DNA from: Haliovirga abyssi
GTDB lineage: Bacteria > Fusobacteriota > Fusobacteriia > Fusobacteriales > Haliovirgaceae
Reading direction: 5' to 3'
Length of the DNA stretch: 64,000 bases
Assembly (NCBI RefSeq): GCF_030295325.1
Contig: NZ_AP027059.1
Span: forward strand, 124,001 to 188,000
A program made the translations under genes and the position numbers. Below, one piece after another: positions 1 through 64,000 of this stretch. A model generated the notes under the pieces. It saw only the letters and a list, made by a program, of their open reading frames with translations. It did no database searches and was not told the origin of the DNA. Every line of letters starts with the position of its first letter. Position 1 is the stretch's first letter.

Positions 1-420
1 GGAGAAGCAACTCAAAACTCAAAATTAATAGATGCAGCATTAAGTGATTTGAGAACTATTACAGGTCAACAACCTATTGTGGCAAGAGCAAAAAAATCAG
101 AAGCTGGATTTAAATTAAGAGAAGGTGTAGCAATAGGAGTAAAAGTAACATTAAGAAAAGAAAAATTATATGAGTTCTTGGATAGGTTAATAGCAATTGC
201 TTTACCAAGAGTTAGAGATTTTGAAGGTGTTAGTGCAAATTCATTTGATGGAAGAGGAAACTATACTCTAGGACTTAGAGAACAATTAGTATTCCCTGAA
301 ATTGAATATGATAAAGTTGAAAAAATCTTCGGTATGAGTATTACTGTAGTAACATCTGCAACGACTGATGCTGAAGCAAAGGCTTTACTTGATGAATTTG
401 GTATGCCTTTCAAGAAATAA
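1..420 (+). CDS. rplE: 50S ribosomal protein L5 (5' end outside window)
   Basis: L5 binds 5S rRNA and contacts the P-site tRNA in the large subunit. The reading frame is open from base 1, so the first visible ATG-like codon at 49 is internal; the first ~40 residues lie upstream of the window. Family features seen are the TGQQP motif near the beginning, the [10 protein letters not shown]-type segment and a C-terminal [13 protein letters not shown]-like tail. It ends 16 bases before rpsN, whose ribosome binding site (ggaggt) follows immediately. The position is the usual one in the spc operon, after the L24 gene and before S14. The identification is firm; only the N-terminus is missing. Confidence 0.97.
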
Positions 421-436
421 GGAGGTAATTTAAAAG

Positions 437-619
437 ATGGCTAAAAAGTCTATGATAAACCGTGATGCTAGGAAAAAGCAAAGAGTTCAACATAGAAATA
501 GATGTAAGATTTGTGGAAGACCAAGAGGATATATGAGAGAATTCGAAATATGTCGTATATGTTTTAGAAAGCTAGCTGGGGAAGGTAAAATCCCTGGTGT
601 AAAAAAAGCGAGCTGGTAG
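437..619 (+). CDS. rpsN: 30S ribosomal protein S14, zinc-binding type
   Basis: This 60-residue S14 is the short zinc-binding (type Z) form. Two CxxC pairs are visible, CKIC at about residue 24 and CRIC at about residue 39, which together bind one zinc ion. The longer zinc-free S14 type is about 100 residues. S14 sits in the head of the small subunit and is needed for late assembly. A strong ggaggt site precedes the ATG. It lies in the conserved order rplE-rpsN-rpsH, with spacing below 25 bases on each side, so it is surely cotranscribed. Confidence 0.97.
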
Positions 620-638
620 AAAGGGGGAAAGAGAATAA

Positions 639-1037
639 ATGTATTTTACTGATCCAATAGCAGATATGCTAACAAGAATAAGAAATGCAAATTCAGCTTC
701 ACATGAAAAAGCAGACATGCCTTTTTCAAAAGAAAAAGAAGCTATAGCTTCTGTGCTAAAAGCAGAAGGATATATATTAAATTATAAGGTTATTGAAAAA
801 AATAATAAAAAAGATTTAAGAATATATTTAAAATATGGAGTAAATAACGAAAAAGTAATAAAAGGAATAAAAAGAATTTCAACACCTGGAAGAAGAGCTT
901 ATTCAGGGGTTAAAGAGATGCCAAAAGTTTTAGGTGGACTTGGAATTGCAATAGTTTCAACACCAAAAGGAATAATTACTGGGAAAGAATGTAAAAAAGA
1001 AAATGTAGGTGGCGAAGTATTGTGCTACGTATGGTAA
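639..1037 (+). CDS. rpsH: 30S ribosomal protein S8
   Basis: S8 is a primary 16S rRNA binding protein (helix 21) and in E. coli represses the spc operon at the mRNA level. The 132-residue product has the family start (M[14 protein letters not shown]) and the C-terminal core around [13 protein letters not shown], ending in the typical GGEVLCYVW. Length is normal. It is preceded by a ggggg-type site and followed 25 bases later by rplF. No distinct S8 target hairpin was recognised between rplE and rpsH here, so autoregulation is not claimed. Confidence 0.97.
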
Positions 1038-1062
1038 AAAGTATGTTAGGAGGTGCCAATTA

Positions 1063-1596
1063 ATGTCAAGAGTAGGAAGAAATCCTATAACAGTTCCAGA
1101 AGGTGTAACTGTGGAGATAAATGGTTCAAATGTATCAGTAAAAGGACCAAAAGGAAAATTAGAAAATGCATTTAATGAAAATATATCTATAAAACAAGAA
1201 GCTGGACAAGTAATAGTAGAAAGACCAAATGATACTCCTCAAATGAGATCATTACATGGAACTACAAGAGCTTTAATTGCAAATATGATAACAGGTGTAA
1301 ATCAAGGATTTACTAAAACTTTAGAATTAATCGGAGTGGGATATAGAGTAGCTGCAAAAGGTAAAGGACTTACTTTAGCACTAGGATATTCTCATCCTAT
1401 AGAAATTCTTCCAATAGAAGGTATTACATTTAAATTGGAAGGAAATACAAAAATTAATGTTGAAGGAATAGATAGAGCCCTTGTTGGACAAGTAGCAGCA
1501 GATATTAGAGCTAAAAGAGCACCAGAACCTTACAAAGGAAAAGGTGTTAAATACTCTGATGAAGTAATAAGAAGAAAAGAAGGAAAAAAAGCATAA
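1063..1596 (+). CDS. rplF: 50S ribosomal protein L6
   Basis: L6 lies near the sarcin-ricin loop and the factor-binding region of the large subunit. The frame is open further upstream, but the true start is the ATG at 1063, which has an aggaggtg site 8 bases before it and begins with the family N-terminus MSRVGRNPI. This gives 177 residues, the normal length. The duplicated L6 fold is visible, with the C-terminal signature around [11 protein letters not shown] near residue 155. It is within the spc operon between rpsH and rplR. Confidence 0.97.
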
Positions 1597-1615
1597 AGTA
1601 AAGGGGTGAAAAAGA

Positions 1616-1984
1616 TTGTATAAGAGAATAGACAGAAATGCTAACAGGCTTAAAAGAAGATATAGAATAAGAAAAATAGTATCTGGAACAGCCGAAAGAC
1701 CAAGATTAGCTGTTTTTAGAAGCTTAAATAATATATCTGTCCAATTAATAGATGATATAAAAGGACACACATTATTATCTGCTTCTACAATAGATAAAGA
1801 ACTAAAATCAGAAGTTAAAAACGGTTCAAATGTAGAAGCTGCTAAATTAGTAGGAAAGAAAATTGCCGAAAGAGCATTAGCAAAAGGGATGAAAGTAGTA
1901 GTATTTGATAGAGGTGGATATTTATATACAGGTAGAGTAAAAGCCCTAGCTGATGCTGCAAGAGAAGCAGGATTGGAATTTTAA
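1616..1984 (+). CDS. rplR: 50S ribosomal protein L18
   Basis: L18 binds 5S rRNA together with L5 and L25-type proteins. The 122-residue product begins at a TTG codon (1616) after an aaggggtg site. Family features include the [18 protein letters not shown] segment in the N-terminal basic arm, the middle [14 protein letters not shown] strand and the C-terminal [26 protein letters not shown]. Length and order are normal for the spc operon. Confidence 0.96.
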
Positions 1985-2002
1985 AGAGGGAGGGAAATAA
2001 AC

Positions 2003-2512
2003 TTGAGAAGAGATAGAAAGAATTCTGAAAAAGATAGTAATCTACAAGAAAAGATAATCAGAATAAATAGAGTTTCAAAAACTGTAAAAGGTGGAAGAAG
2101 AATAAGTTTTTCTGTTTTAGCAGCAGTAGGAGATGGAGAAGGTAGTGTTGGTTTAGGTTTAGGAAAAGCTAATGGTGTTCCAGATGCAATAAAAAAAGCA
2201 ATTGCAGTTGCTAAAAGAAATATGGTGAAAATGTCATTTAAAGGACATACAATTCCTCATGAAATAATTGGAGAATTCAGTTCAACTAAAGTGTTATTAA
2301 AACCGGCTTCTGCAGGTACAGGAGTAATAGCAGGATCATCTGCAAGAGATTTGTTAGAATTAGTAGGAGTACATAATATATTAACTAAAGTTATGGGAAG
2401 TAAAAATAGACTTAACGTAGCAAAGGCTACTATTAATGGATTACAAAACCTTAGAACTCCTGAAGCAATAGCTGCATTAAGAGGAAAAACTGTAGAAGAA
2501 ATTATAGGCTAG
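2003..2512 (+). CDS. rpsE: 30S ribosomal protein S5
   Basis: S5 lines the mRNA entry channel and influences decoding accuracy. The 169-residue product starts at a TTG codon after a gagggaggga site. It shows the N-terminal double-stranded-RNA-binding fold, with the motif around INRVSKTVKGGRRISFS, and the C-terminal GSSARDLLELVGVHNILTK region. It lies between rplR and rpmD as in nearly all bacteria. Confidence 0.97.
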   Translation: MRRDRKNSEKDSNLQEKIIRINRVSKTVKGGRRISFSVLAAVGDGEGSVGLGLGKANGVPDAIKKAIAVAKRNMVKMSFKGHTIPHEIIGEFSSTKVLLKPASAGTGVIAGSSARDLLELVGVHNILTKVMGSKNRLNVAKATINGLQNLRTPEAIAALRGKTVEEIIG

Positions 2513-2524
2513 GAGGTAAGGATA

Positions 2525-2707
2525 ATGGCAGGAAAGCTAAAAATAAAGCTTGTAAAAAGCATAATTGGTAGAAAGCCAAAACATGTAGGGACTGTAAAGT
2601 CTTTAGGATTAAAAAAGCTAAATGATGTAGTAGAACAAAATGCTACAGCTGATATTATAGGAAAAATTAATCAAATATCTTACTTATTAGAAGTTGAGGA
2701 GGTGTAA
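2525..2707 (+). CDS. rpmD: 50S ribosomal protein L30
   Basis: L30 is a small, dispensable-in-some-lineages protein of the large subunit. The 60-residue product has the family pattern [20 protein letters not shown] followed by a short C-terminal strand. The preceding gene ends 12 bases upstream, and an aggaggt site overlaps that stop. Normal length and operon position make the call firm. Confidence 0.95.
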
Positions 2708-2710
2708 GTA

Positions 2711-3157
2711 GTGAAATTAAACGAGTTAGCACCAGCTCAAGGATCAAAAAAAAATAGAAAAAGAGTTGGAAGAGGAGAATCTTCTGGAGTAGGAAAAACT
2801 TCTGGAAAAGGTAGTAATGGTCAAAAATCAAGATCAGGAAGCTATATTCATGTAGGTTTTGAAGGTGGACAAATGCCTTTAATTAGAAGAGTTCCAAAAA
2901 GAGGTTTTTCTAATTATAGATTTAAAAAAGAATTTGCAATAGTAAATTTGAAAACATTGGAAGAAAGATTTGAAGATGGAGCAGAGATAACACCAGAAAT
3001 ACTTTTAGAAGCAAAAGCAATAAAGAAATTATCTGATGGAGTAAAAGTTTTAAGTAAAGGAGATCTTACTAAAAAATTTACTGTAAAAGCTCATAAATTC
3101 TCTGCAGCAGCTAAAGAAAAAATAGAAGCTGTTGGTGGAAAAGTAGAGGTGATTTAA
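2711..3157 (+). CDS. rplO: 50S ribosomal protein L15
   Basis: L15 binds 23S rRNA and helps late 50S assembly. Translation starts at a GTG codon only 3 bases after the rpmD stop, with a gaggaggtg site inside the end of rpmD. The 148-residue product has the glycine- and lysine-rich N-terminus ([16 protein letters not shown]) and the central [18 protein letters not shown] segment typical of the family. Tight spacing on both sides suggests translational coupling with rpmD and secY. Confidence 0.96.
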
Positions 3158-3158
3158 G

Positions 3159-4436
3159 TTGTCTATGTTACAAAATTTTTCTGATAAAATAATGGGTATA
3201 AACAAAATACCTGATTTAAGAAAAAAAGTAATTTTTACACTAATAATGTTTTTAGTTGCCAGGGTGGGAACTCATATTCCTTCCCCTGGAGTTGATGTAG
3301 CTAGACTTACTTCTATGGTTAATACTAATGATATTTTAGGATTCATCAATATGTTCTCTGGAGGAGCTTTTAAAAGAGTTTCAATTTTTGCACTAGGGGT
3401 TATGCCTTACATTAATGCTTCAATCGTAGTTCAATTACTAACAGTAATAGTTCCACAACTTGAAGAGATGCAAAAAGAAGAAAGAGAAAGAGCTAAAATA
3501 GTACAATGGACAAGATATCTTACTATTATAATAGGTGGAATACAAGGATTTGGTGTAAGTATATGGTTGCAATCAATGGGATTAGTTTATAATCCAGGAT
3601 TTTTATTTTTATTTACAACTGTAACTATACTAACTGCTGGAACTGTATTCTTAATGTGGCTTGGAGAGCAAATAACTGTTAATGGAGTTGGAAATGGTAT
3701 TTCATTAATAATATTTTTAAATATTATTGCAAGAATGCCAGCAGCACTTATACAGTCAGTACAAAAAATGAGTGGAAGTAAATTTTTCATAATTGAAATC
3801 TCATTTCTAATACTTATAGTTGTGGCAATAACTGCAGCAATAGTAGCATTCCAATTAGCTAATAGAAAAATACCTATTCAATATGCAGGAAAAGGTTTTG
3901 GAGGTAAAAATTCAATAGCTTCTAAAACATATTTGCCATTGAAAATAAATACAGCAGGTGTAATACCAATAATATTTGCTTCAGTTTTGTTAATGTTACC
4001 AGCTATGCTAGTGAAAGCATTACCAAATACTGATTTAAGAGTATTTTTAGAAAGAATTTTTTCAACTACAAGTCCAGTATATTTAACATTATATGCGGCA
4101 CTTGTGATATTCTTTACTTTTTTCTATACTGCAATTATGTTTGATCCTGAAAAAGTAGCTGAAAATTTGAAAAAAAGTGGAGGCACAATTCCAGGAATAA
4201 GACCAGGTAGTGAAACAGTAGATTATCTTGAAAAAGTTGTTACAAGAATAACTTTTGGAGGAGCTATTTTCTTAGCTTTAATAGCTATAGTTCCAATGCT
4301 AATATTTGGTATGTTTGGTCTTCCTGTATACATAAGTGGAACAGGATTACTAATCATTGTTGGAGTAGCGTTAGATACTGTACAACAAATAAATGCGAAT
4401 TTAGTTGTAAGAGAATATGAAGGATTTTTATCATAA
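3159..4436 (+). CDS. secY: Preprotein translocase channel subunit SecY
   Basis: SecY forms the inner-membrane protein-conducting channel with SecE and SecG, driven by SecA. The 425-residue protein has about ten hydrophobic segments. Family marks are the N-terminal IPDLRKKVIFTL, the plug-region FNMFSGGA-like segment and the cytosolic loop with IPIQYAGK near residue 240. It starts at TTG 1 base after rplO, so it is coupled to it. A terminator hairpin follows the gene, which separates it from adk. Confidence 0.97.
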   Translation: MSMLQNFSDKIMGINKIPDLRKKVIFTLIMFLVARVGTHIPSPGVDVARLTSMVNTNDILGFINMFSGGAFKRVSIFALGVMPYINASIVVQLLTVIVPQLEEMQKEERERAKIVQWTRYLTIIIGGIQGFGVSIWLQSMGLVYNPGFLFLFTTVTILTAGTVFLMWLGEQITVNGVGNGISLIIFLNIIARMPAALIQSVQKMSGSKFFIIEISFLILIVVAITAAIVAFQLANRKIPIQYAGKGFGGKNSIASKTYLPLKINTAGVIPIIFASVLLMLPAMLVKALPNTDLRVFLERIFSTTSPVYLTLYAALVIFFTFFYTAIMFDPEKVAENLKKSGGTIPGIRPGSETVDYLEKVVTRITFGGAIFLALIAIVPMLIFGMFGLPVYISGTGLLIIVGVALDTVQQINANLVVREYEGFLS

Positions 4437-4467
4437 AATTTTATGAATATAAATTTTTTAATTTATA

Positions 4468-4516
4468 GGCAATAGATTATGGGCATTTGCCTATATTCTA
4501 TTGCCTTAATTTTTTA
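4468..4516 (+). terminator. Intrinsic terminator after secY
   Basis: The arms GGCAATAGA and TCTATTGCC close a long hairpin, extended inward by TAT/ATA and GGC/GCC pairs. It is followed by a T-rich stretch (ttaatttttt). It lies about 30 bases after the secY stop and would end the spc-type transcript, at least partly, before adk. Confidence 0.75.
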
Positions 4517-4556
4517 GGAAATAAAAAGTTGGAGTATAAGAAAGGAGTAGTAAAAT

Positions 4557-5204
4557 ATGAATATAATGTTATTGGGGGCACCTGGAGCAGGAAAAGGAAC
4601 ACAGGCTAAATATTTAATAGAAAACTTTGGAATTCCACAAATATCAACAGGTGATATTTTAAGAGCAGCTGTAAAAAGTGGAACTGAAATGGGAATAAAA
4701 GCTAAAAATTATATGGATAAAGGTGAATTAGTTCCAGATGATGTAATACTTGGAATAATAAAAGATAGATTGGCTGAAGATGATTGTAAAAAAGGATTTA
4801 TTTTAGATGGATTTCCTAGAACAGTTGCACAAGCAGATAGTTTAGAAGTAGTATTAAAAGAGTTAGGGAAAAAAATGGATGGAGTAATAGCATTAACTGT
4901 AAAAGATGAAGAATTAATAACAAGATTAACTGGAAGAAGAGTATGTAAAGATTGTGGTTCAAGTTTTCATATTAAATTTAATCCACCAAAAGTAGAGAAT
5001 ATATGTGATTATTGTGGTGGAGAATTAATTATAAGAAAAGATGATAATATAGATACTGTAAAAAATAGATTAGAAGTATATAAAAAACAAACAGAACCAT
5101 TAATAGAATATTATAGAAATAAAGGAAGTTTTATTGAAATTAATGGAGAACAAGATATAACAGCAATAAGAAAAGATATAGTAGAGGCTTTAAAAGGGGA
5201 ATAG
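4557..5204 (+). CDS. adk: Adenylate kinase
   Basis: Adenylate kinase interconverts ATP + AMP and 2 ADP in the cytosol. Seen in the 215-residue sequence are the P-loop GAPGAGKGTQA at residues 7-17, the DGFPRT motif near residue 84 and a long LID domain. The LID carries four cysteines in two CxxC pairs (CKDC and CDYC), the zinc-binding form found in many Gram-positives and Fusobacteriota. An aaaggag site precedes the ATG. map starts 1 base after its stop, so the two are coupled. Confidence 0.97.
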   Translation: MNIMLLGAPGAGKGTQAKYLIENFGIPQISTGDILRAAVKSGTEMGIKAKNYMDKGELVPDDVILGIIKDRLAEDDCKKGFILDGFPRTVAQADSLEVVLKELGKKMDGVIALTVKDEELITRLTGRRVCKDCGSSFHIKFNPPKVENICDYCGGELIIRKDDNIDTVKNRLEVYKKQTEPLIEYYRNKGSFIEINGEQDITAIRKDIVEALKGE

Positions 5205-5205
5205 T

Positions 5206-5970
5206 ATGATAATCTATAAAACAAGAGAAGAGATAAAAAAAATAGAGAAAGCTGATAAAATATTAGCTGAAATATTAGATGATCTACTACCAAAATATAT
5301 AAAAGCTGGAGTAACAACATATGAATTAGATAAAATTGCAGAAGATTATATTTTATCAAAGGGAGCAAAACCAGGATTTAAAGGATATAGAGCTGGATAT
5401 TTAACATTTCCAAGCACTTTATGCACTTCTATAAATGAAGAAGTAGTGCATGGAATTCCTTCTAAAAAGAGAAAGTTAAAAGATGGAGATATTATAAGTG
5501 TTGATGTAGGAAGCATAGTTGAAGGATATTATGGAGATTCAGCAAGAACATATTCTGTAGGAAAAATAGATGATATTGCTAAAAAATTAATGGACGTTAC
5601 TGAAAAATCTTTATATATAGGGATAGAACAAGCAAAAGTTGGAAATAGAATATCAGATATAGGGCATGCCATTCAAGAATATATAGAATTAAATGGATTT
5701 GGAGTAGTAAGAGATTATTGCGGGCATGGAGTAGGTAGATATTTACATGAAGATCCTCAAATACCTAATTTTGGTCCTGTAGGAAGAGGCTCTAAAATAG
5801 AAGATGGTATGGTAATAGCAATAGAACCAATGGCAACAGAAGGTAGTTATAAGGTAAAAACTCTTCATGATGGTTGGACAGTTATAACAAAAGATAAAAA
5901 AAGAGCAGCACATTTTGAACACAGTATAGCAATAATTGATGGAAAACCTGTAATTTTAAGCAAACTATGA
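5206..5970 (+). CDS. map: Methionine aminopeptidase type I
   Basis: Map removes the N-terminal methionine from nascent proteins. The 254-residue protein is the short type I form without the N-terminal zinc extension. The five metal ligands are recognisable: Asp in SVDVGS, Asp in GDSARTY, His in GHGVG, Glu in AIEPM and Glu in FEHS. The substrate-gating His in VVHGIP is also present. It is one base downstream of adk, and the adk-map-infA order is the standard one. Confidence 0.97.
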   Translation: MIIYKTREEIKKIEKADKILAEILDDLLPKYIKAGVTTYELDKIAEDYILSKGAKPGFKGYRAGYLTFPSTLCTSINEEVVHGIPSKKRKLKDGDIISVDVGSIVEGYYGDSARTYSVGKIDDIAKKLMDVTEKSLYIGIEQAKVGNRISDIGHAIQEYIELNGFGVVRDYCGHGVGRYLHEDPQIPNFGPVGRGSKIEDGMVIAIEPMATEGSYKVKTLHDGWTVITKDKKRAAHFEHSIAIIDGKPVILSKL

Positions 5971-6050
5971 TATTATTTCACTTGATTTTTATATGAATTT
6001 AGTGTAGAATATTTTAGAATGCTATAATTTCTTAAGTATCCAAAAAAATA

Positions 6051-6079
6051 TAGACTTTTTATAGATAATTTGGTATAAT
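6051..6079 (+). promoter_or_regulatory. Sigma-70-type promoter before infA
   Basis: TAGACT (6051) and a consensus TATAAT (6074) are 17 bases apart, placing a start near 6086, about 20 bases before the infA ATG. The -10 is perfect and the -35 matches at four of six positions. It would drive infA, rpmJ and the alpha operon separately from the spc operon. A weaker pair (TTGATT at 5982, TAGAAT at 6005) lies further upstream. Confidence 0.6.
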
Positions 6080-6107
6080 AGAAAAACTTGAGTCTAGGAG
6101 GTTAGCT

Positions 6108-6326
6108 ATGGCTAAAGAAGATGTAATAGAGTTGGAAGGTAAGGTTTTAGAATCTTTACCAAACGCAATGTTTAAAGTTGAACTAGAAAATGGACATGTT
6201 ATTTTAGGACATATTTCTGGTAAAATGAGAATGAACTATATAAAAATTCTTCCAGGTGATAAAGTAACAGTTCAAATATCACCATATGATTTAACAAGAG
6301 GAAGAATAGTATATAGAAAAAAATAA
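6108..6326 (+). CDS. infA: Translation initiation factor IF-1
   Basis: IF-1 occupies the 30S A site during initiation and aids IF-2 and IF-3. The 72-residue product is a single S1/OB-fold domain with the family sequence around [25 protein letters not shown] in its centre and ends [16 protein letters not shown] ctaggaggt site precedes the ATG. It is followed 20 bases later by rpmJ. IF factors matter here because two genes elsewhere in the window seem to start at ATT and ATA. Confidence 0.97.
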
Positions 6327-6346
6327 TTTAAAGGAGGGAGGGGAAA

Positions 6347-6460
6347 ATGAAAGTCAGAGCATCTGTAAAACCAATCTGCGAAAAATGTAAAATAGTAAAA
6401 AGAAAAGGCAGAGTAATGGTAATTTGCGAGAATCCTAAGCACAAACAAAAACAAGGGTAA
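6347..6460 (+). CDS. rpmJ: 50S ribosomal protein L36, zinc form
   Basis: This 37-residue gene is easily missed because of its size. It reads [17 protein letters not shown] and ends NPKHKQKQG. The zinc-ribbon residues are Cys11, Cys14, Cys27 and His32, so this is the zinc-binding L36 type. A strong aaggaggga site lies 7-10 bases before the ATG. L36 stabilises the 23S rRNA near the peptidyl-transferase side. It sits between infA and rpsM as in most bacteria. Confidence 0.96.
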
Positions 6461-6600
6461 AGTTCTCTGTAAAGGTATATATTGTCGTAGGATGATTTTT
6501 TCTATTTATATAGAAAGTATACCGAGGAAAGTGTTTAGGTGGTTATAAAACCACTAGTATATAGAATATATTTTGATGATTTTGAGAGGAGGAAGTTTAA
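6461..6600 (+). promoter_or_regulatory. Foldable leader between rpmJ and rpsM
   Basis: This 140-base gap is long for a ribosomal operon. GGTATA at 6474-6479 can pair with TATACC at 6518-6523. Inside that helix TCTAT/ATAGA forms a hairpin (6501-6514). A second hairpin GTGGTT-ATAA-AACCAC follows at 6539-6554, and the rpsM ribosome binding site (gaggagg) comes after it. In E. coli, S4 represses the alpha operon at an rpsM leader. A similar role here is inference; the sequence was not matched to a known leader family. Confidence 0.4.
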
Positions 6601-6969
6601 GTGGCTAGAATCGCCGGAGTTGATATACCACGTAATAAAAGAGTTGAAATTTCTTTAACTTATATTTATGGAATCGGTAGAAAGAGATCTCTTGAAGTAC
6701 TTGGAAAAGCAGGAGTAAATCCTGATATAAGAGTAAAAGATTTAACAGAAGATGAAGTTGGAAAAATCAGAAATGTTATTACTGAAGAATTAAAAGTAGA
6801 GGGAGACCTTAGAAAAGAAGTAAGACTTAATATAAAAAGACTTATGGATATAAAAAGTTATAGAGGGCTAAGACATAGAAATGGATTGCCTGTTAGGGGA
6901 CAAAAAACAAAAACTAATGCAAGGACAAGAAAAGGTCCTGCAAAGGCAGCTGTTAAAAAGAAAAAATAA
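6601..6969 (+). CDS. rpsM: 30S ribosomal protein S13
   Basis: S13 lies in the 30S head and contacts the P-site tRNA and the 50S bridge. The 122-residue product starts at GTG with a gaggagg site and begins with the family N-terminus [21 protein letters not shown]. The C-terminal [24 protein letters not shown] segment is standard. It is the first gene of the alpha-operon block here and follows the leader described separately. Confidence 0.97.
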
Positions 6970-6982
6970 GGAGGTAAGCTAA

Positions 6983-7375
6983 GTGGCTAAGAAAAGAGAG
7001 TCATCAAGCAAGAAGAAAAAATTAAGAAATATTCCTTCTGGGATTGCATATATACATTCAACATTTAATAACACTATAATCACAATAACAGATGAACAAG
7101 GAAGTGTTATTACTTGGAAAAGTGGAGGGCAAGCAGGATTTAAAGGTACCAAAAAAGGTACTCCATTTGCAGCACAATTAGCAGCTGAAGAAGCAGCTGG
7201 AATTGCAATGGAAAATGGTATTAAAAAATTAGAAGTTAGAGTAAAAGGGCCAGGATCTGGTAGAGAAGCATCTATAAGATCATTACAAGCTGTTGGAATT
7301 GAAGTTACTGCAATAAGAGATATTACACCAATTCCACATAATGGTTGTAGACCGCCAAAAAGAAGAAGAGTATAA
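6983..7375 (+). CDS. rpsK: 30S ribosomal protein S11
   Basis: S11 forms part of the 30S platform near the mRNA exit. The 130-residue product starts at GTG after an aaggaggt site. It has the family segments [13 protein letters not shown], the [10 protein letters not shown] helix and the C-terminal [16 protein letters not shown]. It is 13 bases downstream of rpsM. Confidence 0.97.
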
Positions 7376-7401
7376 TTATTTGAAGGGAGGAATAAAAAGC
7401 G

Positions 7402-8019
7402 ATGGCTAGATATATAGGGCCAGTTTGTAGACTTTGTAGAGCATCAGGACAAAAACTTTATTTAAAAGGTAATAGATGTTTTTCTGATAAATGTGCTTTA
7501 GAAAGAAGAAATACAAAACCTGGAATGCATGGAGCTTCAAGTAGCAAAATGACAGAATATGCAGTACAATTAAGAGAAAAACAAAAAGTTAAAAATATAT
7601 ATGGGTTACTTGAAAAACAATTTTATAAATATTATGAAGAAGCAGACAAAAAAGAAGGAATTACAGGTGAATTATTACTTAGTTTGCTAGAACAAAGATT
7701 AGATAATATTATATTTAGATTGGGAGTAGCAAAATCAAGAAGTCAAGCTAGACAAATAGTAAGACATAAACATGTGAAAGTAAATGGAAAAATTGTAAAT
7801 ATCCCATCTTTTAGAGTTAAAGAAGGAGATGTTATATCTGTTTCAGAAAAATCAAAAGATATTACAATTATAAAAGAAGCAGTAGAAACAGCAAAAGTTC
7901 CTTCATGGTTAGATTTTAATGCTGAAAAACTAGAAGGTAAATTAGTACAATTACCTAAAAGAGATGCAATTGACTATGAAATAAATGAACAATTGATAGT
8001 TGAGTTCTACTCTAGATAA
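7402..8019 (+). CDS. rpsD: 30S ribosomal protein S4, zinc form
   Basis: S4 is a primary 16S rRNA binder that nucleates 30S assembly and often represses ribosomal mRNA. The 205-residue product has an N-terminal zinc motif: CRLC near residue 9, then Cys26 and Cys31. It also carries the S4 RNA-binding domain around residues 94-157 (LEQRLDNIIFRLGVAKSR and RHKHVKVNGKIVNIPS). Placement inside the alpha operon, between rpsK and rpoA, resembles Proteobacteria more than Bacillus, where rpsD is separate. Confidence 0.97.
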   Translation: MARYIGPVCRLCRASGQKLYLKGNRCFSDKCALERRNTKPGMHGASSSKMTEYAVQLREKQKVKNIYGLLEKQFYKYYEEADKKEGITGELLLSLLEQRLDNIIFRLGVAKSRSQARQIVRHKHVKVNGKIVNIPSFRVKEGDVISVSEKSKDITIIKEAVETAKVPSWLDFNAEKLEGKLVQLPKRDAIDYEINEQLIVEFYSR

Positions 8020-8045
8020 TAATCCTTCTTAAGGAGTGACAAATT

Positions 8046-9026
8046 ATGTTGAAAATTGAAAAGATTTCAAAGAATATCACAATAAGTGAAGAAAAAATTA
8101 ATGAAAAATCATATGTATATACGGTAGAACCGTTATATAGAGGGTATGGGAATACTTTAGGAAATGCTTTGAGAAGAGTATTATTATCATCTATTCCTGG
8201 AGCAGCAATAAAAGGATTAAAAATAGATGGTGTACTAAATGAATTTTCTACTATCGAAGGAGTAAAAGAAGCTGTAACTGATATAATATTAAATATTAAA
8301 GAGATTGTAGTTAAAACTGAGGTTCCAGGTGAAAGAAAAATGTCTTTAACTGTAACAGGACCTAAAGAAATTACAGGAGCAGATATCATATGTGATCCAG
8401 ACTTAGAAATAGTTAATAAAGATAAAGTTATAGCAACAGTTACTACAGATAGAGAAATAAATATGGAGTTTTTAGTAGATACAGGTGAAAGCTTTGTAGT
8501 TGCTGAAGATATTGATAATAGTAATTGGGAAATAGGATATATTCCAGTAGATGCTATATATACTCCAATAAGAACTATAAGCTACCGTGTAGAAGATACA
8601 ATGGTAGGAAGAATAACAAATTATGATAAATTGATAATGAACATCGAAACAGATGGAAGTGTCAAAATAAATGATGCTATTAGTTATGCTGTAGAATTAT
8701 TAGAAAATCATTTAAATCCATTCTTAGAGATTGGAAATAAAATGGAGACTTTTAAAGAAGAGCAAGAAGAGATAGCTGAAGAAGAATTAAAAGAGCAGGA
8801 AAAGAAAGAAAAAGAAAAAGAGATTTCAAATTTAAAAATAGATGAACTTGATTTAACTGTAAGATCATATAACTGTTTGAAAAAAGCAGGAATAGAGAGC
8901 TTAGGAGAGTTAGGTGGATTAGGTGTATCGGAACTTTTAAAGATAAAAAATCTTGGAAGAAAATCTCTAACAGAGATAATGGAAAAATTAAAAGAATATG
9001 GATTTGATGTTTCTACAGAAGCATAA
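8046..9026 (+). CDS. rpoA: RNA polymerase alpha subunit
   Basis: Alpha dimerises to start polymerase assembly, and its C-terminal domain contacts promoter UP elements and activators. The 326-residue protein has the N-terminal dimerisation domain with the GYGNTLGNALRRVLLSS motif near residue 33. A charged linker rich in Glu and Lys follows (about residues 238-262). The C-terminal domain includes LDLTVRSYNCLKKAGI and the helix-hairpin-helix end. Length is normal. Confidence 0.97.
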   Translation: MLKIEKISKNITISEEKINEKSYVYTVEPLYRGYGNTLGNALRRVLLSSIPGAAIKGLKIDGVLNEFSTIEGVKEAVTDIILNIKEIVVKTEVPGERKMSLTVTGPKEITGADIICDPDLEIVNKDKVIATVTTDREINMEFLVDTGESFVVAEDIDNSNWEIGYIPVDAIYTPIRTISYRVEDTMVGRITNYDKLIMNIETDGSVKINDAISYAVELLENHLNPFLEIGNKMETFKEEQEEIAEEELKEQEKKEKEKEISNLKIDELDLTVRSYNCLKKAGIESLGELGGLGVSELLKIKNLGRKSLTEIMEKLKEYGFDVSTEA

Positions 9027-9057
9027 ATCATGTTTTTATAGATAGGGAGGTAAAGAA

Positions 9058-9408
9058 ATGCGTCATCATAAAGCGTATAGAAAGTTAGGTAGAAGAAGTG
9101 ATCATAGAAAAGCTATGTTAAAAAACTTAACAATCTCTTTACTAGATAAAGAAAGAATTGAAACTACTGTAACAAGAGCAAAAGAACTTAGAAAATTTGC
9201 AGAAAGAATGATTACTTTAGGTAAAAAAGGAACTCTGCATGATAGAAGAAGAGCTTTTGCATTTTTAAGAAGTGAAGAAGTAGTTTATAAATTATTTTCT
9301 GATATCGCTAAGAGATATGAAGATAGAAATGGTGGATATACTAGAATTATGAAAACAGCAGTAAGAAGAGGCGATTCTGCAGAAATGGCAATAATCGAAC
9401 TTGTATAA
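9058..9408 (+). CDS. rplQ: 50S ribosomal protein L17
   Basis: L17 sits near the peptide exit tunnel. The 116-residue product has the family N-terminus [12 protein letters not shown] followed by the [14 protein letters not shown] segment, and ends with [14 protein letters not shown]. It is the last gene of the alpha operon, 31 bases after rpoA, and a strong terminator follows. Confidence 0.97.
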
Positions 9409-9420
9409 TATTAAATAATT

Positions 9421-9452
9421 AAAAAGACAGCTTAGGCTGTCTTTTTTTTTAT
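9421..9452 (+). terminator. Intrinsic terminator after rplQ
   Basis: A compact hairpin GACAGC-TTAG-GCTGTC is flanked by A-runs upstream and nine Ts downstream, 12 bases after the rplQ stop. It is the clear end of the alpha operon. Confidence 0.9.
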
Positions 9453-9491
9453 ATGTTAGGAAAGTATAAATTGGATTCATAAAAATAGTTA

Positions 9492-9520
9492 TTGAAAAAA
9501 ATAAAAACTTGTAGTATAAT
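9492..9520 (+). promoter_or_regulatory. Sigma-70-type promoter before the GGDEF-like gene
   Basis: TTGAAA (9492) and TATAAT (9515) are separated by exactly 17 bases. Transcription would begin near 9527, giving a leader of about 60 bases. It probably also serves the dehydrogenase gene downstream. Confidence 0.7.
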
Positions 9521-9585
9521 AGTAATACAAGATGCTTAATGCTAAATAAATTACAGTTACTTTAAGAATTTAGGAGAATACTAAA

Positions 9586-10260
9586 ATGGATATAATATTG
9601 AAAGTTGCTATTATAATATTAGGAGTTATAATACTTTTATTTATTAGAAGTCAAAAAAAAATAAAATATGAAAAAATGATTTTAGAAGATGAAAACGAAA
9701 GTTTAAAAACAGATAATGAGGATATAAAAGAACAACTAAAAAAAGGACGAAAAATAAACATGGAATTATATAGTGAAATCAATAATGAAAGTAATAATTT
9801 AGAAATAGAAAATGCTAAACTTTTTTATAAAAATTTAGAAAGTGAATTATATAGAAAAGGCAGAAATTCAGCATTTATATTTTCAGTAATTATAGTGTCA
9901 ATAGATTATTATGAAGAGTATAAAAAATTATATACAGAGAAAGTAGAAGAGTTTAAAAACAGATTAGAAACAGATTTAAATTATGGTAGAAGAAAAATAG
10001 ATATATTATCAAGAGGAAAAAAAGATGATAGTTGGATATTATTGTTGCCAATGACAGATAAAGATGGGGCTGCTGTTGTAATAGATAGAATTAAAAATAT
10101 AAGTAAAAAGTATAGTGATAATCCTGTAATAAGCTTGACAATAGTGGCATTAGAAGTAGAAAATTGTGAAGATGTTAATGAAATATTTTTTAATTTGGAA
10201 GAGAGAGTAAAAAAACTGCAAAATAGTGGTGGAAATACAAGTATAGTAGATAAAATATAA
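9586..10260 (+). CDS. Membrane-anchored protein with degenerate GGDEF-like domain
   Basis: This 224-residue protein has one N-terminal membrane segment (about residues 3-20), then a charged coiled coil (about 25-75). The C-terminal part, residues 77-224, follows the pattern of a GGDEF domain: an ILSR strand, an ILLLPMTD strand and then the DKDGAAVVIDRI helix. Where the family has the catalytic GGDEF loop, this protein has GKKDDSW (residues 144-150). The glycine pair is gone, so c-di-GMP synthesis is unlikely. It may bind a ligand or only scaffold. The gene has its own promoter and is 38 bases before the dehydrogenase gene. The fold assignment is inference from pattern, not from a profile search. 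Confidence 0.6.
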   Translation: MDIILKVAIIILGVIILLFIRSQKKIKYEKMILEDENESLKTDNEDIKEQLKKGRKINMELYSEINNESNNLEIENAKLFYKNLESELYRKGRNSAFIFSVIIVSIDYYEEYKKLYTEKVEEFKNRLETDLNYGRRKIDILSRGKKDDSWILLLPMTDKDGAAVVIDRIKNISKKYSDNPVISLTIVALEVENCEDVNEIFFNLEERVKKLQNSGGNTSIVDKI

Positions 10261-10298
10261 AAAACAAAAAGCATATAAAAAATAGGAGGTAATAGATT

Positions 10299-11363
10299 AT
10301 GGAAGTAAAGAGAATAGCATTAATACCAGGAGATGGAATAGGAAAAGAAGTTATTCCTGAAGGAGTAAAAGTATTAAAAGCGGCAGCCGAAGCAGAAGGA
10401 TTTAAGTTAGAATTCACTAATTTTGATTTTGGTGCAGATAGATATTTAAGAGATAATGGTCATTTAATAGATGATGATGAGTTAGAAGAATTGAAAAAAT
10501 ATGATGCAATTTATCTTGGAGCTGTTGGAGATCCAAGAGTTCCGGCTGGAGTGTTAGAGCATGGAATTTTATTGAAATTAAGATTTGATTTAGATTTATA
10601 TTTAAATTTAAGACCAATAAAATTATTTGATGAAAAATATTGTCCTTTGAAAAATAAAACAACAGCAGATATAGATTTTACAGTAATTAGAGAAAATACA
10701 GAGGATCTATATATTTCAGCAGGTGGATTTTTAAGAAAAGGGACTCCACAAGAAATTGCAACTCAAGAAATGATAGCTACAAGATTTGGAGTTGAAAGAG
10801 CTATTCGTTATGCGTTTGAAGAAGCTAGAAGAATAAATAAAAAGAAAACAGTAGCACTTTGTGATAAATCAAACGTATTGACTTATGCACATAATTTATG
10901 GCTAAGAGCATTTAATGAAATTGGAGAAGAATACCCAGATATAAAAAAAGAACATTATTATGTAGATGCAATTTGTATGAAAATGGTGAGAAGTCCTGAA
11001 ATATTTGATGTAATAGTAACACCAAATATGTTTGGAGATATAATAACTGATTTGGGAGCAGAGATACAAGGTGGAATGGGAACTGCTGTTTCTGGAAATG
11101 TAAATCCAAATGGAATATCTATGTTTGAGCCTGTACATGGATCTGCACCTGATATAGCAGGACAAGGAATAGCTAATCCAATTGCAGCAATATTATCAGC
11201 GGCACAAATGATGGATGTATTAGGATTTGAAACTGCATCTAAGAAAATAGAAAAAGCAGTAATAAGAGCTATGGAAGAAAAAGAAACAACTAAAGATATG
11301 GGTGGAACATTAAATACAGCACAAGCTGGAGATGTAATAGCTAAATTTGTAAAAGAGGCATAA
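10299..11363 (+). CDS. Isopropylmalate / D-malate-type decarboxylating dehydrogenase
   Basis: This belongs to the NAD(P)-dependent beta-decarboxylating dehydrogenases. The 354-residue protein has the N-terminal LIPGDGIGKEV motif, a substrate-loop region LLKLRFDLDLYLNLRP near residue 91, and VIRENTEDLY near residue 128. The metal-binding NMFGDIITDLGA and the NAD-site HGSAPDIAGQG are near residues 244 and 280. Overall similarity to D-malate/tartrate dehydrogenase and to the LeuB forms of some lineages is about equal by eye. The substrate is therefore undecided: 3-isopropylmalate, D-malate or tartrate. No leuA, leuC or leuD is nearby, although ilvBHC occurs at 48-51 kb. An aggaggt site precedes the ATG and a terminator follows. 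Confidence 0.85.
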   Translation: MEVKRIALIPGDGIGKEVIPEGVKVLKAAAEAEGFKLEFTNFDFGADRYLRDNGHLIDDDELEELKKYDAIYLGAVGDPRVPAGVLEHGILLKLRFDLDLYLNLRPIKLFDEKYCPLKNKTTADIDFTVIRENTEDLYISAGGFLRKGTPQEIATQEMIATRFGVERAIRYAFEEARRINKKKTVALCDKSNVLTYAHNLWLRAFNEIGEEYPDIKKEHYYVDAICMKMVRSPEIFDVIVTPNMFGDIITDLGAEIQGGMGTAVSGNVNPNGISMFEPVHGSAPDIAGQGIANPIAAILSAAQMMDVLGFETASKKIEKAVIRAMEEKETTKDMGGTLNTAQAGDVIAKFVKEA

Positions 11364-11382
11364 TTAAATATAATGAAAAATT

Positions 11383-11430
11383 AAAAGATGATTTCTGTGT
11401 TATGCAGGAGTCATCTTTTCTATGTTTTTA
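11383..11430 (+). terminator. Intrinsic terminator after the dehydrogenase gene
   Basis: The arms AAAAGATGA and TCATCTTTT close over a 19-base loop that holds a small CTG/CAG pairing. A T-rich run (tatgttttt) follows. It sits about 20 bases after the stop codon. Confidence 0.7.
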
Positions 11431-11440
11431 TTGTTCTTTA

Positions 11441-11546
11441 AGTAACGTTTAAAAAATAAATTTCTGATATTTTGTTATAAAAACGCTTAAAACACTACGT
11501 ATTTTAAAACAAAATTAGATGGCTATTTTTAAGCCGTTCCTAAATA
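11441..11546 (+). repeat. Palindromic MITE-like element, copy A
   Basis: A left arm (AACGTTTAAAAAATAA ... ATTTTGTTATAAAAACGC) and a right arm (CGTATTTTAAAACAAAAT ... TATTTTTAAGCCGTTCCT) are imperfect inverted copies of each other around a short loop. The whole unit is about 105 bases. Related copies occur at 12640, 20761, 32781, 38271, 53349 and 62158. It lies directly upstream of the patatin-like gene, whose -10-like TATAAT (11559) begins just past the right end. Confidence 0.7.
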
Positions 11547-11582
11547 AGAATATAAAATTATAATAGTTTTGGAAGGAGAAAT

Positions 11583-12584
11583 ATGCAAAAAGAAATTGTA
11601 AAAATATTAACAATAGATGGGGGAGGAATTAGAGGATTAATTCCATCTATTATTTTAAAAGAATTAGAGTCAAAATTACAAAAATTAGGAAATGATAAAA
11701 AATTTTATGAAATATTTGATTTAATAGCAGGTACATCTACTGGTGGAATAATCGCATTAGGACTTTCAGTTCCACCAAATGGATTAAAAACAGAAGAAAT
11801 AATAAATTTTTATGAAACTGATGGAAAAAAAATATTTCCAAATGATATTTTTTCAAAATTAAAAAATGATATTAGACAATTAACAGATGAAAAATATGAA
11901 AAAAAACCATTAGAAAAAATTTTAAAGAATATATTTAATGAATATACATTACAGGATAGTTTAACTAATTTATTAATACCTGCATATGATACTGAAAATA
12001 GGAATACAATATTTTTTAAAAAAAGAGCTAGAAAAAAATGGCAAAAAAAGGATTTGAATTTTTATATGAAAGATGTAGCAAGGGCAACATCTGCAGCTCC
12101 AACTTTTTTTGAAGCTAGTAAGATTACATCTGTTAATAAAGAGAAAAAGATATGTTGTATAGATGGGGGAGTTTTTTGTAATAATCCAGCAATGGCTGGA
12201 TACATAGAGGCGTTAAAAATTTTTCCTAATGCAAAAGAGTATGTAATAGTATCATTGGGAACTGGACAAGATAGGAAGAAGTATGATTATAATGAAATAA
12301 AAGACTGGGGAATAATAGATTGGGTTAATCCAATAAAGGGAACTCCAATATTAAGTATATTAACAGGTGGAGAATCTGCAAGCGTAAACCATCAAATGAA
12401 AAACATACCAAATGTAAATTTTTTTAGATATGATGATAAAAATTTATTAAAAGAATGTGAAGCAATTGATGATTCTAGTAATGAAAATAGAGAAAGATTA
12501 AAAAAAATAGCATTTAATATAATAAAAGAAAATGAAGAAAGTTTAGATGAAATTTGTAAAATTTTGTTAGGTAAGGAATTTTAA
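11583..12584 (+). CDS. Patatin-like phospholipase
   Basis: Patatin-family enzymes are serine acyl hydrolases with a Ser-Asp dyad. In the 333-residue protein the oxyanion-hole motif DGGGIRG is at residues 14-20, the nucleophile motif GTSTG is near residue 50, and the catalytic Asp is in DGG near residue 193. There is no signal peptide or membrane segment, so it is probably cytosolic. A ggaaggag site precedes the ATG. Such stand-alone patatins include CBASS effectors (CapV), but no CD-NTase gene is adjacent. Palindromic repeats lie on both sides (11441 and 12640), which may mark a mobile or inserted gene. The substrate is unknown. Confidence 0.88.
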   Translation: MQKEIVKILTIDGGGIRGLIPSIILKELESKLQKLGNDKKFYEIFDLIAGTSTGGIIALGLSVPPNGLKTEEIINFYETDGKKIFPNDIFSKLKNDIRQLTDEKYEKKPLEKILKNIFNEYTLQDSLTNLLIPAYDTENRNTIFFKKRARKKWQKKDLNFYMKDVARATSAAPTFFEASKITSVNKEKKICCIDGGVFCNNPAMAGYIEALKIFPNAKEYVIVSLGTGQDRKKYDYNEIKDWGIIDWVNPIKGTPILSILTGGESASVNHQMKNIPNVNFFRYDDKNLLKECEAIDDSSNENRERLKKIAFNIIKENEESLDEICKILLGKEF

Positions 12585-12639
12585 AAAAAATAAGTTATTT
12601 ACTTGAAAAATATGAACAAATACATAAATTTTCTCAATT

Positions 12640-12846
12640 AAGGAACGTTTAAAAAATAAGTTTCTTATATTTTGTCATAAAAACGCTTAAAGAATGTTTA
12701 AAAATAATTTTATATATTTTGTTATAAAAACGCTTGAACCATTGCGTATTTTAAAACAAAATGAAAAGGTTGTTTTTAAATCATTCCTAAATCATTGCGT
12801 ATTTTATAACAAAATCGGAAGGTTATTTTTAAGCCGTTTCTAAATA
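12640..12846 (+). repeat. Nested palindromic elements, copies B1 and B2
   Basis: Two left arms (12640-12686 and 12691-12733) are followed by two right arms (12743-12789 and 12794-12845). The outer pair has the AGGAACG-type end and the inner pair the AGGAATG-type end. The arrangement is what results if one element inserts into the loop of another. The 345-base gap from 12585 to 12929 contains essentially only this and the hairpin at 12859. Confidence 0.75.
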
Positions 12847-12858
12847 GTTTATTTTTTA

Positions 12859-12896
12859 ACTGCTCCTAAGAGTTTTCAAATATTCTTAGGAGCAGT
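12859..12896. other. Perfect 13-bp hairpin between convergent genes
   Basis: ACTGCTCCTAAGA (12859) and its exact complement (12884-12896) enclose a 12-base loop. It lies between the patatin-like gene and tcdA, which converge here. Neither strand has a run of Ts after the stem, so it is not a standard intrinsic terminator, although its position suggests a role in ending transcription. Confidence 0.6.
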
Positions 12897-12929
12897 AAAG
12901 TTCATTAAAAAAATTATTTCTTAATTCCT

Positions 12930-13616
12930 TTAAAAATCTATTAATTCTCGAACAACTACCGATGAAATAATTAGCCCAACTACAGAAGGAACAAAAGAGA
13001 GAGAACCTATTAGTTGAGAAGATCTATTTTTAGGTATTTCGTCAGAAAAAACAGTTTTAACACCTTTATTTATACCGATTTTTCTTAAATTGAGTCTGAT
13101 AGTTTTTGCTAGTGGACAAGTATTAGTTTTTGATATATCAGCTACTTTAAATCTAGTTGGATCTATTTTTCTTCCAGCCCCCATAGAACTTATTATTTTT
13201 ACTCTATTTTCATATGCGTGTTTTATTATTGCTATTTTAGCAGGGACATCATCAATTGCATCTATGACATAATCATAATTTTTTATATTAAATGATGAAA
13301 TATTTTTAGTGGATACTTTTTCTTTTAATATATTGATTTTAAGCTCCGGATTTATAATAGACATTCTATATGCCATTTCATCAACTTTATTTTTCCCTAT
13401 ATTAAGAGTAGTAGCCTCTATTTGTCGATTTACATTAGTAATATCAATTGTATCAAAATCAACAATAGTGATTTCGCCTATACCAACGCGGGCAAGAGAT
13501 TCTGCTGAAAAAGAACCAACTCCTCCAACTCCAAAAATTATTATTCTAGATTTTTTTAATTTATTTAGATTATCTTTTCCAATAGCAGTTTCTGTTCTTG
13601 TAAAAATTGTGTTCAT
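12930..13616 (-). CDS. tcdA: tRNA threonylcarbamoyladenosine dehydratase
   Basis: TcdA uses ATP to cyclise t6A37 to ct6A in ANN-decoding tRNAs. The 228-residue E1/ThiF-fold protein has the nucleotide-binding GVGGVGS motif at about residues 29-35, an N-terminal FTRTETAIG segment, an internal NRQI motif and the catalytic-region DAIDDV. Length and pattern match TcdA/CsdL rather than ThiF or MoeB, and no thiamine or molybdopterin genes are near. On the minus strand an aggagg site precedes the ATG. It is monocistronic and convergent with the patatin-like gene. Confidence 0.88.
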   Translation of the reverse strand: MNTIFTRTETAIGKDNLNKLKKSRIIIFGVGGVGSFSAESLARVGIGEITIVDFDTIDITNVNRQIEATTLNIGKNKVDEMAYRMSIINPELKINILKEKVSTKNISSFNIKNYDYVIDAIDDVPAKIAIIKHAYENRVKIISSMGAGRKIDPTRFKVADISKTNTCPLAKTIRLNLRKIGINKGVKTVFSDEIPKNRSSQLIGSLSFVPSVVGLIISSVVVRELIDF

Positions 13617-13641
13617 AAAAACCTCCTCAAAAGAATAATTA

Positions 13642-13670
13642 ATAGTAACAATTTATATTAAAAAAATCAA
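13642..13670 (-). promoter_or_regulatory. Sigma-70-type promoter for tcdA
   Basis: On the minus strand TTGATT (13670-13665) and TACTAT (13647-13642) are 17 bases apart, about 26 bases before the tcdA start. Confidence 0.5.
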
Positions 13671-13750
13671 GAATAAATTGATTTCCAAGAAATTGTGAGG
13701 TATAATTTAATGGGAATCACAAAATTTTAGCATAAAAATTTAAAGTATAT

Positions 13751-13948
13751 CTAGTGACAGTGTAAAGTTTTTTTGTAGGGAAAATAATTTCAGCACAAAG
13801 ACGCAAAGCACACAAAGTTACACAAAGAAAAAAATTTAAAACCATGGGATAAACAGAGCTTAAAACTGATGAATAAAAATTGCCAGATAATTATCTGCGT
13901 TTATTTGTGGCTAAAATTTTACGATTATTCTACACTATCATAATCTAG
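13751..13948. repeat. Putative small element with related ends
   Basis: Most of the 496-base gap before the hybrid kinase is this segment. Its ends are partly inverted (CTAGTGACAGTGTA at 13751; TACACTATCATAATCTAG ending 13948). Inside are a CACAAAG/CGCAAAG run (13793-13827) and a segment reading ATCTGCGTTTATTTGTGGCTAAAA (13892-13915, here in two parts: ATCTGCGTTTA, TTTGTGGCTAAAA). Both resemble intergenic repeats known from unrelated environmental bacteria. No reading frame was seen. The remaining bases to 14040 hold a fragment of the palindromic family. Confidence 0.45.
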
Positions 13949-14112
13949 TTGCAATATTTAAAAATATAGGAGTAATGCAGAGAGATAAAGTCATTGTTTG
14001 GGAAAGTATAAATTTGTCCAGAAAATAAGTTTCTTATATTTTGATATTAAATTATAAAATAAAACTCTTTATATAATTATATGATTCTAATTTATTAGAG
14101 GAGATGAAACAA

Positions 14113-16521
14113 ATGGAGGAAGATACAATAAAAAATTTATACAAGTTACTAGAGAAAAGAGAAAATGAAGTAGAGTTAGTAGATGAATCAGATAAATTAG
14201 TATATGTAAATAGAAAAGTGGTTAATTTAACAAAATATACAAAAGATGAATTTTTTGGAAAAAATCCTAATATTTTAAAATCTGGGAAACATAGCAAAGA
14301 ATTTTATGAGAAGTTATGGAATAGAGTGTTGGAAGGAGAGAGTTGGGAAGGTTTTTTTATTAATAAGAAAAAAGATGGAAGATTATTTTATGAAAAAGCA
14401 ATAATAGTACCATTTTTAGATGAGAAAGGGAAAGTAAGAGAGTTTTTAAAAATAGGAAATCAAATAAAAAAAGAGGAGTATTCTGAAAAAAAATTAAAAT
14501 GGATAGTTGAAAAAATAGATGATGTTTTTGTGGATATATCAAATGCAATGATTTTAGTTTGTGGGGATAAAATAAGTTCATTCAATGTTTTAGCAAAAAA
14601 ATTGTCAGAAAATAATAATGGAAATTTAAAGATAGAAGACATTTTCGATTGGAAAAGTTCTTTAGAATTTGAAAATTCAATCTATAAAAATTTAGATTTT
14701 AATGAATTTAAAAATATATTGTTAAAGTGCATAAAAGATAATATTGATTTTGTAACAAAACTAAAAGATGGGACTTGGGTAGAGGTAACATCATACAAGA
14801 TAAATTGTAAAGATGTAAATTTACTTATATTAAAAAATATAGATGCTAGAAGAAAAAAAGAAGAAAAAAATTTAAGTTATAGAATAGGATTAGAAAATGA
14901 AATTGAAGTAAGAGATAAATTTGTGAGAACTATAACTCATGAAATAAGATCTCCTTTAAGTGTGATTTTAGGATATTCTGAAAATATAATGAAAGAGAAT
15001 AGAGATATAAAAGGGGTAAAAGAGATTTATCAAACAAGTAAATATTTATTGGAGTTAGTAAATAATATTTTAGATTTTTCTAAATTTAGTTCAGGTAAAA
15101 TAATTTTAGAAAAAATAGATTTTGATATTTATGAATTAGTAAGTAGTGTAAAAAGTATGGTTTTAGCAGAAATAACAAGAAAAAAATTAAAATTAAAATT
15201 AGTAGTTGATAATGATGTGCCTAGATTGCTTAATGGAGCAGAATATAGAATTCGTCAAATATTATTAAATTTAATTAGTAATTCTATAAAATTTACAAAA
15301 GAAGGTTTTGTAGATGTTGAGATTTATTATAAAGAGAATAAATTAATAATAGTAGAAAAAGATAGTGGGGTTGGAATCCCTAAGGGGAAACAGAAAGCAA
15401 TATTTGATCCATTTGTTCAAGCAGATGAATCAGTAGAAAGAAAATATGGAGGAACTGGATTAGGATTATCTATAGTAAAAGAGATAGTAATGGCAATGGG
15501 CGGAACTATAGTTTTAGAAAGTGAAAGAAATAAAGGGTGTAAGTTTACATTGAAAATACCAATTGAAAAATCAGAAAAAAGTGAAAATATATTAGAAATA
15601 GAAAATTGGATAGAAAATATGGGTGGAGATTATGAGAGTAGAGAACTTATGATGAGTGCAATAGAATCATTGGAAAAAAGAGATAAAAAATTGAAAGAAG
15701 CAATAAAAAATAAGAAAATAGAAAAGATAAAATTTATAACGCATAAATTGAAAGGTGTTTCTGGAAATTTTGGATTTATAAAATTAGAAAAAATATCAAA
15801 AGAGATAAATGATGAAGTGAAAAAAGAAAAATTTGATTTCGAAAAGATAGATAAGTTATTTTTGGAATTAAATAAAAATATAGAAGAAATTTCAAATTAT
15901 TATGAAGAAGGAATTGAGGAGAGAAATAATTTAAATGGAAAAGTTTTAGTAATTGAAGATGATATTTTTAATAATAGATTATTAAAAAAAGTAATTGAAG
16001 AAAAAGGGTTGGATGTAGAGACAGCATTTAATGGTAAAGAGGGATTAAATAAAATATTAAATGAGGATTATGATTTAATATTTTTAGATGAGAAAATGCC
16101 AATATTAGATGGTATAGGATTGTTGAATATTATAAAAGAGAGAGAGCTAAAGAAAGATACATATATTATATTATTAACAGGAAATTATTTTGGTGGAAAA
16201 GAGATAGAAAATTTAAAAGAAAAAGGAGTAGATGAAATTATACAAAAACCATTAGAGATAGAGGCATTAAATTATAAATTAAAAACATTTTTTTATGTCC
16301 CAAATAATATTAAAAACAGGTTAAAAGAGTTGGTAAAAGATTTATCTAGAGAAGAGTTTATGACTAAAGAAGAATTTGAAGAAAAATTAGGCTTTTCAGA
16401 TTTAAATAATTTGATATTTAGGAAGTTGATTAGCAATTGGAAAGAAAATGAATCGTATTTAAAAACAGAAGTAGTTTTAAATAATCTCTTAGATTTTTTC
16501 TTACAAAATAAGGATAAATAA
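14113..16521 (+). CDS. Cytosolic hybrid histidine kinase (PAS-HisKA-HATPase-Hpt-REC)
   Basis: This 802-residue protein lacks membrane segments. A PAS domain (about residues 15-120) is followed by a further sensing region. The HisKA phospho-acceptor is His276 in THEIRSPLS. The HATPase domain shows NLISNSIKF and the G boxes DSGVGIP and GGTGLGLSI. A phosphotransfer-like domain has His544 in THKLKGVSGNFG, and a receiver has Asp659 in FLDEKMP. About 75 residues of unknown fold end the protein. The ATG at 14104 touches the gaggag site, so the ATG at 14113 is the better start. Hpt placed before the receiver is unusual. No response regulator gene is adjacent; output is unknown. Confidence 0.9.
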   Translation: MEEDTIKNLYKLLEKRENEVELVDESDKLVYVNRKVVNLTKYTKDEFFGKNPNILKSGKHSKEFYEKLWNRVLEGESWEGFFINKKKDGRLFYEKAIIVPFLDEKGKVREFLKIGNQIKKEEYSEKKLKWIVEKIDDVFVDISNAMILVCGDKISSFNVLAKKLSENNNGNLKIEDIFDWKSSLEFENSIYKNLDFNEFKNILLKCIKDNIDFVTKLKDGTWVEVTSYKINCKDVNLLILKNIDARRKKEEKNLSYRIGLENEIEVRDKFVRTITHEIRSPLSVILGYSENIMKENRDIKGVKEIYQTSKYLLELVNNILDFSKFSSGKIILEKIDFDIYELVSSVKSMVLAEITRKKLKLKLVVDNDVPRLLNGAEYRIRQILLNLISNSIKFTKEGFVDVEIYYKENKLIIVEKDSGVGIPKGKQKAIFDPFVQADESVERKYGGTGLGLSIVKEIVMAMGGTIVLESERNKGCKFTLKIPIEKSEKSENILEIENWIENMGGDYESRELMMSAIESLEKRDKKLKEAIKNKKIEKIKFITHKLKGVSGNFGFIKLEKISKEINDEVKKEKFDFEKIDKLFLELNKNIEEISNYYEEGIEERNNLNGKVLVIEDDIFNNRLLKKVIEEKGLDVETAFNGKEGLNKILNEDYDLIFLDEKMPILDGIGLLNIIKERELKKDTYIILLTGNYFGGKEIENLKEKGVDEIIQKPLEIEALNYKLKTFFYVPNNIKNRLKELVKDLSREEFMTKEEFEEKLGFSDLNNLIFRKLISNWKENESYLKTEVVLNNLLDFFLQNKDK

Positions 16522-16535
16522 TAAAGATGGAACAG

Positions 16536-16593
16536 AAACAATAAAATATATTGTACGAAAGGGCATAATATATTTTGTTGTTTTATTTTTTGA
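16536..16593 (+). terminator. Intrinsic terminator after the hybrid kinase
   Basis: AAACAATAAAATATA (16536) pairs with TATATTTTGTTGTTT (16569-16583) with one G-U pair, followed by tatttttt. It lies 14 bases after the stop codon. Confidence 0.75.
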
Positions 16594-16606
16594 AATTGAT
16601 TTTTTC

Positions 16607-16635
16607 TTGTATTTGTATGTATAAAGTGATATAAT
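16607..16635 (+). promoter_or_regulatory. Sigma-70-type promoter for the his-aro operon
   Basis: TTGTAT (16607) and a consensus TATAAT (16630) are 17 bases apart. Transcription would start near 16642, about 28 bases before the hisZ ATG, too close for a long attenuator leader. Confidence 0.55.
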
Positions 16636-16669
16636 TTGTGAAATAATAAAAAATATGCGAGGTGGGAAT

Positions 16670-17818
16670 ATGGCATTAATACCAAAAGGAGTGAAAGTAT
16701 ACTTCGGAAATTCATTAAAAAAGAAACTTTGGATAGAAAATAGTATAAGAGATTATTTTGAAAAAAATTATTATAATTATATTGAATTACCAGTATATGA
16801 ATATTATGATGATATAAAAGAAAATTTTTCTGAAGATGTTCAGGATGAGATGTTTAAATTTTTAGATAGGGATAGTGGGAAAATATTAACTTTAAGACCA
16901 GATATGACATCTTTGTTGTCAAAATTAATAAAATTAAAAAAAGAAAAGATTAAATTTCCTGAAAGAATTTATTATATAGGAGATGTATTTAGACATCATA
17001 AAATAAAATCTGGAGTTTATAGAGAAATAGCAGAAGCAGGAGTGGAATTAATCGGTGGAAAAGATAAAGACAGATCAGATTTAGAAATTGCAGTAATGGC
17101 TATTGAATTAATGAAAAAATTAGGTCTTAAAAATGCTAAATTAGAAATAGGAACTGTTAATTTATTTAAAGATATTTGTAAAAAGGTTAATATTTCTAAT
17201 AGTGATATAAAAGAGATAAAAAAATATTTATCAGGGAAAGATATAACTTCTCTTTCTAAAATTGTTAAAGAGAAAAACTATGATGAAATAATATTAAAAT
17301 TACCTAGCTTAATAGGAAAAAAAGATATTTTAAAAGAAGTAGAAGGGTATGATATTAGCGAAATAGAGAAATTAACAACTGCATTAGATGAATTAGGATA
17401 TGAAAATGATTATATTATTGATTTAGGAATTGTAAGAGAGCTTGAGTATTACACAGGAATAGTGTTTAATGGACTAGTAGAAGGGTATGGAGATTATATT
17501 TTAAGTGGTGGGCGATATGACGAGCTTATGGGAGAAAAAGCTATAGGCTTTGTATTAAAGATAGATTCTATATTTGAACTGTTAGAAGTTAAAATAAAAT
17601 CTGAATTAAAAGGATATTATATTTATGGCTCAGACTACATAAAATTAATGAAAAAGAAAAAAGAGTTGTTGTTAAAAAATGAATTTGTAGAAATTTCAGC
17701 AGGAGATTTATCAGAAAGTGAATTAAAAGAATATGTAAAATTGAAGGGATTTAAATATATATATAATATTGACACTGATGAAAAAATAAGTTTGGAGGAA
17801 GATGAAAATGACAAATAA
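16670..17818 (+). CDS. hisZ: ATP phosphoribosyltransferase regulatory subunit HisZ
   Basis: HisZ is a class II aminoacyl-tRNA-synthetase-like protein that partners the short form of HisG and gives it activity and histidine feedback. The 382-residue product has motif 2-like LTLRPDMTSLLSKL, the IYYIGDVFRHH segment and a late GGRYDELMG motif. True HisRS would be longer, with an anticodon-binding domain. The ATG at 16670 follows a gaggtggg site and begins MALIPKGVKVY. It overlaps hisG, which confirms the functional pair. Confidence 0.9.
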   Translation: MALIPKGVKVYFGNSLKKKLWIENSIRDYFEKNYYNYIELPVYEYYDDIKENFSEDVQDEMFKFLDRDSGKILTLRPDMTSLLSKLIKLKKEKIKFPERIYYIGDVFRHHKIKSGVYREIAEAGVELIGGKDKDRSDLEIAVMAIELMKKLGLKNAKLEIGTVNLFKDICKKVNISNSDIKEIKKYLSGKDITSLSKIVKEKNYDEIILKLPSLIGKKDILKEVEGYDISEIEKLTTALDELGYENDYIIDLGIVRELEYYTGIVFNGLVEGYGDYILSGGRYDELMGEKAIGFVLKIDSIFELLEVKIKSELKGYYIYGSDYIKLMKKKKELLLKNEFVEISAGDLSESELKEYVKLKGFKYIYNIDTDEKISLEEDENDK

Positions 17819-18425
17819 ATTAACCATTGCATTGCCAAAAGGCAGATTAGCGGAACTTTCTATGGAATATTTTGCTAAACTTGGGATAACATCTTCTGAA
17901 ATGGAAAAAGAATCAAGAAAATTAGTGTTCCCAAGTGATTGCGGGAATTATGAATTTATTTTGGTAAGAGCTTCTGATGTTCCGGTATATGTAGAACACG
18001 GAGCTGCAGATATGGGAGTTGTGGGAAAAGATACATTATTAGAATATGGTTCTGATGTGTATGAGCCCAAGGATTTGGGATTTGGATATTGTAGAATGTG
18101 TATAGCTAAAGCAAAAGATAAAGATATTAATTTGAATTTTGAAGAATGGGGAAATTTAAGAGTTGCTACAAAATTTGAAAATGTAGCAAAAGATTATTTT
18201 AAGAAAAAAGGGATAAATGCAGAAATAATAAAACTATATGGGTCTATTGAATTAGCTCCAATATTAGGTTTGTCAGATGTAATTGTGGATATAGTATCTT
18301 CAGGTGCAACATTAAGAGAAAATGGATTAGAAGAAGTTGTTACATTATTTGAGTCGACAGCAAGAATGATAGTAAATAAAGCAAGTATGAAATTGTATTA
18401 TGACAAAGTAAAAAAATTAATATAG
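17808..18425 (+). CDS. hisG: ATP phosphoribosyltransferase catalytic subunit, short form
   Basis: HisG condenses ATP and PRPP in the first step of histidine synthesis. The 205-residue length is the short form that lacks the C-terminal regulatory domain and needs HisZ. Family marks are IALPKGRLAE at the start, GAADMGVVGKDTL near residue 65 and the PRPP-binding VDIVSSGATLRENG near residue 165. The ATG at 17808 lies 9 bases after ggagg and is preferred over the ATG at 17802. It overlaps the end of hisZ, implying coupled translation. Confidence 0.95.
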   Translation: MTNKLTIALPKGRLAELSMEYFAKLGITSSEMEKESRKLVFPSDCGNYEFILVRASDVPVYVEHGAADMGVVGKDTLLEYGSDVYEPKDLGFGYCRMCIAKAKDKDINLNFEEWGNLRVATKFENVAKDYFKKKGINAEIIKLYGSIELAPILGLSDVIVDIVSSGATLRENGLEEVVTLFESTARMIVNKASMKLYYDKVKKLI

Positions 18426-18439
18426 GTTGAGGTGAAAAT

Positions 18440-19528
18440 ATGTTTGATAAAATAGCAAAACAAAATATTTTAAATGTTGGAGCATATGTACCTGGAAAAC
18501 CAATAGAGGATGTAAAAAGAGAATATGGGTTGGAAAGAGTTATAAAATTAGCTTCAAACGAAAATCCAATAGGAGTTTCTCCAAAAGCGGTAGAAGCAAT
18601 GAAAAAATATATAGAAAATTTAAATTTATATCCAGATGGATATGCTTATAAATTAAGAGAAAAATTATCAAAAAAATTAGAAGTTAATATGGAAAATCTG
18701 ATTTTCGGAGATGGGACAGATGAAGTTATAGAGATGTTATTTTTAGCATTTGTAAATATTGGAGATGAGGTTATTTATGGCTGGCCATCTTTTGTAGAGT
18801 ATAAGAGATATGCTGGAATTGCAGGAGCAGTTTCAAAAGAGATAGATTTAACTGATGATTATAAATTTGATTTAGATGAAATTTCAAAAAGTGTAACAGA
18901 AAAGACAAAAATGATTTTTATATGCAATCCAAATAATCCAACAGGAACAATAGTTAAAAAAGAAGATGTGGAAAAATTTATAAAAACTGTTCGTAAAGAT
19001 GTATTGATAATATTTGATGAAGCGTATTTTGAATATGCTAAAGATGATAAAAATTATCCTAATTCATTGGATTATCAAAAAATGGGGTATAGGAATGTAA
19101 TTACATTAAGAACATTTTCAAAAGCATATGGAATGGCAGGAATAAGAATAGGGTATGGCGTTGCAGATAAAGAAATTATAGATATATTAGAAAGAGTAAG
19201 ATTGCCATTTAATGTAAGTGTAATAGCACAAGCTGGAGCTGAAGGTGCAATAGATGATGATAAACATATAGATGACTCTATTAGAATAAATGAAGCTGGG
19301 AAAAAATATTTATATAAAGAGTTTGAGAGATTGGGAATAAAATTTGTTAAAACTTATTCTAATTTTATATATTTTGAGATGAAAAATGCAAAAAAGATAT
19401 TTGAAGAGATGATGAAAAAAGGGGTAATAGTAAGACAAATGGGTAATAACAATATAAGAGTAAGCATTGGATTGCCAGATGAAAATGAGCAATTTATAAA
19501 AATTTTAGAAGGGGTGATGAAAAAATGA
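18440..19528 (+). CDS. hisC: Histidinol-phosphate aminotransferase
   Basis: This 362-residue fold-type I PLP enzyme transaminates imidazole-acetol phosphate in histidine synthesis. Seen are the SNENPIG motif near residue 36, CNPNNPTGT near residue 161, the DEAYFEYA strand, and the PLP-lysine in [16 protein letters not shown]. Many HisC enzymes also transaminate phenylpyruvate and prephenate. Its 4-base ATGA overlap with a DAHP synthase gene fits a double role in histidine and aromatic synthesis. That double role is inference. Confidence 0.93.
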
Positions 19529-20538
19529 TAATAGTTATGAAGCCAACGGCAACTGAGAATAATATTGAAAAAGTAAAAGAAAGATTAGTAGAATTAGGAT
19601 TTAAAATACATGAATCAAAAGGTGAAGAAAGATATATAATTGGAGCAATAGGAGATGAAAATATACTTAGAGCACATCCAGTTGACAGTTATGAAGGAGT
19701 TGAGGAAGTGTTAGAAGTAACCCAACCATTTAAATTAGCAAGTAGAGATTTTAAAAGAGAAGACAGTGTAATTGATGTAAAAGGAGTAAAAATAGGCGGA
19801 GAAAATTTTGTAGTTATGGCAGGACCATGTGCTGTAGAAAGTAGAGAACAAATAATAGAAACAGCTAAATTTGTAAAAAAATCTGGAGCACATATTTTAA
19901 GAGGAGGAGCATTTAAACCTAGAACAAGTCCATATTCATTCCAAGGACTAGGAGAAGAAGGATTGAAATATCTTAAAGAAGCTTCTGAAATTACAGGAAT
20001 GCCAATAATAACAGAAGTTATGAGTGAAGATGATATAGAGCTGATTTGTAAATATGCAGATATATTACAGGTGGGAGCAAGAAATATGCAAAATTTTGCA
20101 TTATTAAAAAAACTTGGAAAAATAGATAAACCAATATTTTTAAAAAGAGGGATGGCAGCTACAGCTAAGGATTTTTTAATGTCAGCAGAATACATAATGG
20201 CTGGTGGAAATTATAATGTAATACTTTGTGAAAGAGGAATAAGAACTTATGAAACAGCTACAAGAAATACTTTGGATCTGAATTTAGTTCCTGTAGTGAA
20301 AGAGTGGAGCCATTTACCTGTTATAATTGATCCTAGTCACGGAACTGGAAGAAGAACTGCAGTATCTCCAATGGCAAGAGCTTCTATGGCAGTTGGAGCT
20401 GATGGGATAATGATAGAAGTTCATCCTGATCCAGATAAAGCTTTATCTGATGGTCCTCAATCTTTAACATTTGATATGTTTGAAAAACTTATGAAAGATT
20501 TAAAAGATATAGCAAAAGTAGTTAATAAAAAATTATAA
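19525..20538 (+). CDS. aroF: 3-deoxy-7-phosphoheptulonate (DAHP) synthase, type I-beta
   Basis: DAHP synthase joins PEP and erythrose 4-phosphate, the first shikimate-pathway step. The 337-residue protein has an N-terminal ferredoxin-like regulatory domain (about residues 1-70, ending [13 protein letters not shown]), as in Thermotoga-type enzymes. The barrel follows, with MAGPCAVES near residue 96, the [15 protein letters not shown] motif, IIDPSHGTG near residue 268 and [10 protein letters not shown]. The N-terminal domain usually gives feedback control by Tyr or Phe. It overlaps hisC by 4 bases and is followed by a strong terminator. Confidence 0.94.
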
Positions 20539-20551
20539 AAAATTAATTAAT

Positions 20552-20595
20552 AAAAAAATGATACAGATTAATTTTAATCTGTATCATTTTTTTTA
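20552..20595 (+). terminator. Intrinsic terminator after aroF
   Basis: ATGATACAGATTA and TAATCTGTATCAT form a perfect stem around ATTT. It is preceded by seven As and followed by eight Ts, so it could work on both strands. Confidence 0.92.
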
Positions 20596-20644
20596 TGTTA
20601 TGTATTAGACTACGAAAATTAATTTATATTGTGTGATTAGGATA

Positions 20645-20737
20645 TATAATAATGTAGGGGCAGACCTATGTGTCTGCCCAGATTTGAAGATACAACAAAA
20701 GGGCGAACACACAGGTTCGCCCCTACATAATATTATA
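20645..20737. repeat. GTAGGGGC-type intergenic palindrome
   Basis: Both ends read ATGTAGGGGCRRACCTRTGTGT-like sequence in opposite orientation (left 20652, right ending 20729), with GGGCGAACAC / GTGTCTGCCC inside. This GTAGGGGCGAACC-type palindrome is familiar from intergenic regions of several phyla, including cyanobacteria and clostridia. That familiarity comes from memory, not from a search. The 301-base gap from 20539 to 20839 otherwise holds only the aroF terminator and the next repeat. Confidence 0.6.
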
Positions 20738-20760
20738 AATGATGTTTTTGTGGGATAATC

Positions 20761-20832
20761 ATATTTTGTTTTAAAATACGCAATGATTTAAGAGTTTTTA
20801 TAACAAAATATTAGAAACCTATTTTTTAAAGG
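20761..20832. repeat. Palindromic element, partial copy C
   Basis: ATATTTTGTTTTAAAATACGC followed after a short spacer by TTTTTATAACAAAATAT and CCTATTTTTTAA. These are the inner arms of the palindromic family, in the orientation opposite to copy A, with outer ends eroded. Confidence 0.55.
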
Positions 20833-20839
20833 TTATTTA

Positions 20840-21811
20840 TTAATAACCAGTATATGATTTTAAAAGTTCTCTTTTTTTAACATCCCATAAATTAACTTTA
20901 GCATCTCCGCCAGAAGTTAATAATGTACTTGATGTAGGAAAAAATACTGCATTATAAACTTGTTTATCATTTGTTTGAATTTTGTCAACTAAAGAAAGCG
21001 AATTAGCGCCATAGAGATATACATATTTATCTGAAGATGCTACTGCTATTAAATCATTATCAGAACTCCAAGATACAGAATTCAAATTTTTATCAGCTGG
21101 AACGTCAATTGTATTAGTTACTTTAAGGTCCTTAACAGATGTAATACATAATTTCAAATCCCAACTGACAGATGCAATATAATTATTATCAGGAGAAAAA
21201 GCTATCCCTGTAATCCAATCATTATGAACATTTGAAATAGTATCTATTTTTTTTAAGTCGCTAGATTTTATTAAATATAAACTACCATTATCTCCACCAA
21301 TAGCGATATACTGTTTGTTTGGGGATGTTGTAACAGATATAATTTTGCATGGCATAGAAATCATATTAACACGTGATAGTGAATTAATATCATAAAAAAC
21401 TAAATTACCGTCAACGCCACCAGAAATAACTATATTTTCTTTTGATCCAAAAGTAACGTCCATAACTTTTCCAGTATGATTTTTAACAGAAGCAATTAAT
21501 TTTTTTGAATTAAAATCAAATATAAAAACTTTTCCTGTAGAGCTGCCAACAGCAAAATATTTTCCACCAGGAGATATTGCAACAGTAGTTAGAGCGCCTT
21601 GATATAATTCAAAAGTTTTTATAATTATATTTTTGTCAAGGTCCCAAATTATTGCTGTTTCATCATTGCTAACAGAAATAGCTTTATTTCCAAACGGGTA
21701 TTTAACGATATCTGTTACAGAATCAAAATGTCCCTCATTTAATGTAAATGGTTCTGAAAAAACTAAGATTGAAAAAAATAAAAATAAAAAAATTGTAAAT
21801 ATGTGTTTCAT
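20840..21811 (-). CDS. Secreted WD40 beta-propeller protein
   Basis: The 323-residue protein has an N-terminal signal peptide (hydrophobic residues 4-18, likely cleaved near SEP). The mature part is filled by about seven WD40-type repeats, each ending in a motif such as IIWDLD, VFIFDF, LVFYDI, LYLIKS, LCITSV, VYLYGA or VNLWDV. One seven-bladed propeller is therefore expected in the periplasm or on the surface, most likely as a binding scaffold. No catalytic site is evident. It is monocistronic on the minus strand, with a gaggtg site before the ATG. Its partner is unknown. Confidence 0.85.
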   Translation of the reverse strand: MKHIFTIFLFLFFSILVFSEPFTLNEGHFDSVTDIVKYPFGNKAISVSNDETAIIWDLDKNIIIKTFELYQGALTTVAISPGGKYFAVGSSTGKVFIFDFNSKKLIASVKNHTGKVMDVTFGSKENIVISGGVDGNLVFYDINSLSRVNMISMPCKIISVTTSPNKQYIAIGGDNGSLYLIKSSDLKKIDTISNVHNDWITGIAFSPDNNYIASVSWDLKLCITSVKDLKVTNTIDVPADKNLNSVSWSSDNDLIAVASSDKYVYLYGANSLSLVDKIQTNDKQVYNAVFFPTSSTLLTSGGDAKVNLWDVKKRELLKSYTGY

Positions 21812-21834
21812 ATTGTCACCTCTTTCAATAGAAT

Positions 21835-21863
21835 AAAATAAACACTAAATTTAAATGTATCAA
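21835..21863 (-). promoter_or_regulatory. Possible promoter for the WD40 gene
   Basis: On the minus strand TTGATA (21863-21858) and TATTTT (21840-21835) are 17 bases apart, about 24 bases before the start codon. Confidence 0.4.
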
Positions 21864-22140
21864 AAAATAAGTTTATTAAAATTATTTTTTGATGCCACAT
21901 TTATGATTCTTTAAATAAATCACTTAATTTTTTTAGTATGTTATAATTAAAATAATTGGGCTTCCAAAAGGAAAATAGTGTTCAGTTATAATGAATCTCT
22001 TTCTCTTTATGCTCAAATTATATTATTAATAATTATCGGTAAGGAATAGTTATTAATAACCATAAAAATATAATTTAAATAATATTTTTATAGTTTATAA
22101 TTTAAATTATACTACATTATAAACAAAAAGGCAAAAAAAC
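21864..22140. other. Gene-free divergent intergenic region
   Basis: This is the central part of the 387-base gap between the divergent WD40 gene and the acidic-repeat gene. It is very AT-rich, and no gene, strong hairpin or repeat-family copy was recognised in it. Confidence 0.5.
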
Positions 22141-22169
22141 TTGCAAATTTTGAAATAAAAAGGTAAAAT
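22141..22169 (+). promoter_or_regulatory. Possible promoter for the acidic-repeat gene
   Basis: TTGCAA (22141) and TAAAAT (22164) are 17 bases apart, about 30 bases before the ATG at 22199. Confidence 0.45.
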
Positions 22170-22198
22170 TTAGTATAGATATTTGGGGGTAGATAACT

Positions 22199-24829
22199 AT
22201 GGATAAGAAATTAATAGAGGATATAGAAAATGAAATAGGTCATAAAATATGTGGATATCCAACTAAAAAAGGGACTCCATGTAAAAATTTACCAGAACCT
22301 GGAGAAAAATTTTGCAAATTACATTCTAAAATATTAAAAGAAAAAATAGAACTTGGAGAAGAAGAACCGATTTTATTAGAAGAATCTAATAAATTAGAAG
22401 AGATCGATAAAATTTCAGAATTATTAATAGATGAAGATAAGAGACTTGATATAGAAAGCGATATAATGGCTGAACAGGAAATTGAGGGCTTATTATCTGA
22501 GGAAAGTGAAAAGATTGAAAATGAAAAAAATGGGTTTAATACAGAAGAATTGAATGAAAATATAGATTTAGAAGAATTATTAGAAGAAGTACCAGAGGAA
22601 AAGATAGAAGAATCAGAAGAAGAAGCTGAAAATTCAGAAGATTTAGAAGAATCTGAAGAAGAAGTTGAAAATCCAGAATCTGAAGAAGAATTTTTAGAAG
22701 AAGAAAATGAAAAATCAGAAGATGTAGAGCCAGAATCAGAAGATTTAGGTGAAAATATAGATTTAGAAGAGTTATTAGAAGAAGTACCAGAGGAAAAGAT
22801 AGAAGAATCAGAAGAGTTAGAGCCGGAATCAGAAGAATTAGATGAAAATATAGATTTGGAAGAATTACTAGAAGAAGTACCAGAGGAAAAGATAGAATAC
22901 TCAGAAGAAGCAGTTGAAAATTCAGAAGATTTAGAAGAATCTTTAGAAGAAGAAAATGAAAAATCAGAAGAGTTAGAGTCAGAATCAGAAGAATTAGATG
23001 AAAATATAGATTTGGAAGAATTATTAGAAGAAGTACCAGAGGAAAAGATAGAATACTCAGAAGAAGCAGTTGAAAATCCAGAGGATTTAGAAGAATCTTT
23101 AGAAGAAGAAAATGAAAAATCAGAAGAGTTAGAGTCAGAATCAGAAGATTTAGCTGAAAATGTAAATTTAGAAGAATTATTAGAAGAAGCACCTGAGGAA
23201 AAAAAAGAAGAATTAGAAGGAGAAACAGTTGAAAATCCAGAGGATTTAAAAGAACTTTTAGAAGAAGAAAATGAAAAATCAGAAGAGTTAGAGCCGGAAT
23301 CAGAAGAATTAGATGAAAATATAGATTTGGAAGAATTACTAGAAGAAGTACCAGAGAAAAAGATAGAAGACTCAGAAGAAGCAGTTGAAAATCCAGAGGA
23401 TTTAGAAGAATCTTTAGAAGAAGAAAATGAAAAATCAGAAGAGGTAGAGTTTGAATCAGAAGAACTGGGAGAAAATATAGATTTAGAAGAATTATTAGAA
23501 GAAGCACCTGAGGAAAAAAAAGAAGAATTAGAAGGAGAAGAAGCTGAAAATCCAGAGAATTTAGAAGAATCTTTAGAGGAAGAGAATGAAAATGCAGAAG
23601 AGTTAGAGTCAGAATCAGAAGATTTAGCTGAAAATGTAAATTTAGAAGAATTATTAGAAGAAGCACCTGAAGAAAAAAAAGAAAAATCTGAAGAATCGAA
23701 GAAAGGGGAAAAAAGCATGCCAGATGATTTGGAAGATATAGATAAACTTATATCTGAAAATTTAAATTCAAATGATGAAATACCTATAATAGATGATGAC
23801 GAAGATGATTTTTTAAGTGGATTAGATGAAATAGACGAAGATACAAATATTGATGAAATGGTAAGTGAAAATGTTGAAAAAGAAGAAGAAGAACTGTTTG
23901 AAAAGGCATCTTTGGAACCGGAAATAAATAAAAAAACAGACGAAGAAGAGTTTTCTAGCTTAGAATTAGCAGAAGGAGAAAGCTTAGAAAAAGAGAAATC
24001 TAAAAAAAGAAAAAAAGAAAAAAAGAAAGTAAATATAGATTTAAAATATTTTATTATAAAAAATAAATATAAAATTTTAGCAATTATTGGAGGGCTGATT
24101 TTAATATTTATTTTGGGAAAAATATTTATTTTTAAAGGAACGAAAAAAAATAAAGCTAGTGTAAAATCTATTAATAATGGATCTCTTAGCAAGAAAAAAT
24201 CTATAAAAAAAGAGAGCTCGCCGCTAGGAGGAGAAATTGTAGAAAGTGAAAATATAAATCAAAATAATATAGTAGACACAGAAAATAAAGAAGTTATGGA
24301 AAATAATTCTGAAAATGTCATTAACAATAATGATTTAAATGGCTATTTAATTACTTTAGATAATTTGTTAAAAAAGCTATCTGAAGAAAAAAACAAGGAG
24401 ACTCAAATAGAAATTAAGAAAAAAATATCAGAATTAAAATTAAAAATATCAGAATTGTCAAAAAAAGAGGATGTATTATTAGAGAATAGAGTAAAAAGAA
24501 TCAATTCTAATTTATTAGTATTAAATATAGATAAAATTAAAATTGATGGATTTACATTAGTGCTAGGGTTGCAAGGGAAAAGTTTGAATTTAAAAAATGA
24601 GATAACAAAAGAAAAAAGTTATAGAGATATATTTTATGTTGTAAAAAATATATTTGAAAAAGAAAAAAAGATAAATACAATAAATATAAACGTTTTTCAA
24701 GGGGATAAAGAAGTTAATAAAAAAATTGAAATTACTGCAAGGAGATATGAATATGAAAATATAAAAAATAAAAAAGATACTTATGAAAATTTAATTGATA
24801 ATTTTAAAGTAACCATTATAGAGAGGTGA
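22199..24829 (+). CDS. Zinc-motif, glutamate-repeat, single-span membrane protein
   Basis: I do not recognise a named family for the 876-residue whole. Residues 16-42 hold a CGYPTKKGTPC ... FCKLH motif (Cys18, Cys28, Cys39, His42), a likely small zinc site. Residues about 120-500 are an extremely acidic tandem array of a 52-residue unit. A lysine-rich stretch (about 600-612) precedes a single membrane segment (about 618-640). The last 230 residues contain a predicted coiled coil and a short alpha/beta domain. Positive charges before the span suggest the acidic part is cytosolic and the C-terminus periplasmic. It is 7 bases before a TPR gene and upstream of pilB, so a pilus-related scaffold role, FimV-like in logic, is possible but unproven. 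Confidence 0.7.
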   Translation: MDKKLIEDIENEIGHKICGYPTKKGTPCKNLPEPGEKFCKLHSKILKEKIELGEEEPILLEESNKLEEIDKISELLIDEDKRLDIESDIMAEQEIEGLLSEESEKIENEKNGFNTEELNENIDLEELLEEVPEEKIEESEEEAENSEDLEESEEEVENPESEEEFLEEENEKSEDVEPESEDLGENIDLEELLEEVPEEKIEESEELEPESEELDENIDLEELLEEVPEEKIEYSEEAVENSEDLEESLEEENEKSEELESESEELDENIDLEELLEEVPEEKIEYSEEAVENPEDLEESLEEENEKSEELESESEDLAENVNLEELLEEAPEEKKEELEGETVENPEDLKELLEEENEKSEELEPESEELDENIDLEELLEEVPEKKIEDSEEAVENPEDLEESLEEENEKSEEVEFESEELGENIDLEELLEEAPEEKKEELEGEEAENPENLEESLEEENENAEELESESEDLAENVNLEELLEEAPEEKKEKSEESKKGEKSMPDDLEDIDKLISENLNSNDEIPIIDDDEDDFLSGLDEIDEDTNIDEMVSENVEKEEEELFEKASLEPEINKKTDEEEFSSLELAEGESLEKEKSKKRKKEKKKVNIDLKYFIIKNKYKILAIIGGLILIFILGKIFIFKGTKKNKASVKSINNGSLSKKKSIKKESSPLGGEIVESENINQNNIVDTENKEVMENNSENVINNNDLNGYLITLDNLLKKLSEEKNKETQIEIKKKISELKLKISELSKKEDVLLENRVKRINSNLLVLNIDKIKIDGFTLVLGLQGKSLNLKNEITKEKSYRDIFYVVKNIFEKEKKINTININVFQGDKEVNKKIEITARRYEYENIKNKKDTYENLIDNFKVTIIER
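22556..23690 (+). repeat. Tandem 156-bp coding repeats
   Basis: Eight copies of a segment encoding ENIDLEELLEEVPEEK or a close variant occur within the acidic-repeat gene. Full units are 52 residues (156 bases); the second copy is shortened to about 31. Sequence differs between copies by point changes (IDL/VNL, VPEEK/APEEK), and higher-order alternation is visible. Copy number could vary by slippage or recombination. Confidence 0.85.
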
Positions 24830-24835
24830 GAGAAA

Positions 24836-26152
24836 ATGCCAAAAAATAAAAAAGATGTAATGCTAGAAGCGAGTTTAATGATGGTAAGAAATGAACTAGA
24901 ACAAAAAACAGGCAAAGTGGTGGCAAGCAAATCAAAACCTAAAAATCAAGATGAATTTTTAAAAAAAATAAAATCAAAGAAAAAAGAACAAAGTTTAAAT
25001 GGAGTGGATATATTTAAATTAAATAGAACAAATAAATTTGACAAAGAGATAAATATAGATGCTGTTATTGAAGTGGTGAAAAAAAAATTATGGAACTCTC
25101 CTAGAAGTTTAAAATTAATAAATGTTATGCTTGCATCATATATTTTACAAAGAAACTACAGTAAAGCTGGATTAGAATTAAAAAAAGGATTAAATATTGA
25201 TTCAAATGATTTGGATATAAATTATAATGGAGCAGAATTGCTTTTTAAGATTGGAGAAATAAATAGAGCTAAGGAACTGTTGAAAAATATAATTAGTAAA
25301 TACAAGGATAAAGAAGCATTATATTTTTTGGGAATGATATTGTATTTAGAAGGGAATAAAGAGCAAGCGATTGTAGTTATAGCAGAATCTTTAAAAGATG
25401 ATTCTAATGTAACTAGAGTAGATAAAAATTTTGCGTTTTTATTTATAATAAAAGAAGATGTTGAAAAAGAGTTAGAAATTTTAAGTAAATCTTTAAAAAG
25501 AGTAGTTGGGAATTTAGATTTTAGAATTGTGAAATCGTATTATGAAATTTTAACAGGTAAGTTAGAAAAAAATGATGCTAATGAAAAAATAATAATGAAA
25601 TTAATTGCAGAAGATAAAAAATATTTACCTTGTTTAAAAGTTAATATGGGATTGAAGGCAAAAAAGAGTGGGGATTTAAAAGAAGCAGTAGAAAATTATA
25701 ATCAAGCAATTAAACAAAATCCTAAATGTATTTGTGCAAAATTAGAAAAAATAGATATTTATTTAGAAGAATCTAAATATGAAAAAGCAGGGGAAATATT
25801 AGAAACAATTATAAAAAGTAATGGGAAATATTTGCCAGTATTACAGAGGGCTTTGGAGTTTGAATTTTATTCAAAAAACCAAAGCGAAACAGAAAAAATA
25901 GCAAGAAAAATAGTTAAAATAAAAAAGGATAGTTTAATAGAGGTGTATAATAAAGAAAAAATCATATTAAAATTATCTTTAAATGATATTATTGAAGGAT
26001 TTTATGGGAAATTAAAAATTATATTAGATAAATATAGAGATTTGAATCCTAAATTTAGATTTTTAGGATATAGTGAAATGGCAACATATAAGCTATTTAG
26101 AAACATAAAATTATGTGAAATAGATTTTTATAAGGAGGGATTTGTAAAATGA
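24836..26152 (+). CDS. TPR-repeat protein
   Basis: This 438-residue protein has no signal peptide or membrane segment. After a basic N-terminal ~80 residues, helix pairs typical of tetratricopeptide repeats run from about residue 90 to 350. They include KAGLELKKGLNIDSNDLDI, EAVENYNQAIKQNPKCICA and KAGEILETIIKSNGKY segments. It likely acts as a cytosolic scaffold. A gagaggtgag site precedes the ATG and the gene follows the acidic-repeat gene by 6 bases, so the two products may act together. Its end overlaps aroE by 4 bases (ATGA). A specific function cannot be given. Confidence 0.75.
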   Translation: MPKNKKDVMLEASLMMVRNELEQKTGKVVASKSKPKNQDEFLKKIKSKKKEQSLNGVDIFKLNRTNKFDKEINIDAVIEVVKKKLWNSPRSLKLINVMLASYILQRNYSKAGLELKKGLNIDSNDLDINYNGAELLFKIGEINRAKELLKNIISKYKDKEALYFLGMILYLEGNKEQAIVVIAESLKDDSNVTRVDKNFAFLFIIKEDVEKELEILSKSLKRVVGNLDFRIVKSYYEILTGKLEKNDANEKIIMKLIAEDKKYLPCLKVNMGLKAKKSGDLKEAVENYNQAIKQNPKCICAKLEKIDIYLEESKYEKAGEILETIIKSNGKYLPVLQRALEFEFYSKNQSETEKIARKIVKIKKDSLIEVYNKEKIILKLSLNDIIEGFYGKLKIILDKYRDLNPKFRFLGYSEMATYKLFRNIKLCEIDFYKEGFVK

Positions 26153-27000
26153 GAATTGATTCAAAAACAAAATTAATATCTTTATTAGGGTATCCAGTGG
26201 GGCATAGCAAATCGCCATTAATGCATAATGCAGAATTAGAAACATTAGGAGTAAATGCTATATATACAGCAATGGAGATAGAACCTCAAAAATTAGGAGC
26301 GGTAGTAAATGGATTAAAAAGTATAAATAATTTTATAGGCGCAAATGTAACCATACCACACAAAGAAAATGTAATGAAATACGTAGATGGATTGACAGAG
26401 GAAGCAAAAAGCATAGGAGCAGTAAATACATTATATTTTGAAGATGATAAATTAATAGGAGATAATACAGATGGTCGAGGTTTTATATTATCTCTTATGA
26501 ATGATAGTGGATTTGATCCAAAAGAAAAAGAAGTGTTGGTATTAGGAGCTGGTGGTGCAGCTAAAGCGATAATTACAAAATTAATTCAAGAATCAGTTAA
26601 AGTTGTAAATATTTATGAATTGAATATAGAAAAAAGTAGAGAAGTAAAAAAACAGATAGAAAATATAAACTCTTCTACAAAGATAAATTTAATATTAAAA
26701 GATGAATTAGAAAATTGTGCAAAGAAAAGTGATCTGATTATCAATTGTACTCCTGTAGGATTAAAAGAAAATGATCCTTTAATTTTGTCTGAAAATGTAT
26801 TTAATGAAAAACAAGTGGTTTTCGATTTGATATATAATCCTGAAAAAACCAAATTATTATTAGCGGCAGAAAAGAAAGGGGCTAAAATTTTAAATGGACT
26901 TGGAATGCTAGTGTATCAAGGGGCGTTATCATTTGAAAAATGGATAGGAGAAAAACCAAATGTTGAAAATATGAAAGAGACTATAAAAAAATCTATGTAG
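26149..27000 (+). CDS. aroE: Shikimate dehydrogenase
   Basis: AroE reduces 3-dehydroshikimate with NADPH. The 283-residue protein shows the shikimate-binding GHSKSPLMHN near residue 18, the catalytic-lysine motif NVTIPHKENV near residue 65, the NTDGRG motif near residue 103 and the nucleotide-binding GAGGAAKAI near residue 131. It overlaps the upstream TPR gene by 4 bases. It is separated from the other aro gene in this window (19.5 kb), and sits before pilB by chance or by operon capture. Confidence 0.95.
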   Translation: MRIDSKTKLISLLGYPVGHSKSPLMHNAELETLGVNAIYTAMEIEPQKLGAVVNGLKSINNFIGANVTIPHKENVMKYVDGLTEEAKSIGAVNTLYFEDDKLIGDNTDGRGFILSLMNDSGFDPKEKEVLVLGAGGAAKAIITKLIQESVKVVNIYELNIEKSREVKKQIENINSSTKINLILKDELENCAKKSDLIINCTPVGLKENDPLILSENVFNEKQVVFDLIYNPEKTKLLLAAEKKGAKILNGLGMLVYQGALSFEKWIGEKPNVENMKETIKKSM

Positions 27001-27092
27001 TGGTTTAACTACAAAAAGTATTTAAAAAACTATTTTTTGTGGGAAAATTATTTTAAAATTTTATTTGAAAAAATTAGCAAAAGGAGAAAAAA

Positions 27093-28817
27093 ATGGTAAT
27101 TACAAGAAGACAGGAGATGTTAGGAGAAAAATTATTAAAAGCTGGATTAATTAAAAAAGAGCAATTGGAAGAGGCATTGTCACAGCAAAAAATGACGAAA
27201 GAAAAAGTAGGAGAAATATTAGTAAGATTAGGCTATATATCTATAGATGAAATTTTACCATTGCTTGCTTCTCATTTAGGAGTAAAAAGTACTCGTATAG
27301 AATTAGAAGAGTTAGATGAGGATTTAAAAGATGTTTTGCCATTAGATTTAATGAGAAAACACCATATATTTCCTATTAGGAAAAGAGGAAATAAATTAAT
27401 TCTTGCAATGGCAAATCCAAATGATTTGTTTGTGGCAGATGATGTACAATTAAGGACAAAATCAGTAGTAATACCTGTATTAGCTTTAAAAAGTGAAATA
27501 GAATCAGCTATAGACCATATTTCGCAAAGAGAAGAAAAAAGTTCAGAAGAGCAAATGAGTGATGATATTTTAAATGAGTTAGAAGGTTTTGAAAGTACAG
27601 ACTTAGAATTTGTAGAAGATAAAGATGAAAACTTAGAGGATTCTTTAAATTCTGATAGTGCACCAATAGTAAAAGCAGTAAATGCATTAATAGCAAAAGC
27701 AATAGCTGTGGGGGCAAGTGATATTCATATAGAACCTTATGAAAAAAAAGTAAGAGTAAGATTTAGAATAGATGGAGTTTTGAGTGAAATAAAAAGTTTT
27801 CCAAAACGAGTTATAGGGCCTATGGCATCTAGAATAAAAATAACATCAGGACTAGATATAGCTGAAAAAAGATTACCTCAAGATGGAAGGTTTAAAACAA
27901 CGACAAGGGGAAGAAGTATAGATTTTAGAGTATCAACACTGCCAACTGTTCATGGAGAAAAAATAGTTATGCGGATATTGGATAAAGGGAATTTGAAATT
28001 AAATATGGAAGATTTGGGATTTGAAAAAGAGGAGTTAGAGAGATTTGATAAAGCTTTAAGTAATCCATATGGAATGATACTTGTAACAGGTCCAACAGGA
28101 AGTGGAAAAAGTACAACTTTATATTCAGCGTTAAATAGATTAAATAAACCAGATGTAAATATATCAACAGCGGAAGATCCGGTTGAATTTCAATTAGAAG
28201 GGATTAATCAAGTACATTGTAAAAAAGAGATTGGACTAGATTTTGCCTCAGCTTTAAAATCTTTTTTGCGTCAAGATCCAGATATAATAATGGTGGGAGA
28301 AATTCGGGATAAAGAAACAGCTGAAATATCCGTAAAAGCGGCGTTAACAGGACATTTAGTTTTGTCTACAATTCATACAAATGATGCGCCAAGTACAATA
28401 CAAAGGCTTACAAATATGGGAATGGAACCATTTATGCTGTCATCTTCTTTATTGCTAATAGAGGCACAAAGATTAGGAAGGAGAATATGCAGTAATTGTA
28501 AAACTGAAGTAAAAGCAAAAAAAGGACAAATTGTTGCATTGGGATTAGATTACGAAGAATATAAAGATGTAGTTTTTTATAAAGGAACAGGATGTCCTAA
28601 ATGTAACGGAACTGGTTACAAGGGTAGAGTGGGGTTTTATGAGGTTATGTATATAGATGAAGATATAAGAGAAGCTATAGCAAAAGGGGCTAGTTCAGAT
28701 GAATTGCGCAAATTGGCTAGGAAAAATGGAATGCGAACGTTAAGAGAACAAGCTATAATAAAAGCAAAAAATGGGGTAACAACAATTGAAGAAGTCCTAC
28801 GAGTTACTATGGAATAG
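27093..28817 (+). CDS. pilB: Type IV pilus assembly ATPase PilB / GspE family
   Basis: This hexameric ATPase powers pilin polymerisation at the inner membrane. The 574-residue protein has an N-terminal MshEN-type domain (about residues 1-150), which in some relatives binds c-di-GMP. The Walker A motif GPTGSGKST is at residues 333-341. The Asp box and Walker B include MVGEIRD, and a His box reads STIHTNDAP. A zinc site of two CxxC pairs (CSNC, CPKCNGTGY) is near the C-terminus. An aaaggag site precedes the ATG. No pilT follows, unlike many pil loci. Confidence 0.93.
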   Translation: MVITRRQEMLGEKLLKAGLIKKEQLEEALSQQKMTKEKVGEILVRLGYISIDEILPLLASHLGVKSTRIELEELDEDLKDVLPLDLMRKHHIFPIRKRGNKLILAMANPNDLFVADDVQLRTKSVVIPVLALKSEIESAIDHISQREEKSSEEQMSDDILNELEGFESTDLEFVEDKDENLEDSLNSDSAPIVKAVNALIAKAIAVGASDIHIEPYEKKVRVRFRIDGVLSEIKSFPKRVIGPMASRIKITSGLDIAEKRLPQDGRFKTTTRGRSIDFRVSTLPTVHGEKIVMRILDKGNLKLNMEDLGFEKEELERFDKALSNPYGMILVTGPTGSGKSTTLYSALNRLNKPDVNISTAEDPVEFQLEGINQVHCKKEIGLDFASALKSFLRQDPDIIMVGEIRDKETAEISVKAALTGHLVLSTIHTNDAPSTIQRLTNMGMEPFMLSSSLLLIEAQRLGRRICSNCKTEVKAKKGQIVALGLDYEEYKDVVFYKGTGCPKCNGTGYKGRVGFYEVMYIDEDIREAIAKGASSDELRKLARKNGMRTLREQAIIKAKNGVTTIEEVLRVTME

Positions 28818-28820
28818 TGC

Positions 28821-28849
28821 TTGACAAAAATATTTCAAGATGATATTAT
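28821..28849 (+). promoter_or_regulatory. Near-consensus promoter between pilB and pilC
   Basis: A perfect TTGACA (28821) begins 3 bases after the pilB stop, and TATTAT (28844) follows with a 17-base spacer. Transcription would start near 28856, about 32 bases before the pilC ATG. It is the strongest promoter match noticed in the window. Confidence 0.75.
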
Positions 28850-28887
28850 ATACATAAAGTTCTTTTTCCGTAAAAAGGGGTGTGGAA

Positions 28888-30135
28888 ATGTTTAATTTTA
28901 AGTATACTGCTATTGATAAACAGGGGAATAAAAAAAATGGGGAATTACAAGCAAAAAATGAGAAGGATTTAAAGTCGGCTTTAAAAGCAGCAGGCTTTAT
29001 TTTAATTAAAGCACAAAAAAAAGGTGGTTCCAAAAGTGGTTCAAGTGGTTCAAAATCGAGCTCAAACAAAACTGGAGAAAAAAAAGTATCTATGTTTAGT
29101 AGAGTTACTTTAAAAGAGCTTACAATATTTAGTAGACAACTAGCCACAATGATATCTTCAGGAGTTACACTTTTAAAAGCAATTACAATTTTATCAGAAC
29201 AAAATGAGAATCCATTGTTTAAACAAAAATTAACACAGATAAAAAGTGATATTGAATCAGGTCAACCTTTTTCAAATGCGTTATCAAAACATCCGAAACA
29301 GTTTGATAAACTATATGTAAGTATGGTAAGGGCTGGAGAAGAAAGTGGAGCATTAGAGGTAGTTTTAAATAGATTAGCTACTAGTATGGAAAAAAATCAG
29401 GAATTAAGAGGAAAAGTAAAAGGTGCTATGATGTATCCTGCAATAGTAATGATTGTAGCGCTTAGTATTACTTTTATGTTATTAACATTCGTAGTTCCTA
29501 CATTTACATCTATGTTTAAAGATGCTGGAATGCAGCTTCCAGGATTAACCCAAAAAGTGGTAGATGTAAGTGATTTTTTAAGAGTTTATTGGTGGGTAGT
29601 TATAATTGGAGTTATATTATTGGTAGTTGGAATAAAAAAATATATAAATACACCAAAAGGTAGAAAAAAATTAGATGGATTAATGTTAAAATTGCCAATA
29701 ATGGGGTCTTTTACAAGGAAAGTTTCAGTTGGAAGATTTACGAGAACAATGGCGACTCTTTTGGATAGTGGAGTTCCTATATTAATGGCATTTGATATAG
29801 TATCTGAAACGGTTGGGAATGAAATTATTTCAGAAGCTATAATGGTAGCAAAATCAAGCATAAAAGAAGGAAATACAATAGCAAAACCTTTAGCAGATAG
29901 TGGCGAATTTCCGCTTATGGTAACTCAAATGATAGAAATAGGAGAAGAAAGCGGTTCTATAAGTGAAATGTTAAGTAAAGTGGCGGATTTTAATGAGAGG
30001 GAAGTAGAAGAAGCGGTAGCTGTAGTAGTATCTGCAATGGAACCGTTAGCAATTGTAGTAATGGCAATAATAGTGGGGACTATTGTAATAGCTATGTTTT
30101 TACCAATGTTTAAATTAAGTGACCTTGCTGGCTAA
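28888..30135 (+). CDS. pilC: Type IV pilus inner-membrane platform protein PilC
   Basis: PilC is the polytopic platform that PilB acts on. The 415-residue protein has two repeated GspF domains, with SRQLATMISSGVTLLKAI near residue 83 and GRFTRTMATLLDSGVPIL near residue 285, and about three membrane segments (around residues 185-210, 235-255 and 385-408). A serine- and glycine-rich linker (about residues 48-65) follows the N-terminal FKYTAID domain. The ATG at 28888 lies 7 bases after aagggg; a GTG six bases earlier is less likely. Its stop is followed by GAATGTTTGAAAAATA, which resembles one end of the palindromic repeat family. Confidence 0.93.
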   Translation: MFNFKYTAIDKQGNKKNGELQAKNEKDLKSALKAAGFILIKAQKKGGSKSGSSGSKSSSNKTGEKKVSMFSRVTLKELTIFSRQLATMISSGVTLLKAITILSEQNENPLFKQKLTQIKSDIESGQPFSNALSKHPKQFDKLYVSMVRAGEESGALEVVLNRLATSMEKNQELRGKVKGAMMYPAIVMIVALSITFMLLTFVVPTFTSMFKDAGMQLPGLTQKVVDVSDFLRVYWWVVIIGVILLVVGIKKYINTPKGRKKLDGLMLKLPIMGSFTRKVSVGRFTRTMATLLDSGVPILMAFDIVSETVGNEIISEAIMVAKSSIKEGNTIAKPLADSGEFPLMVTQMIEIGEESGSISEMLSKVADFNEREVEEAVAVVVSAMEPLAIVVMAIIVGTIVIAMFLPMFKLSDLAG

Positions 30136-30166
30136 AGAATGTTTGAAAAATAGGTGGTGTAAGTGA

Positions 30167-31075
30167 ATGATAGGGACAAGAGATATTATAGAAATAAAAA
30201 ATATAAGTAAAAATTATAAAGAGATAGATATATTTAAAAGATTAAAAGGTCATAAAAGTAAAATTGGAATAAACAATATTTCATTAAATGTAAAAGAAGG
30301 GGAGATTTTTTCTATAATCGGGTTAAATGGTTCTGGAAAAACCACATTAATGAAGTGTATGTTAGGACTATTGAAACCTGATTTTGGCGAAATAAAAGTT
30401 TTTGGAAAATCAAAATTAAAAAGAAAAGATTATTACAATATAGGATATCTACCTGAAATATCTTATTATCCTAAAGAGGTAAGGTTGAAAGATTTAATTA
30501 ATTATTATGCAGAACTTTATAATATGGATAGGTTAAACAGAAATAAGATTATAGATGAAATTTTTGAAATATTAAAATTAAAAGGTAGAGAAAAAGATAA
30601 ATTAGAAAATTTTTCTAAAGGAATGGTTCAAAAAGTTGGGATAGCACAAGCTATAATGAATGAACCGAAACTATTATTTTTAGATGAGCCAATGTCAGGG
30701 CTTGATCCGCTGGGAAGAAAATTAGTAATGGATATTATAAAAAAAATGAAAAGTAAAGGGACGACGATAATTTTGAATACACATATTTTAAGTGATGTAG
30801 AAAAACTAAGCGATAGAATTGTAATATTAGATTCTGGAGAATTAAAATCAGTTGTAGATTTTAAAAATTATATGCAAATAAAGTCAAAATATCAAATAAA
30901 AATAACTAAACCTTATAAAAATTTTGTAAGATTAGGGAGTTTTTATGTTAAAAATGTTATAGAAACAGAACTAGATGAAATAATTGGGGATTTGATTTTA
31001 AGAGGAGTAAAAATAGTTGATATAGAAAAGTTAAATGTTTCTTTGGAAAGATATTTTATAGAACAAATTAGTTAA
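30167..31075 (+). CDS. ABC transporter ATP-binding protein (PilH-like position)
   Basis: The 302-residue protein has the Walker A GLNGSGKTT near residue 50, the ABC signature FSKGMVQKVG near residue 146 and the Walker B LLFLDEPMSGLDP near residue 166. A 70-residue C-terminal extension follows. It pairs with the next gene, an ABC-2-type permease. In Myxococcus xanthus an ABC pair (PilH, PilI) and an accessory protein (PilG) are encoded beside pilA and needed for piliation; the same arrangement is seen here between pilC and pilA. The substrate is unknown, and the PilH equivalence is inferred from position. Confidence 0.88.
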   Translation: MIGTRDIIEIKNISKNYKEIDIFKRLKGHKSKIGINNISLNVKEGEIFSIIGLNGSGKTTLMKCMLGLLKPDFGEIKVFGKSKLKRKDYYNIGYLPEISYYPKEVRLKDLINYYAELYNMDRLNRNKIIDEIFEILKLKGREKDKLENFSKGMVQKVGIAQAIMNEPKLLFLDEPMSGLDPLGRKLVMDIIKKMKSKGTTIILNTHILSDVEKLSDRIVILDSGELKSVVDFKNYMQIKSKYQIKITKPYKNFVRLGSFYVKNVIETELDEIIGDLILRGVKIVDIEKLNVSLERYFIEQIS

Positions 31076-31088
31076 AAGGGTGGTAGAT

Positions 31089-31844
31089 ATGAGACAAATA
31101 ATATCAATAGCAAAATTTACAATTAAAGAAAATATTTTTAATAGAGTATTTAATGGATTTATAATGTTTGGAGTAGTATTAATATTAGCTACTTCTGTAT
31201 TAAAAGATATATCATTATATGAAGAAAGTAGAGTGATTCAAGATACAGGACTGTTTTTAATAGAGTTTTTTGTGTTATTAATAGCAATATTTATATCTTC
31301 TAATCAATTTTTAAAAGATAAAAAAGAAAAATCTATTTATATAGTCTTGACAAAACCTGTGACACGTGGTATGTATATAGTAGGGAGATTGTTAGGAATG
31401 ATCTTAAGTATACTATTAAATATAGCTATAATGGGAGGAATACTTTTTGGTATTGTTATATGGCAGCATGGAAAAATAGATATAAATTATATTTATATGC
31501 TGACGGCAATATTTTATAAATTGTCAATAGTAGCCTCTATTGGTGTGTTTTTTTCTGTAATATCAGATTCATTTATAACATCAAATATATTTACTTTTTC
31601 TGTATATATATTAGGGCATGCAGTTTTAGAATTAAAAATGTTAGGAGATAAAGTTTCAAATCCAATTTATAAATGGATTTTAGATCTTTTGTATTATATA
31701 CTTCCTAATTTTAGAGTATTAAACTATAGAGATTATTTGACACCTGAAAAGTTTGATTTTGTAAATTTAACTTTATATACATTTGGATATATATTTGTAA
31801 TAACAGCTATGACAAATATAATTTTTCAAAATAGAAAGATATAG
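31089..31844 (+). CDS. ABC-2-type permease (PilI-like position)
   Basis: The 251-residue protein has about six hydrophobic segments and the ABC-2 permease motif KSIYIVLTKPVTRGMYIVGR after the second segment. The ATG at 31089 lies 8 bases after aaggg and is chosen over the GTG at 31080. It follows the ATPase gene by 13 bases and overlaps the region of the next ribosome site, so the three genes form one unit. Its role would be the membrane half of an exporter acting with pilus assembly. Confidence 0.82.
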   Translation: MRQIISIAKFTIKENIFNRVFNGFIMFGVVLILATSVLKDISLYEESRVIQDTGLFLIEFFVLLIAIFISSNQFLKDKKEKSIYIVLTKPVTRGMYIVGRLLGMILSILLNIAIMGGILFGIVIWQHGKIDINYIYMLTAIFYKLSIVASIGVFFSVISDSFITSNIFTFSVYILGHAVLELKMLGDKVSNPIYKWILDLLYYILPNFRVLNYRDYLTPEKFDFVNLTLYTFGYIFVITAMTNIIFQNRKI

Positions 31845-31855
31845 TGGTGAAGATT

Positions 31856-32536
31856 ATGACTATTATAAAAAATTTAATTTTTTTAGGAATCGGTGTTGCT
31901 TTTATATTTTTTAGTGGGAACTATATGATGCAAATGGATAATAAATTAAAAAATGAAGAGTATCATGGAGAAAAAGGAAAGTCTACAATAACTGTAAATT
32001 TTAAATTAATGGGAATGAAAAGGTTTGGAAGTGATGTTTTATGGATAAAACAAGTATTGGATACAGGTTCATTTGATTATGGTGCAGATAGAATTAAAAA
32101 AAATTCTGAAGCGGTATCATATCTTGATCCATATTTTATAGGGAATTATTATTTTTCAGGAACAGTTGTAGCGTTAATAAAAAAATATAAAAGATATGAT
32201 TATGGATTGGAAATTTTAGGAAGAGGGTTAAAATATAATCCTAAAGATAAATATTTGAAGAACTATATAAGTGGAATAGTTGCTGCATCTAAAGGAGATA
32301 TAGAAGGGGTATTAAAGGAATTTGAAAGGATATTAAAGACACATAGAGATGATAGGATGATACATACAGTGGCATTTATATATGAAGAAAAGTATAAAAA
32401 AACTAAAGAGATTAAATATTTGAAAAAAGCAATAGGGTATTGGAAGAGATTAGAAGAATCGAAAGATGAAAATTATAGAAAAATAGCAGTTGTGAAATTA
32501 GGGAAGTTGGAAGAGGTTATTGGGGTAAATAAATAA
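31856..32536 (+). CDS. Membrane-anchored TPR-like protein (PilG-like position)
   Basis: The 226-residue product has one N-terminal membrane segment (about residues 3-22). The periplasmic part contains helical, TPR-like stretches, for example YDYGLEILGRGLKYNPKDKY and KGDIEGVLKEFERILKTH. The ATG at 31856 follows gtggtga and is preferred over the GTG at 31844. It is the third gene after the ABC ATPase and permease and immediately upstream of the pilin region. No family name can be given; by position it may be the counterpart of PilG. Confidence 0.65.
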   Translation: MTIIKNLIFLGIGVAFIFFSGNYMMQMDNKLKNEEYHGEKGKSTITVNFKLMGMKRFGSDVLWIKQVLDTGSFDYGADRIKKNSEAVSYLDPYFIGNYYFSGTVVALIKKYKRYDYGLEILGRGLKYNPKDKYLKNYISGIVAASKGDIEGVLKEFERILKTHRDDRMIHTVAFIYEEKYKKTKEIKYLKKAIGYWKRLEESKDENYRKIAVVKLGKLEEVIGVNK

Positions 32537-32559
32537 TAGTAGAATTAAAGAGAAAACCT

Positions 32560-32640
32560 TTTTACCACGGGATAAAAAAGGATAAAAGATGGATAAAGAA
32601 TAAAATTATTCGATTATGATGATAGAAATATATACCTGAG
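32560..32640 (+). repeat. ACCACGGGATAAA-type intergenic repeat remnant
   Basis: The run TTTTTACCACGGGATAAA, then AAGGATAAAAGATGGATAAA, resembles a class of ACCACG-bounded intergenic repeats seen in other bacteria, and the element at 34257. It occupies the first part of the 423-base gap before pilA. No reading frame is present. Confidence 0.35.
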
Positions 32641-32780
32641 TAGCAAAATAGGAGATATTAAAATTAAAAAACAGGAAATATTATTAAAAAACAATAAGTT
32701 TAGTATAAATAAATTTTTAATAAATTAAAAAAAAGGGGGTGTAAAACTAAAGTAAAGAGGAATAAAAGTAATAAAGGAAT

Positions 32781-32922
32781 GGTTGGAAAATAAGTTTCTT
32801 TTATTTGATAATAAAGAAGTATAAAAAGGTGAATTTGCTAGGCATAGTTTTTTATGCGGTTTTTATAAAAAGCCTGAATATTTTTATTATCAAATGGGTA
32901 AGTTATTTTTAATCTATTTCGA
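32781..32922 (+). repeat. Palindromic element, copy D, upstream of pilA
   Basis: ATTTGATAATAAA (32803) pairs perfectly with TTTATTATCAAAT (32883-32895). Within it ATAAAAA (32821) pairs with TTTTTAT (32861-32867), and GCATA with TATGC (32842 and 32853) form a hairpin. The outer GGAAAATAAGTT and AAGTTATTTTTAA match the family ends. It ends about 38 bases before the pilA start and may shape the pilin mRNA leader. Confidence 0.6.
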
Positions 32923-32959
32923 AACAACAGAAAAAAACAAAAAATAGGAGGATGAGAGA

Positions 32960-33469
32960 ATGAAAAGAAGAATGGAAAAAGGGTTTACGTTGGTAGAATT
33001 GATGATTGTTGTAGCTATAATAGCTATATTGGCAGCGGTGGCAATACCACAAATGGGAAATCAAATTAGAAAAGCTAAAGATAGTGCAGCATTAGGTTCT
33101 ATAGGAGCAATTAGAACTACAGTATCTGTAATGATGACAGACAATGGAGGAGTTGCACCATCAAATTTTGGAGAAGTTTTTAATGGGATAACAGCAGCTA
33201 ATGCTCAAGAAGGAGTAGCAATTGCTTCAGCTATTGATACAAAAACAGTGAAAAAATTTGGGTATACTGCAGCTACAACACTTGCTGGAATAAATGTTGG
33301 GACTGGAGTTACTGCAGCTACAACTTATACAACTAATGGTGCTGATTATAAAGCAACTAATGGTATTCACAAAATATCAATTGCTTTAAATACTGCAGAT
33401 GGATCTATAGATATAGATCAAGGTGGAACAAATACAGATACTAAAAACAAACAATGGAATAAATACTAA
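32960..33469 (+). CDS. pilA: Type IV major pilin (prepilin)
   Basis: The 169-residue prepilin has a short basic leader MKRRMEKG, then the processed N-terminus FTLVELMIVVAIIAIL with the conserved Glu at mature position 5. PilD would cut after Gly8 and N-methylate Phe. The rest is a small-residue-rich globular domain with few charges and no cysteines. A strong taggaggatgag site precedes the ATG. Its C-terminus, TKNKQWNKY, closely matches that of the second pilin gene at 34590, so the two are paralogues. It is probably the abundant subunit, as it has the best translation signals. Confidence 0.93.
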   Translation: MKRRMEKGFTLVELMIVVAIIAILAAVAIPQMGNQIRKAKDSAALGSIGAIRTTVSVMMTDNGGVAPSNFGEVFNGITAANAQEGVAIASAIDTKTVKKFGYTAATTLAGINVGTGVTAATTYTTNGADYKATNGIHKISIALNTADGSIDIDQGGTNTDTKNKQWNKY

Positions 33470-33475
33470 AAACAA

Positions 33476-33494
33476 AGGCGGTGTTTTGCCGCCT
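33476..33494 (+). terminator. Weak hairpin after pilA
   Basis: AGGCGG and CCGCCT enclose a 7-base loop just after the pilA stop. The T-run after it is poor (ctaatctct). It may stabilise the pilin mRNA 3' end and allow partial readthrough. Confidence 0.5.
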
Positions 33495-33543
33495 CTAATC
33501 TCTAATTAATTGTGATGCAAATATGTATGTAAAAAAACTATAA

Positions 33544-34212
33544 ACTATATTTTCAACTATTTTTTATGCAATACTATTAACTGGAACAAGAGCATCTCTT
33601 TTAAGCATAGTTATAGCAGGAACTATTTTAATTTATTATTTAAGAAAAAGAATTTTTAAGAAAAACAGAAATTATTTTAGTATATTAATTATAGGTATTT
33701 TAATTGAATTATTATTAACAAATGGAGTTTTAAATCAAAGAATAAAAAATGCAACAAAATTAGATAAAGGCTCAACATATGCAAGATTGAATTTATATAA
33801 AAAAAGTATAATGATGATAAGCGAAAAGCCGATTATTGGACATGGAACAGGTAGTTATTATAAAGAAGAGTTAAATTATTATAATAGATTAGAAAATTAT
33901 TTTAAGCAGAATAAAAAGATAAAAATAAGCGAAAAAAAAGAGTTAGAAAATTTTTATTCTATAGCAGGTCATACACATAATGAATTTTTACAGATTTATG
34001 TAGAAAATGGAATTTTGGGATTTTTATTAATGTTATTTATTGTGATATATATAATATATGATTTTGTAGTTGATTATAGAGCGGGGAAGATAATAACTTT
34101 CTTGCCATTACTAGCTATTGTTATAATAACCAATTTTTCGTTTCCATTGCATATGATACATAATTTAGTTTTGACTGGAATTATGTTGGGGGGGAATAAA
34201 ATTGACAATTGA
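33544..34212 (+). pseudogene. Truncated O-antigen-ligase / pilin-glycosylase-like gene
   Basis: The frame is open from 33544, right after a stop codon, with no start and no ribosome site at its head. It encodes the C-terminal half of a Wzy_C-type protein: LLTGTRASLLSIV, then RLNLYKKSIMMISEKPIIGHGTG, then HTHNEFLQIYVENGILGFLLML, and a last hydrophobic region. The N-terminal ~200 residues with most of the membrane spans are absent. ATG codons from 33811 could only give a fragment. Genes of this family directly after pilA (TfpO/TfpW) glycosylate pilins in Pseudomonas and Acinetobacter. A decayed pilin oligosaccharyltransferase is therefore a reasonable inference. Confidence 0.7.
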
Positions 34213-34256
34213 TAATGGAAAATTGACAATTAGAAGAGAAAAGAACTAAGAGAAAA

Positions 34257-34480
34257 TTTTTAACCACGAATTTACAAAGATGGGAACGAATGAAATCAAA
34301 ATAAAAGATATGGGATTAAAAAACTTTTTAAAACTTGAGGTTGGAGTTTTGGATAATTAAAAAAGATAATAGGTTAATAAAATAAAAATAAATATTTGAT
34401 TATTATGGTTTGAAAAAAGTATTTAGTTTTATTTTTTTAAAATTCGTGATAATTTGCGTATATTCGTGGTAAAAAATGTT
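34257..34480. repeat. ACCACGAATT-bounded intergenic element
   Basis: The gap from 34213 to 34589 contains this element. Left end TTTTTAACCACGAATTT and right end AAATTCGTGAT ... ATTCGTGGTAAAAAAT are inverted relative to each other. Before it, at 34200-34232, AATTGACAATT is repeated around GATAATGGAA. After it, at 34491-34517, GTAGAGATGGCGATTTATCG resembles another common intergenic repeat. No reading frame was found across the gap. Confidence 0.5.
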
Positions 34481-34589
34481 TTAGATATTAATGTAGAGAT
34501 GGCGATTTATCGTGCCTTTAAAAGATACATTGAAATTTACTTATTTAGTTTTGATATAAATAAAGTTTCAAAAACAGGGGGGGATTAAT

Positions 34590-35063
34590 ATTGAGAACGG
34601 TTTTACATTGGTGGAACTTATGATTGTAATAGCAATAATAGCAATATTATCAGTAGTAGCTTTACCTGAATTATCATCAAATATAAAAAAAGCAAAAGAT
34701 AGTAATGTTTTAAAAGTAGTGGGGACACTAAGAGATGGAATTAATATTTATAAAACTGACAATGAGCAAGGGGATAATCCAGAAAGTATTCAAAAAATAA
34801 AATATTATATACTAGGACAGATAAAAAATAGCATAGAAGATAAAGATATAGATATAACAGATGGGATAACTTCATTAGAGATATTAGCAGGAACAGTAAA
34901 TAAAGATGGGATTATAAGTAAAGGAAGCAAAGGGAAGTTGAATGGATTAAACAACATTGCAGAAATATATTATAATAATGGAACAGGAACTATATATGTA
35001 GATGGAGCAAATGGTATAAGTGGATTCAAAGATACAAAAAATAAAAATTGGAATAGTTATTAA
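34590..35063 (+). CDS. Second type IV pilin, apparent ATT start
   Basis: The prepilin N-terminus reads (I/M)ENG|FTLVELMIVIAIIAIL, directly comparable to MEKG|FTLVELMIVV of PilA. The codon in the Met position is ATT at 34590, placed 6 bases after an ideal aggggggg site. No in-frame ATG, GTG or TTG lies upstream of the signal; the TTG at 34608 would delete the prepilin cleavage site. Either ATT is used as a start, as in infC, or an ATG was lost by one base change. The mature protein is about 153 residues, with C-terminus DTKNKNWNSY like PilA. It precedes the FN3 lipoprotein gene by 29 bases. Confidence 0.75.
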   Translation: MENGFTLVELMIVIAIIAILSVVALPELSSNIKKAKDSNVLKVVGTLRDGINIYKTDNEQGDNPESIQKIKYYILGQIKNSIEDKDIDITDGITSLEILAGTVNKDGIISKGSKGKLNGLNNIAEIYYNNGTGTIYVDGANGISGFKDTKNKNWNSY

Positions 35064-35092
35064 GATTAGACAATAAAAAGGAGGAAGAAAAT

Positions 35093-38000
35093 ATGCAAAA
35101 AAAGGGATTTTTATTAGTAGCAATTTTAGTGTTATTTATGGCAGGGTGTAGCTTACCACCATTTAACACAAAGGCGAAATTAGATTATGATTTAGAAGGG
35201 GCTACAACGGAGTATAGTAATTTAAGTGCAGATAATACAAATGAATTTATAATGAGTATTCCAATAAAAGATGAAAATGCAGTTGGAGCTAATTTAGTAG
35301 AAGCAACAGTTTCTATAAATGGAGAAAATAAAACTGTAAAAATAATAGAAAATAAAGTGTCAGGAAATACAATTACACAAGTAAAAATAAATCCTTTTTT
35401 GGACACAAATGGAAATTTAATTAAAGCATTTACAGCATTAGAAGATTCAAATACTATAAAGATAGTTAAAATGAAGTTTAAAGATATAAATGAAAATGAG
35501 ATTGTTTTAGGAGAAATGTATAAAAGTATAAAAGTATCAAAATCAAGTTCTGGTACAACTTCTGGGGGAGAAGTAGATAATAAACCAGTTCCACCAACAA
35601 ATTTATCTTATGATGTTTCAGCCGATGGAAGCAAAATAACTTTAAATTGGATTGATAATGGAAATAGTTTAGAAAATGATATATTGGGATATAAAGTTTA
35701 TAGAGAAGAGACAAGTAATGGAGTGTATGAAGAAGGAAAAGAAACAGCATTATTAGCAAGTAGTGTAGCAATAGTTACAACTTATTCGACACAATATATT
35801 GATAGTAGCGTTACAGCAGGAAAAGCATATATATATTTAGTGACTGCAGTAGATAGAGCTAGTCAAGAAAGTACATATAAGAGTAAACCTCTATATGTAG
35901 CTATTTATAAGCCTGGAAATTATAAAGTAACATCTTTAGTTGGAGCTTCTGTAGAAGGTACTATAAATATAAAATTAACATGGACAAAACCAGTTAATTC
36001 AACAGAGTCAAATACAGCCACAGTAAAAGGTTATAAAATATATAGAAAAGATAATTCTTCTGGGTATATATTAATAAAGGATATAAATAATGCAGATACA
36101 GCAGAATTTATAGATTATGATAAAAATTTAGTAGAAAATAAAGAATACACTTATAAAGTAGTAGTTTATGATGAAATAGGTAAAGAAGGAGAAGCAGCAG
36201 AAACAACATCTATAAGAGTGAAAGATATAACAGCACCAACAGCACCGAGTGGCATAGTATTAACATTAAAACCAGCATATAAATTGAATATTGCATGGAG
36301 TAAAAATAATGATTTGGATTTGAAAGATTATACAATTGAATATACAGATAATATTAATAGTACGACTTGGAGTTCTATAACTATATCAGGAATAACAACA
36401 ACTGAAATAAGTTTGAATTCTTCAGAAACAGAAAAAACAATATATGTAAGAATGAAAGCAACAGATACATCTGACAACAAATCGGATTATAGCAATACAG
36501 AATCTATAATTATAGATTATAGTAGTTATATTCCGGCACCATCTAATATAGTTTTATCAGGTGGGCCTAAAAATGTTACTTTAACTTGGGATAAAGTAAC
36601 TGCAGTAGCAGGATATGATGTAATAGGTTATAAAATAAAATATGGAACAACTCCTACTAATTTAACAGAAATAATAGAAACTTTTTCAAATAATACTAAC
36701 ATAACATCAGCTACAACTCCAGGGGGAATAAAAACGGCTGGAATATGGTATTTTTCTATAGCTGCAGTAGAAAAAGGAGATGGAGAAAACAAAGTAGAAG
36801 GGGCATATAGTAGAATAGAAGATGTTGTGGTATATGATGATTTACCATTTTTAAGAGATGTATCTACAGATTTATCTCCAAAAGGAGTAATGGTAAAATG
36901 GAAAGATGTTTATGACAGTGAAACAACAGGATATGTAATATATAGAGCAGTTACGACAGGCGGAACACCGACAGAGGATGATTTTAGTTATTTAGAAGCA
37001 AAATCTAAAAGTGATTTTGAAGTTCAGCCTGACTTTAATGGCGGAAGTTATTCTTGGAAAGTATATCAAGATGAAAGTGCTAATGAAATAGGTAAAACTT
37101 ATTGGTATAAAGTAGCATTATATAATGGAGTTTATGACTCAACAAATCCAAAGACAGGTAAGTTTAGTCAATCTGTAGCAGTAGAAGATAAAGGAGCTCC
37201 AAAAGCAATAGAATATAGCACATTAAATGTTTCAGCAATGGAACCACAGCATAAAATGAGAATTAGTTGGGGAGGATATGTATTTGATAGAGAAGATTTA
37301 GCAGGATTTAAAGTGTATATATCAAGAACGGGAGAAGGCACATATTATTATGCAGGAAAAACAAGTAATTCATATATAGATTTAAATGTAAATAAAGATG
37401 GAGATTTTGATACAATTTCTTCAACATATCCACTTGAAAGAGAAGATGCGAAGTGGAAAAATATAGGTATAACAACAGGAAGTGGAATAACATCAGGAGC
37501 AGCAATAATATCTAACTCAGAAGTGAGTGGGATAGTAACAAATGTGAATAAAGATGATTATTTGAAAATAGAGGAACATTATTATAAAGTAACAGATAAA
37601 ACGGCCGATCATGTATCAGTAAAACCAAATATTATAGGGAATATATCTGCTGAAAAAGAGGTATATATGTACCAAGGAGATACAGGACCAATCACGGAAA
37701 CAAGAACAGTTAGTTTAAAAGATCCTATGGGAAATAGAATGTTTTATATAAAAGTAGATGCATATAATAAAGCAGGAAGAGAAAGTAGTCTTACAGCTTA
37801 TAAATGGATTGATATGGTTCCTCCGGCTCCAAAAAGATTAAATGTAAAAGTTAGTCAATACACAGATGACAATAGTAAACAAGTTGCAAAAATAGAATGG
37901 TCAAATAATATAGAAGCAACAAATTTTCAGGTGTATAAATTTGTTGGACAAAACAGTTTAAGTAGCAGTGATCTAAGTATAGAAGGATTACCAATAACAG

Positions 38001-38197
38001 GAGTTTTATTAGGAGAAACTTCAGATTATAAATACGAAGATGCAACATTTAATGATTTAACAGCTTCGACTAATGTGGTATATGCAGTTGTTCCAGTTGA
38101 TTCTTATGGAAATAAAGGGTCTTTATATGTTCTGGATAGTAATTATAAAGTAACTTCAACAATAATAACTGAAGCTTATGGAACAGTAGCAAGATAA
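35093..38197 (+). CDS. Large lipoprotein with about seven fibronectin type III domains
   Basis: The 1034-residue protein has a lipoprotein signal peptide with lipobox FMAGC (Cys19). After a domain to about residue 155, fibronectin type III-like domains follow one another, recognisable by LNWIDN, LTWTKP, IAWSKN, LTWDKV, VKWKDV, ISWGGY and IEWSNN strands, with GYKVYRE- or YKIYRK-type strands. It should be anchored in the outer membrane facing the surface or periplasm. Lying directly after a pilin and before pilD, it may be a pilus-associated adhesin or tip factor in place of PilY1, which is not encoded in this window. That role is inference. An aaaggagg site precedes the ATG. Confidence 0.8.
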   Translation: MQKKGFLLVAILVLFMAGCSLPPFNTKAKLDYDLEGATTEYSNLSADNTNEFIMSIPIKDENAVGANLVEATVSINGENKTVKIIENKVSGNTITQVKINPFLDTNGNLIKAFTALEDSNTIKIVKMKFKDINENEIVLGEMYKSIKVSKSSSGTTSGGEVDNKPVPPTNLSYDVSADGSKITLNWIDNGNSLENDILGYKVYREETSNGVYEEGKETALLASSVAIVTTYSTQYIDSSVTAGKAYIYLVTAVDRASQESTYKSKPLYVAIYKPGNYKVTSLVGASVEGTINIKLTWTKPVNSTESNTATVKGYKIYRKDNSSGYILIKDINNADTAEFIDYDKNLVENKEYTYKVVVYDEIGKEGEAAETTSIRVKDITAPTAPSGIVLTLKPAYKLNIAWSKNNDLDLKDYTIEYTDNINSTTWSSITISGITTTEISLNSSETEKTIYVRMKATDTSDNKSDYSNTESIIIDYSSYIPAPSNIVLSGGPKNVTLTWDKVTAVAGYDVIGYKIKYGTTPTNLTEIIETFSNNTNITSATTPGGIKTAGIWYFSIAAVEKGDGENKVEGAYSRIEDVVVYDDLPFLRDVSTDLSPKGVMVKWKDVYDSETTGYVIYRAVTTGGTPTEDDFSYLEAKSKSDFEVQPDFNGGSYSWKVYQDESANEIGKTYWYKVALYNGVYDSTNPKTGKFSQSVAVEDKGAPKAIEYSTLNVSAMEPQHKMRISWGGYVFDREDLAGFKVYISRTGEGTYYYAGKTSNSYIDLNVNKDGDFDTISSTYPLEREDAKWKNIGITTGSGITSGAAIISNSEVSGIVTNVNKDDYLKIEEHYYKVTDKTADHVSVKPNIIGNISAEKEVYMYQGDTGPITETRTVSLKDPMGNRMFYIKVDAYNKAGRESSLTAYKWIDMVPPAPKRLNVKVSQYTDDNSKQVAKIEWSNNIEATNFQVYKFVGQNSLSSSDLSIEGLPITGVLLGETSDYKYEDATFNDLTASTNVVYAVVPVDSYGNKGSLYVLDSNYKVTSTIITEAYGTVAR

Positions 38198-38210
38198 AAT
38201 CAATCTATTG

Positions 38211-38252
38211 GCAGGGGAGCATAAAGTAACGGCATTGCCGTTGCTTTCCTGC
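38211..38252 (+). terminator. Hairpin terminator after the FN3 lipoprotein gene
   Basis: GCAGG ... CCTGC closes an inner AACGGC-ATT-GCCGTT stem 13 bases after the stop. The T-run is weak (taaaattaaatttt). Confidence 0.6.
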
Positions 38253-38270
38253 TAAAATTAAATTTTATTT

Positions 38271-38354
38271 AGGAACGGCTTAAAAATAATCTTCCAATTA
38301 TGTTTTAAAATACGCAGTAATTTAAGCACTTTTATAACAAAAAAATTAAAAACT
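38271..38354 (+). repeat. Palindromic element, copy E
   Basis: AGGAACGGCTTAAAAATAA and TATGTTTTAAAATACGC form a clear left half in the sequence of copy A's right arm reversed. A decayed right half follows (CTTTTATAACAAAAAAATT). It lies between the FN3 gene and the Uma2 gene. Confidence 0.6.
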
Positions 38355-38393
38355 TGATATTCAAATATTCTTTGAATATTAAAGGAGACAATT

Positions 38394-38987
38394 ATGGCAC
38401 TAAAAAAATTAAAAGAAAAATATAGCTACAATGATTATAAAAATTGGGAAGACAGCGAAGATTGGGAGATAATAAATGGTGTAGCATATAATATGTCGCC
38501 AAGCCCATCATCAGAACATCAAGAAATAGGGAGTAAAATATTAATAGAATTAGGGAATTTTTTAAAAAATAAAGAATGTAAATTATATTATGAATTAGAT
38601 GTAATATTGTCAGATGAAAATATATTAAAACCAGATATAATAGTAGTATGTGATAAATCTAAAATAAAAAAAAGAGGAATATTTGGAGCACCAGATTTAG
38701 CAATAGAGATATTATCACCATCTACCTCTATAAAAGATAAAACATTAAAATTAGAACTATATAAAAAATATGGAGTAAAAGAATATTGGCTAGTAGATCC
38801 AATATATAAAGATATTACAGTGCATATATTTGAAAAAGATGAGATAAAACTTTATACTTTAAATAATGAAAATATACCAGTTAATATATTTGAGAAATTT
38901 GCAATAAATATGGATGATATATTTGAAAAAGAGGAAACTAAACAAAAAAAAGAGGAACAAAACGAAATTGAACAAGAAGCAAAATAA
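38394..38987 (+). CDS. Uma2 family protein (DUF820, PD-(D/E)XK fold)
   Basis: This 197-residue protein follows the Uma2 pattern: GVAYNMSPSPSSEHQ near residue 29, ELDVIL, the PDIIVV strand, APDLAIEILSPST near residue 100 and LYKKYGVKEYWLVDP near residue 126. The Asp-Glu-x-Lys-like residues of a restriction-type nuclease fold are present, but activity of this family is largely unproven. It is cytosolic. Such genes are abundant in cyanobacteria and scattered elsewhere. Its position between two pilus genes, preceded by a palindromic repeat, suggests an insertion. An aaaggag site precedes the ATG. Confidence 0.85.
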   Translation: MALKKLKEKYSYNDYKNWEDSEDWEIINGVAYNMSPSPSSEHQEIGSKILIELGNFLKNKECKLYYELDVILSDENILKPDIIVVCDKSKIKKRGIFGAPDLAIEILSPSTSIKDKTLKLELYKKYGVKEYWLVDPIYKDITVHIFEKDEIKLYTLNNENIPVNIFEKFAINMDDIFEKEETKQKKEEQNEIEQEAK

Positions 38988-39014
38988 AAAAGTTGAAATC
39001 AGAAAGGTAAAATT

Positions 39015-39755
39015 ATGGTTATAATGTATATATATATATTTATAATAGGGGCTGTAATAGGAAGTTTCCTTAATGTTTGCATATATAGAATTCCAAGAGG
39101 AGAATCAATAGCATATCCTCCATCTCATTGCCCTAATTGTGGATATAAAATAAAATGGTATGACAATATACCAATTATTAGTTATTTTATTTTACTTAGA
39201 GGTAAATGTAGACAATGCAAAACAAAAATATCATTACAATATCCATTAATAGAGCTATTAACAGGGATATTATTTTTAGGACTGTTTTTAAAATATGAGT
39301 TCTCCATATTAACGATAAAATATATGATTTTTACGGCATTATTAATTGTTTTATCTGGAATAGATATTGAAGAACATATATTACCAGATAAAATAACATT
39401 TTTTATGATAGTAATTGGATTCATATTTTCTTTTTTTAGCGAGACAAATATATTGTATTCGTTCATTGGAGCAGCAACATATTCTTTTCCATTTATGCTT
39501 TTATATGGATTTGGAGAAGATCTATTAAAAAAAGATATAATGGGTTTTGGGGATGTAAAATTAACAGCAGCAATAGGAGCTTTTTTTGGATATAGGGGAT
39601 TTTATAATTTATATATGTTTTTTATGTTAGCTTTTACAATTGGGGCAGTTATTAGCCTAATATTGATAATTTTAAAAATTAAGACTAGAAAAGATATAAT
39701 AGCATTTGGACCATTTATAGCAGTGGCTGGATATATTATGATAATGATTATGTAG
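39015..39755 (+). CDS. pilD: Prepilin peptidase / N-methyltransferase
   Basis: PilD cuts prepilin leaders after Gly and methylates the new N-terminus. The 246-residue polytopic protein has the N-terminal GSFLNVCIYRIPRGESI motif, a cytosolic zinc loop with two CxxC pairs (CPNC, CRQC), and the two catalytic aspartates in SGIDIEEHILPD and GFGDVKL. The start at 39015 is the first ATG after an aaaggt site; the ATG at 39024 is also possible. It should process PilA, the second pilin and the four minor prepilins encoded just after it. Confidence 0.95.
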   Translation: MVIMYIYIFIIGAVIGSFLNVCIYRIPRGESIAYPPSHCPNCGYKIKWYDNIPIISYFILLRGKCRQCKTKISLQYPLIELLTGILFLGLFLKYEFSILTIKYMIFTALLIVLSGIDIEEHILPDKITFFMIVIGFIFSFFSETNILYSFIGAATYSFPFMLLYGFGEDLLKKDIMGFGDVKLTAAIGAFFGYRGFYNLYMFFMLAFTIGAVISLILIILKIKTRKDIIAFGPFIAVAGYIMIMIM

Positions 39756-39805
39756 GGAATTTTAAATTTATATAATTTTTAATATCCCTAAAGTGAGGAG
39801 ATATT

Positions 39806-40315
39806 ATGCAAAAAGGATTTACATTAATAGAATTAATGATTGTAGTGGCTATAATAGGGGTTTTAAGTTTTACAGGTGGGGTTACAATTTCAAGTAGTAT
39901 AATAAAAAATTCTGTAAATAAAGCAAAGGCTCAAGTTCCAGCATACTTAAATAATGGTGTAGATAGGGCATTTGAAGAGGGAAGTGGCTATACTATTGGA
40001 TTTAATAGTAATGAGATAACTTTAACAGGAAAAGAGTCTTTAACACTACCTAGAAATTTAAAATATTTATATAGAATAGGTTCTGCAATACCTTCAAATT
40101 CAAGCATAAGTGTAAATATCAATGAGCAAGGAAAATTAAGTGGAGAATTTGATTTTTATATAGGAGATAAAAAGAATAATTTTTATTATAGAATACATGG
40201 AAGAAATATAGCTGGAATAAATTTAGGGGTAATAGAAGAATATAATCCTAATGCTACGGCTACAGTTAGTCAAGCAGGAATAGGAGTAGAGACTAATTGG
40301 ACATTAGTAGAATAA
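39806..40315 (+). CDS. Minor prepilin, FimT/GspH-like
   Basis: The 169-residue protein begins MQKG|FTLIELMIVVAIIGVL, with a three-residue leader and Glu5. The globular part is rich in beta-strand patterns and ends AGIGVETNWTLVE. It is the first of four successive minor prepilin genes, in the position that FimT or GspH takes in pilus and type II secretion operons. It is preceded by gtgaggag. Such subunits form the priming tip complex that starts fibre assembly. Confidence 0.85.
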   Translation: MQKGFTLIELMIVVAIIGVLSFTGGVTISSSIIKNSVNKAKAQVPAYLNNGVDRAFEEGSGYTIGFNSNEITLTGKESLTLPRNLKYLYRIGSAIPSNSSISVNINEQGKLSGEFDFYIGDKKNNFYYRIHGRNIAGINLGVIEEYNPNATATVSQAGIGVETNWTLVE

Positions 40316-40331
40316 ATTTTGGGGGATAGAT

Positions 40332-40937
40332 ATGAAAAGATCAAAAGGATTTTCATTAATAGAAGTTCTTGCTGCATTTGCCATATTATCAATAGCTATT
40401 TTACCAATTATGTCAATGTATCCTACAGTATTAAAAATGGATAGAAAATCAAGAGGACATGAAGAGGGAGCTAGATTAGCATTTACAATTGTGGATTATA
40501 TAAAGTCAAAAGGGTATGCTAACTTAATGCAGACTACAATAACATCTACAGCAATTAAGAACTTTATAACAGGAAAAAAGTATACTGACTTAGTAAAAAC
40601 ATCAGGGCAATCTTATTATAGTTCAGCTTCATTTTGTGATGATTTTAATATAGCATCAAATTTATTTATATTAAATAGCAAAAGTTTAGACTTATCTAAA
40701 GTAAATATTTGGATAGGATTGCATAAAAGTATAGCAAAATTAGGTGATGGAAGCGGAAATTTAAAAAGTCCTGAAGTTGATTTATATGCTACTACTAGAG
40801 CAGGAATAGGTTATATAGAAAACAAAATAATAATGGGTAGAGTTATAGTAGGATGGGGAGATGATGATACAGCTCACCTAACGGGAAAAGAAAAAGAATA
40901 TTCGCTTCAATTTATAGTAACTAGTTTAGAGAAATAA
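40332..40937 (+). CDS. Minor prepilin, PilV/GspI-like
   Basis: The 201-residue protein begins MKRSKG|FSLIEVLAAFAILSIAILPI, the GspI/PilV style with VLAAFAIL. It follows the FimT-like gene by 16 bases with a ttgggggat site. The C-terminal part has no further motif. Role inferred: part of the minor pilin tip complex. Confidence 0.83.
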   Translation: MKRSKGFSLIEVLAAFAILSIAILPIMSMYPTVLKMDRKSRGHEEGARLAFTIVDYIKSKGYANLMQTTITSTAIKNFITGKKYTDLVKTSGQSYYSSASFCDDFNIASNLFILNSKSLDLSKVNIWIGLHKSIAKLGDGSGNLKSPEVDLYATTRAGIGYIENKIIMGRVIVGWGDDDTAHLTGKEKEYSLQFIVTSLEK

Positions 40938-40970
40938 CTTGAAAAGAAAAAATATTGGGGGCTTCTATTT

Positions 40971-41462
40971 ATGAAATGTGAAAAATCAAATGGAGTTACA
41001 TTAATAGAATTGTTAGTAGCAATGGCAATATTAGTTATTTTAGTAGGGATGATAACTCCGTTATTTAGATCAATAGGTCGAGTAAATACAAAACAAAAAG
41101 AATTAAATAGAATAGATACAAGTATAGGGAAATCAATTGATATAATTAAAAGAGAAATTAGAGGAGCAAAGAATATAGTTGTAAATACTTCTGGAACAGC
41201 TGTTACAATAACGAAGGCGGATAATACAATAGTTAATTTTAAATTAGAAGATTATTCACCGGCAAGAAGTGAAAAAAACAGATCTGGAGGAACATCATTA
41301 GTAAAATGGCTACAAGTAAATAATGATGATGCTCATTTGGCAGATAATATAAGTAATTTAAACTTTCAGTTTACAGATAATATATTTACATTATATATGA
41401 AAATAGTATATAGAGGAAATGAAAAAGAGATAAGGGATGCTGTAACTAGCAGAATTAATTAA
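40971..41462 (+). CDS. Minor prepilin, PilW/GspJ-like
   Basis: The 163-residue protein begins MKCEKSNG|VTLIELLVAMAILVILVGM. The residue after the cleavage glycine is Val rather than Phe, which is tolerated by PilD enzymes but uncommon. The LIELLVAMAIL pattern and length suit GspJ/PilW. It overlaps the start region of the next prepilin gene, so the minor pilins are translationally linked. Confidence 0.82.
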   Translation: MKCEKSNGVTLIELLVAMAILVILVGMITPLFRSIGRVNTKQKELNRIDTSIGKSIDIIKREIRGAKNIVVNTSGTAVTITKADNTIVNFKLEDYSPARSEKNRSGGTSLVKWLQVNNDDAHLADNISNLNFQFTDNIFTLYMKIVYRGNEKEIRDAVTSRIN

Positions 41463-41476
41463 TGAAGGAGTTAATT

Positions 41477-42145
41477 ATGAAGAGAGAAAAGGGCTCTGCA
41501 ATAATATTAGCAATACTTATATTAAGTTTTTTTATGGCGTTGTCAATGAATATGTTTTATATATCAAGACAAAAAGCTAACAAAGCTACTATTAAAATAA
41601 AAGGGAATAAAGTATTATCAAAAATAGATGTAGGAGCATCTCTGGGAGCTTTGGAATATGCAACAGCAATATTGTACGAACAACCAGGAGTATTAGATGA
41701 CGTTAATAATTCTAATTTAGATATATTACTAAACAGGTATGGAGAATATTTTATTGGAAGAATAGATACGACAACATATGCGAATGGTGGAGCAAATTAT
41801 GATATAGCTTTACATCATTTTGAAGATAATAGAAATAATAGTACAGGTACAACAGTAGCAGATGGGATACCAGACAATACAATTACAAAAAGAATTTGTG
41901 AAGAAGCTTCTACAAAATTGAGTATTGGATTATATGATTATACAACTAATGCTGCAATTACTTATCCAGCATCGACTAATAATTATACAATAAATTACAA
42001 AAAAGAAGTAATAATACCAGGAGATGGTGGAAATATAAAAGATATGGTATTCGAAATTGTGTATACTGAAAATATAAATACAGATGCATCAAAAAAAATA
42101 TCTGCATATAACCCAGGCACAATAACAGTTACATACCAAAACTAA
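41477..42145 (+). CDS. Minor pilin, PilX/GspK-like
   Basis: The 222-residue protein begins MKREKG|SAIILAILILSFFMALSMNM. Ser follows the glycine and the usual Glu5 is absent, as in GspK and some PilX, where lack of Glu5 marks the outermost tip subunit. The ATG at 41477 has an aaggag site 6 bases upstream and is chosen over the ATG at 41462. It ends just before comFB. Assignment rests on N-terminal pattern and order. Confidence 0.8.
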   Translation: MKREKGSAIILAILILSFFMALSMNMFYISRQKANKATIKIKGNKVLSKIDVGASLGALEYATAILYEQPGVLDDVNNSNLDILLNRYGEYFIGRIDTTTYANGGANYDIALHHFEDNRNNSTGTTVADGIPDNTITKRICEEASTKLSIGLYDYTTNAAITYPASTNNYTINYKKEVIIPGDGGNIKDMVFEIVYTENINTDASKKISAYNPGTITVTYQN

Positions 42146-42158
42146 GGAGATGTTTAAA

Positions 42159-42428
42159 ATGGAAAAATTAAAAAATCATATGGAATATTTAGTAAATGAA
42201 GAATTAGAACGATATTTAGGTACTCAAGAAGGAATTTGTAAATGTGAAAAATGTAAATTGGATATGAAAGCGTATGCTTTAAATTTATTACCAGCGTATT
42301 ATATTGTATCTGAAAAAGGTTATGTTTATAGTAAAATAAGTGAAATGAGGCAACAATTTAAAGTGGATGTAATAAAAGCAGTAGTTGAAGCTGTGGAAAA
42401 AATTTCTGAAAATCCAAGACATAAATAA
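42159..42428 (+). CDS. ComFB family protein
   Basis: The 89-residue protein matches the late-competence protein ComFB family: N-terminal MEYLVNEELERYL, then CKCEKCKLDMKAYALNLLPAYYIVSEKGYVY, and a C-terminal AVVEAVEKISENPRH. (The middle motif runs over about residues 29-58.) Recent work on cyanobacterial members describes ComFB as a cyclic-dinucleotide receptor that acts on pili. The ATG at 42159 has an aaggag site at a normal distance; the ATG at 42150 abuts it. Placement between the minor pilins and pilM strongly suggests a role in pilus control. Confidence 0.85.
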   Translation: MEKLKNHMEYLVNEELERYLGTQEGICKCEKCKLDMKAYALNLLPAYYIVSEKGYVYSKISEMRQQFKVDVIKAVVEAVEKISENPRHK

Positions 42429-42440
42429 GGGGGACAAGTG

Positions 42441-43493
42441 ATGTTTAAAGACAAGATAGAGGGGAGTATCGATGTTGGGTCTGGAATGATTAAGGGGATA
42501 TCAATAAAAAAAGGGGAAATAGAAAATATTAGTTCTGAAAGACTGCCAATGGGGGCTGTGGTAAGTGGAAATATAGAAGATAGTTTATCAATAGTAGATA
42601 AATTAAAAACAATAGTTGAACGACTGAGCTTAAAAAATAAAAAAGTAGTGGTATCACTTCCTATACAAAATTTTGTGATAAAATTTTTAGAAATACCAGA
42701 AATGGAAGAGGAAGCAAAGCTTCCATTTATAGAGGGTGAATTAGATGAAATTGTTCCAAATTTTTCAGGTGAAGATTTTATAACTAATTATTATAGTTTA
42801 GAATTCAAAAATAACAATGAAAAAGTAATGGTAGTAACAATAAAAAAAGAAAAAATAAATGATATAATAGAAATATTAACATCAGTAAAATTAAAACCAA
42901 TAAAGATAATTCCTGATTTTTTATCATTGTTTAATTTGGAACAAATTCAAAAACATAAAATAATAGAAGATACAAAAGGTGCAAGTATAATGACAATTGA
43001 TATTGGGGCTGAAGCTACAAAAATTTTTATTGAAAATGATGGAATTATAAAAATGCAAAGATTAATAGCAATTGGTGGGAATGATTTTAGTGACATAGTG
43101 CAAAGAGAAAAAAGTGTAGATTATGATGAAGCAGAACAATATAAAAAAGAGTTAGAGGTTTTTGAAGATGAGGAAGTAAATGATGAATTTTATGTACAAG
43201 ATGATATTGAAAAAGAGATATCAAATCTAGTGGAAGAACTGGGGGAACAAATAGAAAGAACAATCGAATTTTATAAAATGCAAGAAGGATTATTAGGAGT
43301 AGATGGAATTATAATATCAGGTGGCGGGACCCTTTTAAAAGGATTAAAATTAGTAATAGAAAAAAAAATAGTACAAGAATTTAATGAGATGAAAACGGAA
43401 CAATATTTTATGAAAATAAAAGATAAAATAGCTGGAGAAGATATAGCTATATATGATATTGCTTTGGGAAATATCGTAGAAGAGGTGATATAA
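42441..43493 (+). CDS. pilM: Type IV pilus actin-like protein PilM
   Basis: PilM is a cytosolic actin/FtsA-like ATP-binding protein that binds the PilN tail and links the PilB motor to the PilNO complex. The 350-residue protein has the actin-fold patterns SIDVGSGMIKGI at the start, TIDIGAEATKIFI in the middle and IIISGGGTLLKGL near residue 285. The ATG at 42441 follows an aaggggg site. It begins the usual pilM-N-O-P-Q series. Confidence 0.92.
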   Translation: MFKDKIEGSIDVGSGMIKGISIKKGEIENISSERLPMGAVVSGNIEDSLSIVDKLKTIVERLSLKNKKVVVSLPIQNFVIKFLEIPEMEEEAKLPFIEGELDEIVPNFSGEDFITNYYSLEFKNNNEKVMVVTIKKEKINDIIEILTSVKLKPIKIIPDFLSLFNLEQIQKHKIIEDTKGASIMTIDIGAEATKIFIENDGIIKMQRLIAIGGNDFSDIVQREKSVDYDEAEQYKKELEVFEDEEVNDEFYVQDDIEKEISNLVEELGEQIERTIEFYKMQEGLLGVDGIIISGGGTLLKGLKLVIEKKIVQEFNEMKTEQYFMKIKDKIAGEDIAIYDIALGNIVEEVI

Positions 43494-44054
43494 ATGATAG
43501 AGATGAATTTTATTACAAAAGAATATAAGATGAAATTGTTTTTAGAAAATTTATTAAAAGCATCTATAGTTATAGTTGTTTTAATAGTATTAGCAGAAAT
43601 TGGAGTAGGATTTTATTTAAATACAATTGTGAAATCCCAACAAAATAAAATTGAAATTGTGAATGGAAAGATTAATGAACTTAATAAAAAAAATAAAGAG
43701 ATAAGAAAATTATATAAAAATATACCAGATTATAGCAGTAGAATTCAAGTTTTGAATGACCTTGTATCAGAAAAAAAATTAAGATTATCAGAGGTTTTAT
43801 ATTATATAAAAGAAGTAACACCTCTAAAAATTTGGTATTCTAGTTTGACATATAAAGATGGAAAAGTAATTTTAAAAGGGTATGCAGCAGGTAAAAATAA
43901 AAATTCGCCAGAAGTGGTAGCGTTATCCCTTGAAGAAAAATTTAGAGAAAGTAAATTATTTAGAAATGTGATAGCAGAAGGATTCAAAAGAGGAAATGTA
44001 TTAGGAAATGATGTTGTAGTATTTACATATCAACTTGTTTTAGGTGGGGAGTGA
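43494..44054 (+). CDS. pilN: Type IV pilus protein PilN
   Basis: PilN is a bitopic inner-membrane protein whose short N-terminal tail binds PilM. The 186-residue protein starts MIEMNFITKEYK, an equivalent of the INLLP tail, followed by a membrane span (about residues 20-45), a coiled coil (about 50-85) and a periplasmic ferredoxin-like domain. It lies directly after pilM (0 bases) and overlaps the ribosome site of pilO. Confidence 0.85.
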   Translation: MIEMNFITKEYKMKLFLENLLKASIVIVVLIVLAEIGVGFYLNTIVKSQQNKIEIVNGKINELNKKNKEIRKLYKNIPDYSSRIQVLNDLVSEKKLRLSEVLYYIKEVTPLKIWYSSLTYKDGKVILKGYAAGKNKNSPEVVALSLEEKFRESKLFRNVIAEGFKRGNVLGNDVVVFTYQLVLGGE

Positions 44055-44058
44055 TAAA

Positions 44059-44724
44059 ATGGCTGAAATATTTGGAAAAGAGATTGATATTGATGTGAAA
44101 ATTGATGAAAAAGGAATAATGGCATTATCGATAGTGGCTTCTATAATATTAATAGCAGCTACAGGATATTTTATAATTTATCCTAAAGTTATTAAAATTA
44201 CACAAAATAAACAAGAGGTAAAGAAAAAAAACCAAGAAATTGTTAAAGTTGAAAAGGCATATAAATCTATAAAATCAAAATATGATTTAGCAAATAAAAT
44301 TTATTCAAATCAAAAAGATAAATTGGAAATTTTAAATTCAAAATTTGCGAATTCTAGTTTGAAAAATGAAACCGATTTAAAAATAGCTATACAAAAATTT
44401 ATTGACTATTTTAAATTGGATATTTTAAAAACAGGCTCAGTTCAAATTGATGCTAAAGAGATAAAGATAGAGCCAGCGAATGATAAAGATAAAAAAATAA
44501 AAATTTATAAAAGAATGTATATACCTTATACTGTTCAAGGAAATTTAAAAGATATTACTACATTTTTTTACTATTTAGAAAATTCTAAATGGCTATTAAC
44601 ATTTAAAAAAAGTGATTTATCAATAAAAAAACTTGAAACAAAAAACATGAGTCAAGATACTGGTAAAATAGAGGTAAATTTTAAAGTTGGAGCTTATGTT
44701 TTGGAAAAGGTGGTGAGTAAATAA
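44059..44724 (+). CDS. pilO: Type IV pilus protein PilO
   Basis: PilO pairs with PilN in the periplasm. The 221-residue protein has one membrane span (about residues 22-44), a coiled coil (about 48-95) and a C-terminal domain with the YTVQGNLKDITTFFYYLEN pattern typical of PilO. The ATG at 44059 follows gtggggagtg and is preferred over the GTG at 44044. Its stop abuts the next gene. Confidence 0.85.
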   Translation: MAEIFGKEIDIDVKIDEKGIMALSIVASIILIAATGYFIIYPKVIKITQNKQEVKKKNQEIVKVEKAYKSIKSKYDLANKIYSNQKDKLEILNSKFANSSLKNETDLKIAIQKFIDYFKLDILKTGSVQIDAKEIKIEPANDKDKKIKIYKRMYIPYTVQGNLKDITTFFYYLENSKWLLTFKKSDLSIKKLETKNMSQDTGKIEVNFKVGAYVLEKVVSK

Positions 44725-45162
44725 TTGAAAAATAAATTTAGATATATAATGATTTTTTTTATAGTAATGAATGTTATGGCAATTGCAGATAGTAATCCAT
44801 TAAAAGAGTATATATCGGATAAAGTATATTTTGAAGGACAGAAAAAATTTAAAGGTGGAAATGATATATTTAGAACTAAAGTATATTCAAAAGCTGATAT
44901 TTCAAAAGAATTGGATGCAGCAAGAGGAAGGATAAAAAGTGTATTTTTAAAAGTATCATTTATAATAGAGAGAAATCACAAATTGACAGCAACATTTTAC
45001 TATAAAGGAGAAGATGGAAGGGCAGCTAGAAAAGTAATTACTAATAGAAAAACTTTAAAAATTGGAAAATATTCATATAGTGTAATTGTAGTAAAAAACG
45101 GAATAGAAGTAATAGACCTAAAAACAAAAGTTAAAGTTAAGATAGAAAAAAAAGGGAGGTAA
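44725..45162 (+). CDS. Secreted protein in the PilP position
   Basis: This 145-residue product starts at TTG immediately after the pilO stop, with gtggtga upstream. It has a signal peptide (hydrophobic residues 6-19, likely cut near AIADS). The C-terminal half is beta-strand-like (LKIGKYSYSVIVV, GIEVIDLKTKVKVKI). In canonical loci PilP lies here as a lipoprotein that docks the secretin; this one lacks a lipobox cysteine, and I see no clear PilP motif. It may be a functional replacement. The family is not recognised. Confidence 0.6.
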   Translation: MKNKFRYIMIFFIVMNVMAIADSNPLKEYISDKVYFEGQKKFKGGNDIFRTKVYSKADISKELDAARGRIKSVFLKVSFIIERNHKLTATFYYKGEDGRAARKVITNRKTLKIGKYSYSVIVVKNGIEVIDLKTKVKVKIEKKGR

Positions 45163-45169
45163 CAAACTT

Positions 45170-46750
45170 ATGAAAAAATTAGCAGCAGTATTATTTGCAT
45201 TTGTATTTTTAATAGGGAACATATATGGTGCAACATCAGAAAGTAGATTTGAAAAAAGATTGGAGAAAATCAAATATCCTTCAGAGTTAGATTTTAAAGG
45301 AACTCCATTATCAGATGCACTGAGTACAATATCTAAAACAAGCAATATTAATATGGTGGCAGCATCAGAAATAGCAGATTTACCAATAGATCTGTATTTG
45401 CCAAAAGGACAAACTTTAAAAAGAATAATAGAAACAATAAAAAATACTAATGGATTAGTTAGTAGAATTGTAAATGGCACAATGATTTTATCAAGGGCTA
45501 CAAATCAAGGTGTAAAAGTAGCAAGCAAAGGAAAAGTAGTTGGAAAAGTAACAGAAATAGATAAGATAACAGGGATAAGAGGAGTTACATTATCATTAGG
45601 TGATGATATAAATACATTGGTGTTATCAGATGTAGGAGGAGCATTTATAATAGGAGATGTAAATCCAGGGACATATATATTAAAAGCTAGTTTGAGAGGT
45701 TATAAACCAAATGCAGAAATTGTAGAAGTTAAACCAGGAGGAATTACTAATATTAATATAGTTTTAGCAAAAGTAGAATCAGCTGCGCAACGTTCTGGTA
45801 AATTGACTTCAAAACAGGATATTGGAAAAGTTGTAAAAACAAATGGTGATATAAGAAATACTAAAATGATTAATCTTATTTATGCTGATCCAAAAGATGT
45901 AAAAGGGATTGTTACCAATATAGTTCCTTTGGATAATATTGTTGTAGATGAGAAAAATAATATTTTGATATTAATAGGAACAGAAGATAATATTAAAACA
46001 GCTACAAAATTAATTGAAAAATTAGATATCCCCACTAAACAAATAAGAATAAAAGCTAAAATATGGGATATAAATCAAGATGTAGTAAACAAAGTAGGAC
46101 TAAATTGGACTGCAGTACCTATAGATGGAGAATATCAATTATCTAAAAATAGTTCTGATGGAACTTTTTTAACAGGTAGTAAATTTAACGGAACAGATGG
46201 AATGACTTTATCATTTATGTATGGTGGTATAAATAATGAAAATGCATTAGGAACTACTTTAAATATGTTAGCAAGTACAAATGATGCAGAAATATTAGCA
46301 GAACCAGAAGTAACAACATTAAATGGGAAAGAGGCTAATATTCAAATAGTAAATGAAGAAATAGTAGGTTATAAAGAAACGTCAGATGATAAAGGGAATT
46401 CAGATAAATCACCTTTATTTAAAGATGCAGGAGTAGTGTTAAGAGTAAAACCAATAATAAAAAGTGATGAAACTATTTTAATAGAATTTTATAGTAAGGT
46501 AAGTAAATTCACAAGTGATGGAGTGCATGGAGCAGCAGAGAAAAAAAGTGAAACAACAACTAAAATAAGAGTGAAAAATGGTGAAACAATAAGGATTGGC
46601 GGTCTTGTAAGGCAAGATAAAGGACATGGAGTAACTAAAACACCTATTTTAGGAGATATACCATTAATAGGAATACTATTTCAAAATAGTACGACAACAA
46701 ATAATAAAAGAAATTTGTATATAGAACTTACTCCTGAAATTGTAAAATAA
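45170..46750 (+). CDS. pilQ: Type IV pilus secretin, PilQ-like, with inserted Ig-like domain
   Basis: Secretins form the outer-membrane gate for the pilus. The 526-residue protein has a signal peptide (1-20) and an STN/N0-like domain (about 37-108). A carboxypeptidase-regulatory-like domain (about 118-200; GVTLSLGDDINTLVLSDVGG, then DVNPGTYILKASLRGYKP) comes next. An N1-type KH domain (about 230-287) and the secretin core end it, with VGLNW, EILAEPEVTTLNGKEA, and the signature VKNGETIRIGGLVRQD ... TPILGDIPLIGILF. The inserted domain between N0 and N1 is not standard for PilQ, and AMIN domains are absent. A gggaggt site precedes the ATG. Confidence 0.88.
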   Translation: MKKLAAVLFAFVFLIGNIYGATSESRFEKRLEKIKYPSELDFKGTPLSDALSTISKTSNINMVAASEIADLPIDLYLPKGQTLKRIIETIKNTNGLVSRIVNGTMILSRATNQGVKVASKGKVVGKVTEIDKITGIRGVTLSLGDDINTLVLSDVGGAFIIGDVNPGTYILKASLRGYKPNAEIVEVKPGGITNINIVLAKVESAAQRSGKLTSKQDIGKVVKTNGDIRNTKMINLIYADPKDVKGIVTNIVPLDNIVVDEKNNILILIGTEDNIKTATKLIEKLDIPTKQIRIKAKIWDINQDVVNKVGLNWTAVPIDGEYQLSKNSSDGTFLTGSKFNGTDGMTLSFMYGGINNENALGTTLNMLASTNDAEILAEPEVTTLNGKEANIQIVNEEIVGYKETSDDKGNSDKSPLFKDAGVVLRVKPIIKSDETILIEFYSKVSKFTSDGVHGAAEKKSETTTKIRVKNGETIRIGGLVRQDKGHGVTKTPILGDIPLIGILFQNSTTTNNKRNLYIELTPEIVK

Positions 46751-46775
46751 TCAGAGGAACTACTTAAAAATAGGG

Positions 46776-46804
46776 TTGTTTTTTGATTTTTAATAGAGTA
46801 TACT
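46776..46804 (+). promoter_or_regulatory. Possible promoter after the secretin gene
   Basis: TTGTTT (46776) and TATACT (46799) are 17 bases apart, giving a start near 46811, about 130 bases before the small gene at 46942. Confidence 0.35.
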
Positions 46805-46941
46805 ATTAGTGATAGAGATTTATAGTTAGAAATGGATTAAAAAAATTATAAATTTGATAATAAATGACACAAAGTTTTGTTTATTATTATCAAAGAGAAG
46901 AATCTTATTTTTTAAACATTTTTTACATGGAGGTGAGAAAA

Positions 46942-47247
46942 ATGGCTATGATAAATGGATTTTATGGAAATAATAATATATCATCATTAACAACCGTAAA
47001 TCAAACTAAAGAACCTAAACAAAATGAGAATATAGAAAAACCACAAGACGATCAACCTAAAACAGACACAGTAGAAATAAAAAATAATATAAATGCAAAA
47101 CCAACAGAAACTGAACAAATAAATGAAGAAGGTAGAGCTAATGATATAGAAAAACAATTAAACGAAGTTATAAAAAAAGCACCTGAACAAGCTATTTCAA
47201 CACAAGGTATGGGAATAACGCCAGAAAGAGTAGCAAATTTGTTATAA
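46942..47247 (+). CDS. Small hydrophilic protein of unknown function
   Basis: The 101-residue product starts at an ATG 9 bases after a perfect ggaggtgag site (46929-46937). The frame is open from 46864, but no good start lies there. The protein is polar and low in complexity, with many Asn, Gln, Lys and Glu residues. A DTVEIK segment is in the middle, and a short helix near the end finishes TPERVANLL. No signal peptide is present. It closes the pilus region and has its own terminator. I do not recognise a family; the DTVEI and ERVxxLL pieces loosely recall small flagellar or motility proteins. Confidence 0.6.
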   Translation: MAMINGFYGNNNISSLTTVNQTKEPKQNENIEKPQDDQPKTDTVEIKNNINAKPTETEQINEEGRANDIEKQLNEVIKKAPEQAISTQGMGITPERVANLL

Positions 47248-47278
47248 GAATGATTTAGAAAATTATCTTTATTCTTCT

Positions 47279-47318
47279 AAGACAGCCCCTATTATTCTAT
47301 AGGGGCTATCTTTTTTTG
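47279..47318 (+). terminator. Strong intrinsic terminator after the small gene
   Basis: GACAGCCCCTAT and ATAGGGGCTATC form a 12-bp stem with one G-T pair and a 6-base loop, followed by seven Ts. It is the end of the pilus-associated block. Confidence 0.9.
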
Positions 47319-47346
47319 TAATAAAAGGCAATGATTAAAAAAAGTA

Positions 47347-47375
47347 TTGATTAATTTAAAATAAAAGATTATAAT
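47347..47375 (+). promoter_or_regulatory. Sigma-70-type promoter for gmhB
   Basis: TTGATT (47347) and TATAAT (47370) have a 17-base spacer. The start near 47382 leaves a leader of about 130 bases, which contains three ATTATAATTA-like direct repeats (47369, 47399, 47413) and no strong hairpin. Confidence 0.55.
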
Positions 47376-47513
47376 TATAAAAATATTTAAAATAAAAGTA
47401 TTATAATTAAAGTATTATAATTAGAGTTTTAAAAAATAGACTATGAAAAAGAGGTATGAAGCAAACTAAATACATTTTTGTAGGTTAATTATATTATTAA
47501 TATTGGAGGGAAT

Positions 47514-48116
47514 ATGAACAAAAAAAATAGAGCTATTTTTTTAGATAGGGATGGGACTATTAATATAGAGAAGAATTATTTACATAAAATAGAAGATTTT
47601 GAATGGATAAAGGGGACAAAAGAAGCAATAAAAATATTTAATAATTTGGGTTATAAAGTAATTATTGTTACAAATCAATCAGGTGTAGCAAGAGGCTATT
47701 ATAAAGAAGAAGATGTAGAAATATTAAATATATATATGAAAGAAGAAATTGAAAAAAAAGGTGGGAATATAGATAAAATATATTTTTGCCCTCATCATGT
47801 TGATGGAATTGGAAAATATAAAAAACAATGTAAAAATAGAAAACCTGAAATAGGATTTTTTCTAGATGCAAAAGATAAATTTAATATTGATTTTGTAAAT
47901 TCATTTATAGTAGGGGATAAAATAAGTGATTTGGAAGCAGCAATTAGACTAGGGATGAATCCTATTTTAGTGGAGACTGGATATGGAGAAAAAACCAAAA
48001 AAGAGATTTATTTTAAAACTAAGATTTATAAAGATTTATATGAATTTGCATTAAATTTAAAGAAAAATATAGAATCAAAAAAAACCAAAAAAGAGGAAAA
48101 TGTATTATTGAAATAA
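47514..48116 (+). CDS. gmhB: D-glycero-D-manno-heptose 1,7-bisphosphate phosphatase
   Basis: GmhB removes the 7-phosphate in ADP-heptose synthesis for the LPS core. The 200-residue HAD-family protein has the nucleophile motif FLDRDGTIN near residue 9, the VTNQSG motif near residue 53 and a GDKISDLEAA motif. A zinc loop starts CPHHVDG and has a later cysteine near KQCKNRKP. The related histidinol-phosphatase domain of HisB is similar in sequence, so a his role is a minor alternative. Its presence supports an outer membrane with LPS. It precedes ilvB by about 37 bases but that gene has its own promoter. Confidence 0.85.
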   Translation: MNKKNRAIFLDRDGTINIEKNYLHKIEDFEWIKGTKEAIKIFNNLGYKVIIVTNQSGVARGYYKEEDVEILNIYMKEEIEKKGGNIDKIYFCPHHVDGIGKYKKQCKNRKPEIGFFLDAKDKFNIDFVNSFIVGDKISDLEAAIRLGMNPILVETGYGEKTKKEIYFKTKIYKDLYEFALNLKKNIESKKTKKEENVLLK

Positions 48117-48136
48117 CACATAGAATGTGATATAAT
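48108..48136 (+). promoter_or_regulatory. Sigma-70-type promoter for ilvBHC
   Basis: TTGAAA (48108) and TATAAT (48131) are 17 bases apart; the -35 overlaps the last codons of gmhB. Transcription would start near 48143, only about 11 bases before the ATG, so no T-box or attenuator fits from this promoter. Confidence 0.7.
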
Positions 48137-48153
48137 AAGTTGAGGTGATGTAT

Positions 48154-49854
48154 ATGTATATAAATGGAGCGAGAATATTACTTGAAACATTAAAGCGAGA
48201 AGGTGTTACAGACATATTTGGATATCCTGGAGGTGCAGTTATACCTCTATATAATGAACTATATGATTTTGAAGGAATAAATCATATTCTTACAAGACAT
48301 GAACAAGGAGCTGCACATGCTGCAGATGGATATGCAAGAGTTACTGGAAAAGTTGGAGTTTGTATAGCGACTTCAGGTCCTGGAGCTACAAATTTAGTCA
48401 CAGGAATAATGACGGCGTATATGGATTCTGTACCTATGGTGGCAATAACTGGACAGGTTCCAACATCTCTTATAGGAAAAGATGCTTTCCAAGAATCGGA
48501 TATTACAGGAATCACAATGCCAATTACAAAACATAATTATTTGGTAAAAGATATAAAAAATTTACCAAGAATAATAAGAGAAGCTTTTAAAATAGCTAGA
48601 ACTGGAAGACCTGGACCAGTTTTAATAGATTTGCCAAAAGATGTTCAAATTAATGAAATAGAAGAAAAAGAGTTTGAAAAATTATATAAAGCACCGTTGA
48701 AATTGGAGGGATATTCTCCAACCTATGAAGGACATCCAATGCAAATAAAAAAAGCAGCAAAATTTATAGCACAATCTAAAAAACCTGTAATATTAGCAGG
48801 AGCAGGTGTATATAAATCGATGGCACAAAAAGAGTTAAGAGAATTTGCTCATAAAAATAATATACCAGTTACAATGACGTTATTGGGCCTTGGTTCTATT
48901 GCAGCAGATGATGAATTAAATTTAGGAATGCTTGGAATGCATGGAACAGTTGCAGCAAATTATGCAGTATATGAAGCTGATTTGGTTATAGCTGTTGGGA
49001 TGAGATTTGATGATAGAGTTACTGGGAAATTAGAAACTTTTGCAGAAAATGCAAAAATAATTCATATAGATATTGATCCAGCAGAAATTGGAAAAAATAA
49101 AAATCCAGATGTACCAATAGTTGGAGATGTAAAACTTGTATTGGATAAATTAATAGGTAAAATAAAAGAGAATGATAGAAAATTTTGGATAGAACAAATA
49201 ACAGAGTGGAAAAATGAATATAAATTAGTTTATAAAAATTCAGAAACAGAGATAAAGCCACAAAAAGTTATAGAGTTAATTAGTAAAATAACAGATGGAA
49301 ATGCAATTATAGTAACTGATGTTGGTCAACATCAAATGTGGGCTGCACAATATTATCAATTTAAAAATGCTAATAAATTTTGTACTTCTGGAGGAGCAGG
49401 CACAATGGGTTATGGTCTTCCTGCAGCATTAGGAGCACAGGTTGGAAAACCTGATCAAAAAGTTATAGCTATAGTTGGAGATGGTGGAGTACAAATGACT
49501 GCTCAAGAGCTTATGACTTTATCACATTTTAATATTCCTGTAAAAGTTGTTGTATTAAACAATGGATTTTTAGGAATGGTTAGACAATGGCAAGAGATAT
49601 TTCATAAAAGAAGATATTCTTCAGTGGATTTAGAGATAAGTCCTGATTTTGTAAAATTAGCAGATGCGTATAAAATAAAAGGTGTTAGAATAGAAGATCC
49701 AAATGAATTAGAACAAAAATTAAGAGAAAACATAGAAAGCAATGAAGCAGTTCTTATAGATTGTAAAATTACACGAGAAGAAAATGTATTACCAATGGTA
49801 CCGCCAGGTGGAGTAGGAAATAAAATGGTAGGGATAAGAGGTGAACTAGAATGA
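48154..49854 (+). CDS. ilvB: Acetolactate synthase large subunit
   Basis: This FAD- and TPP-dependent enzyme joins two pyruvates (or pyruvate and 2-oxobutyrate) for Val, Leu and Ile synthesis. The 566-residue protein has [15 protein letters not shown] near residue 22 and the TPP-activating Glu in [15 protein letters not shown]. The FAD-region includes [10 protein letters not shown]. The TPP-binding [12 protein letters not shown] and [12 protein letters not shown] are near residue 445. The ATG at 48154 is at normal distance from tgaggtg; upstream GTG and ATG codons overlap that site. It overlaps ilvH by 4 bases. Confidence 0.94.
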
Positions 49855-50339
49855 GACATGTGATATCGGTAATTGTAGAAAATAAACCAGGAGTTTTAAC
49901 TAGAGTATCAGGACTATTTAGTAGAAGAGGATATAATATAGAAAGCTTAACAGTAGGAACAACAGAAAATCCAAATTTATCTAGGATGACAATAGTTGTA
50001 GAAGGAGATCAATCAATATTAGAACAAATAGAAAAGCAATTATATAAGTTAGTAGATACATTAAAAGTTATAGATTTACCACATGCTACATCTGTTAGTA
50101 GAGAATTAGTTCTTGTAAAAGTTTGCAGTGATAAAAATAATCGTTCTGAAATTATTCAAACAGCAGATATTTTTAGAGGAAAAATAGTAGATGTAGGAGA
50201 GTCAACATTAACAATAGAGGTAACTGGAGAAGAAGGGAAATTAGGAGCTTTTATTAATTTAATGTCAAAATTTGGAATAAAAGAGTTAGTTAGAACAGGT
50301 AAAATAGCATTACATAGAGGAGAAAGAACAATAATTTAA
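49851..50339 (+). CDS. ilvH: Acetolactate synthase small regulatory subunit
   Basis: IlvH stimulates the large subunit and gives valine feedback. The 162-residue protein has an N-terminal ACT domain ([27 protein letters not shown]) and the C-terminal domain with [17 protein letters not shown]. Its ATGA overlap with ilvB gives equal translation of the two subunits. Length is normal. Confidence 0.95.
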
Positions 50340-50389
50340 GAATAACTTAAGAATAATATTTTTTAGGGGTATTCTCTAAAATAACTTAA

Positions 50390-51420
<1,031 letters not shown>

Positions 51421-51428
51421 ATTTATGT

Positions 51429-51464
51429 GATTGGCTATTATTTTAATAATAGCCAATCTTTTTA
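51429..51464 (+). terminator. Intrinsic terminator after ilvC
   Basis: GATTGGCTATTA and TAATAGCCAATC form a perfect stem around a TTT-type loop, followed by five Ts, 8 bases after the stop. Confidence 0.92.
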
Positions 51465-51892
51465 TGGGATTGACATACAAATATATTAGAAATAAAATTT
51501 TAATCATAAATTGGGTTTAATTCTAACTGATTATGTAGAGATGGTTGTTTTTTTTGAAAAATAAAGCAAGAATAATAGAAAATAAATAAGGATACAGAAA
51601 GCAGAGATGTGAGTTCTATTTTGAGATTTAAAAACTAAAAAAGGAAAAAAGAAAATTAAAAATAATATTATTGTTATAAAAAAATATTTTTAAAAAAAAT
51701 ACAGAAAAATAATAAAAAAACTATAATAAATATAGTAAAAAAAAATAATAAAAAAGTAATAAAATAGAATTTTCATATAACAATGTGAAAAAAGATGCGA
51801 AATAAGTACACAAATAAGTAGCGCGAAGTTTAGTAGCGGTAGAAAAATTCTGAAACCAGATTATAGTTCAAACTAAGCACAATCAAAACGTA
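51465..51892 (+). other. Gene-free AT-rich region
   Basis: No reading frame with a ribosome site, no clear hairpin and no repeat-family copy was seen here. Poly-A stretches dominate (51650-51770). One GC-richer patch (GTAGCGCGAAGTTTAGTAGCGG, in two halves around 51820-51839) stands out but was not identified. Confidence 0.5.
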
Positions 51893-51921
51893 TTGACTTA
51901 AAACAGGAAAAGTGATATAAT
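51893..51921 (+). promoter_or_regulatory. Near-consensus promoter upstream of the TPR-barrel gene
   Basis: TTGACT (51893) and TATAAT (51916) have a 17-base spacer, with transcription expected near 51928. Confidence 0.7.
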
Positions 51922-51927
51922 TCTAAT

Positions 51928-51989
51928 GCTGAAAAAGTATTAAAAAGGATTGATGGAAAATTTAAAAAATCAAATATTTCCCCTTTTTT
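51928..51989 (+). ncRNA. Possible short transcript or attenuator
   Basis: About 14 bases after the predicted start, AAAAAGG (51942) pairs with CCTTTTT (51982-51988), and the inner GGAAA/TTTCC (51955, 51977) extends the hairpin. A T-run forms the descending arm. The arrangement promoter-hairpin-T-run would yield a transcript of about 60 bases unless polymerase reads through into the gene at 52061. Whether it is an attenuator or a small RNA cannot be decided from sequence. Confidence 0.4.
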
Positions 51990-52060
51990 AATTTCAAAAT
52001 TATCATCTGATATAAATAAAAAAAGTTATTAAAATTTAAATATATGAGGAGGTGAGAAAA

Positions 52061-53341
52061 ATAAAAAAAACTTTTATAATAGTTTTATTGCTTTTATGTA
52101 ATTCTTTTTATTTGTTAGCAAATGTTACAGATGTTTCTAATATGAAAAAACTAGAAAAAGAATTAAAAGAGGGTAAAAAACTTGAAGTGGAAAAGGAGTT
52201 GATCGAAAAATATAATTTAAAAGAAGAGGAAGCGTACATAACTATTTTAAATTTATCAGAAAAAATTAAAGATTATACTACAGAAATTTATTATGCGAAG
52301 AAAATATTGGAAAAAAATGAAAAATTTTATCTTATGTGGTTCAAACTAGGAAAATTATATTTTGAAAATAATGATTTTGAAAATTCAAAAATTATATTTA
52401 AAAATCTAATAACTAAAGATAAAAAAGTTGATAAAATTTTAGTGAGTAAATCTAAAAATTATTTGATGAAAATAAAAAAAATAGAAAATAAAATAAAAAA
52501 TGAGGTTGAAACATGGAACTTTAAAATTAAGACAGGATATGAAAATATTAATAAAATAGAGCTTTTATCTATGGATAGTTATGAAAAAATGTATGGGACT
52601 TTTAGAGGCTCACATTTAATGGATGAAGCAGTTATAATTGGAGCGTACTCAAATTATAGAAAAAAAATAGCAGAAATAGCAGAAATAAATTTTAAAATTG
52701 GATATGAAAAGTTAAGTTATAGTTTAGATGACAATTATAATGTAGAAATTCCAGAATTAAGTTTAAAATTATTATTGAATTTAATAGACACGAAAAAAAT
52801 TCATTTAAAATTGCCATTGAATTATGAATTTAAACAAGGATATGCAAAAATAAGTGATATTAAATTAGAAGGAGAATATAAGATAACATCAAATGTAAGT
52901 TTAGAAAATAGTTTGGGGTATATTCAGAAAAGTTCTTCTATAAATGAGTTGAATAATAAATTTGATGAAATCAAATTAAAATATTCAGGTAATATTATAA
53001 AAAAAATAGAAATATTATATAAATATAGTGTTGAAAAAGAAAAAGAAATTTCAAAATTAAATAAATCTGATATATTTGGTCTGAATATATCAAAACAGGT
53101 GTACTTAGGTTTTAATTTGGATTATTCGATGAATATGAAAAATAAAATTTTTGGAGAAAGAGATATTAGTGTTGATATGAAAAGAGTAGATAAAATATTA
53201 GATACAAAACTTTTATTAAGCAAAACATTTTGTGATTTAGAAATTAAATTAGAGTATGATTATATGAAGATAAATTCAAATATATCAAAATATAGTTATG
53301 CAGGCGATGGATTTGGGATAATAATGGGATATAATTTTTAA
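52061..53341 (+). CDS. Outer-membrane protein: TPR-like N-terminus and beta-barrel, apparent ATA start
   Basis: The product has a signal peptide (basic KKTF, then a hydrophobic run to about LLLAN). Helical TPR-like repeats (about residues 30-145; TTEIYYAKKILEKNEKFY, LMWFKLGKLYFENNDFENS) follow. The C-terminal ~270 residues are of alternating polar/apolar strands and end in GYNF, as in outer-membrane barrels. The best start by ribosome-site geometry is ATA at 52061, 9 bases after aggaggtgag. The GTG at 52052 lies inside that site and is unlikely. A one-base change from ATG is probable. TPR-barrel proteins such as PgaA and BcsC export polysaccharides, but homology to them is not evident. Confidence 0.65.
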   Translation: MKKTFIIVLLLLCNSFYLLANVTDVSNMKKLEKELKEGKKLEVEKELIEKYNLKEEEAYITILNLSEKIKDYTTEIYYAKKILEKNEKFYLMWFKLGKLYFENNDFENSKIIFKNLITKDKKVDKILVSKSKNYLMKIKKIENKIKNEVETWNFKIKTGYENINKIELLSMDSYEKMYGTFRGSHLMDEAVIIGAYSNYRKKIAEIAEINFKIGYEKLSYSLDDNYNVEIPELSLKLLLNLIDTKKIHLKLPLNYEFKQGYAKISDIKLEGEYKITSNVSLENSLGYIQKSSSINELNNKFDEIKLKYSGNIIKKIEILYKYSVEKEKEISKLNKSDIFGLNISKQVYLGFNLDYSMNMKNKIFGERDISVDMKRVDKILDTKLLLSKTFCDLEIKLEYDYMKINSNISKYSYAGDGFGIIMGYNF

Positions 53342-53348
53342 AAGATAA

Positions 53349-53485
53349 AGAATGTTTAAAAAATAAGCTTTTCATATTTGGTAATAAAAACGTTTGAATT
53401 GTTATATACGTTGTACATTTTTTTATAAAATAACTTTGAGCCTTTTATTGTCAAAGATGTAATCTATTTTTAAATCATTTCTAAA
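53349..53485 (+). repeat. Palindromic element, copy F
   Basis: Left AGAATGTTTAAAAAATAAG and TTGGTAATAAAAACG are mirrored by right CCTTTTATTGTCAA and CTATTTTTAAATCATTTCTA. The AATG-type ends match the inner element of the nested pair at 12691. It fills most of the gap before the large lipoprotein gene. Confidence 0.6.
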
Positions 53486-53529
53486 TAATCCGTAAAAAAC
53501 GGAAAATAAAAAAAACAGGAGGAAATACA

Positions 53530-56500
53530 ATGAAGAAGATTTTAACATTAGCAGTAGCATTACTAGCATTATCTTTTGCAGGTTGTTTTACTGATAAAAC
53601 AACAACAGAAGACAATACAACAAAACAAGAAACAACAACAACAGTAACAACAGAGGGGAAAATTGTGAATACAGCTTCACCAAAAGGGATTTTTGCGGGA
53701 GTAGTAAGAGATTCTTTTAATAATCCTTTAGAAGCAGTTACAGTATCAATAGGTGGAAAAAGTATAGTTACTGATAAGACAGGGACATTCAAAATAGAAG
53801 GATTAGATGTAGGGGGAGCTGGAGCTGGAAAAGAAGTGTCTTATACAGCAGTATTCTCTAAAAAGAATTATTTGTCTATAACAAAGTCAATTGTATTTAA
53901 AGAAGATACTTTAACAAACGATGATACAAATGCAACAATACATATTGATGCAACTACAGGAACAAGTGTAAATTCTGGAGAAGATGGTTTAATAGTAGGG
54001 ACTGTAGTTATACCTCTTAATAATGCAACTGCAACAGTAGATGCTGAAATGGTAGAGCTTGTAACTGCAAAAGGAACAATAAGTTTGCCGGAAACTTTAT
54101 CAACAACTGCGGCAATAAAAGTAATTCCATATATATCAGGATCAAGTGTACCTATGTCTGACTATTCTCAAGAAATATCAGATAGCTTAGAATATACAAT
54201 TAAAAATATTCCAGCACAAGAAACATCTGTAACATTAAAAATATATATTAATGGAAATATATATGCAAGTTATTATGTAAATGAAGAAGCTGTTAATTTC
54301 CATACTGCAAAGAGAATAGATTCAAAAGTACAAGGGGGACAAAGAGAAGTTATTCAAAATTTTAGTGCTAAAAAATATGGAGAAGTAAGTGGTATAGTAT
54401 ATAAAAATTATAAATTAGCAAATGCTACAGATAATACAGTTGGAGCAGGAGCAAAAGTTGAATTATATAGAGATGTTTATCCTAGTCCTGTGAAAATGGG
54501 AGAAGCTTTTACAAACGCAGCAGGGAAATATATTATTCATGAAATTTTACCAGGAGTATATAGTTTAAAATTACTTGATTTTGATAAAGAAAATGATGGA
54601 GAATTTGATTTTGTAAATGGGAAAACATTTATGGATATAGCTGTTGCAGAAGGAGATAATGTTACAAATGGAGTATCACCATATAGTATAGTAAAAGATT
54701 TATGGTTTACAGGATATCAAAATTATTCTGTTTCAGGAAAAGTAGAAGCTGGAATAGAAGGAAATATTATAGCTAATGTAAATGTAAAAGTTTATTATAG
54801 TAGTACAAATAAATTATTAAAAGAAACAAGAACTACTACAACTGGAGCATTTTCTGTAAGTGGAATACAATTTAAAAATATAAAAATAGTTGCAGAAGCA
54901 ATTGATACAGATAACAATTTGATAAATAATTTCAACCAAGCAACAAAAGATATTACAAATAATGAAGGAATAGATGTGAATGATGTATATTTATTCATGG
55001 CTCCAAATAGTGATGAGTATGGATTACATGTTGTTTCAACTAACTTTACTATGAAAAAAACAGTTTCTGGAGAAACTAAATTATTAACAAAAGTAAATGG
55101 AGTAGAACCAAATGGGACTGTAGTATTAACATTTGATAATGCTGTTTCTACTGATTCTGAAAATGAAATATTAGCTAAATTAGATAAAGTAGTTAAATTA
55201 ATAGGAAGTTCAGATGTAGATATAGATTACTCTTTTGATTCTACAAGGAAAATAATGACAATTACACCAAAGAAACCTCTTACAGGTAATTTATATACTG
55301 TATGGATCAATTCTGAGTTAGCAACATCTAATGGTTATAAATATAGTGTAGCTAATACAATAAATACAGATTTATTGAATTCTACTAATGTAGATATTGA
55401 TGTTGAAGCATATCAATTAAAAGTAGCTGGAGCATCATTCTTAACAAAAGATGAATATGGTAATTGGAGTGCTAATGATGTAGAAGGGCAAGATGCAAAT
55501 ACAGCAATAGCAATAACATTTAATAAAGAGATATCACAATCTAAAATAACTGAATTGGTTAATAAAGGTGAAAATATAGTTACAGTGACAGATATGGCAA
55601 CATTAAAAGATATATTAACAGATTATACATTTGATACAGCAAATAAAATAATGACAATTAGTCCAAAAGTATCTCTTACACCAGGAAATCAATATAGAAT
55701 AACTTTGAATAGTGAATTAAAAGCTAAATCAGCATCAGATAACGGACTTGATATAAAAATTAATGGAGATAAAGTATTTACAGGTAAAATTTATAAAGCA
55801 AATAATGAAAGTTTAACATCTATAAAACCAGAAATATTTATAGATGGAGCTTATGTTGATAATTATACAGCTTCTAATTTTGCGATGGATTGGAATTTTG
55901 GGAATGCTGGAATTTATAAAACAACAGATTTAGATGAAACAGTACAAACATATGGAGCTTCAAGTTTTGATGTTAAATTCAGTGTTAGCGGATTAGAAAG
56001 TAAAAAAGCGAACATTAAAGAGTTTGATATTTATGCAAAAACAGAGAGTTCTTATTGGGAGAAATTATCTGCAATAAATATTAATGCAATAACAAAAACA
56101 GAATGGAAATTAGGGGTTAAAAAAACAACAGTAAATCTCAACAACGTAAATGGACTTGATTCTTCAGATAAATTGAAATGGGGAGAATCATTAGAGATTA
56201 TAGTTATACCAGTAGATGCAAAAGGAAAACCAGCAGATTTTCCAACAACAGAAGATGCAACAAAAGTATTAACTTTAAAAGATAACTACGGAGTTAAATT
56301 AGCGGGATTAAATGGAACTTCATTATTAAATGCAGGAACAAACACTTTGACTATGTCAGAAGATATATATCCAGCAGGATATGGAGTGACTATAACAGGG
56401 ATAAATTCAAATATTGGAATTAATACAACAACAGCAGGAGCAGTTTCTAATTTAAGAATTGGAAGTAGTTTGAATGAATTAAAATTTGAAGCTTATCCAA

Positions 56501-57582
56501 CATCTAAATTTGTGGTAGGAGCAGATTACAATCATGGAGAAAGTGATCCTGCAAATAGATTAACTTTAGTTTCATCAAATGGATTGTATGATGGAATGAA
56601 ACTTGAAACAACTGATGGAGAAATAGTTGTTTCAAATATAGTTAATGGAACAACAATAGACTTTTCATATGTAGCAACTCCATTTGATATGGCAAAAGAT
56701 GTAGAGTTTACAATATCAAAAGATAATACGGATATTTATAGTAGAGCAGACTCAACAAAAGTATATAATATAACAGGAACAGGATATGGAGAAATACATG
56801 AAATAGCAGTATCAGCATATGCTGATGGTGGAGATGGAGATTATACAAATGGTGGAATAGTTACATTATCTGGAACAAATCCATTATTGGGAGTAACAAG
56901 TGGAATGGTATTGAGTTTACATGATAATAATGGTGTGGTAACAACAAATATAAACGTAACAGTAACAAATGTAGGAACAAATGGAAATGACAAACAATTC
57001 TCTACAAGTTCAAGTATTGAAGGACTTACTACAGGAGGAACAAGTTTTGTTGTAACAAATATATATCAATTAACAGGAGTAACAAGCGTAAATAGTTTAA
57101 TTATAGGTGAAAAATTATATTTAGAACATGCCACAGACGGAACTAGCAAAGAAGTTACTATTATGGCAGTAGATAATTTAAATAATATAGTAAAAATAAG
57201 TGCTAGTCCTGAAAATTATACTAAATCATTTAAATTGAAAACAGTAGATACAACAGCAAAAACATTTATAGCAAAAGAGGTTAAGAAATATGCTGTAGGA
57301 GATAAAGTTGTTATCAATAAAGATACTAGTTCAATAATAGCTACTGGAACAAATATTATGACAAATATAACAGGAATTTCTCCAGTTGAAACAGTTGGAG
57401 GAACAAAATTATATAAATATACAACTACAGATGATATAACTGGAGCAGCAGAAAATCAAACAATTGATTTTGTATCAAATGTACAATTAAAAGTTGTAGC
57501 AAAAGATTCATCTGAAAATATGATTCAAGCAGATGATGATACATTAAGATATGATGAAGCAAAAGGTTGGATAATAGATTAG
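53530..57582 (+). CDS. Very large lipoprotein with carboxypeptidase-regulatory and Ig-like domains
   Basis: The 1350-residue protein has a lipoprotein signal with lipobox LSFAGC (Cys19) and then a Thr-rich linker. Carboxypeptidase-regulatory-like (transthyretin-type) domains occur near residues 55-130, 280-390 and 400-480, with patterns such as GVVRDSFNNPLEAVTVSIGG and GKYIIHEILPGVYSLKL. Two bacterial Ig-like (Big_5/SbsA-type) domains follow, near 520-610 and 650-740, each with an ITFNKEIS- or LTFDNAVS-type strand and a YRITLNSEL-type strand. The rest is beta-rich with many Thr and Asn. It is likely a surface adhesin or structural protein. It may depend on the adjacent TPR-barrel protein for export, but this is inferred only from proximity. 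Confidence 0.78.
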   Translation: MKKILTLAVALLALSFAGCFTDKTTTEDNTTKQETTTTVTTEGKIVNTASPKGIFAGVVRDSFNNPLEAVTVSIGGKSIVTDKTGTFKIEGLDVGGAGAGKEVSYTAVFSKKNYLSITKSIVFKEDTLTNDDTNATIHIDATTGTSVNSGEDGLIVGTVVIPLNNATATVDAEMVELVTAKGTISLPETLSTTAAIKVIPYISGSSVPMSDYSQEISDSLEYTIKNIPAQETSVTLKIYINGNIYASYYVNEEAVNFHTAKRIDSKVQGGQREVIQNFSAKKYGEVSGIVYKNYKLANATDNTVGAGAKVELYRDVYPSPVKMGEAFTNAAGKYIIHEILPGVYSLKLLDFDKENDGEFDFVNGKTFMDIAVAEGDNVTNGVSPYSIVKDLWFTGYQNYSVSGKVEAGIEGNIIANVNVKVYYSSTNKLLKETRTTTTGAFSVSGIQFKNIKIVAEAIDTDNNLINNFNQATKDITNNEGIDVNDVYLFMAPNSDEYGLHVVSTNFTMKKTVSGETKLLTKVNGVEPNGTVVLTFDNAVSTDSENEILAKLDKVVKLIGSSDVDIDYSFDSTRKIMTITPKKPLTGNLYTVWINSELATSNGYKYSVANTINTDLLNSTNVDIDVEAYQLKVAGASFLTKDEYGNWSANDVEGQDANTAIAITFNKEISQSKITELVNKGENIVTVTDMATLKDILTDYTFDTANKIMTISPKVSLTPGNQYRITLNSELKAKSASDNGLDIKINGDKVFTGKIYKANNESLTSIKPEIFIDGAYVDNYTASNFAMDWNFGNAGIYKTTDLDETVQTYGASSFDVKFSVSGLESKKANIKEFDIYAKTESSYWEKLSAININAITKTEWKLGVKKTTVNLNNVNGLDSSDKLKWGESLEIIVIPVDAKGKPADFPTTEDATKVLTLKDNYGVKLAGLNGTSLLNAGTNTLTMSEDIYPAGYGVTITGINSNIGINTTTAGAVSNLRIGSSLNELKFEAYPTSKFVVGADYNHGESDPANRLTLVSSNGLYDGMKLETTDGEIVVSNIVNGTTIDFSYVATPFDMAKDVEFTISKDNTDIYSRADSTKVYNITGTGYGEIHEIAVSAYADGGDGDYTNGGIVTLSGTNPLLGVTSGMVLSLHDNNGVVTTNINVTVTNVGTNGNDKQFSTSSSIEGLTTGGTSFVVTNIYQLTGVTSVNSLIIGEKLYLEHATDGTSKEVTIMAVDNLNNIVKISASPENYTKSFKLKTVDTTAKTFIAKEVKKYAVGDKVVINKDTSSIIATGTNIMTNITGISPVETVGGTKLYKYTTTDDITGAAENQTIDFVSNVQLKVVAKDSSENMIQADDDTLRYDEAKGWIID

Positions 57583-57615
57583 TTTACAAAAATTTATAAA
57601 ACGAAACTTTAATGG

Positions 57616-57655
57616 AGCCACAGATTTGAAATTTCAAATCTGTGGCTTTTATTTG
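57616..57655 (+). terminator. Intrinsic terminator after the large lipoprotein gene
   Basis: A fully self-complementary 32-base palindrome, AGCCACAGATTTGAAA and its complement, is followed by TTTATTT. It lies 34 bases after the stop. Confidence 0.88.
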
Positions 57656-57674
57656 GATAATACGAAATTTACAA

Positions 57675-57703
57675 TTGAAGAATAGGGAAAAAAATGTTAT
57701 AAT
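57675..57703 (+). promoter_or_regulatory. Sigma-70-type promoter for the mur cluster
   Basis: TTGAAG (57675) and TATAAT (57698) are 17 bases apart. Transcription would begin near 57710, about 20 bases before murF. Confidence 0.7.
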
Positions 57704-57728
57704 AAAAATAAAATGATTAGGGGAACAA

Positions 57729-58997
57729 ATGATGCGATTTGATTATTTTTTGAGCATTTTAAAAACAAATAGATTAAAAACAAACAGCAAAGATATAAAA
57801 AAAGGAGATATTTTTGTTGCAATAAGGCAAGGAAACAGTTATTTGCAAGAAGCAATTCAAAATGGAGCTTCAGTAGTGGTATATGATTCTGAAAAAATAT
57901 TTTGTGATTTTAAAAATAGTTATAAAGTGGAAAATAGTATTGAATTTTTACAAAAATTAGCTAAAAAATATAGAGAAACATTAAATACCAAAATAATAGG
58001 AATAACAGGAAGTAATGGAAAAACAACTACAAAAGATATTATTTATGAAATTTTAAGTTTGAATAAGATAGGAAAAAAAACAGAAGGTAATTTAAACAAT
58101 CATATTGGAGTACCGATAACTATATTAGGATTAGAAGAAAAAGATGAATTTGCAGTTATAGAGATGGGAATGAGTAATTTAGGGGAAATAGATCTGTTGG
58201 CTGATATTGTAAAACCAGAGTATTCAATAATAACAAATATAGGAGATTCACACCTTGAGTTTCTAAAAAACAGAAAAAATATATTTAAAGCAAAAAGTGA
58301 AATTATAAATCATACTAGAAACAGACTATTTATAAATGGAGACGATGAGTATTTAAAAAAGTTAAGTGGAATAAAGATTGGATTTGGAAAGAGCAATGAT
58401 CTAAGCGCAAGAAATATAATTTTCAATGAAGAATATAGTACATATTTATTGAAATGTGATTTGGGAGAATTTAATGTTAAATTAAACCTTGTAGGGGAAC
58501 ACAATATTTTAAATTCTATGTTTGGTATAGCGATTGGATTGGAATTTGGATATACTATAAACGAGATATTAGATAGAATAGCTAATATTAAGATTTCTAA
58601 AATGAGATTTGAAAAGATAAAAAGAGGAGATACTATTTTTATAAATGATGCATATAATGCGAGTCCTATTTCAACAAAATACTCTCTTAAAACATTTTCA
58701 AAACTTTATGAAGATAGATTAAAAATAGTGATTTTAGCTGATATGTTAGAGCTGGGAGAGAAAAGCAGAAAATTACATGAGGATTTGAGCGATAATATAA
58801 TGGATACAAAAGCAGATATATTTATATTTTATGGAAATGAGATGAAATATTTATATAAAAAAGTTCTAAAAGATAAAAGAGCGTATTACTTTGAAAATAA
58901 AAAAGATATAATAAAATTAATAAATGAATTAAGCGGGAAAAAAGCAATATTATTAAAGGGATCAAGAGGAATGAAATTAGAAGAAATAATTTGTTAA
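57729..58997 (+). CDS. murF: UDP-MurNAc-tripeptide--D-Ala-D-Ala ligase
   Basis: MurF adds D-Ala-D-Ala to the peptidoglycan precursor with ATP. The 422-residue protein has the Mur ligase P-loop ITGSNGKTTTKD near residue 98 and NLNNHIGVP. The AVIEMGMSNLGEI motif is specific for MurF rather than MurE. A late NDAYNASPIS segment and ADMLELGEKS follow. The start at 57729 has a neighbouring in-frame ATG at 57732, and either is possible. It is followed 9 bases later by mraY, the usual order. Confidence 0.93.
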   Translation: MMRFDYFLSILKTNRLKTNSKDIKKGDIFVAIRQGNSYLQEAIQNGASVVVYDSEKIFCDFKNSYKVENSIEFLQKLAKKYRETLNTKIIGITGSNGKTTTKDIIYEILSLNKIGKKTEGNLNNHIGVPITILGLEEKDEFAVIEMGMSNLGEIDLLADIVKPEYSIITNIGDSHLEFLKNRKNIFKAKSEIINHTRNRLFINGDDEYLKKLSGIKIGFGKSNDLSARNIIFNEEYSTYLLKCDLGEFNVKLNLVGEHNILNSMFGIAIGLEFGYTINEILDRIANIKISKMRFEKIKRGDTIFINDAYNASPISTKYSLKTFSKLYEDRLKIVILADMLELGEKSRKLHEDLSDNIMDTKADIFIFYGNEMKYLYKKVLKDKRAYYFENKKDIIKLINELSGKKAILLKGSRGMKLEEIIC

Positions 58998-59006
58998 GGA
59001 GAGTGT

Positions 59007-60098
59007 ATGTTATATTATATTTATCAATATCTTTATCATGATTTATCAGTTTTTAGGATTTTTAGGTACATTACATTAAGGGCAATGATTGCATTTGTAA
59101 CATCGTTTTTATTTGTATTAATAATAGGAAAGCCTTTTATAAAATTTATAAAAAATAAAAAAGTTGGAGAAGATATTAGAGAGCTTGGACCAGCAACACA
59201 TTTTTCTAAAAAGGGAACGCCTACAATGGGAGGAGTTTTAATTCTATCCTCTATAATATTTACAACTTTAATTACAGGGAATTTGGAAAACAAATTTATA
59301 ATTTTATTATTATTAATTACAATTTTATTTGGGGTAATTGGATTTTTAGATGATTTTTTAAAATGGAGTGAAAAAAATAAAAAGGGACTTTCGCCTAAAA
59401 AAAAGATATTAGGACAAGTTATTATATCAATATTAGTATTTGTATTTATTATTAAATATAAACTAATAGGGAACAATATAGATTTTTCATTAGTTAATCC
59501 GTTAATTAAAAATAGCTATTTGGAATTAGGAGCTTTTTTTTATTTTATATTTTTACTATTTTTTATTACCGGAACATCAAATGCTGTAAATATAACAGAT
59601 GGACTTGATGGATTAGTGATAGGACCTGTTATGATAACATCTTCTATATTAGGAATTGTTGCATATTTTACAGGACATTTAGAGCTTAGTAAATATTTGA
59701 ATTTATATTATATAGAAGGAAGTGGAGAAATTTTAGTATATATTTTAGCAATAGTTGGTTCTGGACTTGGATTTTTATGGTATAATTTTTATCCAGCTGA
59801 AATTTTTATGGGAGACACAGGTTCTTTAACATTAGGTGGTATTATAGCAGTAATATCTATATTGTTAAAACAAGAATTATTATTATTAGTAATAGGGTTT
59901 GTTTTTGTAATAGAAACATTATCAGTGATTATTCAAGTAGGATCATATAAAACAAGGAAAAAAAGAGTTTTTAGAATGGCGCCAATACATCATCATTTTG
60001 AATTAAAGGGATTACCAGAAACTAAAGTAACAATAAGATTTTGGATCATTTCAATAATTTGTGGATTAATAGGATTGTTAATTTTAAAATTGAGATAA
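59007..60098 (+). CDS. mraY: Phospho-MurNAc-pentapeptide transferase
   Basis: MraY transfers phospho-MurNAc-pentapeptide to undecaprenyl phosphate, forming lipid I at the inner membrane. The 363-residue polytopic protein has GTPTMGGVLI near residue 71, the Asp-pair motif FLDDFLKW near residue 113, NITDGLDGL near residue 197, and FMGDTGSLTLGG near residue 267. The HHHFE motif near the end (PIHHHFELKG) is present. About ten hydrophobic segments are present. Confidence 0.96.
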   Translation: MLYYIYQYLYHDLSVFRIFRYITLRAMIAFVTSFLFVLIIGKPFIKFIKNKKVGEDIRELGPATHFSKKGTPTMGGVLILSSIIFTTLITGNLENKFIILLLLITILFGVIGFLDDFLKWSEKNKKGLSPKKKILGQVIISILVFVFIIKYKLIGNNIDFSLVNPLIKNSYLELGAFFYFIFLLFFITGTSNAVNITDGLDGLVIGPVMITSSILGIVAYFTGHLELSKYLNLYYIEGSGEILVYILAIVGSGLGFLWYNFYPAEIFMGDTGSLTLGGIIAVISILLKQELLLLVIGFVFVIETLSVIIQVGSYKTRKKRVFRMAPIHHHFELKGLPETKVTIRFWIISIICGLIGLLILKLR

Positions 60099-60129
60099 AA
60101 TTAATAGTTGACAAAAGGGGGAAGATGAA

Positions 60130-62127
60130 ATGGCAAAAAATAAAATAAAAAATAATTTAATTTTTGGATTTATATCATTTTCAATAATAGTTATATTGAT
60201 AGTAGTTGGTTTTTTTTATATTAATATTAGAAGTTCTGTAATTGATTTTAATAAAGATATAGTGAGCAATAACGAACAAACAATATTAACAATGATAAAC
60301 TCGAATCAAACTCAAGGGAAAAAAGTTATTTTACAAGCCAATAGCAAAGTTATGAAAAATACGAAAGAAAGATTAAATAGCTTTATAAAAAAAGCATCGA
60401 AGGAAAATAATGAGTCATTATTAAAAATATTTTCTAAAACAATAGATCAAGAAATAAAGATGAAAGAGTTTGAATTAAAAAACATAGTAAAAAGTCAAAT
60501 GTTTGTATGGGAAGATATAAAATCCGAAAGAGATAGTTTGAAAAAATTATTAAAAAAAAATAGTGATTATAAGGGGTTTATTGTATATGGAGAGTTAATA
60601 GATCCATTTTTTCAAGTTGGAAAAATAACAGAAAATTTTTATAAAAGTAAAATTGTGGAAAAAACAAGAAGAGGGAAAACATATTTTTATAATATAAATA
60701 ATACAAACTATTTTTATTTAGCAGTTCCAATTTATAATAGCAAACAAAAATATAATGGATTTATAATAGCGAAAATAGATATAAAACCAATTTTAAGTAA
60801 ACTATTTAAAGAGATAACTTTAGGCTCAGACAGAACAATCTTTGTAATTAATTCAAATAAAAAAATTATAAAACATATAAATAAAAAATATGAAAATAAA
60901 AAATTTACTAGGGTGAATTTTAACAAAAGGTTAGATTTTCAACAGATTATAAAAAATAAAATAATTTATACAATTAAAAAATATAATTATGGTAATTTTA
61001 CTATATTTATTGTAATAAAAGAGTATATTTCAGATGCTTTTTCATATGTAGATTCTTTAAAAGATGATACTGAGAAAGTATTAATTCAAAGTTTTAATGA
61101 TTTTAATAAAGATTTAAAAAAAGCTTCTAAAAAAACATATGATGTTTCAAAAGAAAAAGCTTTAGATAAACTAAATAGTTTTATAAAAAATATTGCAAAT
61201 ATATTTTATGTTGTATTTTTTATAGGAGTTTTAGTGTCTATTCTATTGGGAATATTCTTTGCAGATGGAATAACAAAACCGATAAAGGAACTTTCATTTG
61301 CAGCAAAAAAAATAGGTGATGGAAATTTAGAATATAATTTTGATAAAAAATTGTTAAAAAGAAAGGATGAAATAGGAGAACTTTCAAGAGAGTTTTCTGA
61401 AATGAAAATCAGATTAAAAGAAAATATAGAAACTGTAAAAGAGTTGGAAAGAAAAAAAGCACATTCAGAAAGATTATCAATAATGGGACAAATAGTAAGT
61501 GGTATAGTTCATGAAATAAAAAATCCATTAACAAGTATATCTGGATTTGCGCAAATAATAGAGGAAACTTCAGGAGAAGAAACTATAAGGCGTCAAAGTA
61601 AAATGATTTTTGAGGAAGCTCAAAGATTAAATAAATTAACATTAGATCTTTTAGAGTATGCAAAAGGTTCAAAATTGGATATGAGAAGAGTAAAGGTAAA
61701 ACTTTTAGCAGAAGAGGTTTTTGATAAATTAAGTCCTAAAATAACTGAAAAAAATATAAAAGTAAGTGTAGATGTCCCAGAAAATTTTCCTACAATTTAT
61801 GCAGATAGGGATAAAATTATGCAGGTGTTTATTAATTTAATATCAAATGCTGTAGAGGCTATAAAAATGAGACGAGGAAATATAGAATTTATAGCAGATA
61901 GAATAGGAACTGGAAAAGTTGAGATAAAAATAAGAAATGATGGACCAGTAATACCTGAAGATATAATAAAAGATCTATTTTTGCCATTTATATCTCATAA
62001 AAAAGGTGGGACAGGACTTGGATTAGCGATGGTTAAAAAAATAATTGAAGATCATAAAGGAAATATAAAAATAACAAAAGGGTTAGAAAAAGGAGCAGAA
62101 TTTGTAATAGTATTGCCTATAAAATAG
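60130..62127 (+). CDS. Membrane sensor histidine kinase inside the mur cluster
   Basis: The 665-residue protein has a membrane span (about residues 10-33) and a large periplasmic sensing region (about 34-350), Cache-like by size and by its FYNINNTNYFYLAVPIYNS segment. A second span (about 355-378), a HAMP domain (about 380-435), and a HisKA with the phospho-acceptor His461 in VHEIKNPLTSISG follow. The HATPase domain has NLISNAVEAI and GGTGLGLAM. No receiver or response regulator gene is adjacent. Placement between mraY and murD, with short spacing to mraY, suggests cotranscription with cell-wall genes. Sensing of envelope state is inference. Confidence 0.9.
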   Translation: MAKNKIKNNLIFGFISFSIIVILIVVGFFYINIRSSVIDFNKDIVSNNEQTILTMINSNQTQGKKVILQANSKVMKNTKERLNSFIKKASKENNESLLKIFSKTIDQEIKMKEFELKNIVKSQMFVWEDIKSERDSLKKLLKKNSDYKGFIVYGELIDPFFQVGKITENFYKSKIVEKTRRGKTYFYNINNTNYFYLAVPIYNSKQKYNGFIIAKIDIKPILSKLFKEITLGSDRTIFVINSNKKIIKHINKKYENKKFTRVNFNKRLDFQQIIKNKIIYTIKKYNYGNFTIFIVIKEYISDAFSYVDSLKDDTEKVLIQSFNDFNKDLKKASKKTYDVSKEKALDKLNSFIKNIANIFYVVFFIGVLVSILLGIFFADGITKPIKELSFAAKKIGDGNLEYNFDKKLLKRKDEIGELSREFSEMKIRLKENIETVKELERKKAHSERLSIMGQIVSGIVHEIKNPLTSISGFAQIIEETSGEETIRRQSKMIFEEAQRLNKLTLDLLEYAKGSKLDMRRVKVKLLAEEVFDKLSPKITEKNIKVSVDVPENFPTIYADRDKIMQVFINLISNAVEAIKMRRGNIEFIADRIGTGKVEIKIRNDGPVIPEDIIKDLFLPFISHKKGGTGLGLAMVKKIIEDHKGNIKITKGLEKGAEFVIVLPIK

Positions 62128-62157
62128 GGAATGTTATAAAAAAGTTTATTTTTTTAC

Positions 62158-62300
62158 TAGGAGAGTATAAATTTGTTTAGAAAATAAGCTACGCTGTTTC
62201 TTTGAAATATGCGATTTTTCAAAGCAAAATTTTTCAGAATCTAAAAATTTAGAAAAACATTTATGTTTTACCAGATGAAGCGTAGCTTATTTTTTTATTA
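62158..62300 (+). repeat. Cloverleaf-like palindromic element, copy G
   Basis: A perfect 15-bp closing stem (AAAATAAGCTACGCT at 62181, complement at 62279-62293) encloses three hairpins: CTTTGAAA/TTTCAAAG (62200, 62217), TCTAA/TTAGA (62240, 62249) and AAAACA/TGTTTT (62254, 62264). Six Ts end the stem, so it could terminate transcription between the kinase gene and murD. The left flank GGAGAGTATAAATTTGTTTAG resembles a fragment at 13998. Confidence 0.65.
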
Positions 62301-62322
62301 GAAATTTTTTAAGGAGAAATAA

Positions 62323-63639
62323 ATGAAAAAAGTATTGGTTTATGGAAATGGAAAAAGTGGAAAAGCAGTAACCAAATTATTAAATAAAAAAAAATATATA
62401 GTAGATATTATAGATGATAGAATTGGGTATGATAAAGATGAAATATTAAAAAAAATAGGAAATTATGAATTTATTGTAAAAAGCCCTGGAATATCAAATG
62501 AAAATTTACTTATAGATATATTGAATAAAAAAAGAATAAAAATATTAGATGAAACAGAAGTAGCAGCCAAATATATAGATAATTCAAAAATAATAGCAAT
62601 AACAGGTACAAATGGAAAGACTACAACAACTACAAAAATAACAGAAATGTTAAATTTTGCAGGATATAAAGCAATTAGTGCTGGGAATATAGGTGTTCCA
62701 TTTTCAGAAATTATAGAAAAAGAAAAGGAGTATGATTATATAGTTTTGGAATTAAGTAGCTATCAATTAGAATATATAGATGAGATGAATCCATTTATAG
62801 CTATGGTTATAAATTTAACTCCTGATCATATGAATAGATATGAAAGTTTAGAAAGTTATTATAGTACAAAATTTAATATTTTTAAAAATCAAACAAAAGA
62901 GGAGCATTCAATAATAAATTTGGATGATGAAAATAGTGGATCTATTTTAAAAAAATTAAATATAGAAAGTGAAATGCTAACAGTTACAAAAGGAGATAGG
63001 TTAACTGAAAAAGCAGATTTATATGTAAAAGATGATCTGTTATTTTATAAAAATGAAAATATTTTAGATATAAATAAACTTACACTAAAAGGAATTCCAA
63101 ATTTAGAAAACACACTATTTATAGTTGGAGTTGCGAAAATAATTGGAATAAAAAACAGTATTATAAAAGAATTTTTGTATAATAATAAAGGGTTAGAGCA
63201 TAGAATGGAAGAATTTTTAAAAATTAAAAATACAGTTTTTATAAATGATTCAAAAGGAACAAATACTGATTCAACAATAAAAGCTTTGCAAGGATATAAA
63301 GAAAGAATAACTTTAATTTGTGGTGGGAAAGATAAAAAATTAGATTTAGTTCCATTGTGTAATGAGATTTTAAGACATACAAAGGAAGTTTATCTAATAG
63401 GTGAAACAAAACAATTATTAGAAAAGATACTAATAAAAATAGGATATGATAAAAATAAAATTTATAATTTAGAAATTTTGGAGAATGTAATAAAAAAATT
63501 AAAGGAAAATTTAGATATAAATAAAAAAAATATAGTAGTTTTTTCTCCTGCAGCTTCTAGTTTTGATCAGTTTAATAGCTTTGAAGAGAGGGGAAAAATT
63601 TTTAAGAAACTTGTTATGGAGAATTTTATGGAGGAATAA
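62323..63639 (+). CDS. murD: UDP-MurNAc-L-alanine--D-glutamate ligase
   Basis: MurD adds D-Glu to UDP-MurNAc-L-Ala. The 438-residue protein has an N-terminal Rossmann-type start (VYGNGKSGKAV), the conserved VKSPGIS, and the P-loop ITGTNGKTTTT near residue 93. AGNIGVPFSEI and the ELSSYQLE motif follow, then NLTPDHMNRY. The C-terminal domain has NDSKGTN and LICGGKDKKLD, and it ends with the family FSPAASSFDQFNSFEERG. An aaggag site precedes the ATG. It overlaps ftsW by one base. Confidence 0.95.
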   Translation: MKKVLVYGNGKSGKAVTKLLNKKKYIVDIIDDRIGYDKDEILKKIGNYEFIVKSPGISNENLLIDILNKKRIKILDETEVAAKYIDNSKIIAITGTNGKTTTTTKITEMLNFAGYKAISAGNIGVPFSEIIEKEKEYDYIVLELSSYQLEYIDEMNPFIAMVINLTPDHMNRYESLESYYSTKFNIFKNQTKEEHSIINLDDENSGSILKKLNIESEMLTVTKGDRLTEKADLYVKDDLLFYKNENILDINKLTLKGIPNLENTLFIVGVAKIIGIKNSIIKEFLYNNKGLEHRMEEFLKIKNTVFINDSKGTNTDSTIKALQGYKERITLICGGKDKKLDLVPLCNEILRHTKEVYLIGETKQLLEKILIKIGYDKNKIYNLEILENVIKKLKENLDINKKNIVVFSPAASSFDQFNSFEERGKIFKKLVMENFMEE

Positions 63640-64000
63640 TGACGAATAATAAAAAACTAATAAGAGGCATATTAATAATAATAATTATACTTGCAGTAAT
63701 TAGTTTTATGTTTATTTATAGTTCAAGTGCATATATTGCAGAAGAAAAAAATTTAGGACAATGGTATTTTGTTAAAAAACAGGCTATATGGTATATGTTA
63801 GGATTTGCTTTGATGATGATATTTAGACATATTGATTACAAAAGATACAAGCACAATCAAATAAAAATATTTTTGATTGGATTTTTTTTACTATTAGCTG
63901 TTTTAATGTTTGGGAAAACTGTAAATGGTTCTAGAAGATGGCTTGCAATTTTTAAATATACGATTCAACCATCAGAGTTTGCAAAAATATTATATATTTT
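63639..64000 (+). CDS. ftsW: SEDS-family septal peptidoglycan polymerase (cut by window end)
   Basis: FtsW polymerises lipid II at the division site with its partner PBP. The first 120 residues are visible. A cytosolic start is followed by a first span with LAVISFMFIYSSSAYIA, the second segment with AIWYMLGFALMMIF, and the SEDS motif NGSRRWLAIFKYTIQPSEFAKI. The start at 63639 overlaps the murD stop (TAATG). Position after murD, and the order murF-mraY-murD-ftsW, favour FtsW over RodA. The rest lies outside the window. Confidence 0.9.
   Translation, partial: MTNNKKLIRGILIIIIILAVISFMFIYSSSAYIAEEKNLGQWYFVKKQAIWYMLGFALMMIFRHIDYKRYKHNQIKIFLIGFFLLLAVLMFGKTVNGSRRWLAIFKYTIQPSEFAKILYI

Follow-up and report, generated by a model that had tools for sequence, protein, structure and literature searches.

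An acidic-repeat membrane protein linked to type IV pilus genes in Haliovirga abyssi and its TPR neighbor: a possible HubP/FimV-like accessory scaffold

Does an unusual gene pair near the pilus motor genes of Haliovirga abyssi contribute to its type IV pilus machine? The pair consists of gene A (22199..24829, + strand), which encodes an acidic-repeat membrane protein of 876 aa with a single span, and gene B (24836..26152, + strand), which encodes a predicted cytosolic TPR protein of 438 aa with a conserved non-TPR segment at its N terminus. Coordinates are those of the window, the whole 64,000-nucleotide stretch of DNA that was analyzed. The association of A with type IV pilus loci is well supported: A lies at such a locus in all three genomes that carry it and B in both of its genomes, while the A–B linkage and the pairing of A with a WD40 gene each occur in two genomes. 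A represents a real and apparently undescribed protein family that is linked to pili and narrowly distributed. As to function, we see an even chance that A and B form an accessory scaffold of the type IV pilus machine, similar to HubP/FimV in its role and restricted to this lineage.

Gene A is an open reading frame with homologues in two other genomes (G063 and G041). Its product begins with MDKKLIEDIENEIGHKICGYPTKKGTPCKNLPEPGEKFCKLH and has no signal peptide. The protein contains only one hydrophobic span, as the earlier note had proposed, and AlphaFold2 models it as a helix at residues about 623–648 (24065..24142, + strand), preceded by a Lys/Arg-rich stretch. From the missing signal peptide, the lysine-rich stretch ahead of the span, and a charge bias across it—weak in the window protein, clearer in the A proteins of the relatives—we infer an inner-membrane protein with its N terminus inside, which would place the acidic tract in the cytosol. 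Profile searches (Pfam, NCBIfam, and PHROGs) returned no known family with this architecture, which had already seemed unfamiliar on first reading.

The acidic repeat array of A (22559..23695, + strand) was delineated from the sequence, Tandem Repeats Finder, and dN/dS. It is organized around eight anchors of the form N[IV][DN]LEELLEE[VA]P, which begin at residue 121 and are spaced by 65, 31, 52, 52, 53, 52, and 53 residues. The eight acidic 52-residue repeats described earlier therefore hold as anchors, but only five are complete units of 52–53 aa; the first two repeats are irregular, and the last ends after about 16 residues. Residues 112–540 contain 212 D/E and 23 K/R, for a net charge of −189. 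At a threshold of 50, Tandem Repeats Finder reported a 156-bp unit in 5.7 copies (22802–23695, score 1307) as well as a 315-bp double unit (score 1389). The units share 85–97% DNA identity, and dN was below dS in 10 of 10 pairs of units, the two values being nearly equal for the pair 321/426. This identity and the excess of dS suggest that the array arose fairly recently and has been maintained as protein. We reject the idea that the repeats are an artefact, given a frame that stays open throughout the array and the dN/dS values of the ten unit pairs.

How novel is the N terminus of A? Residues 18–42 (22250..22324, + strand; CGYPTKKGTPCKNLPEPGEKFCKLH) form a C-x9-C-x10-C-x2-H motif that contains the only three cysteines of the protein. 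The motif shares its Cys/Cys/Cys/His pattern, and the T-K-x-G-x-P-C between the first two cysteines, with HGGxSTG (NF041373), but it scores below the curated cut-off of that model (E = 1.3e-4; 21.6 bits against 29). In the genome-level search, A reached 21.3 bits and was the best match to NF041373 among 98 Fusobacteriota genomes. The alignment covers only model positions 1–25 of 38, and the HGG tail expected after CxxH is absent from A, where the sequence reads CKLHSKILKEK. Because a known pattern is matched in this truncated, subthreshold form, this part of A is not new: its sequence identifies a known kind of pattern rather than a full HGGxSTG member. What had been called a zinc motif is thus borne out as a pattern, though not as a novelty, and it is missing from the intact G041 homologue of A. 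The G063 contig ends within the acidic part of A, so that the N terminus there lies off the contig. One match of the N-terminal motif search in G041 was discarded, as it falls inside a ribosome-recycling-factor-like gene rather than in A. The Cys/His motif and the repeat expansion have so far been seen only in the window protein.

Beyond the span, the AlphaFold2 model shows a poorly ordered linker (residues about 646–708), followed by a coiled-coil hairpin (713–771) and a beta-beta-alpha-beta-beta domain (776–874), with pLDDT mostly 80–97 in the folded part. This predicted periplasmic part (24335..24820, + strand) is kept in both G063 and G041. A periplasmic domain is therefore predicted, as the earlier note had claimed, but its size is not 230 residues; about 165 are ordered, following the disordered linker. 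When the termini of A were searched against profiles, as had been advised, the C-terminal domain matched no known family: Nothing exceeded the thresholds of Pfam, NCBIfam, or PHROGs for the C-terminal part, a PDB sequence search gave no match, and a PDB fold search with the domain gave none at E ≤ 0.001. The C-terminal domain of MamM appeared in the PDB fold search at a nonsignificant E of about 0.3–0.5, and the best match in a viral fold search was a myovirus lipoprotein (E = 1.1e-4). Both the MamM domain and the phage/clostridial lipoprotein domains resemble the A domain in having a small alpha/beta fold; however, identity is 8–19%, and the context is not shared. Neither the profile nor the fold searches revealed a recognizable wall-binding or pilus-family match for the periplasmic domain.

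Gene B is assigned to the TPR proteins by a match to PF14559 that passes the cut-off (E = 4.5e-16; 59.4 bits against 25), and it has a homologue in G063. The N-terminal segment ahead of the repeats is conserved between the two (LEEKTG / LEQKTG, with NQDEFLK further on). For B, structure prediction gave only a low-confidence model (mean pLDDT 48.9).

The arrangement of the locus ties the pair to pilus genes. Gene B starts 6 bases downstream of A (open reading frames 22199–24829 and 24836–26152), as the earlier note had stated, and its ribosome-binding sequence, GAGAGGTGAG, overlaps the stop codon of A. The next gene, aroE (26149..27000, + strand), shares 4 bases with the end of B and is probably co-transcribed, judging from this spacing; it lies between B and pilB in G063 as well. 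Good ribosome-binding sequences precede both B and aroE. Then follow pilB (27093..28817, + strand), which encodes the pilus extension ATPase and is 69% identical to its G063 counterpart, and pilC (28882..30135, + strand), which encodes the pilus platform protein. The pair was originally placed near the pilus motor, and pilB and pilC do lie downstream, though not immediately, with aroE between B and pilB. No terminator-like site was found on the + strand over 22199–33000; given this, the 6-base gap, and the 4-base overlap, the five genes A, B, aroE, pilB, and pilC probably form one transcript. Since aroE, a housekeeping gene, is also part of this neighborhood, co-transcription alone is no proof of shared function. 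On the other side of A, in divergent orientation, lies an exported-looking WD40 beta-propeller gene (20840..21811, − strand; PF00400), a possible third partner that is also found in G041. Elsewhere in the genome (2.73 Mb, two contigs) there are PilT homologues, which make a retractable pilus in need of control likely, rather than one used for secretion only. The same pilus cluster encodes ComFB, a competence-linked protein.

How widespread is the pair among Fusobacteriota? Among the 98 genomes, in which the window genome is the sole member of its own family and has its kin within the same order or class, A has two strong relatives (G063 and G041) and B has one (G063, E = 1.2e-49). G063, a MAG from another family (JAAYPW010000148), has the order A–B–TldD-like gene–aroE–pilB–pilC. 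The C-terminal part of A is 33% identical there, identities of A range over 33–35%, and that of B is 34%; because the sequences have diverged this far, the retained neighborhood is informative. In G041, A has 357 residues and is acidic ahead of the span, and it contains neither the motif nor the long repeats. It is divergent from the WD40 gene; beyond the latter come an MlaA gene and then the pilus cluster, with pilQ at its near end, about 1.8 kb from A, and pilC and pilB at its far end. Neither a genome search nor inspection of the locus detected B in G041. An acidic part before the span, the single span, and the C-terminal domain are thus what all three A homologues have in common. The undescribed two-gene system proposed in the earlier note stands insofar as the pair is linked in G063, but not as a fixed pair, as B is undetectable in G041 although A is present; A and B co-occur in one of the two relatives.

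In most Fusobacteriota that possess a pilus-type secretin, A is undetectable, and many have the same pilus cluster with no A detected. From this distribution, and from the missing B in G041, sequence comparison indicates that neither A nor B is a core pilus part. The C-terminal profile of A also gave weak matches in G053, G090, G049, G096, G088, and G040 in one search and in G037, G090, G016, and G091 in another; these are short and partial, and several have internal stops. Scans of genome contigs returned no relative of the A C-terminal part and, for B, the G063 record only, and a scan of viral contigs returned no relative. No WD40 homologue was detected in the G063 genome, where the contig breaks off within A. 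A WD40 match in G046 was rejected as linkage, since the gene lies between Ddl-like and phosphoglycerate-mutase-like genes and not near A.

Which known systems does the pair resemble? HubP combines acidic repeats, whose number and length differ from species to species, with a TPR region and one span, and HubP/FimV proteins have a periplasmic wall-binding domain and a role in placing surface machines; the partners of HubP bind mainly its acidic modules (PMC8789113, PMC12918733). Taken together, A and B match HubP (Vibrio, Shewanella) and FimV (Pseudomonas) in having one span, a long acidic region of predicted cytosolic location (net charge −189, units of 52–53 aa), a TPR region, and a periplasmic domain. 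They differ in that the topology of A is reversed (no signal peptide, cytosolic part first), that A has no LysM and bears a Cys/His motif at its N terminus, and that the TPR region is not on the same chain but on a separate protein, B. FimV_core (TIGR03505, LysM-type) had no match at E ≤ 1 in the window genome and none in the termini of A, and all genome matches to the FimV C-terminal domain (TIGR03504) were below the cut-off and elsewhere than in A or B. The FimV-like scaffold suggested in the earlier note is therefore a good functional analogy, better expressed as HubP, with its acidic repeats plus TPR, and not a matter of family membership. On the TPR side, SgmX of Myxococcus xanthus is a cytosolic protein with 14 TPRs that stimulates pilus formation, takes PilB to the pole, and works with MglA and FrzS (PMC11580455). 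B is comparable to SgmX at the generic TPR level and differs from it in that its gene adjoins one for a membrane protein.

If the scaffold reading is correct, A would sit in the inner membrane with its Cys/His motif and disordered acidic tail in the cytosol and with the coiled coil and alpha/beta domain in the periplasm, where they may anchor it to the pilus alignment complex, the secretin, or the cell wall. With its recurring LEELLEE segments, the tail would present many weak docking sites. B, made together with A, would bind the tail, the motor, or both and could recruit PilB or other components of the motor to the pilus machine. We infer that A and B bind each other, that the motor is a client, and that the complex may be polar. 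A stronger version, possible but on balance doubtful, is that the pair represents a separately evolved polar or machine hub of Fusobacteriota, a counterpart of HubP/FimV with the opposite topology, with acidic docking repeats on A and a TPR reader on B.

Could A instead be an accessory with a structural role in the pilus alignment complex, like PilM, PilN, or PilO, its coiled coil and alpha/beta periplasmic domain being the working part and the acidic tail and B minor additions? In PilN/PilO-type proteins, a span is followed by a coiled coil and then by a small alpha/beta periplasmic domain, and the AlphaFold2 model of A has this layout. Moreover, in G041, A lies beside pilQ without the motif, the long repeats, or B, which leaves the C-terminal part as the conserved element. 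PilM, PilN, and PilO are, however, already present and encoded separately from A, and A differs from PilN/PilO-type proteins in its large acidic cytosolic part and in the lack of any profile similarity. At the level of profiles, homology was rejected by hhalign (2.4% probability against the PilN of the phylum and 3.6% against its PilO). PilN/PilO have a permuted ferredoxin-like fold in the periplasm; for A, a beta-beta-alpha-beta-beta fold is predicted, and neither PilN, PilO, nor GspL/M structures were among its best 50 fold matches. We regard an alignment-complex role as unlikely. It would be similarly surprising if A and B, together with the WD40 protein, formed a wider scaffold for the envelope or cell polarity that lies beside pilus genes by chance. 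WD40 proteins commonly provide platforms for assembly, and the WD40 gene is the most repeated nonpilus neighbor of A. HubP itself also serves flagella and chemotaxis proteins (PMC8789113). Against an accidental position stands the pilus-related neighborhood of A in three genomes with differing arrangements.

The Cys/His motif raises one further alternative, a nucleic-acid- or metal-sensing role for A, such as regulation of pilus genes from a membrane-tethered position or the capture of DNA in uptake. The resemblance to HGGxSTG, as the best match in the phylum and with all three cysteines of A inside the motif, would fit such a role, as would the presence of the ComFB gene in the cluster. But the match is below the curated cut-off and without the HGG tail, the strongly acidic adjoining tail disfavors DNA binding, and the intact G041 homologue does without the motif. 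We therefore consider a sensing role highly improbable.

Most of the known hub proteins that position pilus machines come from Proteobacteria. Should A and B indeed act as an accessory scaffold, Fusobacteriota would have an unrelated hub of their own, and a scaffold of acidic repeats plus TPR would have arisen more than once for type IV pili. The proposition that this combination makes a machine scaffold would then become testable by comparison, and the expandable array of A would offer an example from nature of how docking sites can be tuned in number. Should the scaffold idea fail, A would still be a previously unnamed family of pilus-linked membrane proteins with a limited range. In the A proteins of the relatives, enrichment of LxxLL-type motifs is marginal, and a hint only (P = 0.02 in G063 and P = 0.26 in G041).

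Which other genes of the pilus cluster are kept across the phylum? Immediately 3' of pilC lie genes for an ABC ATPase and an ABC-2 permease, together with one for a small TPR protein (30167-32536), and the same set appeared in the pilus clusters of five other Fusobacteriota genomes (G041, G042, G044, G046 and G054) when clusters were compared. The set resembles pilG/H/I of Myxococcus, which have been reported as essential to pilin translocation (PMC3724824). These genes may represent a conserved, as yet unnamed component of the Fusobacteriota pilus machine. Conservation of position across the phylum's pilus clusters was also found for a 145-aa protein encoded between pilO and pilQ (44725-45162), which matched no family above the cut-off in a family profile search. 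It occupies the place where pilP would be expected.

Two further neighborhoods are shared with G041, one of the two genomes carrying a relative of gene A. A ComFB gene is flanked by pilX and pilM in both the window (42150-42428) and the G041 pilus region (L025:15249-15521), and a WD40 propeller gene, whose product looks exported, is divergent from gene A in both (20840-21811 and L025:9204-10118, respectively). Searches of the Fusobacteriota genomes returned few other homologues of the latter.

The pilin cluster itself encodes a lipoprotein-like protein of 1034 aa that contains fibronectin type III domains (35093-38197) and may function in adhesion or at the pilus tip. Between two pilin genes lies a Wzy_C (O-antigen ligase) fragment of 141 aa (33787-34212), which may be what is left of a gene for a ligase or for pilin glycosylation, and a Uma2-type putative nuclease gene (38394-38987) also lies within the pilus cluster.

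In addition to pilQ (at 45170 in the window), the H. abyssi genome has three more secretin-like genes, at C1:407326 and C1:2343516 on one contig and C2:261709 on the other; it may therefore carry several pilus or secretion systems.
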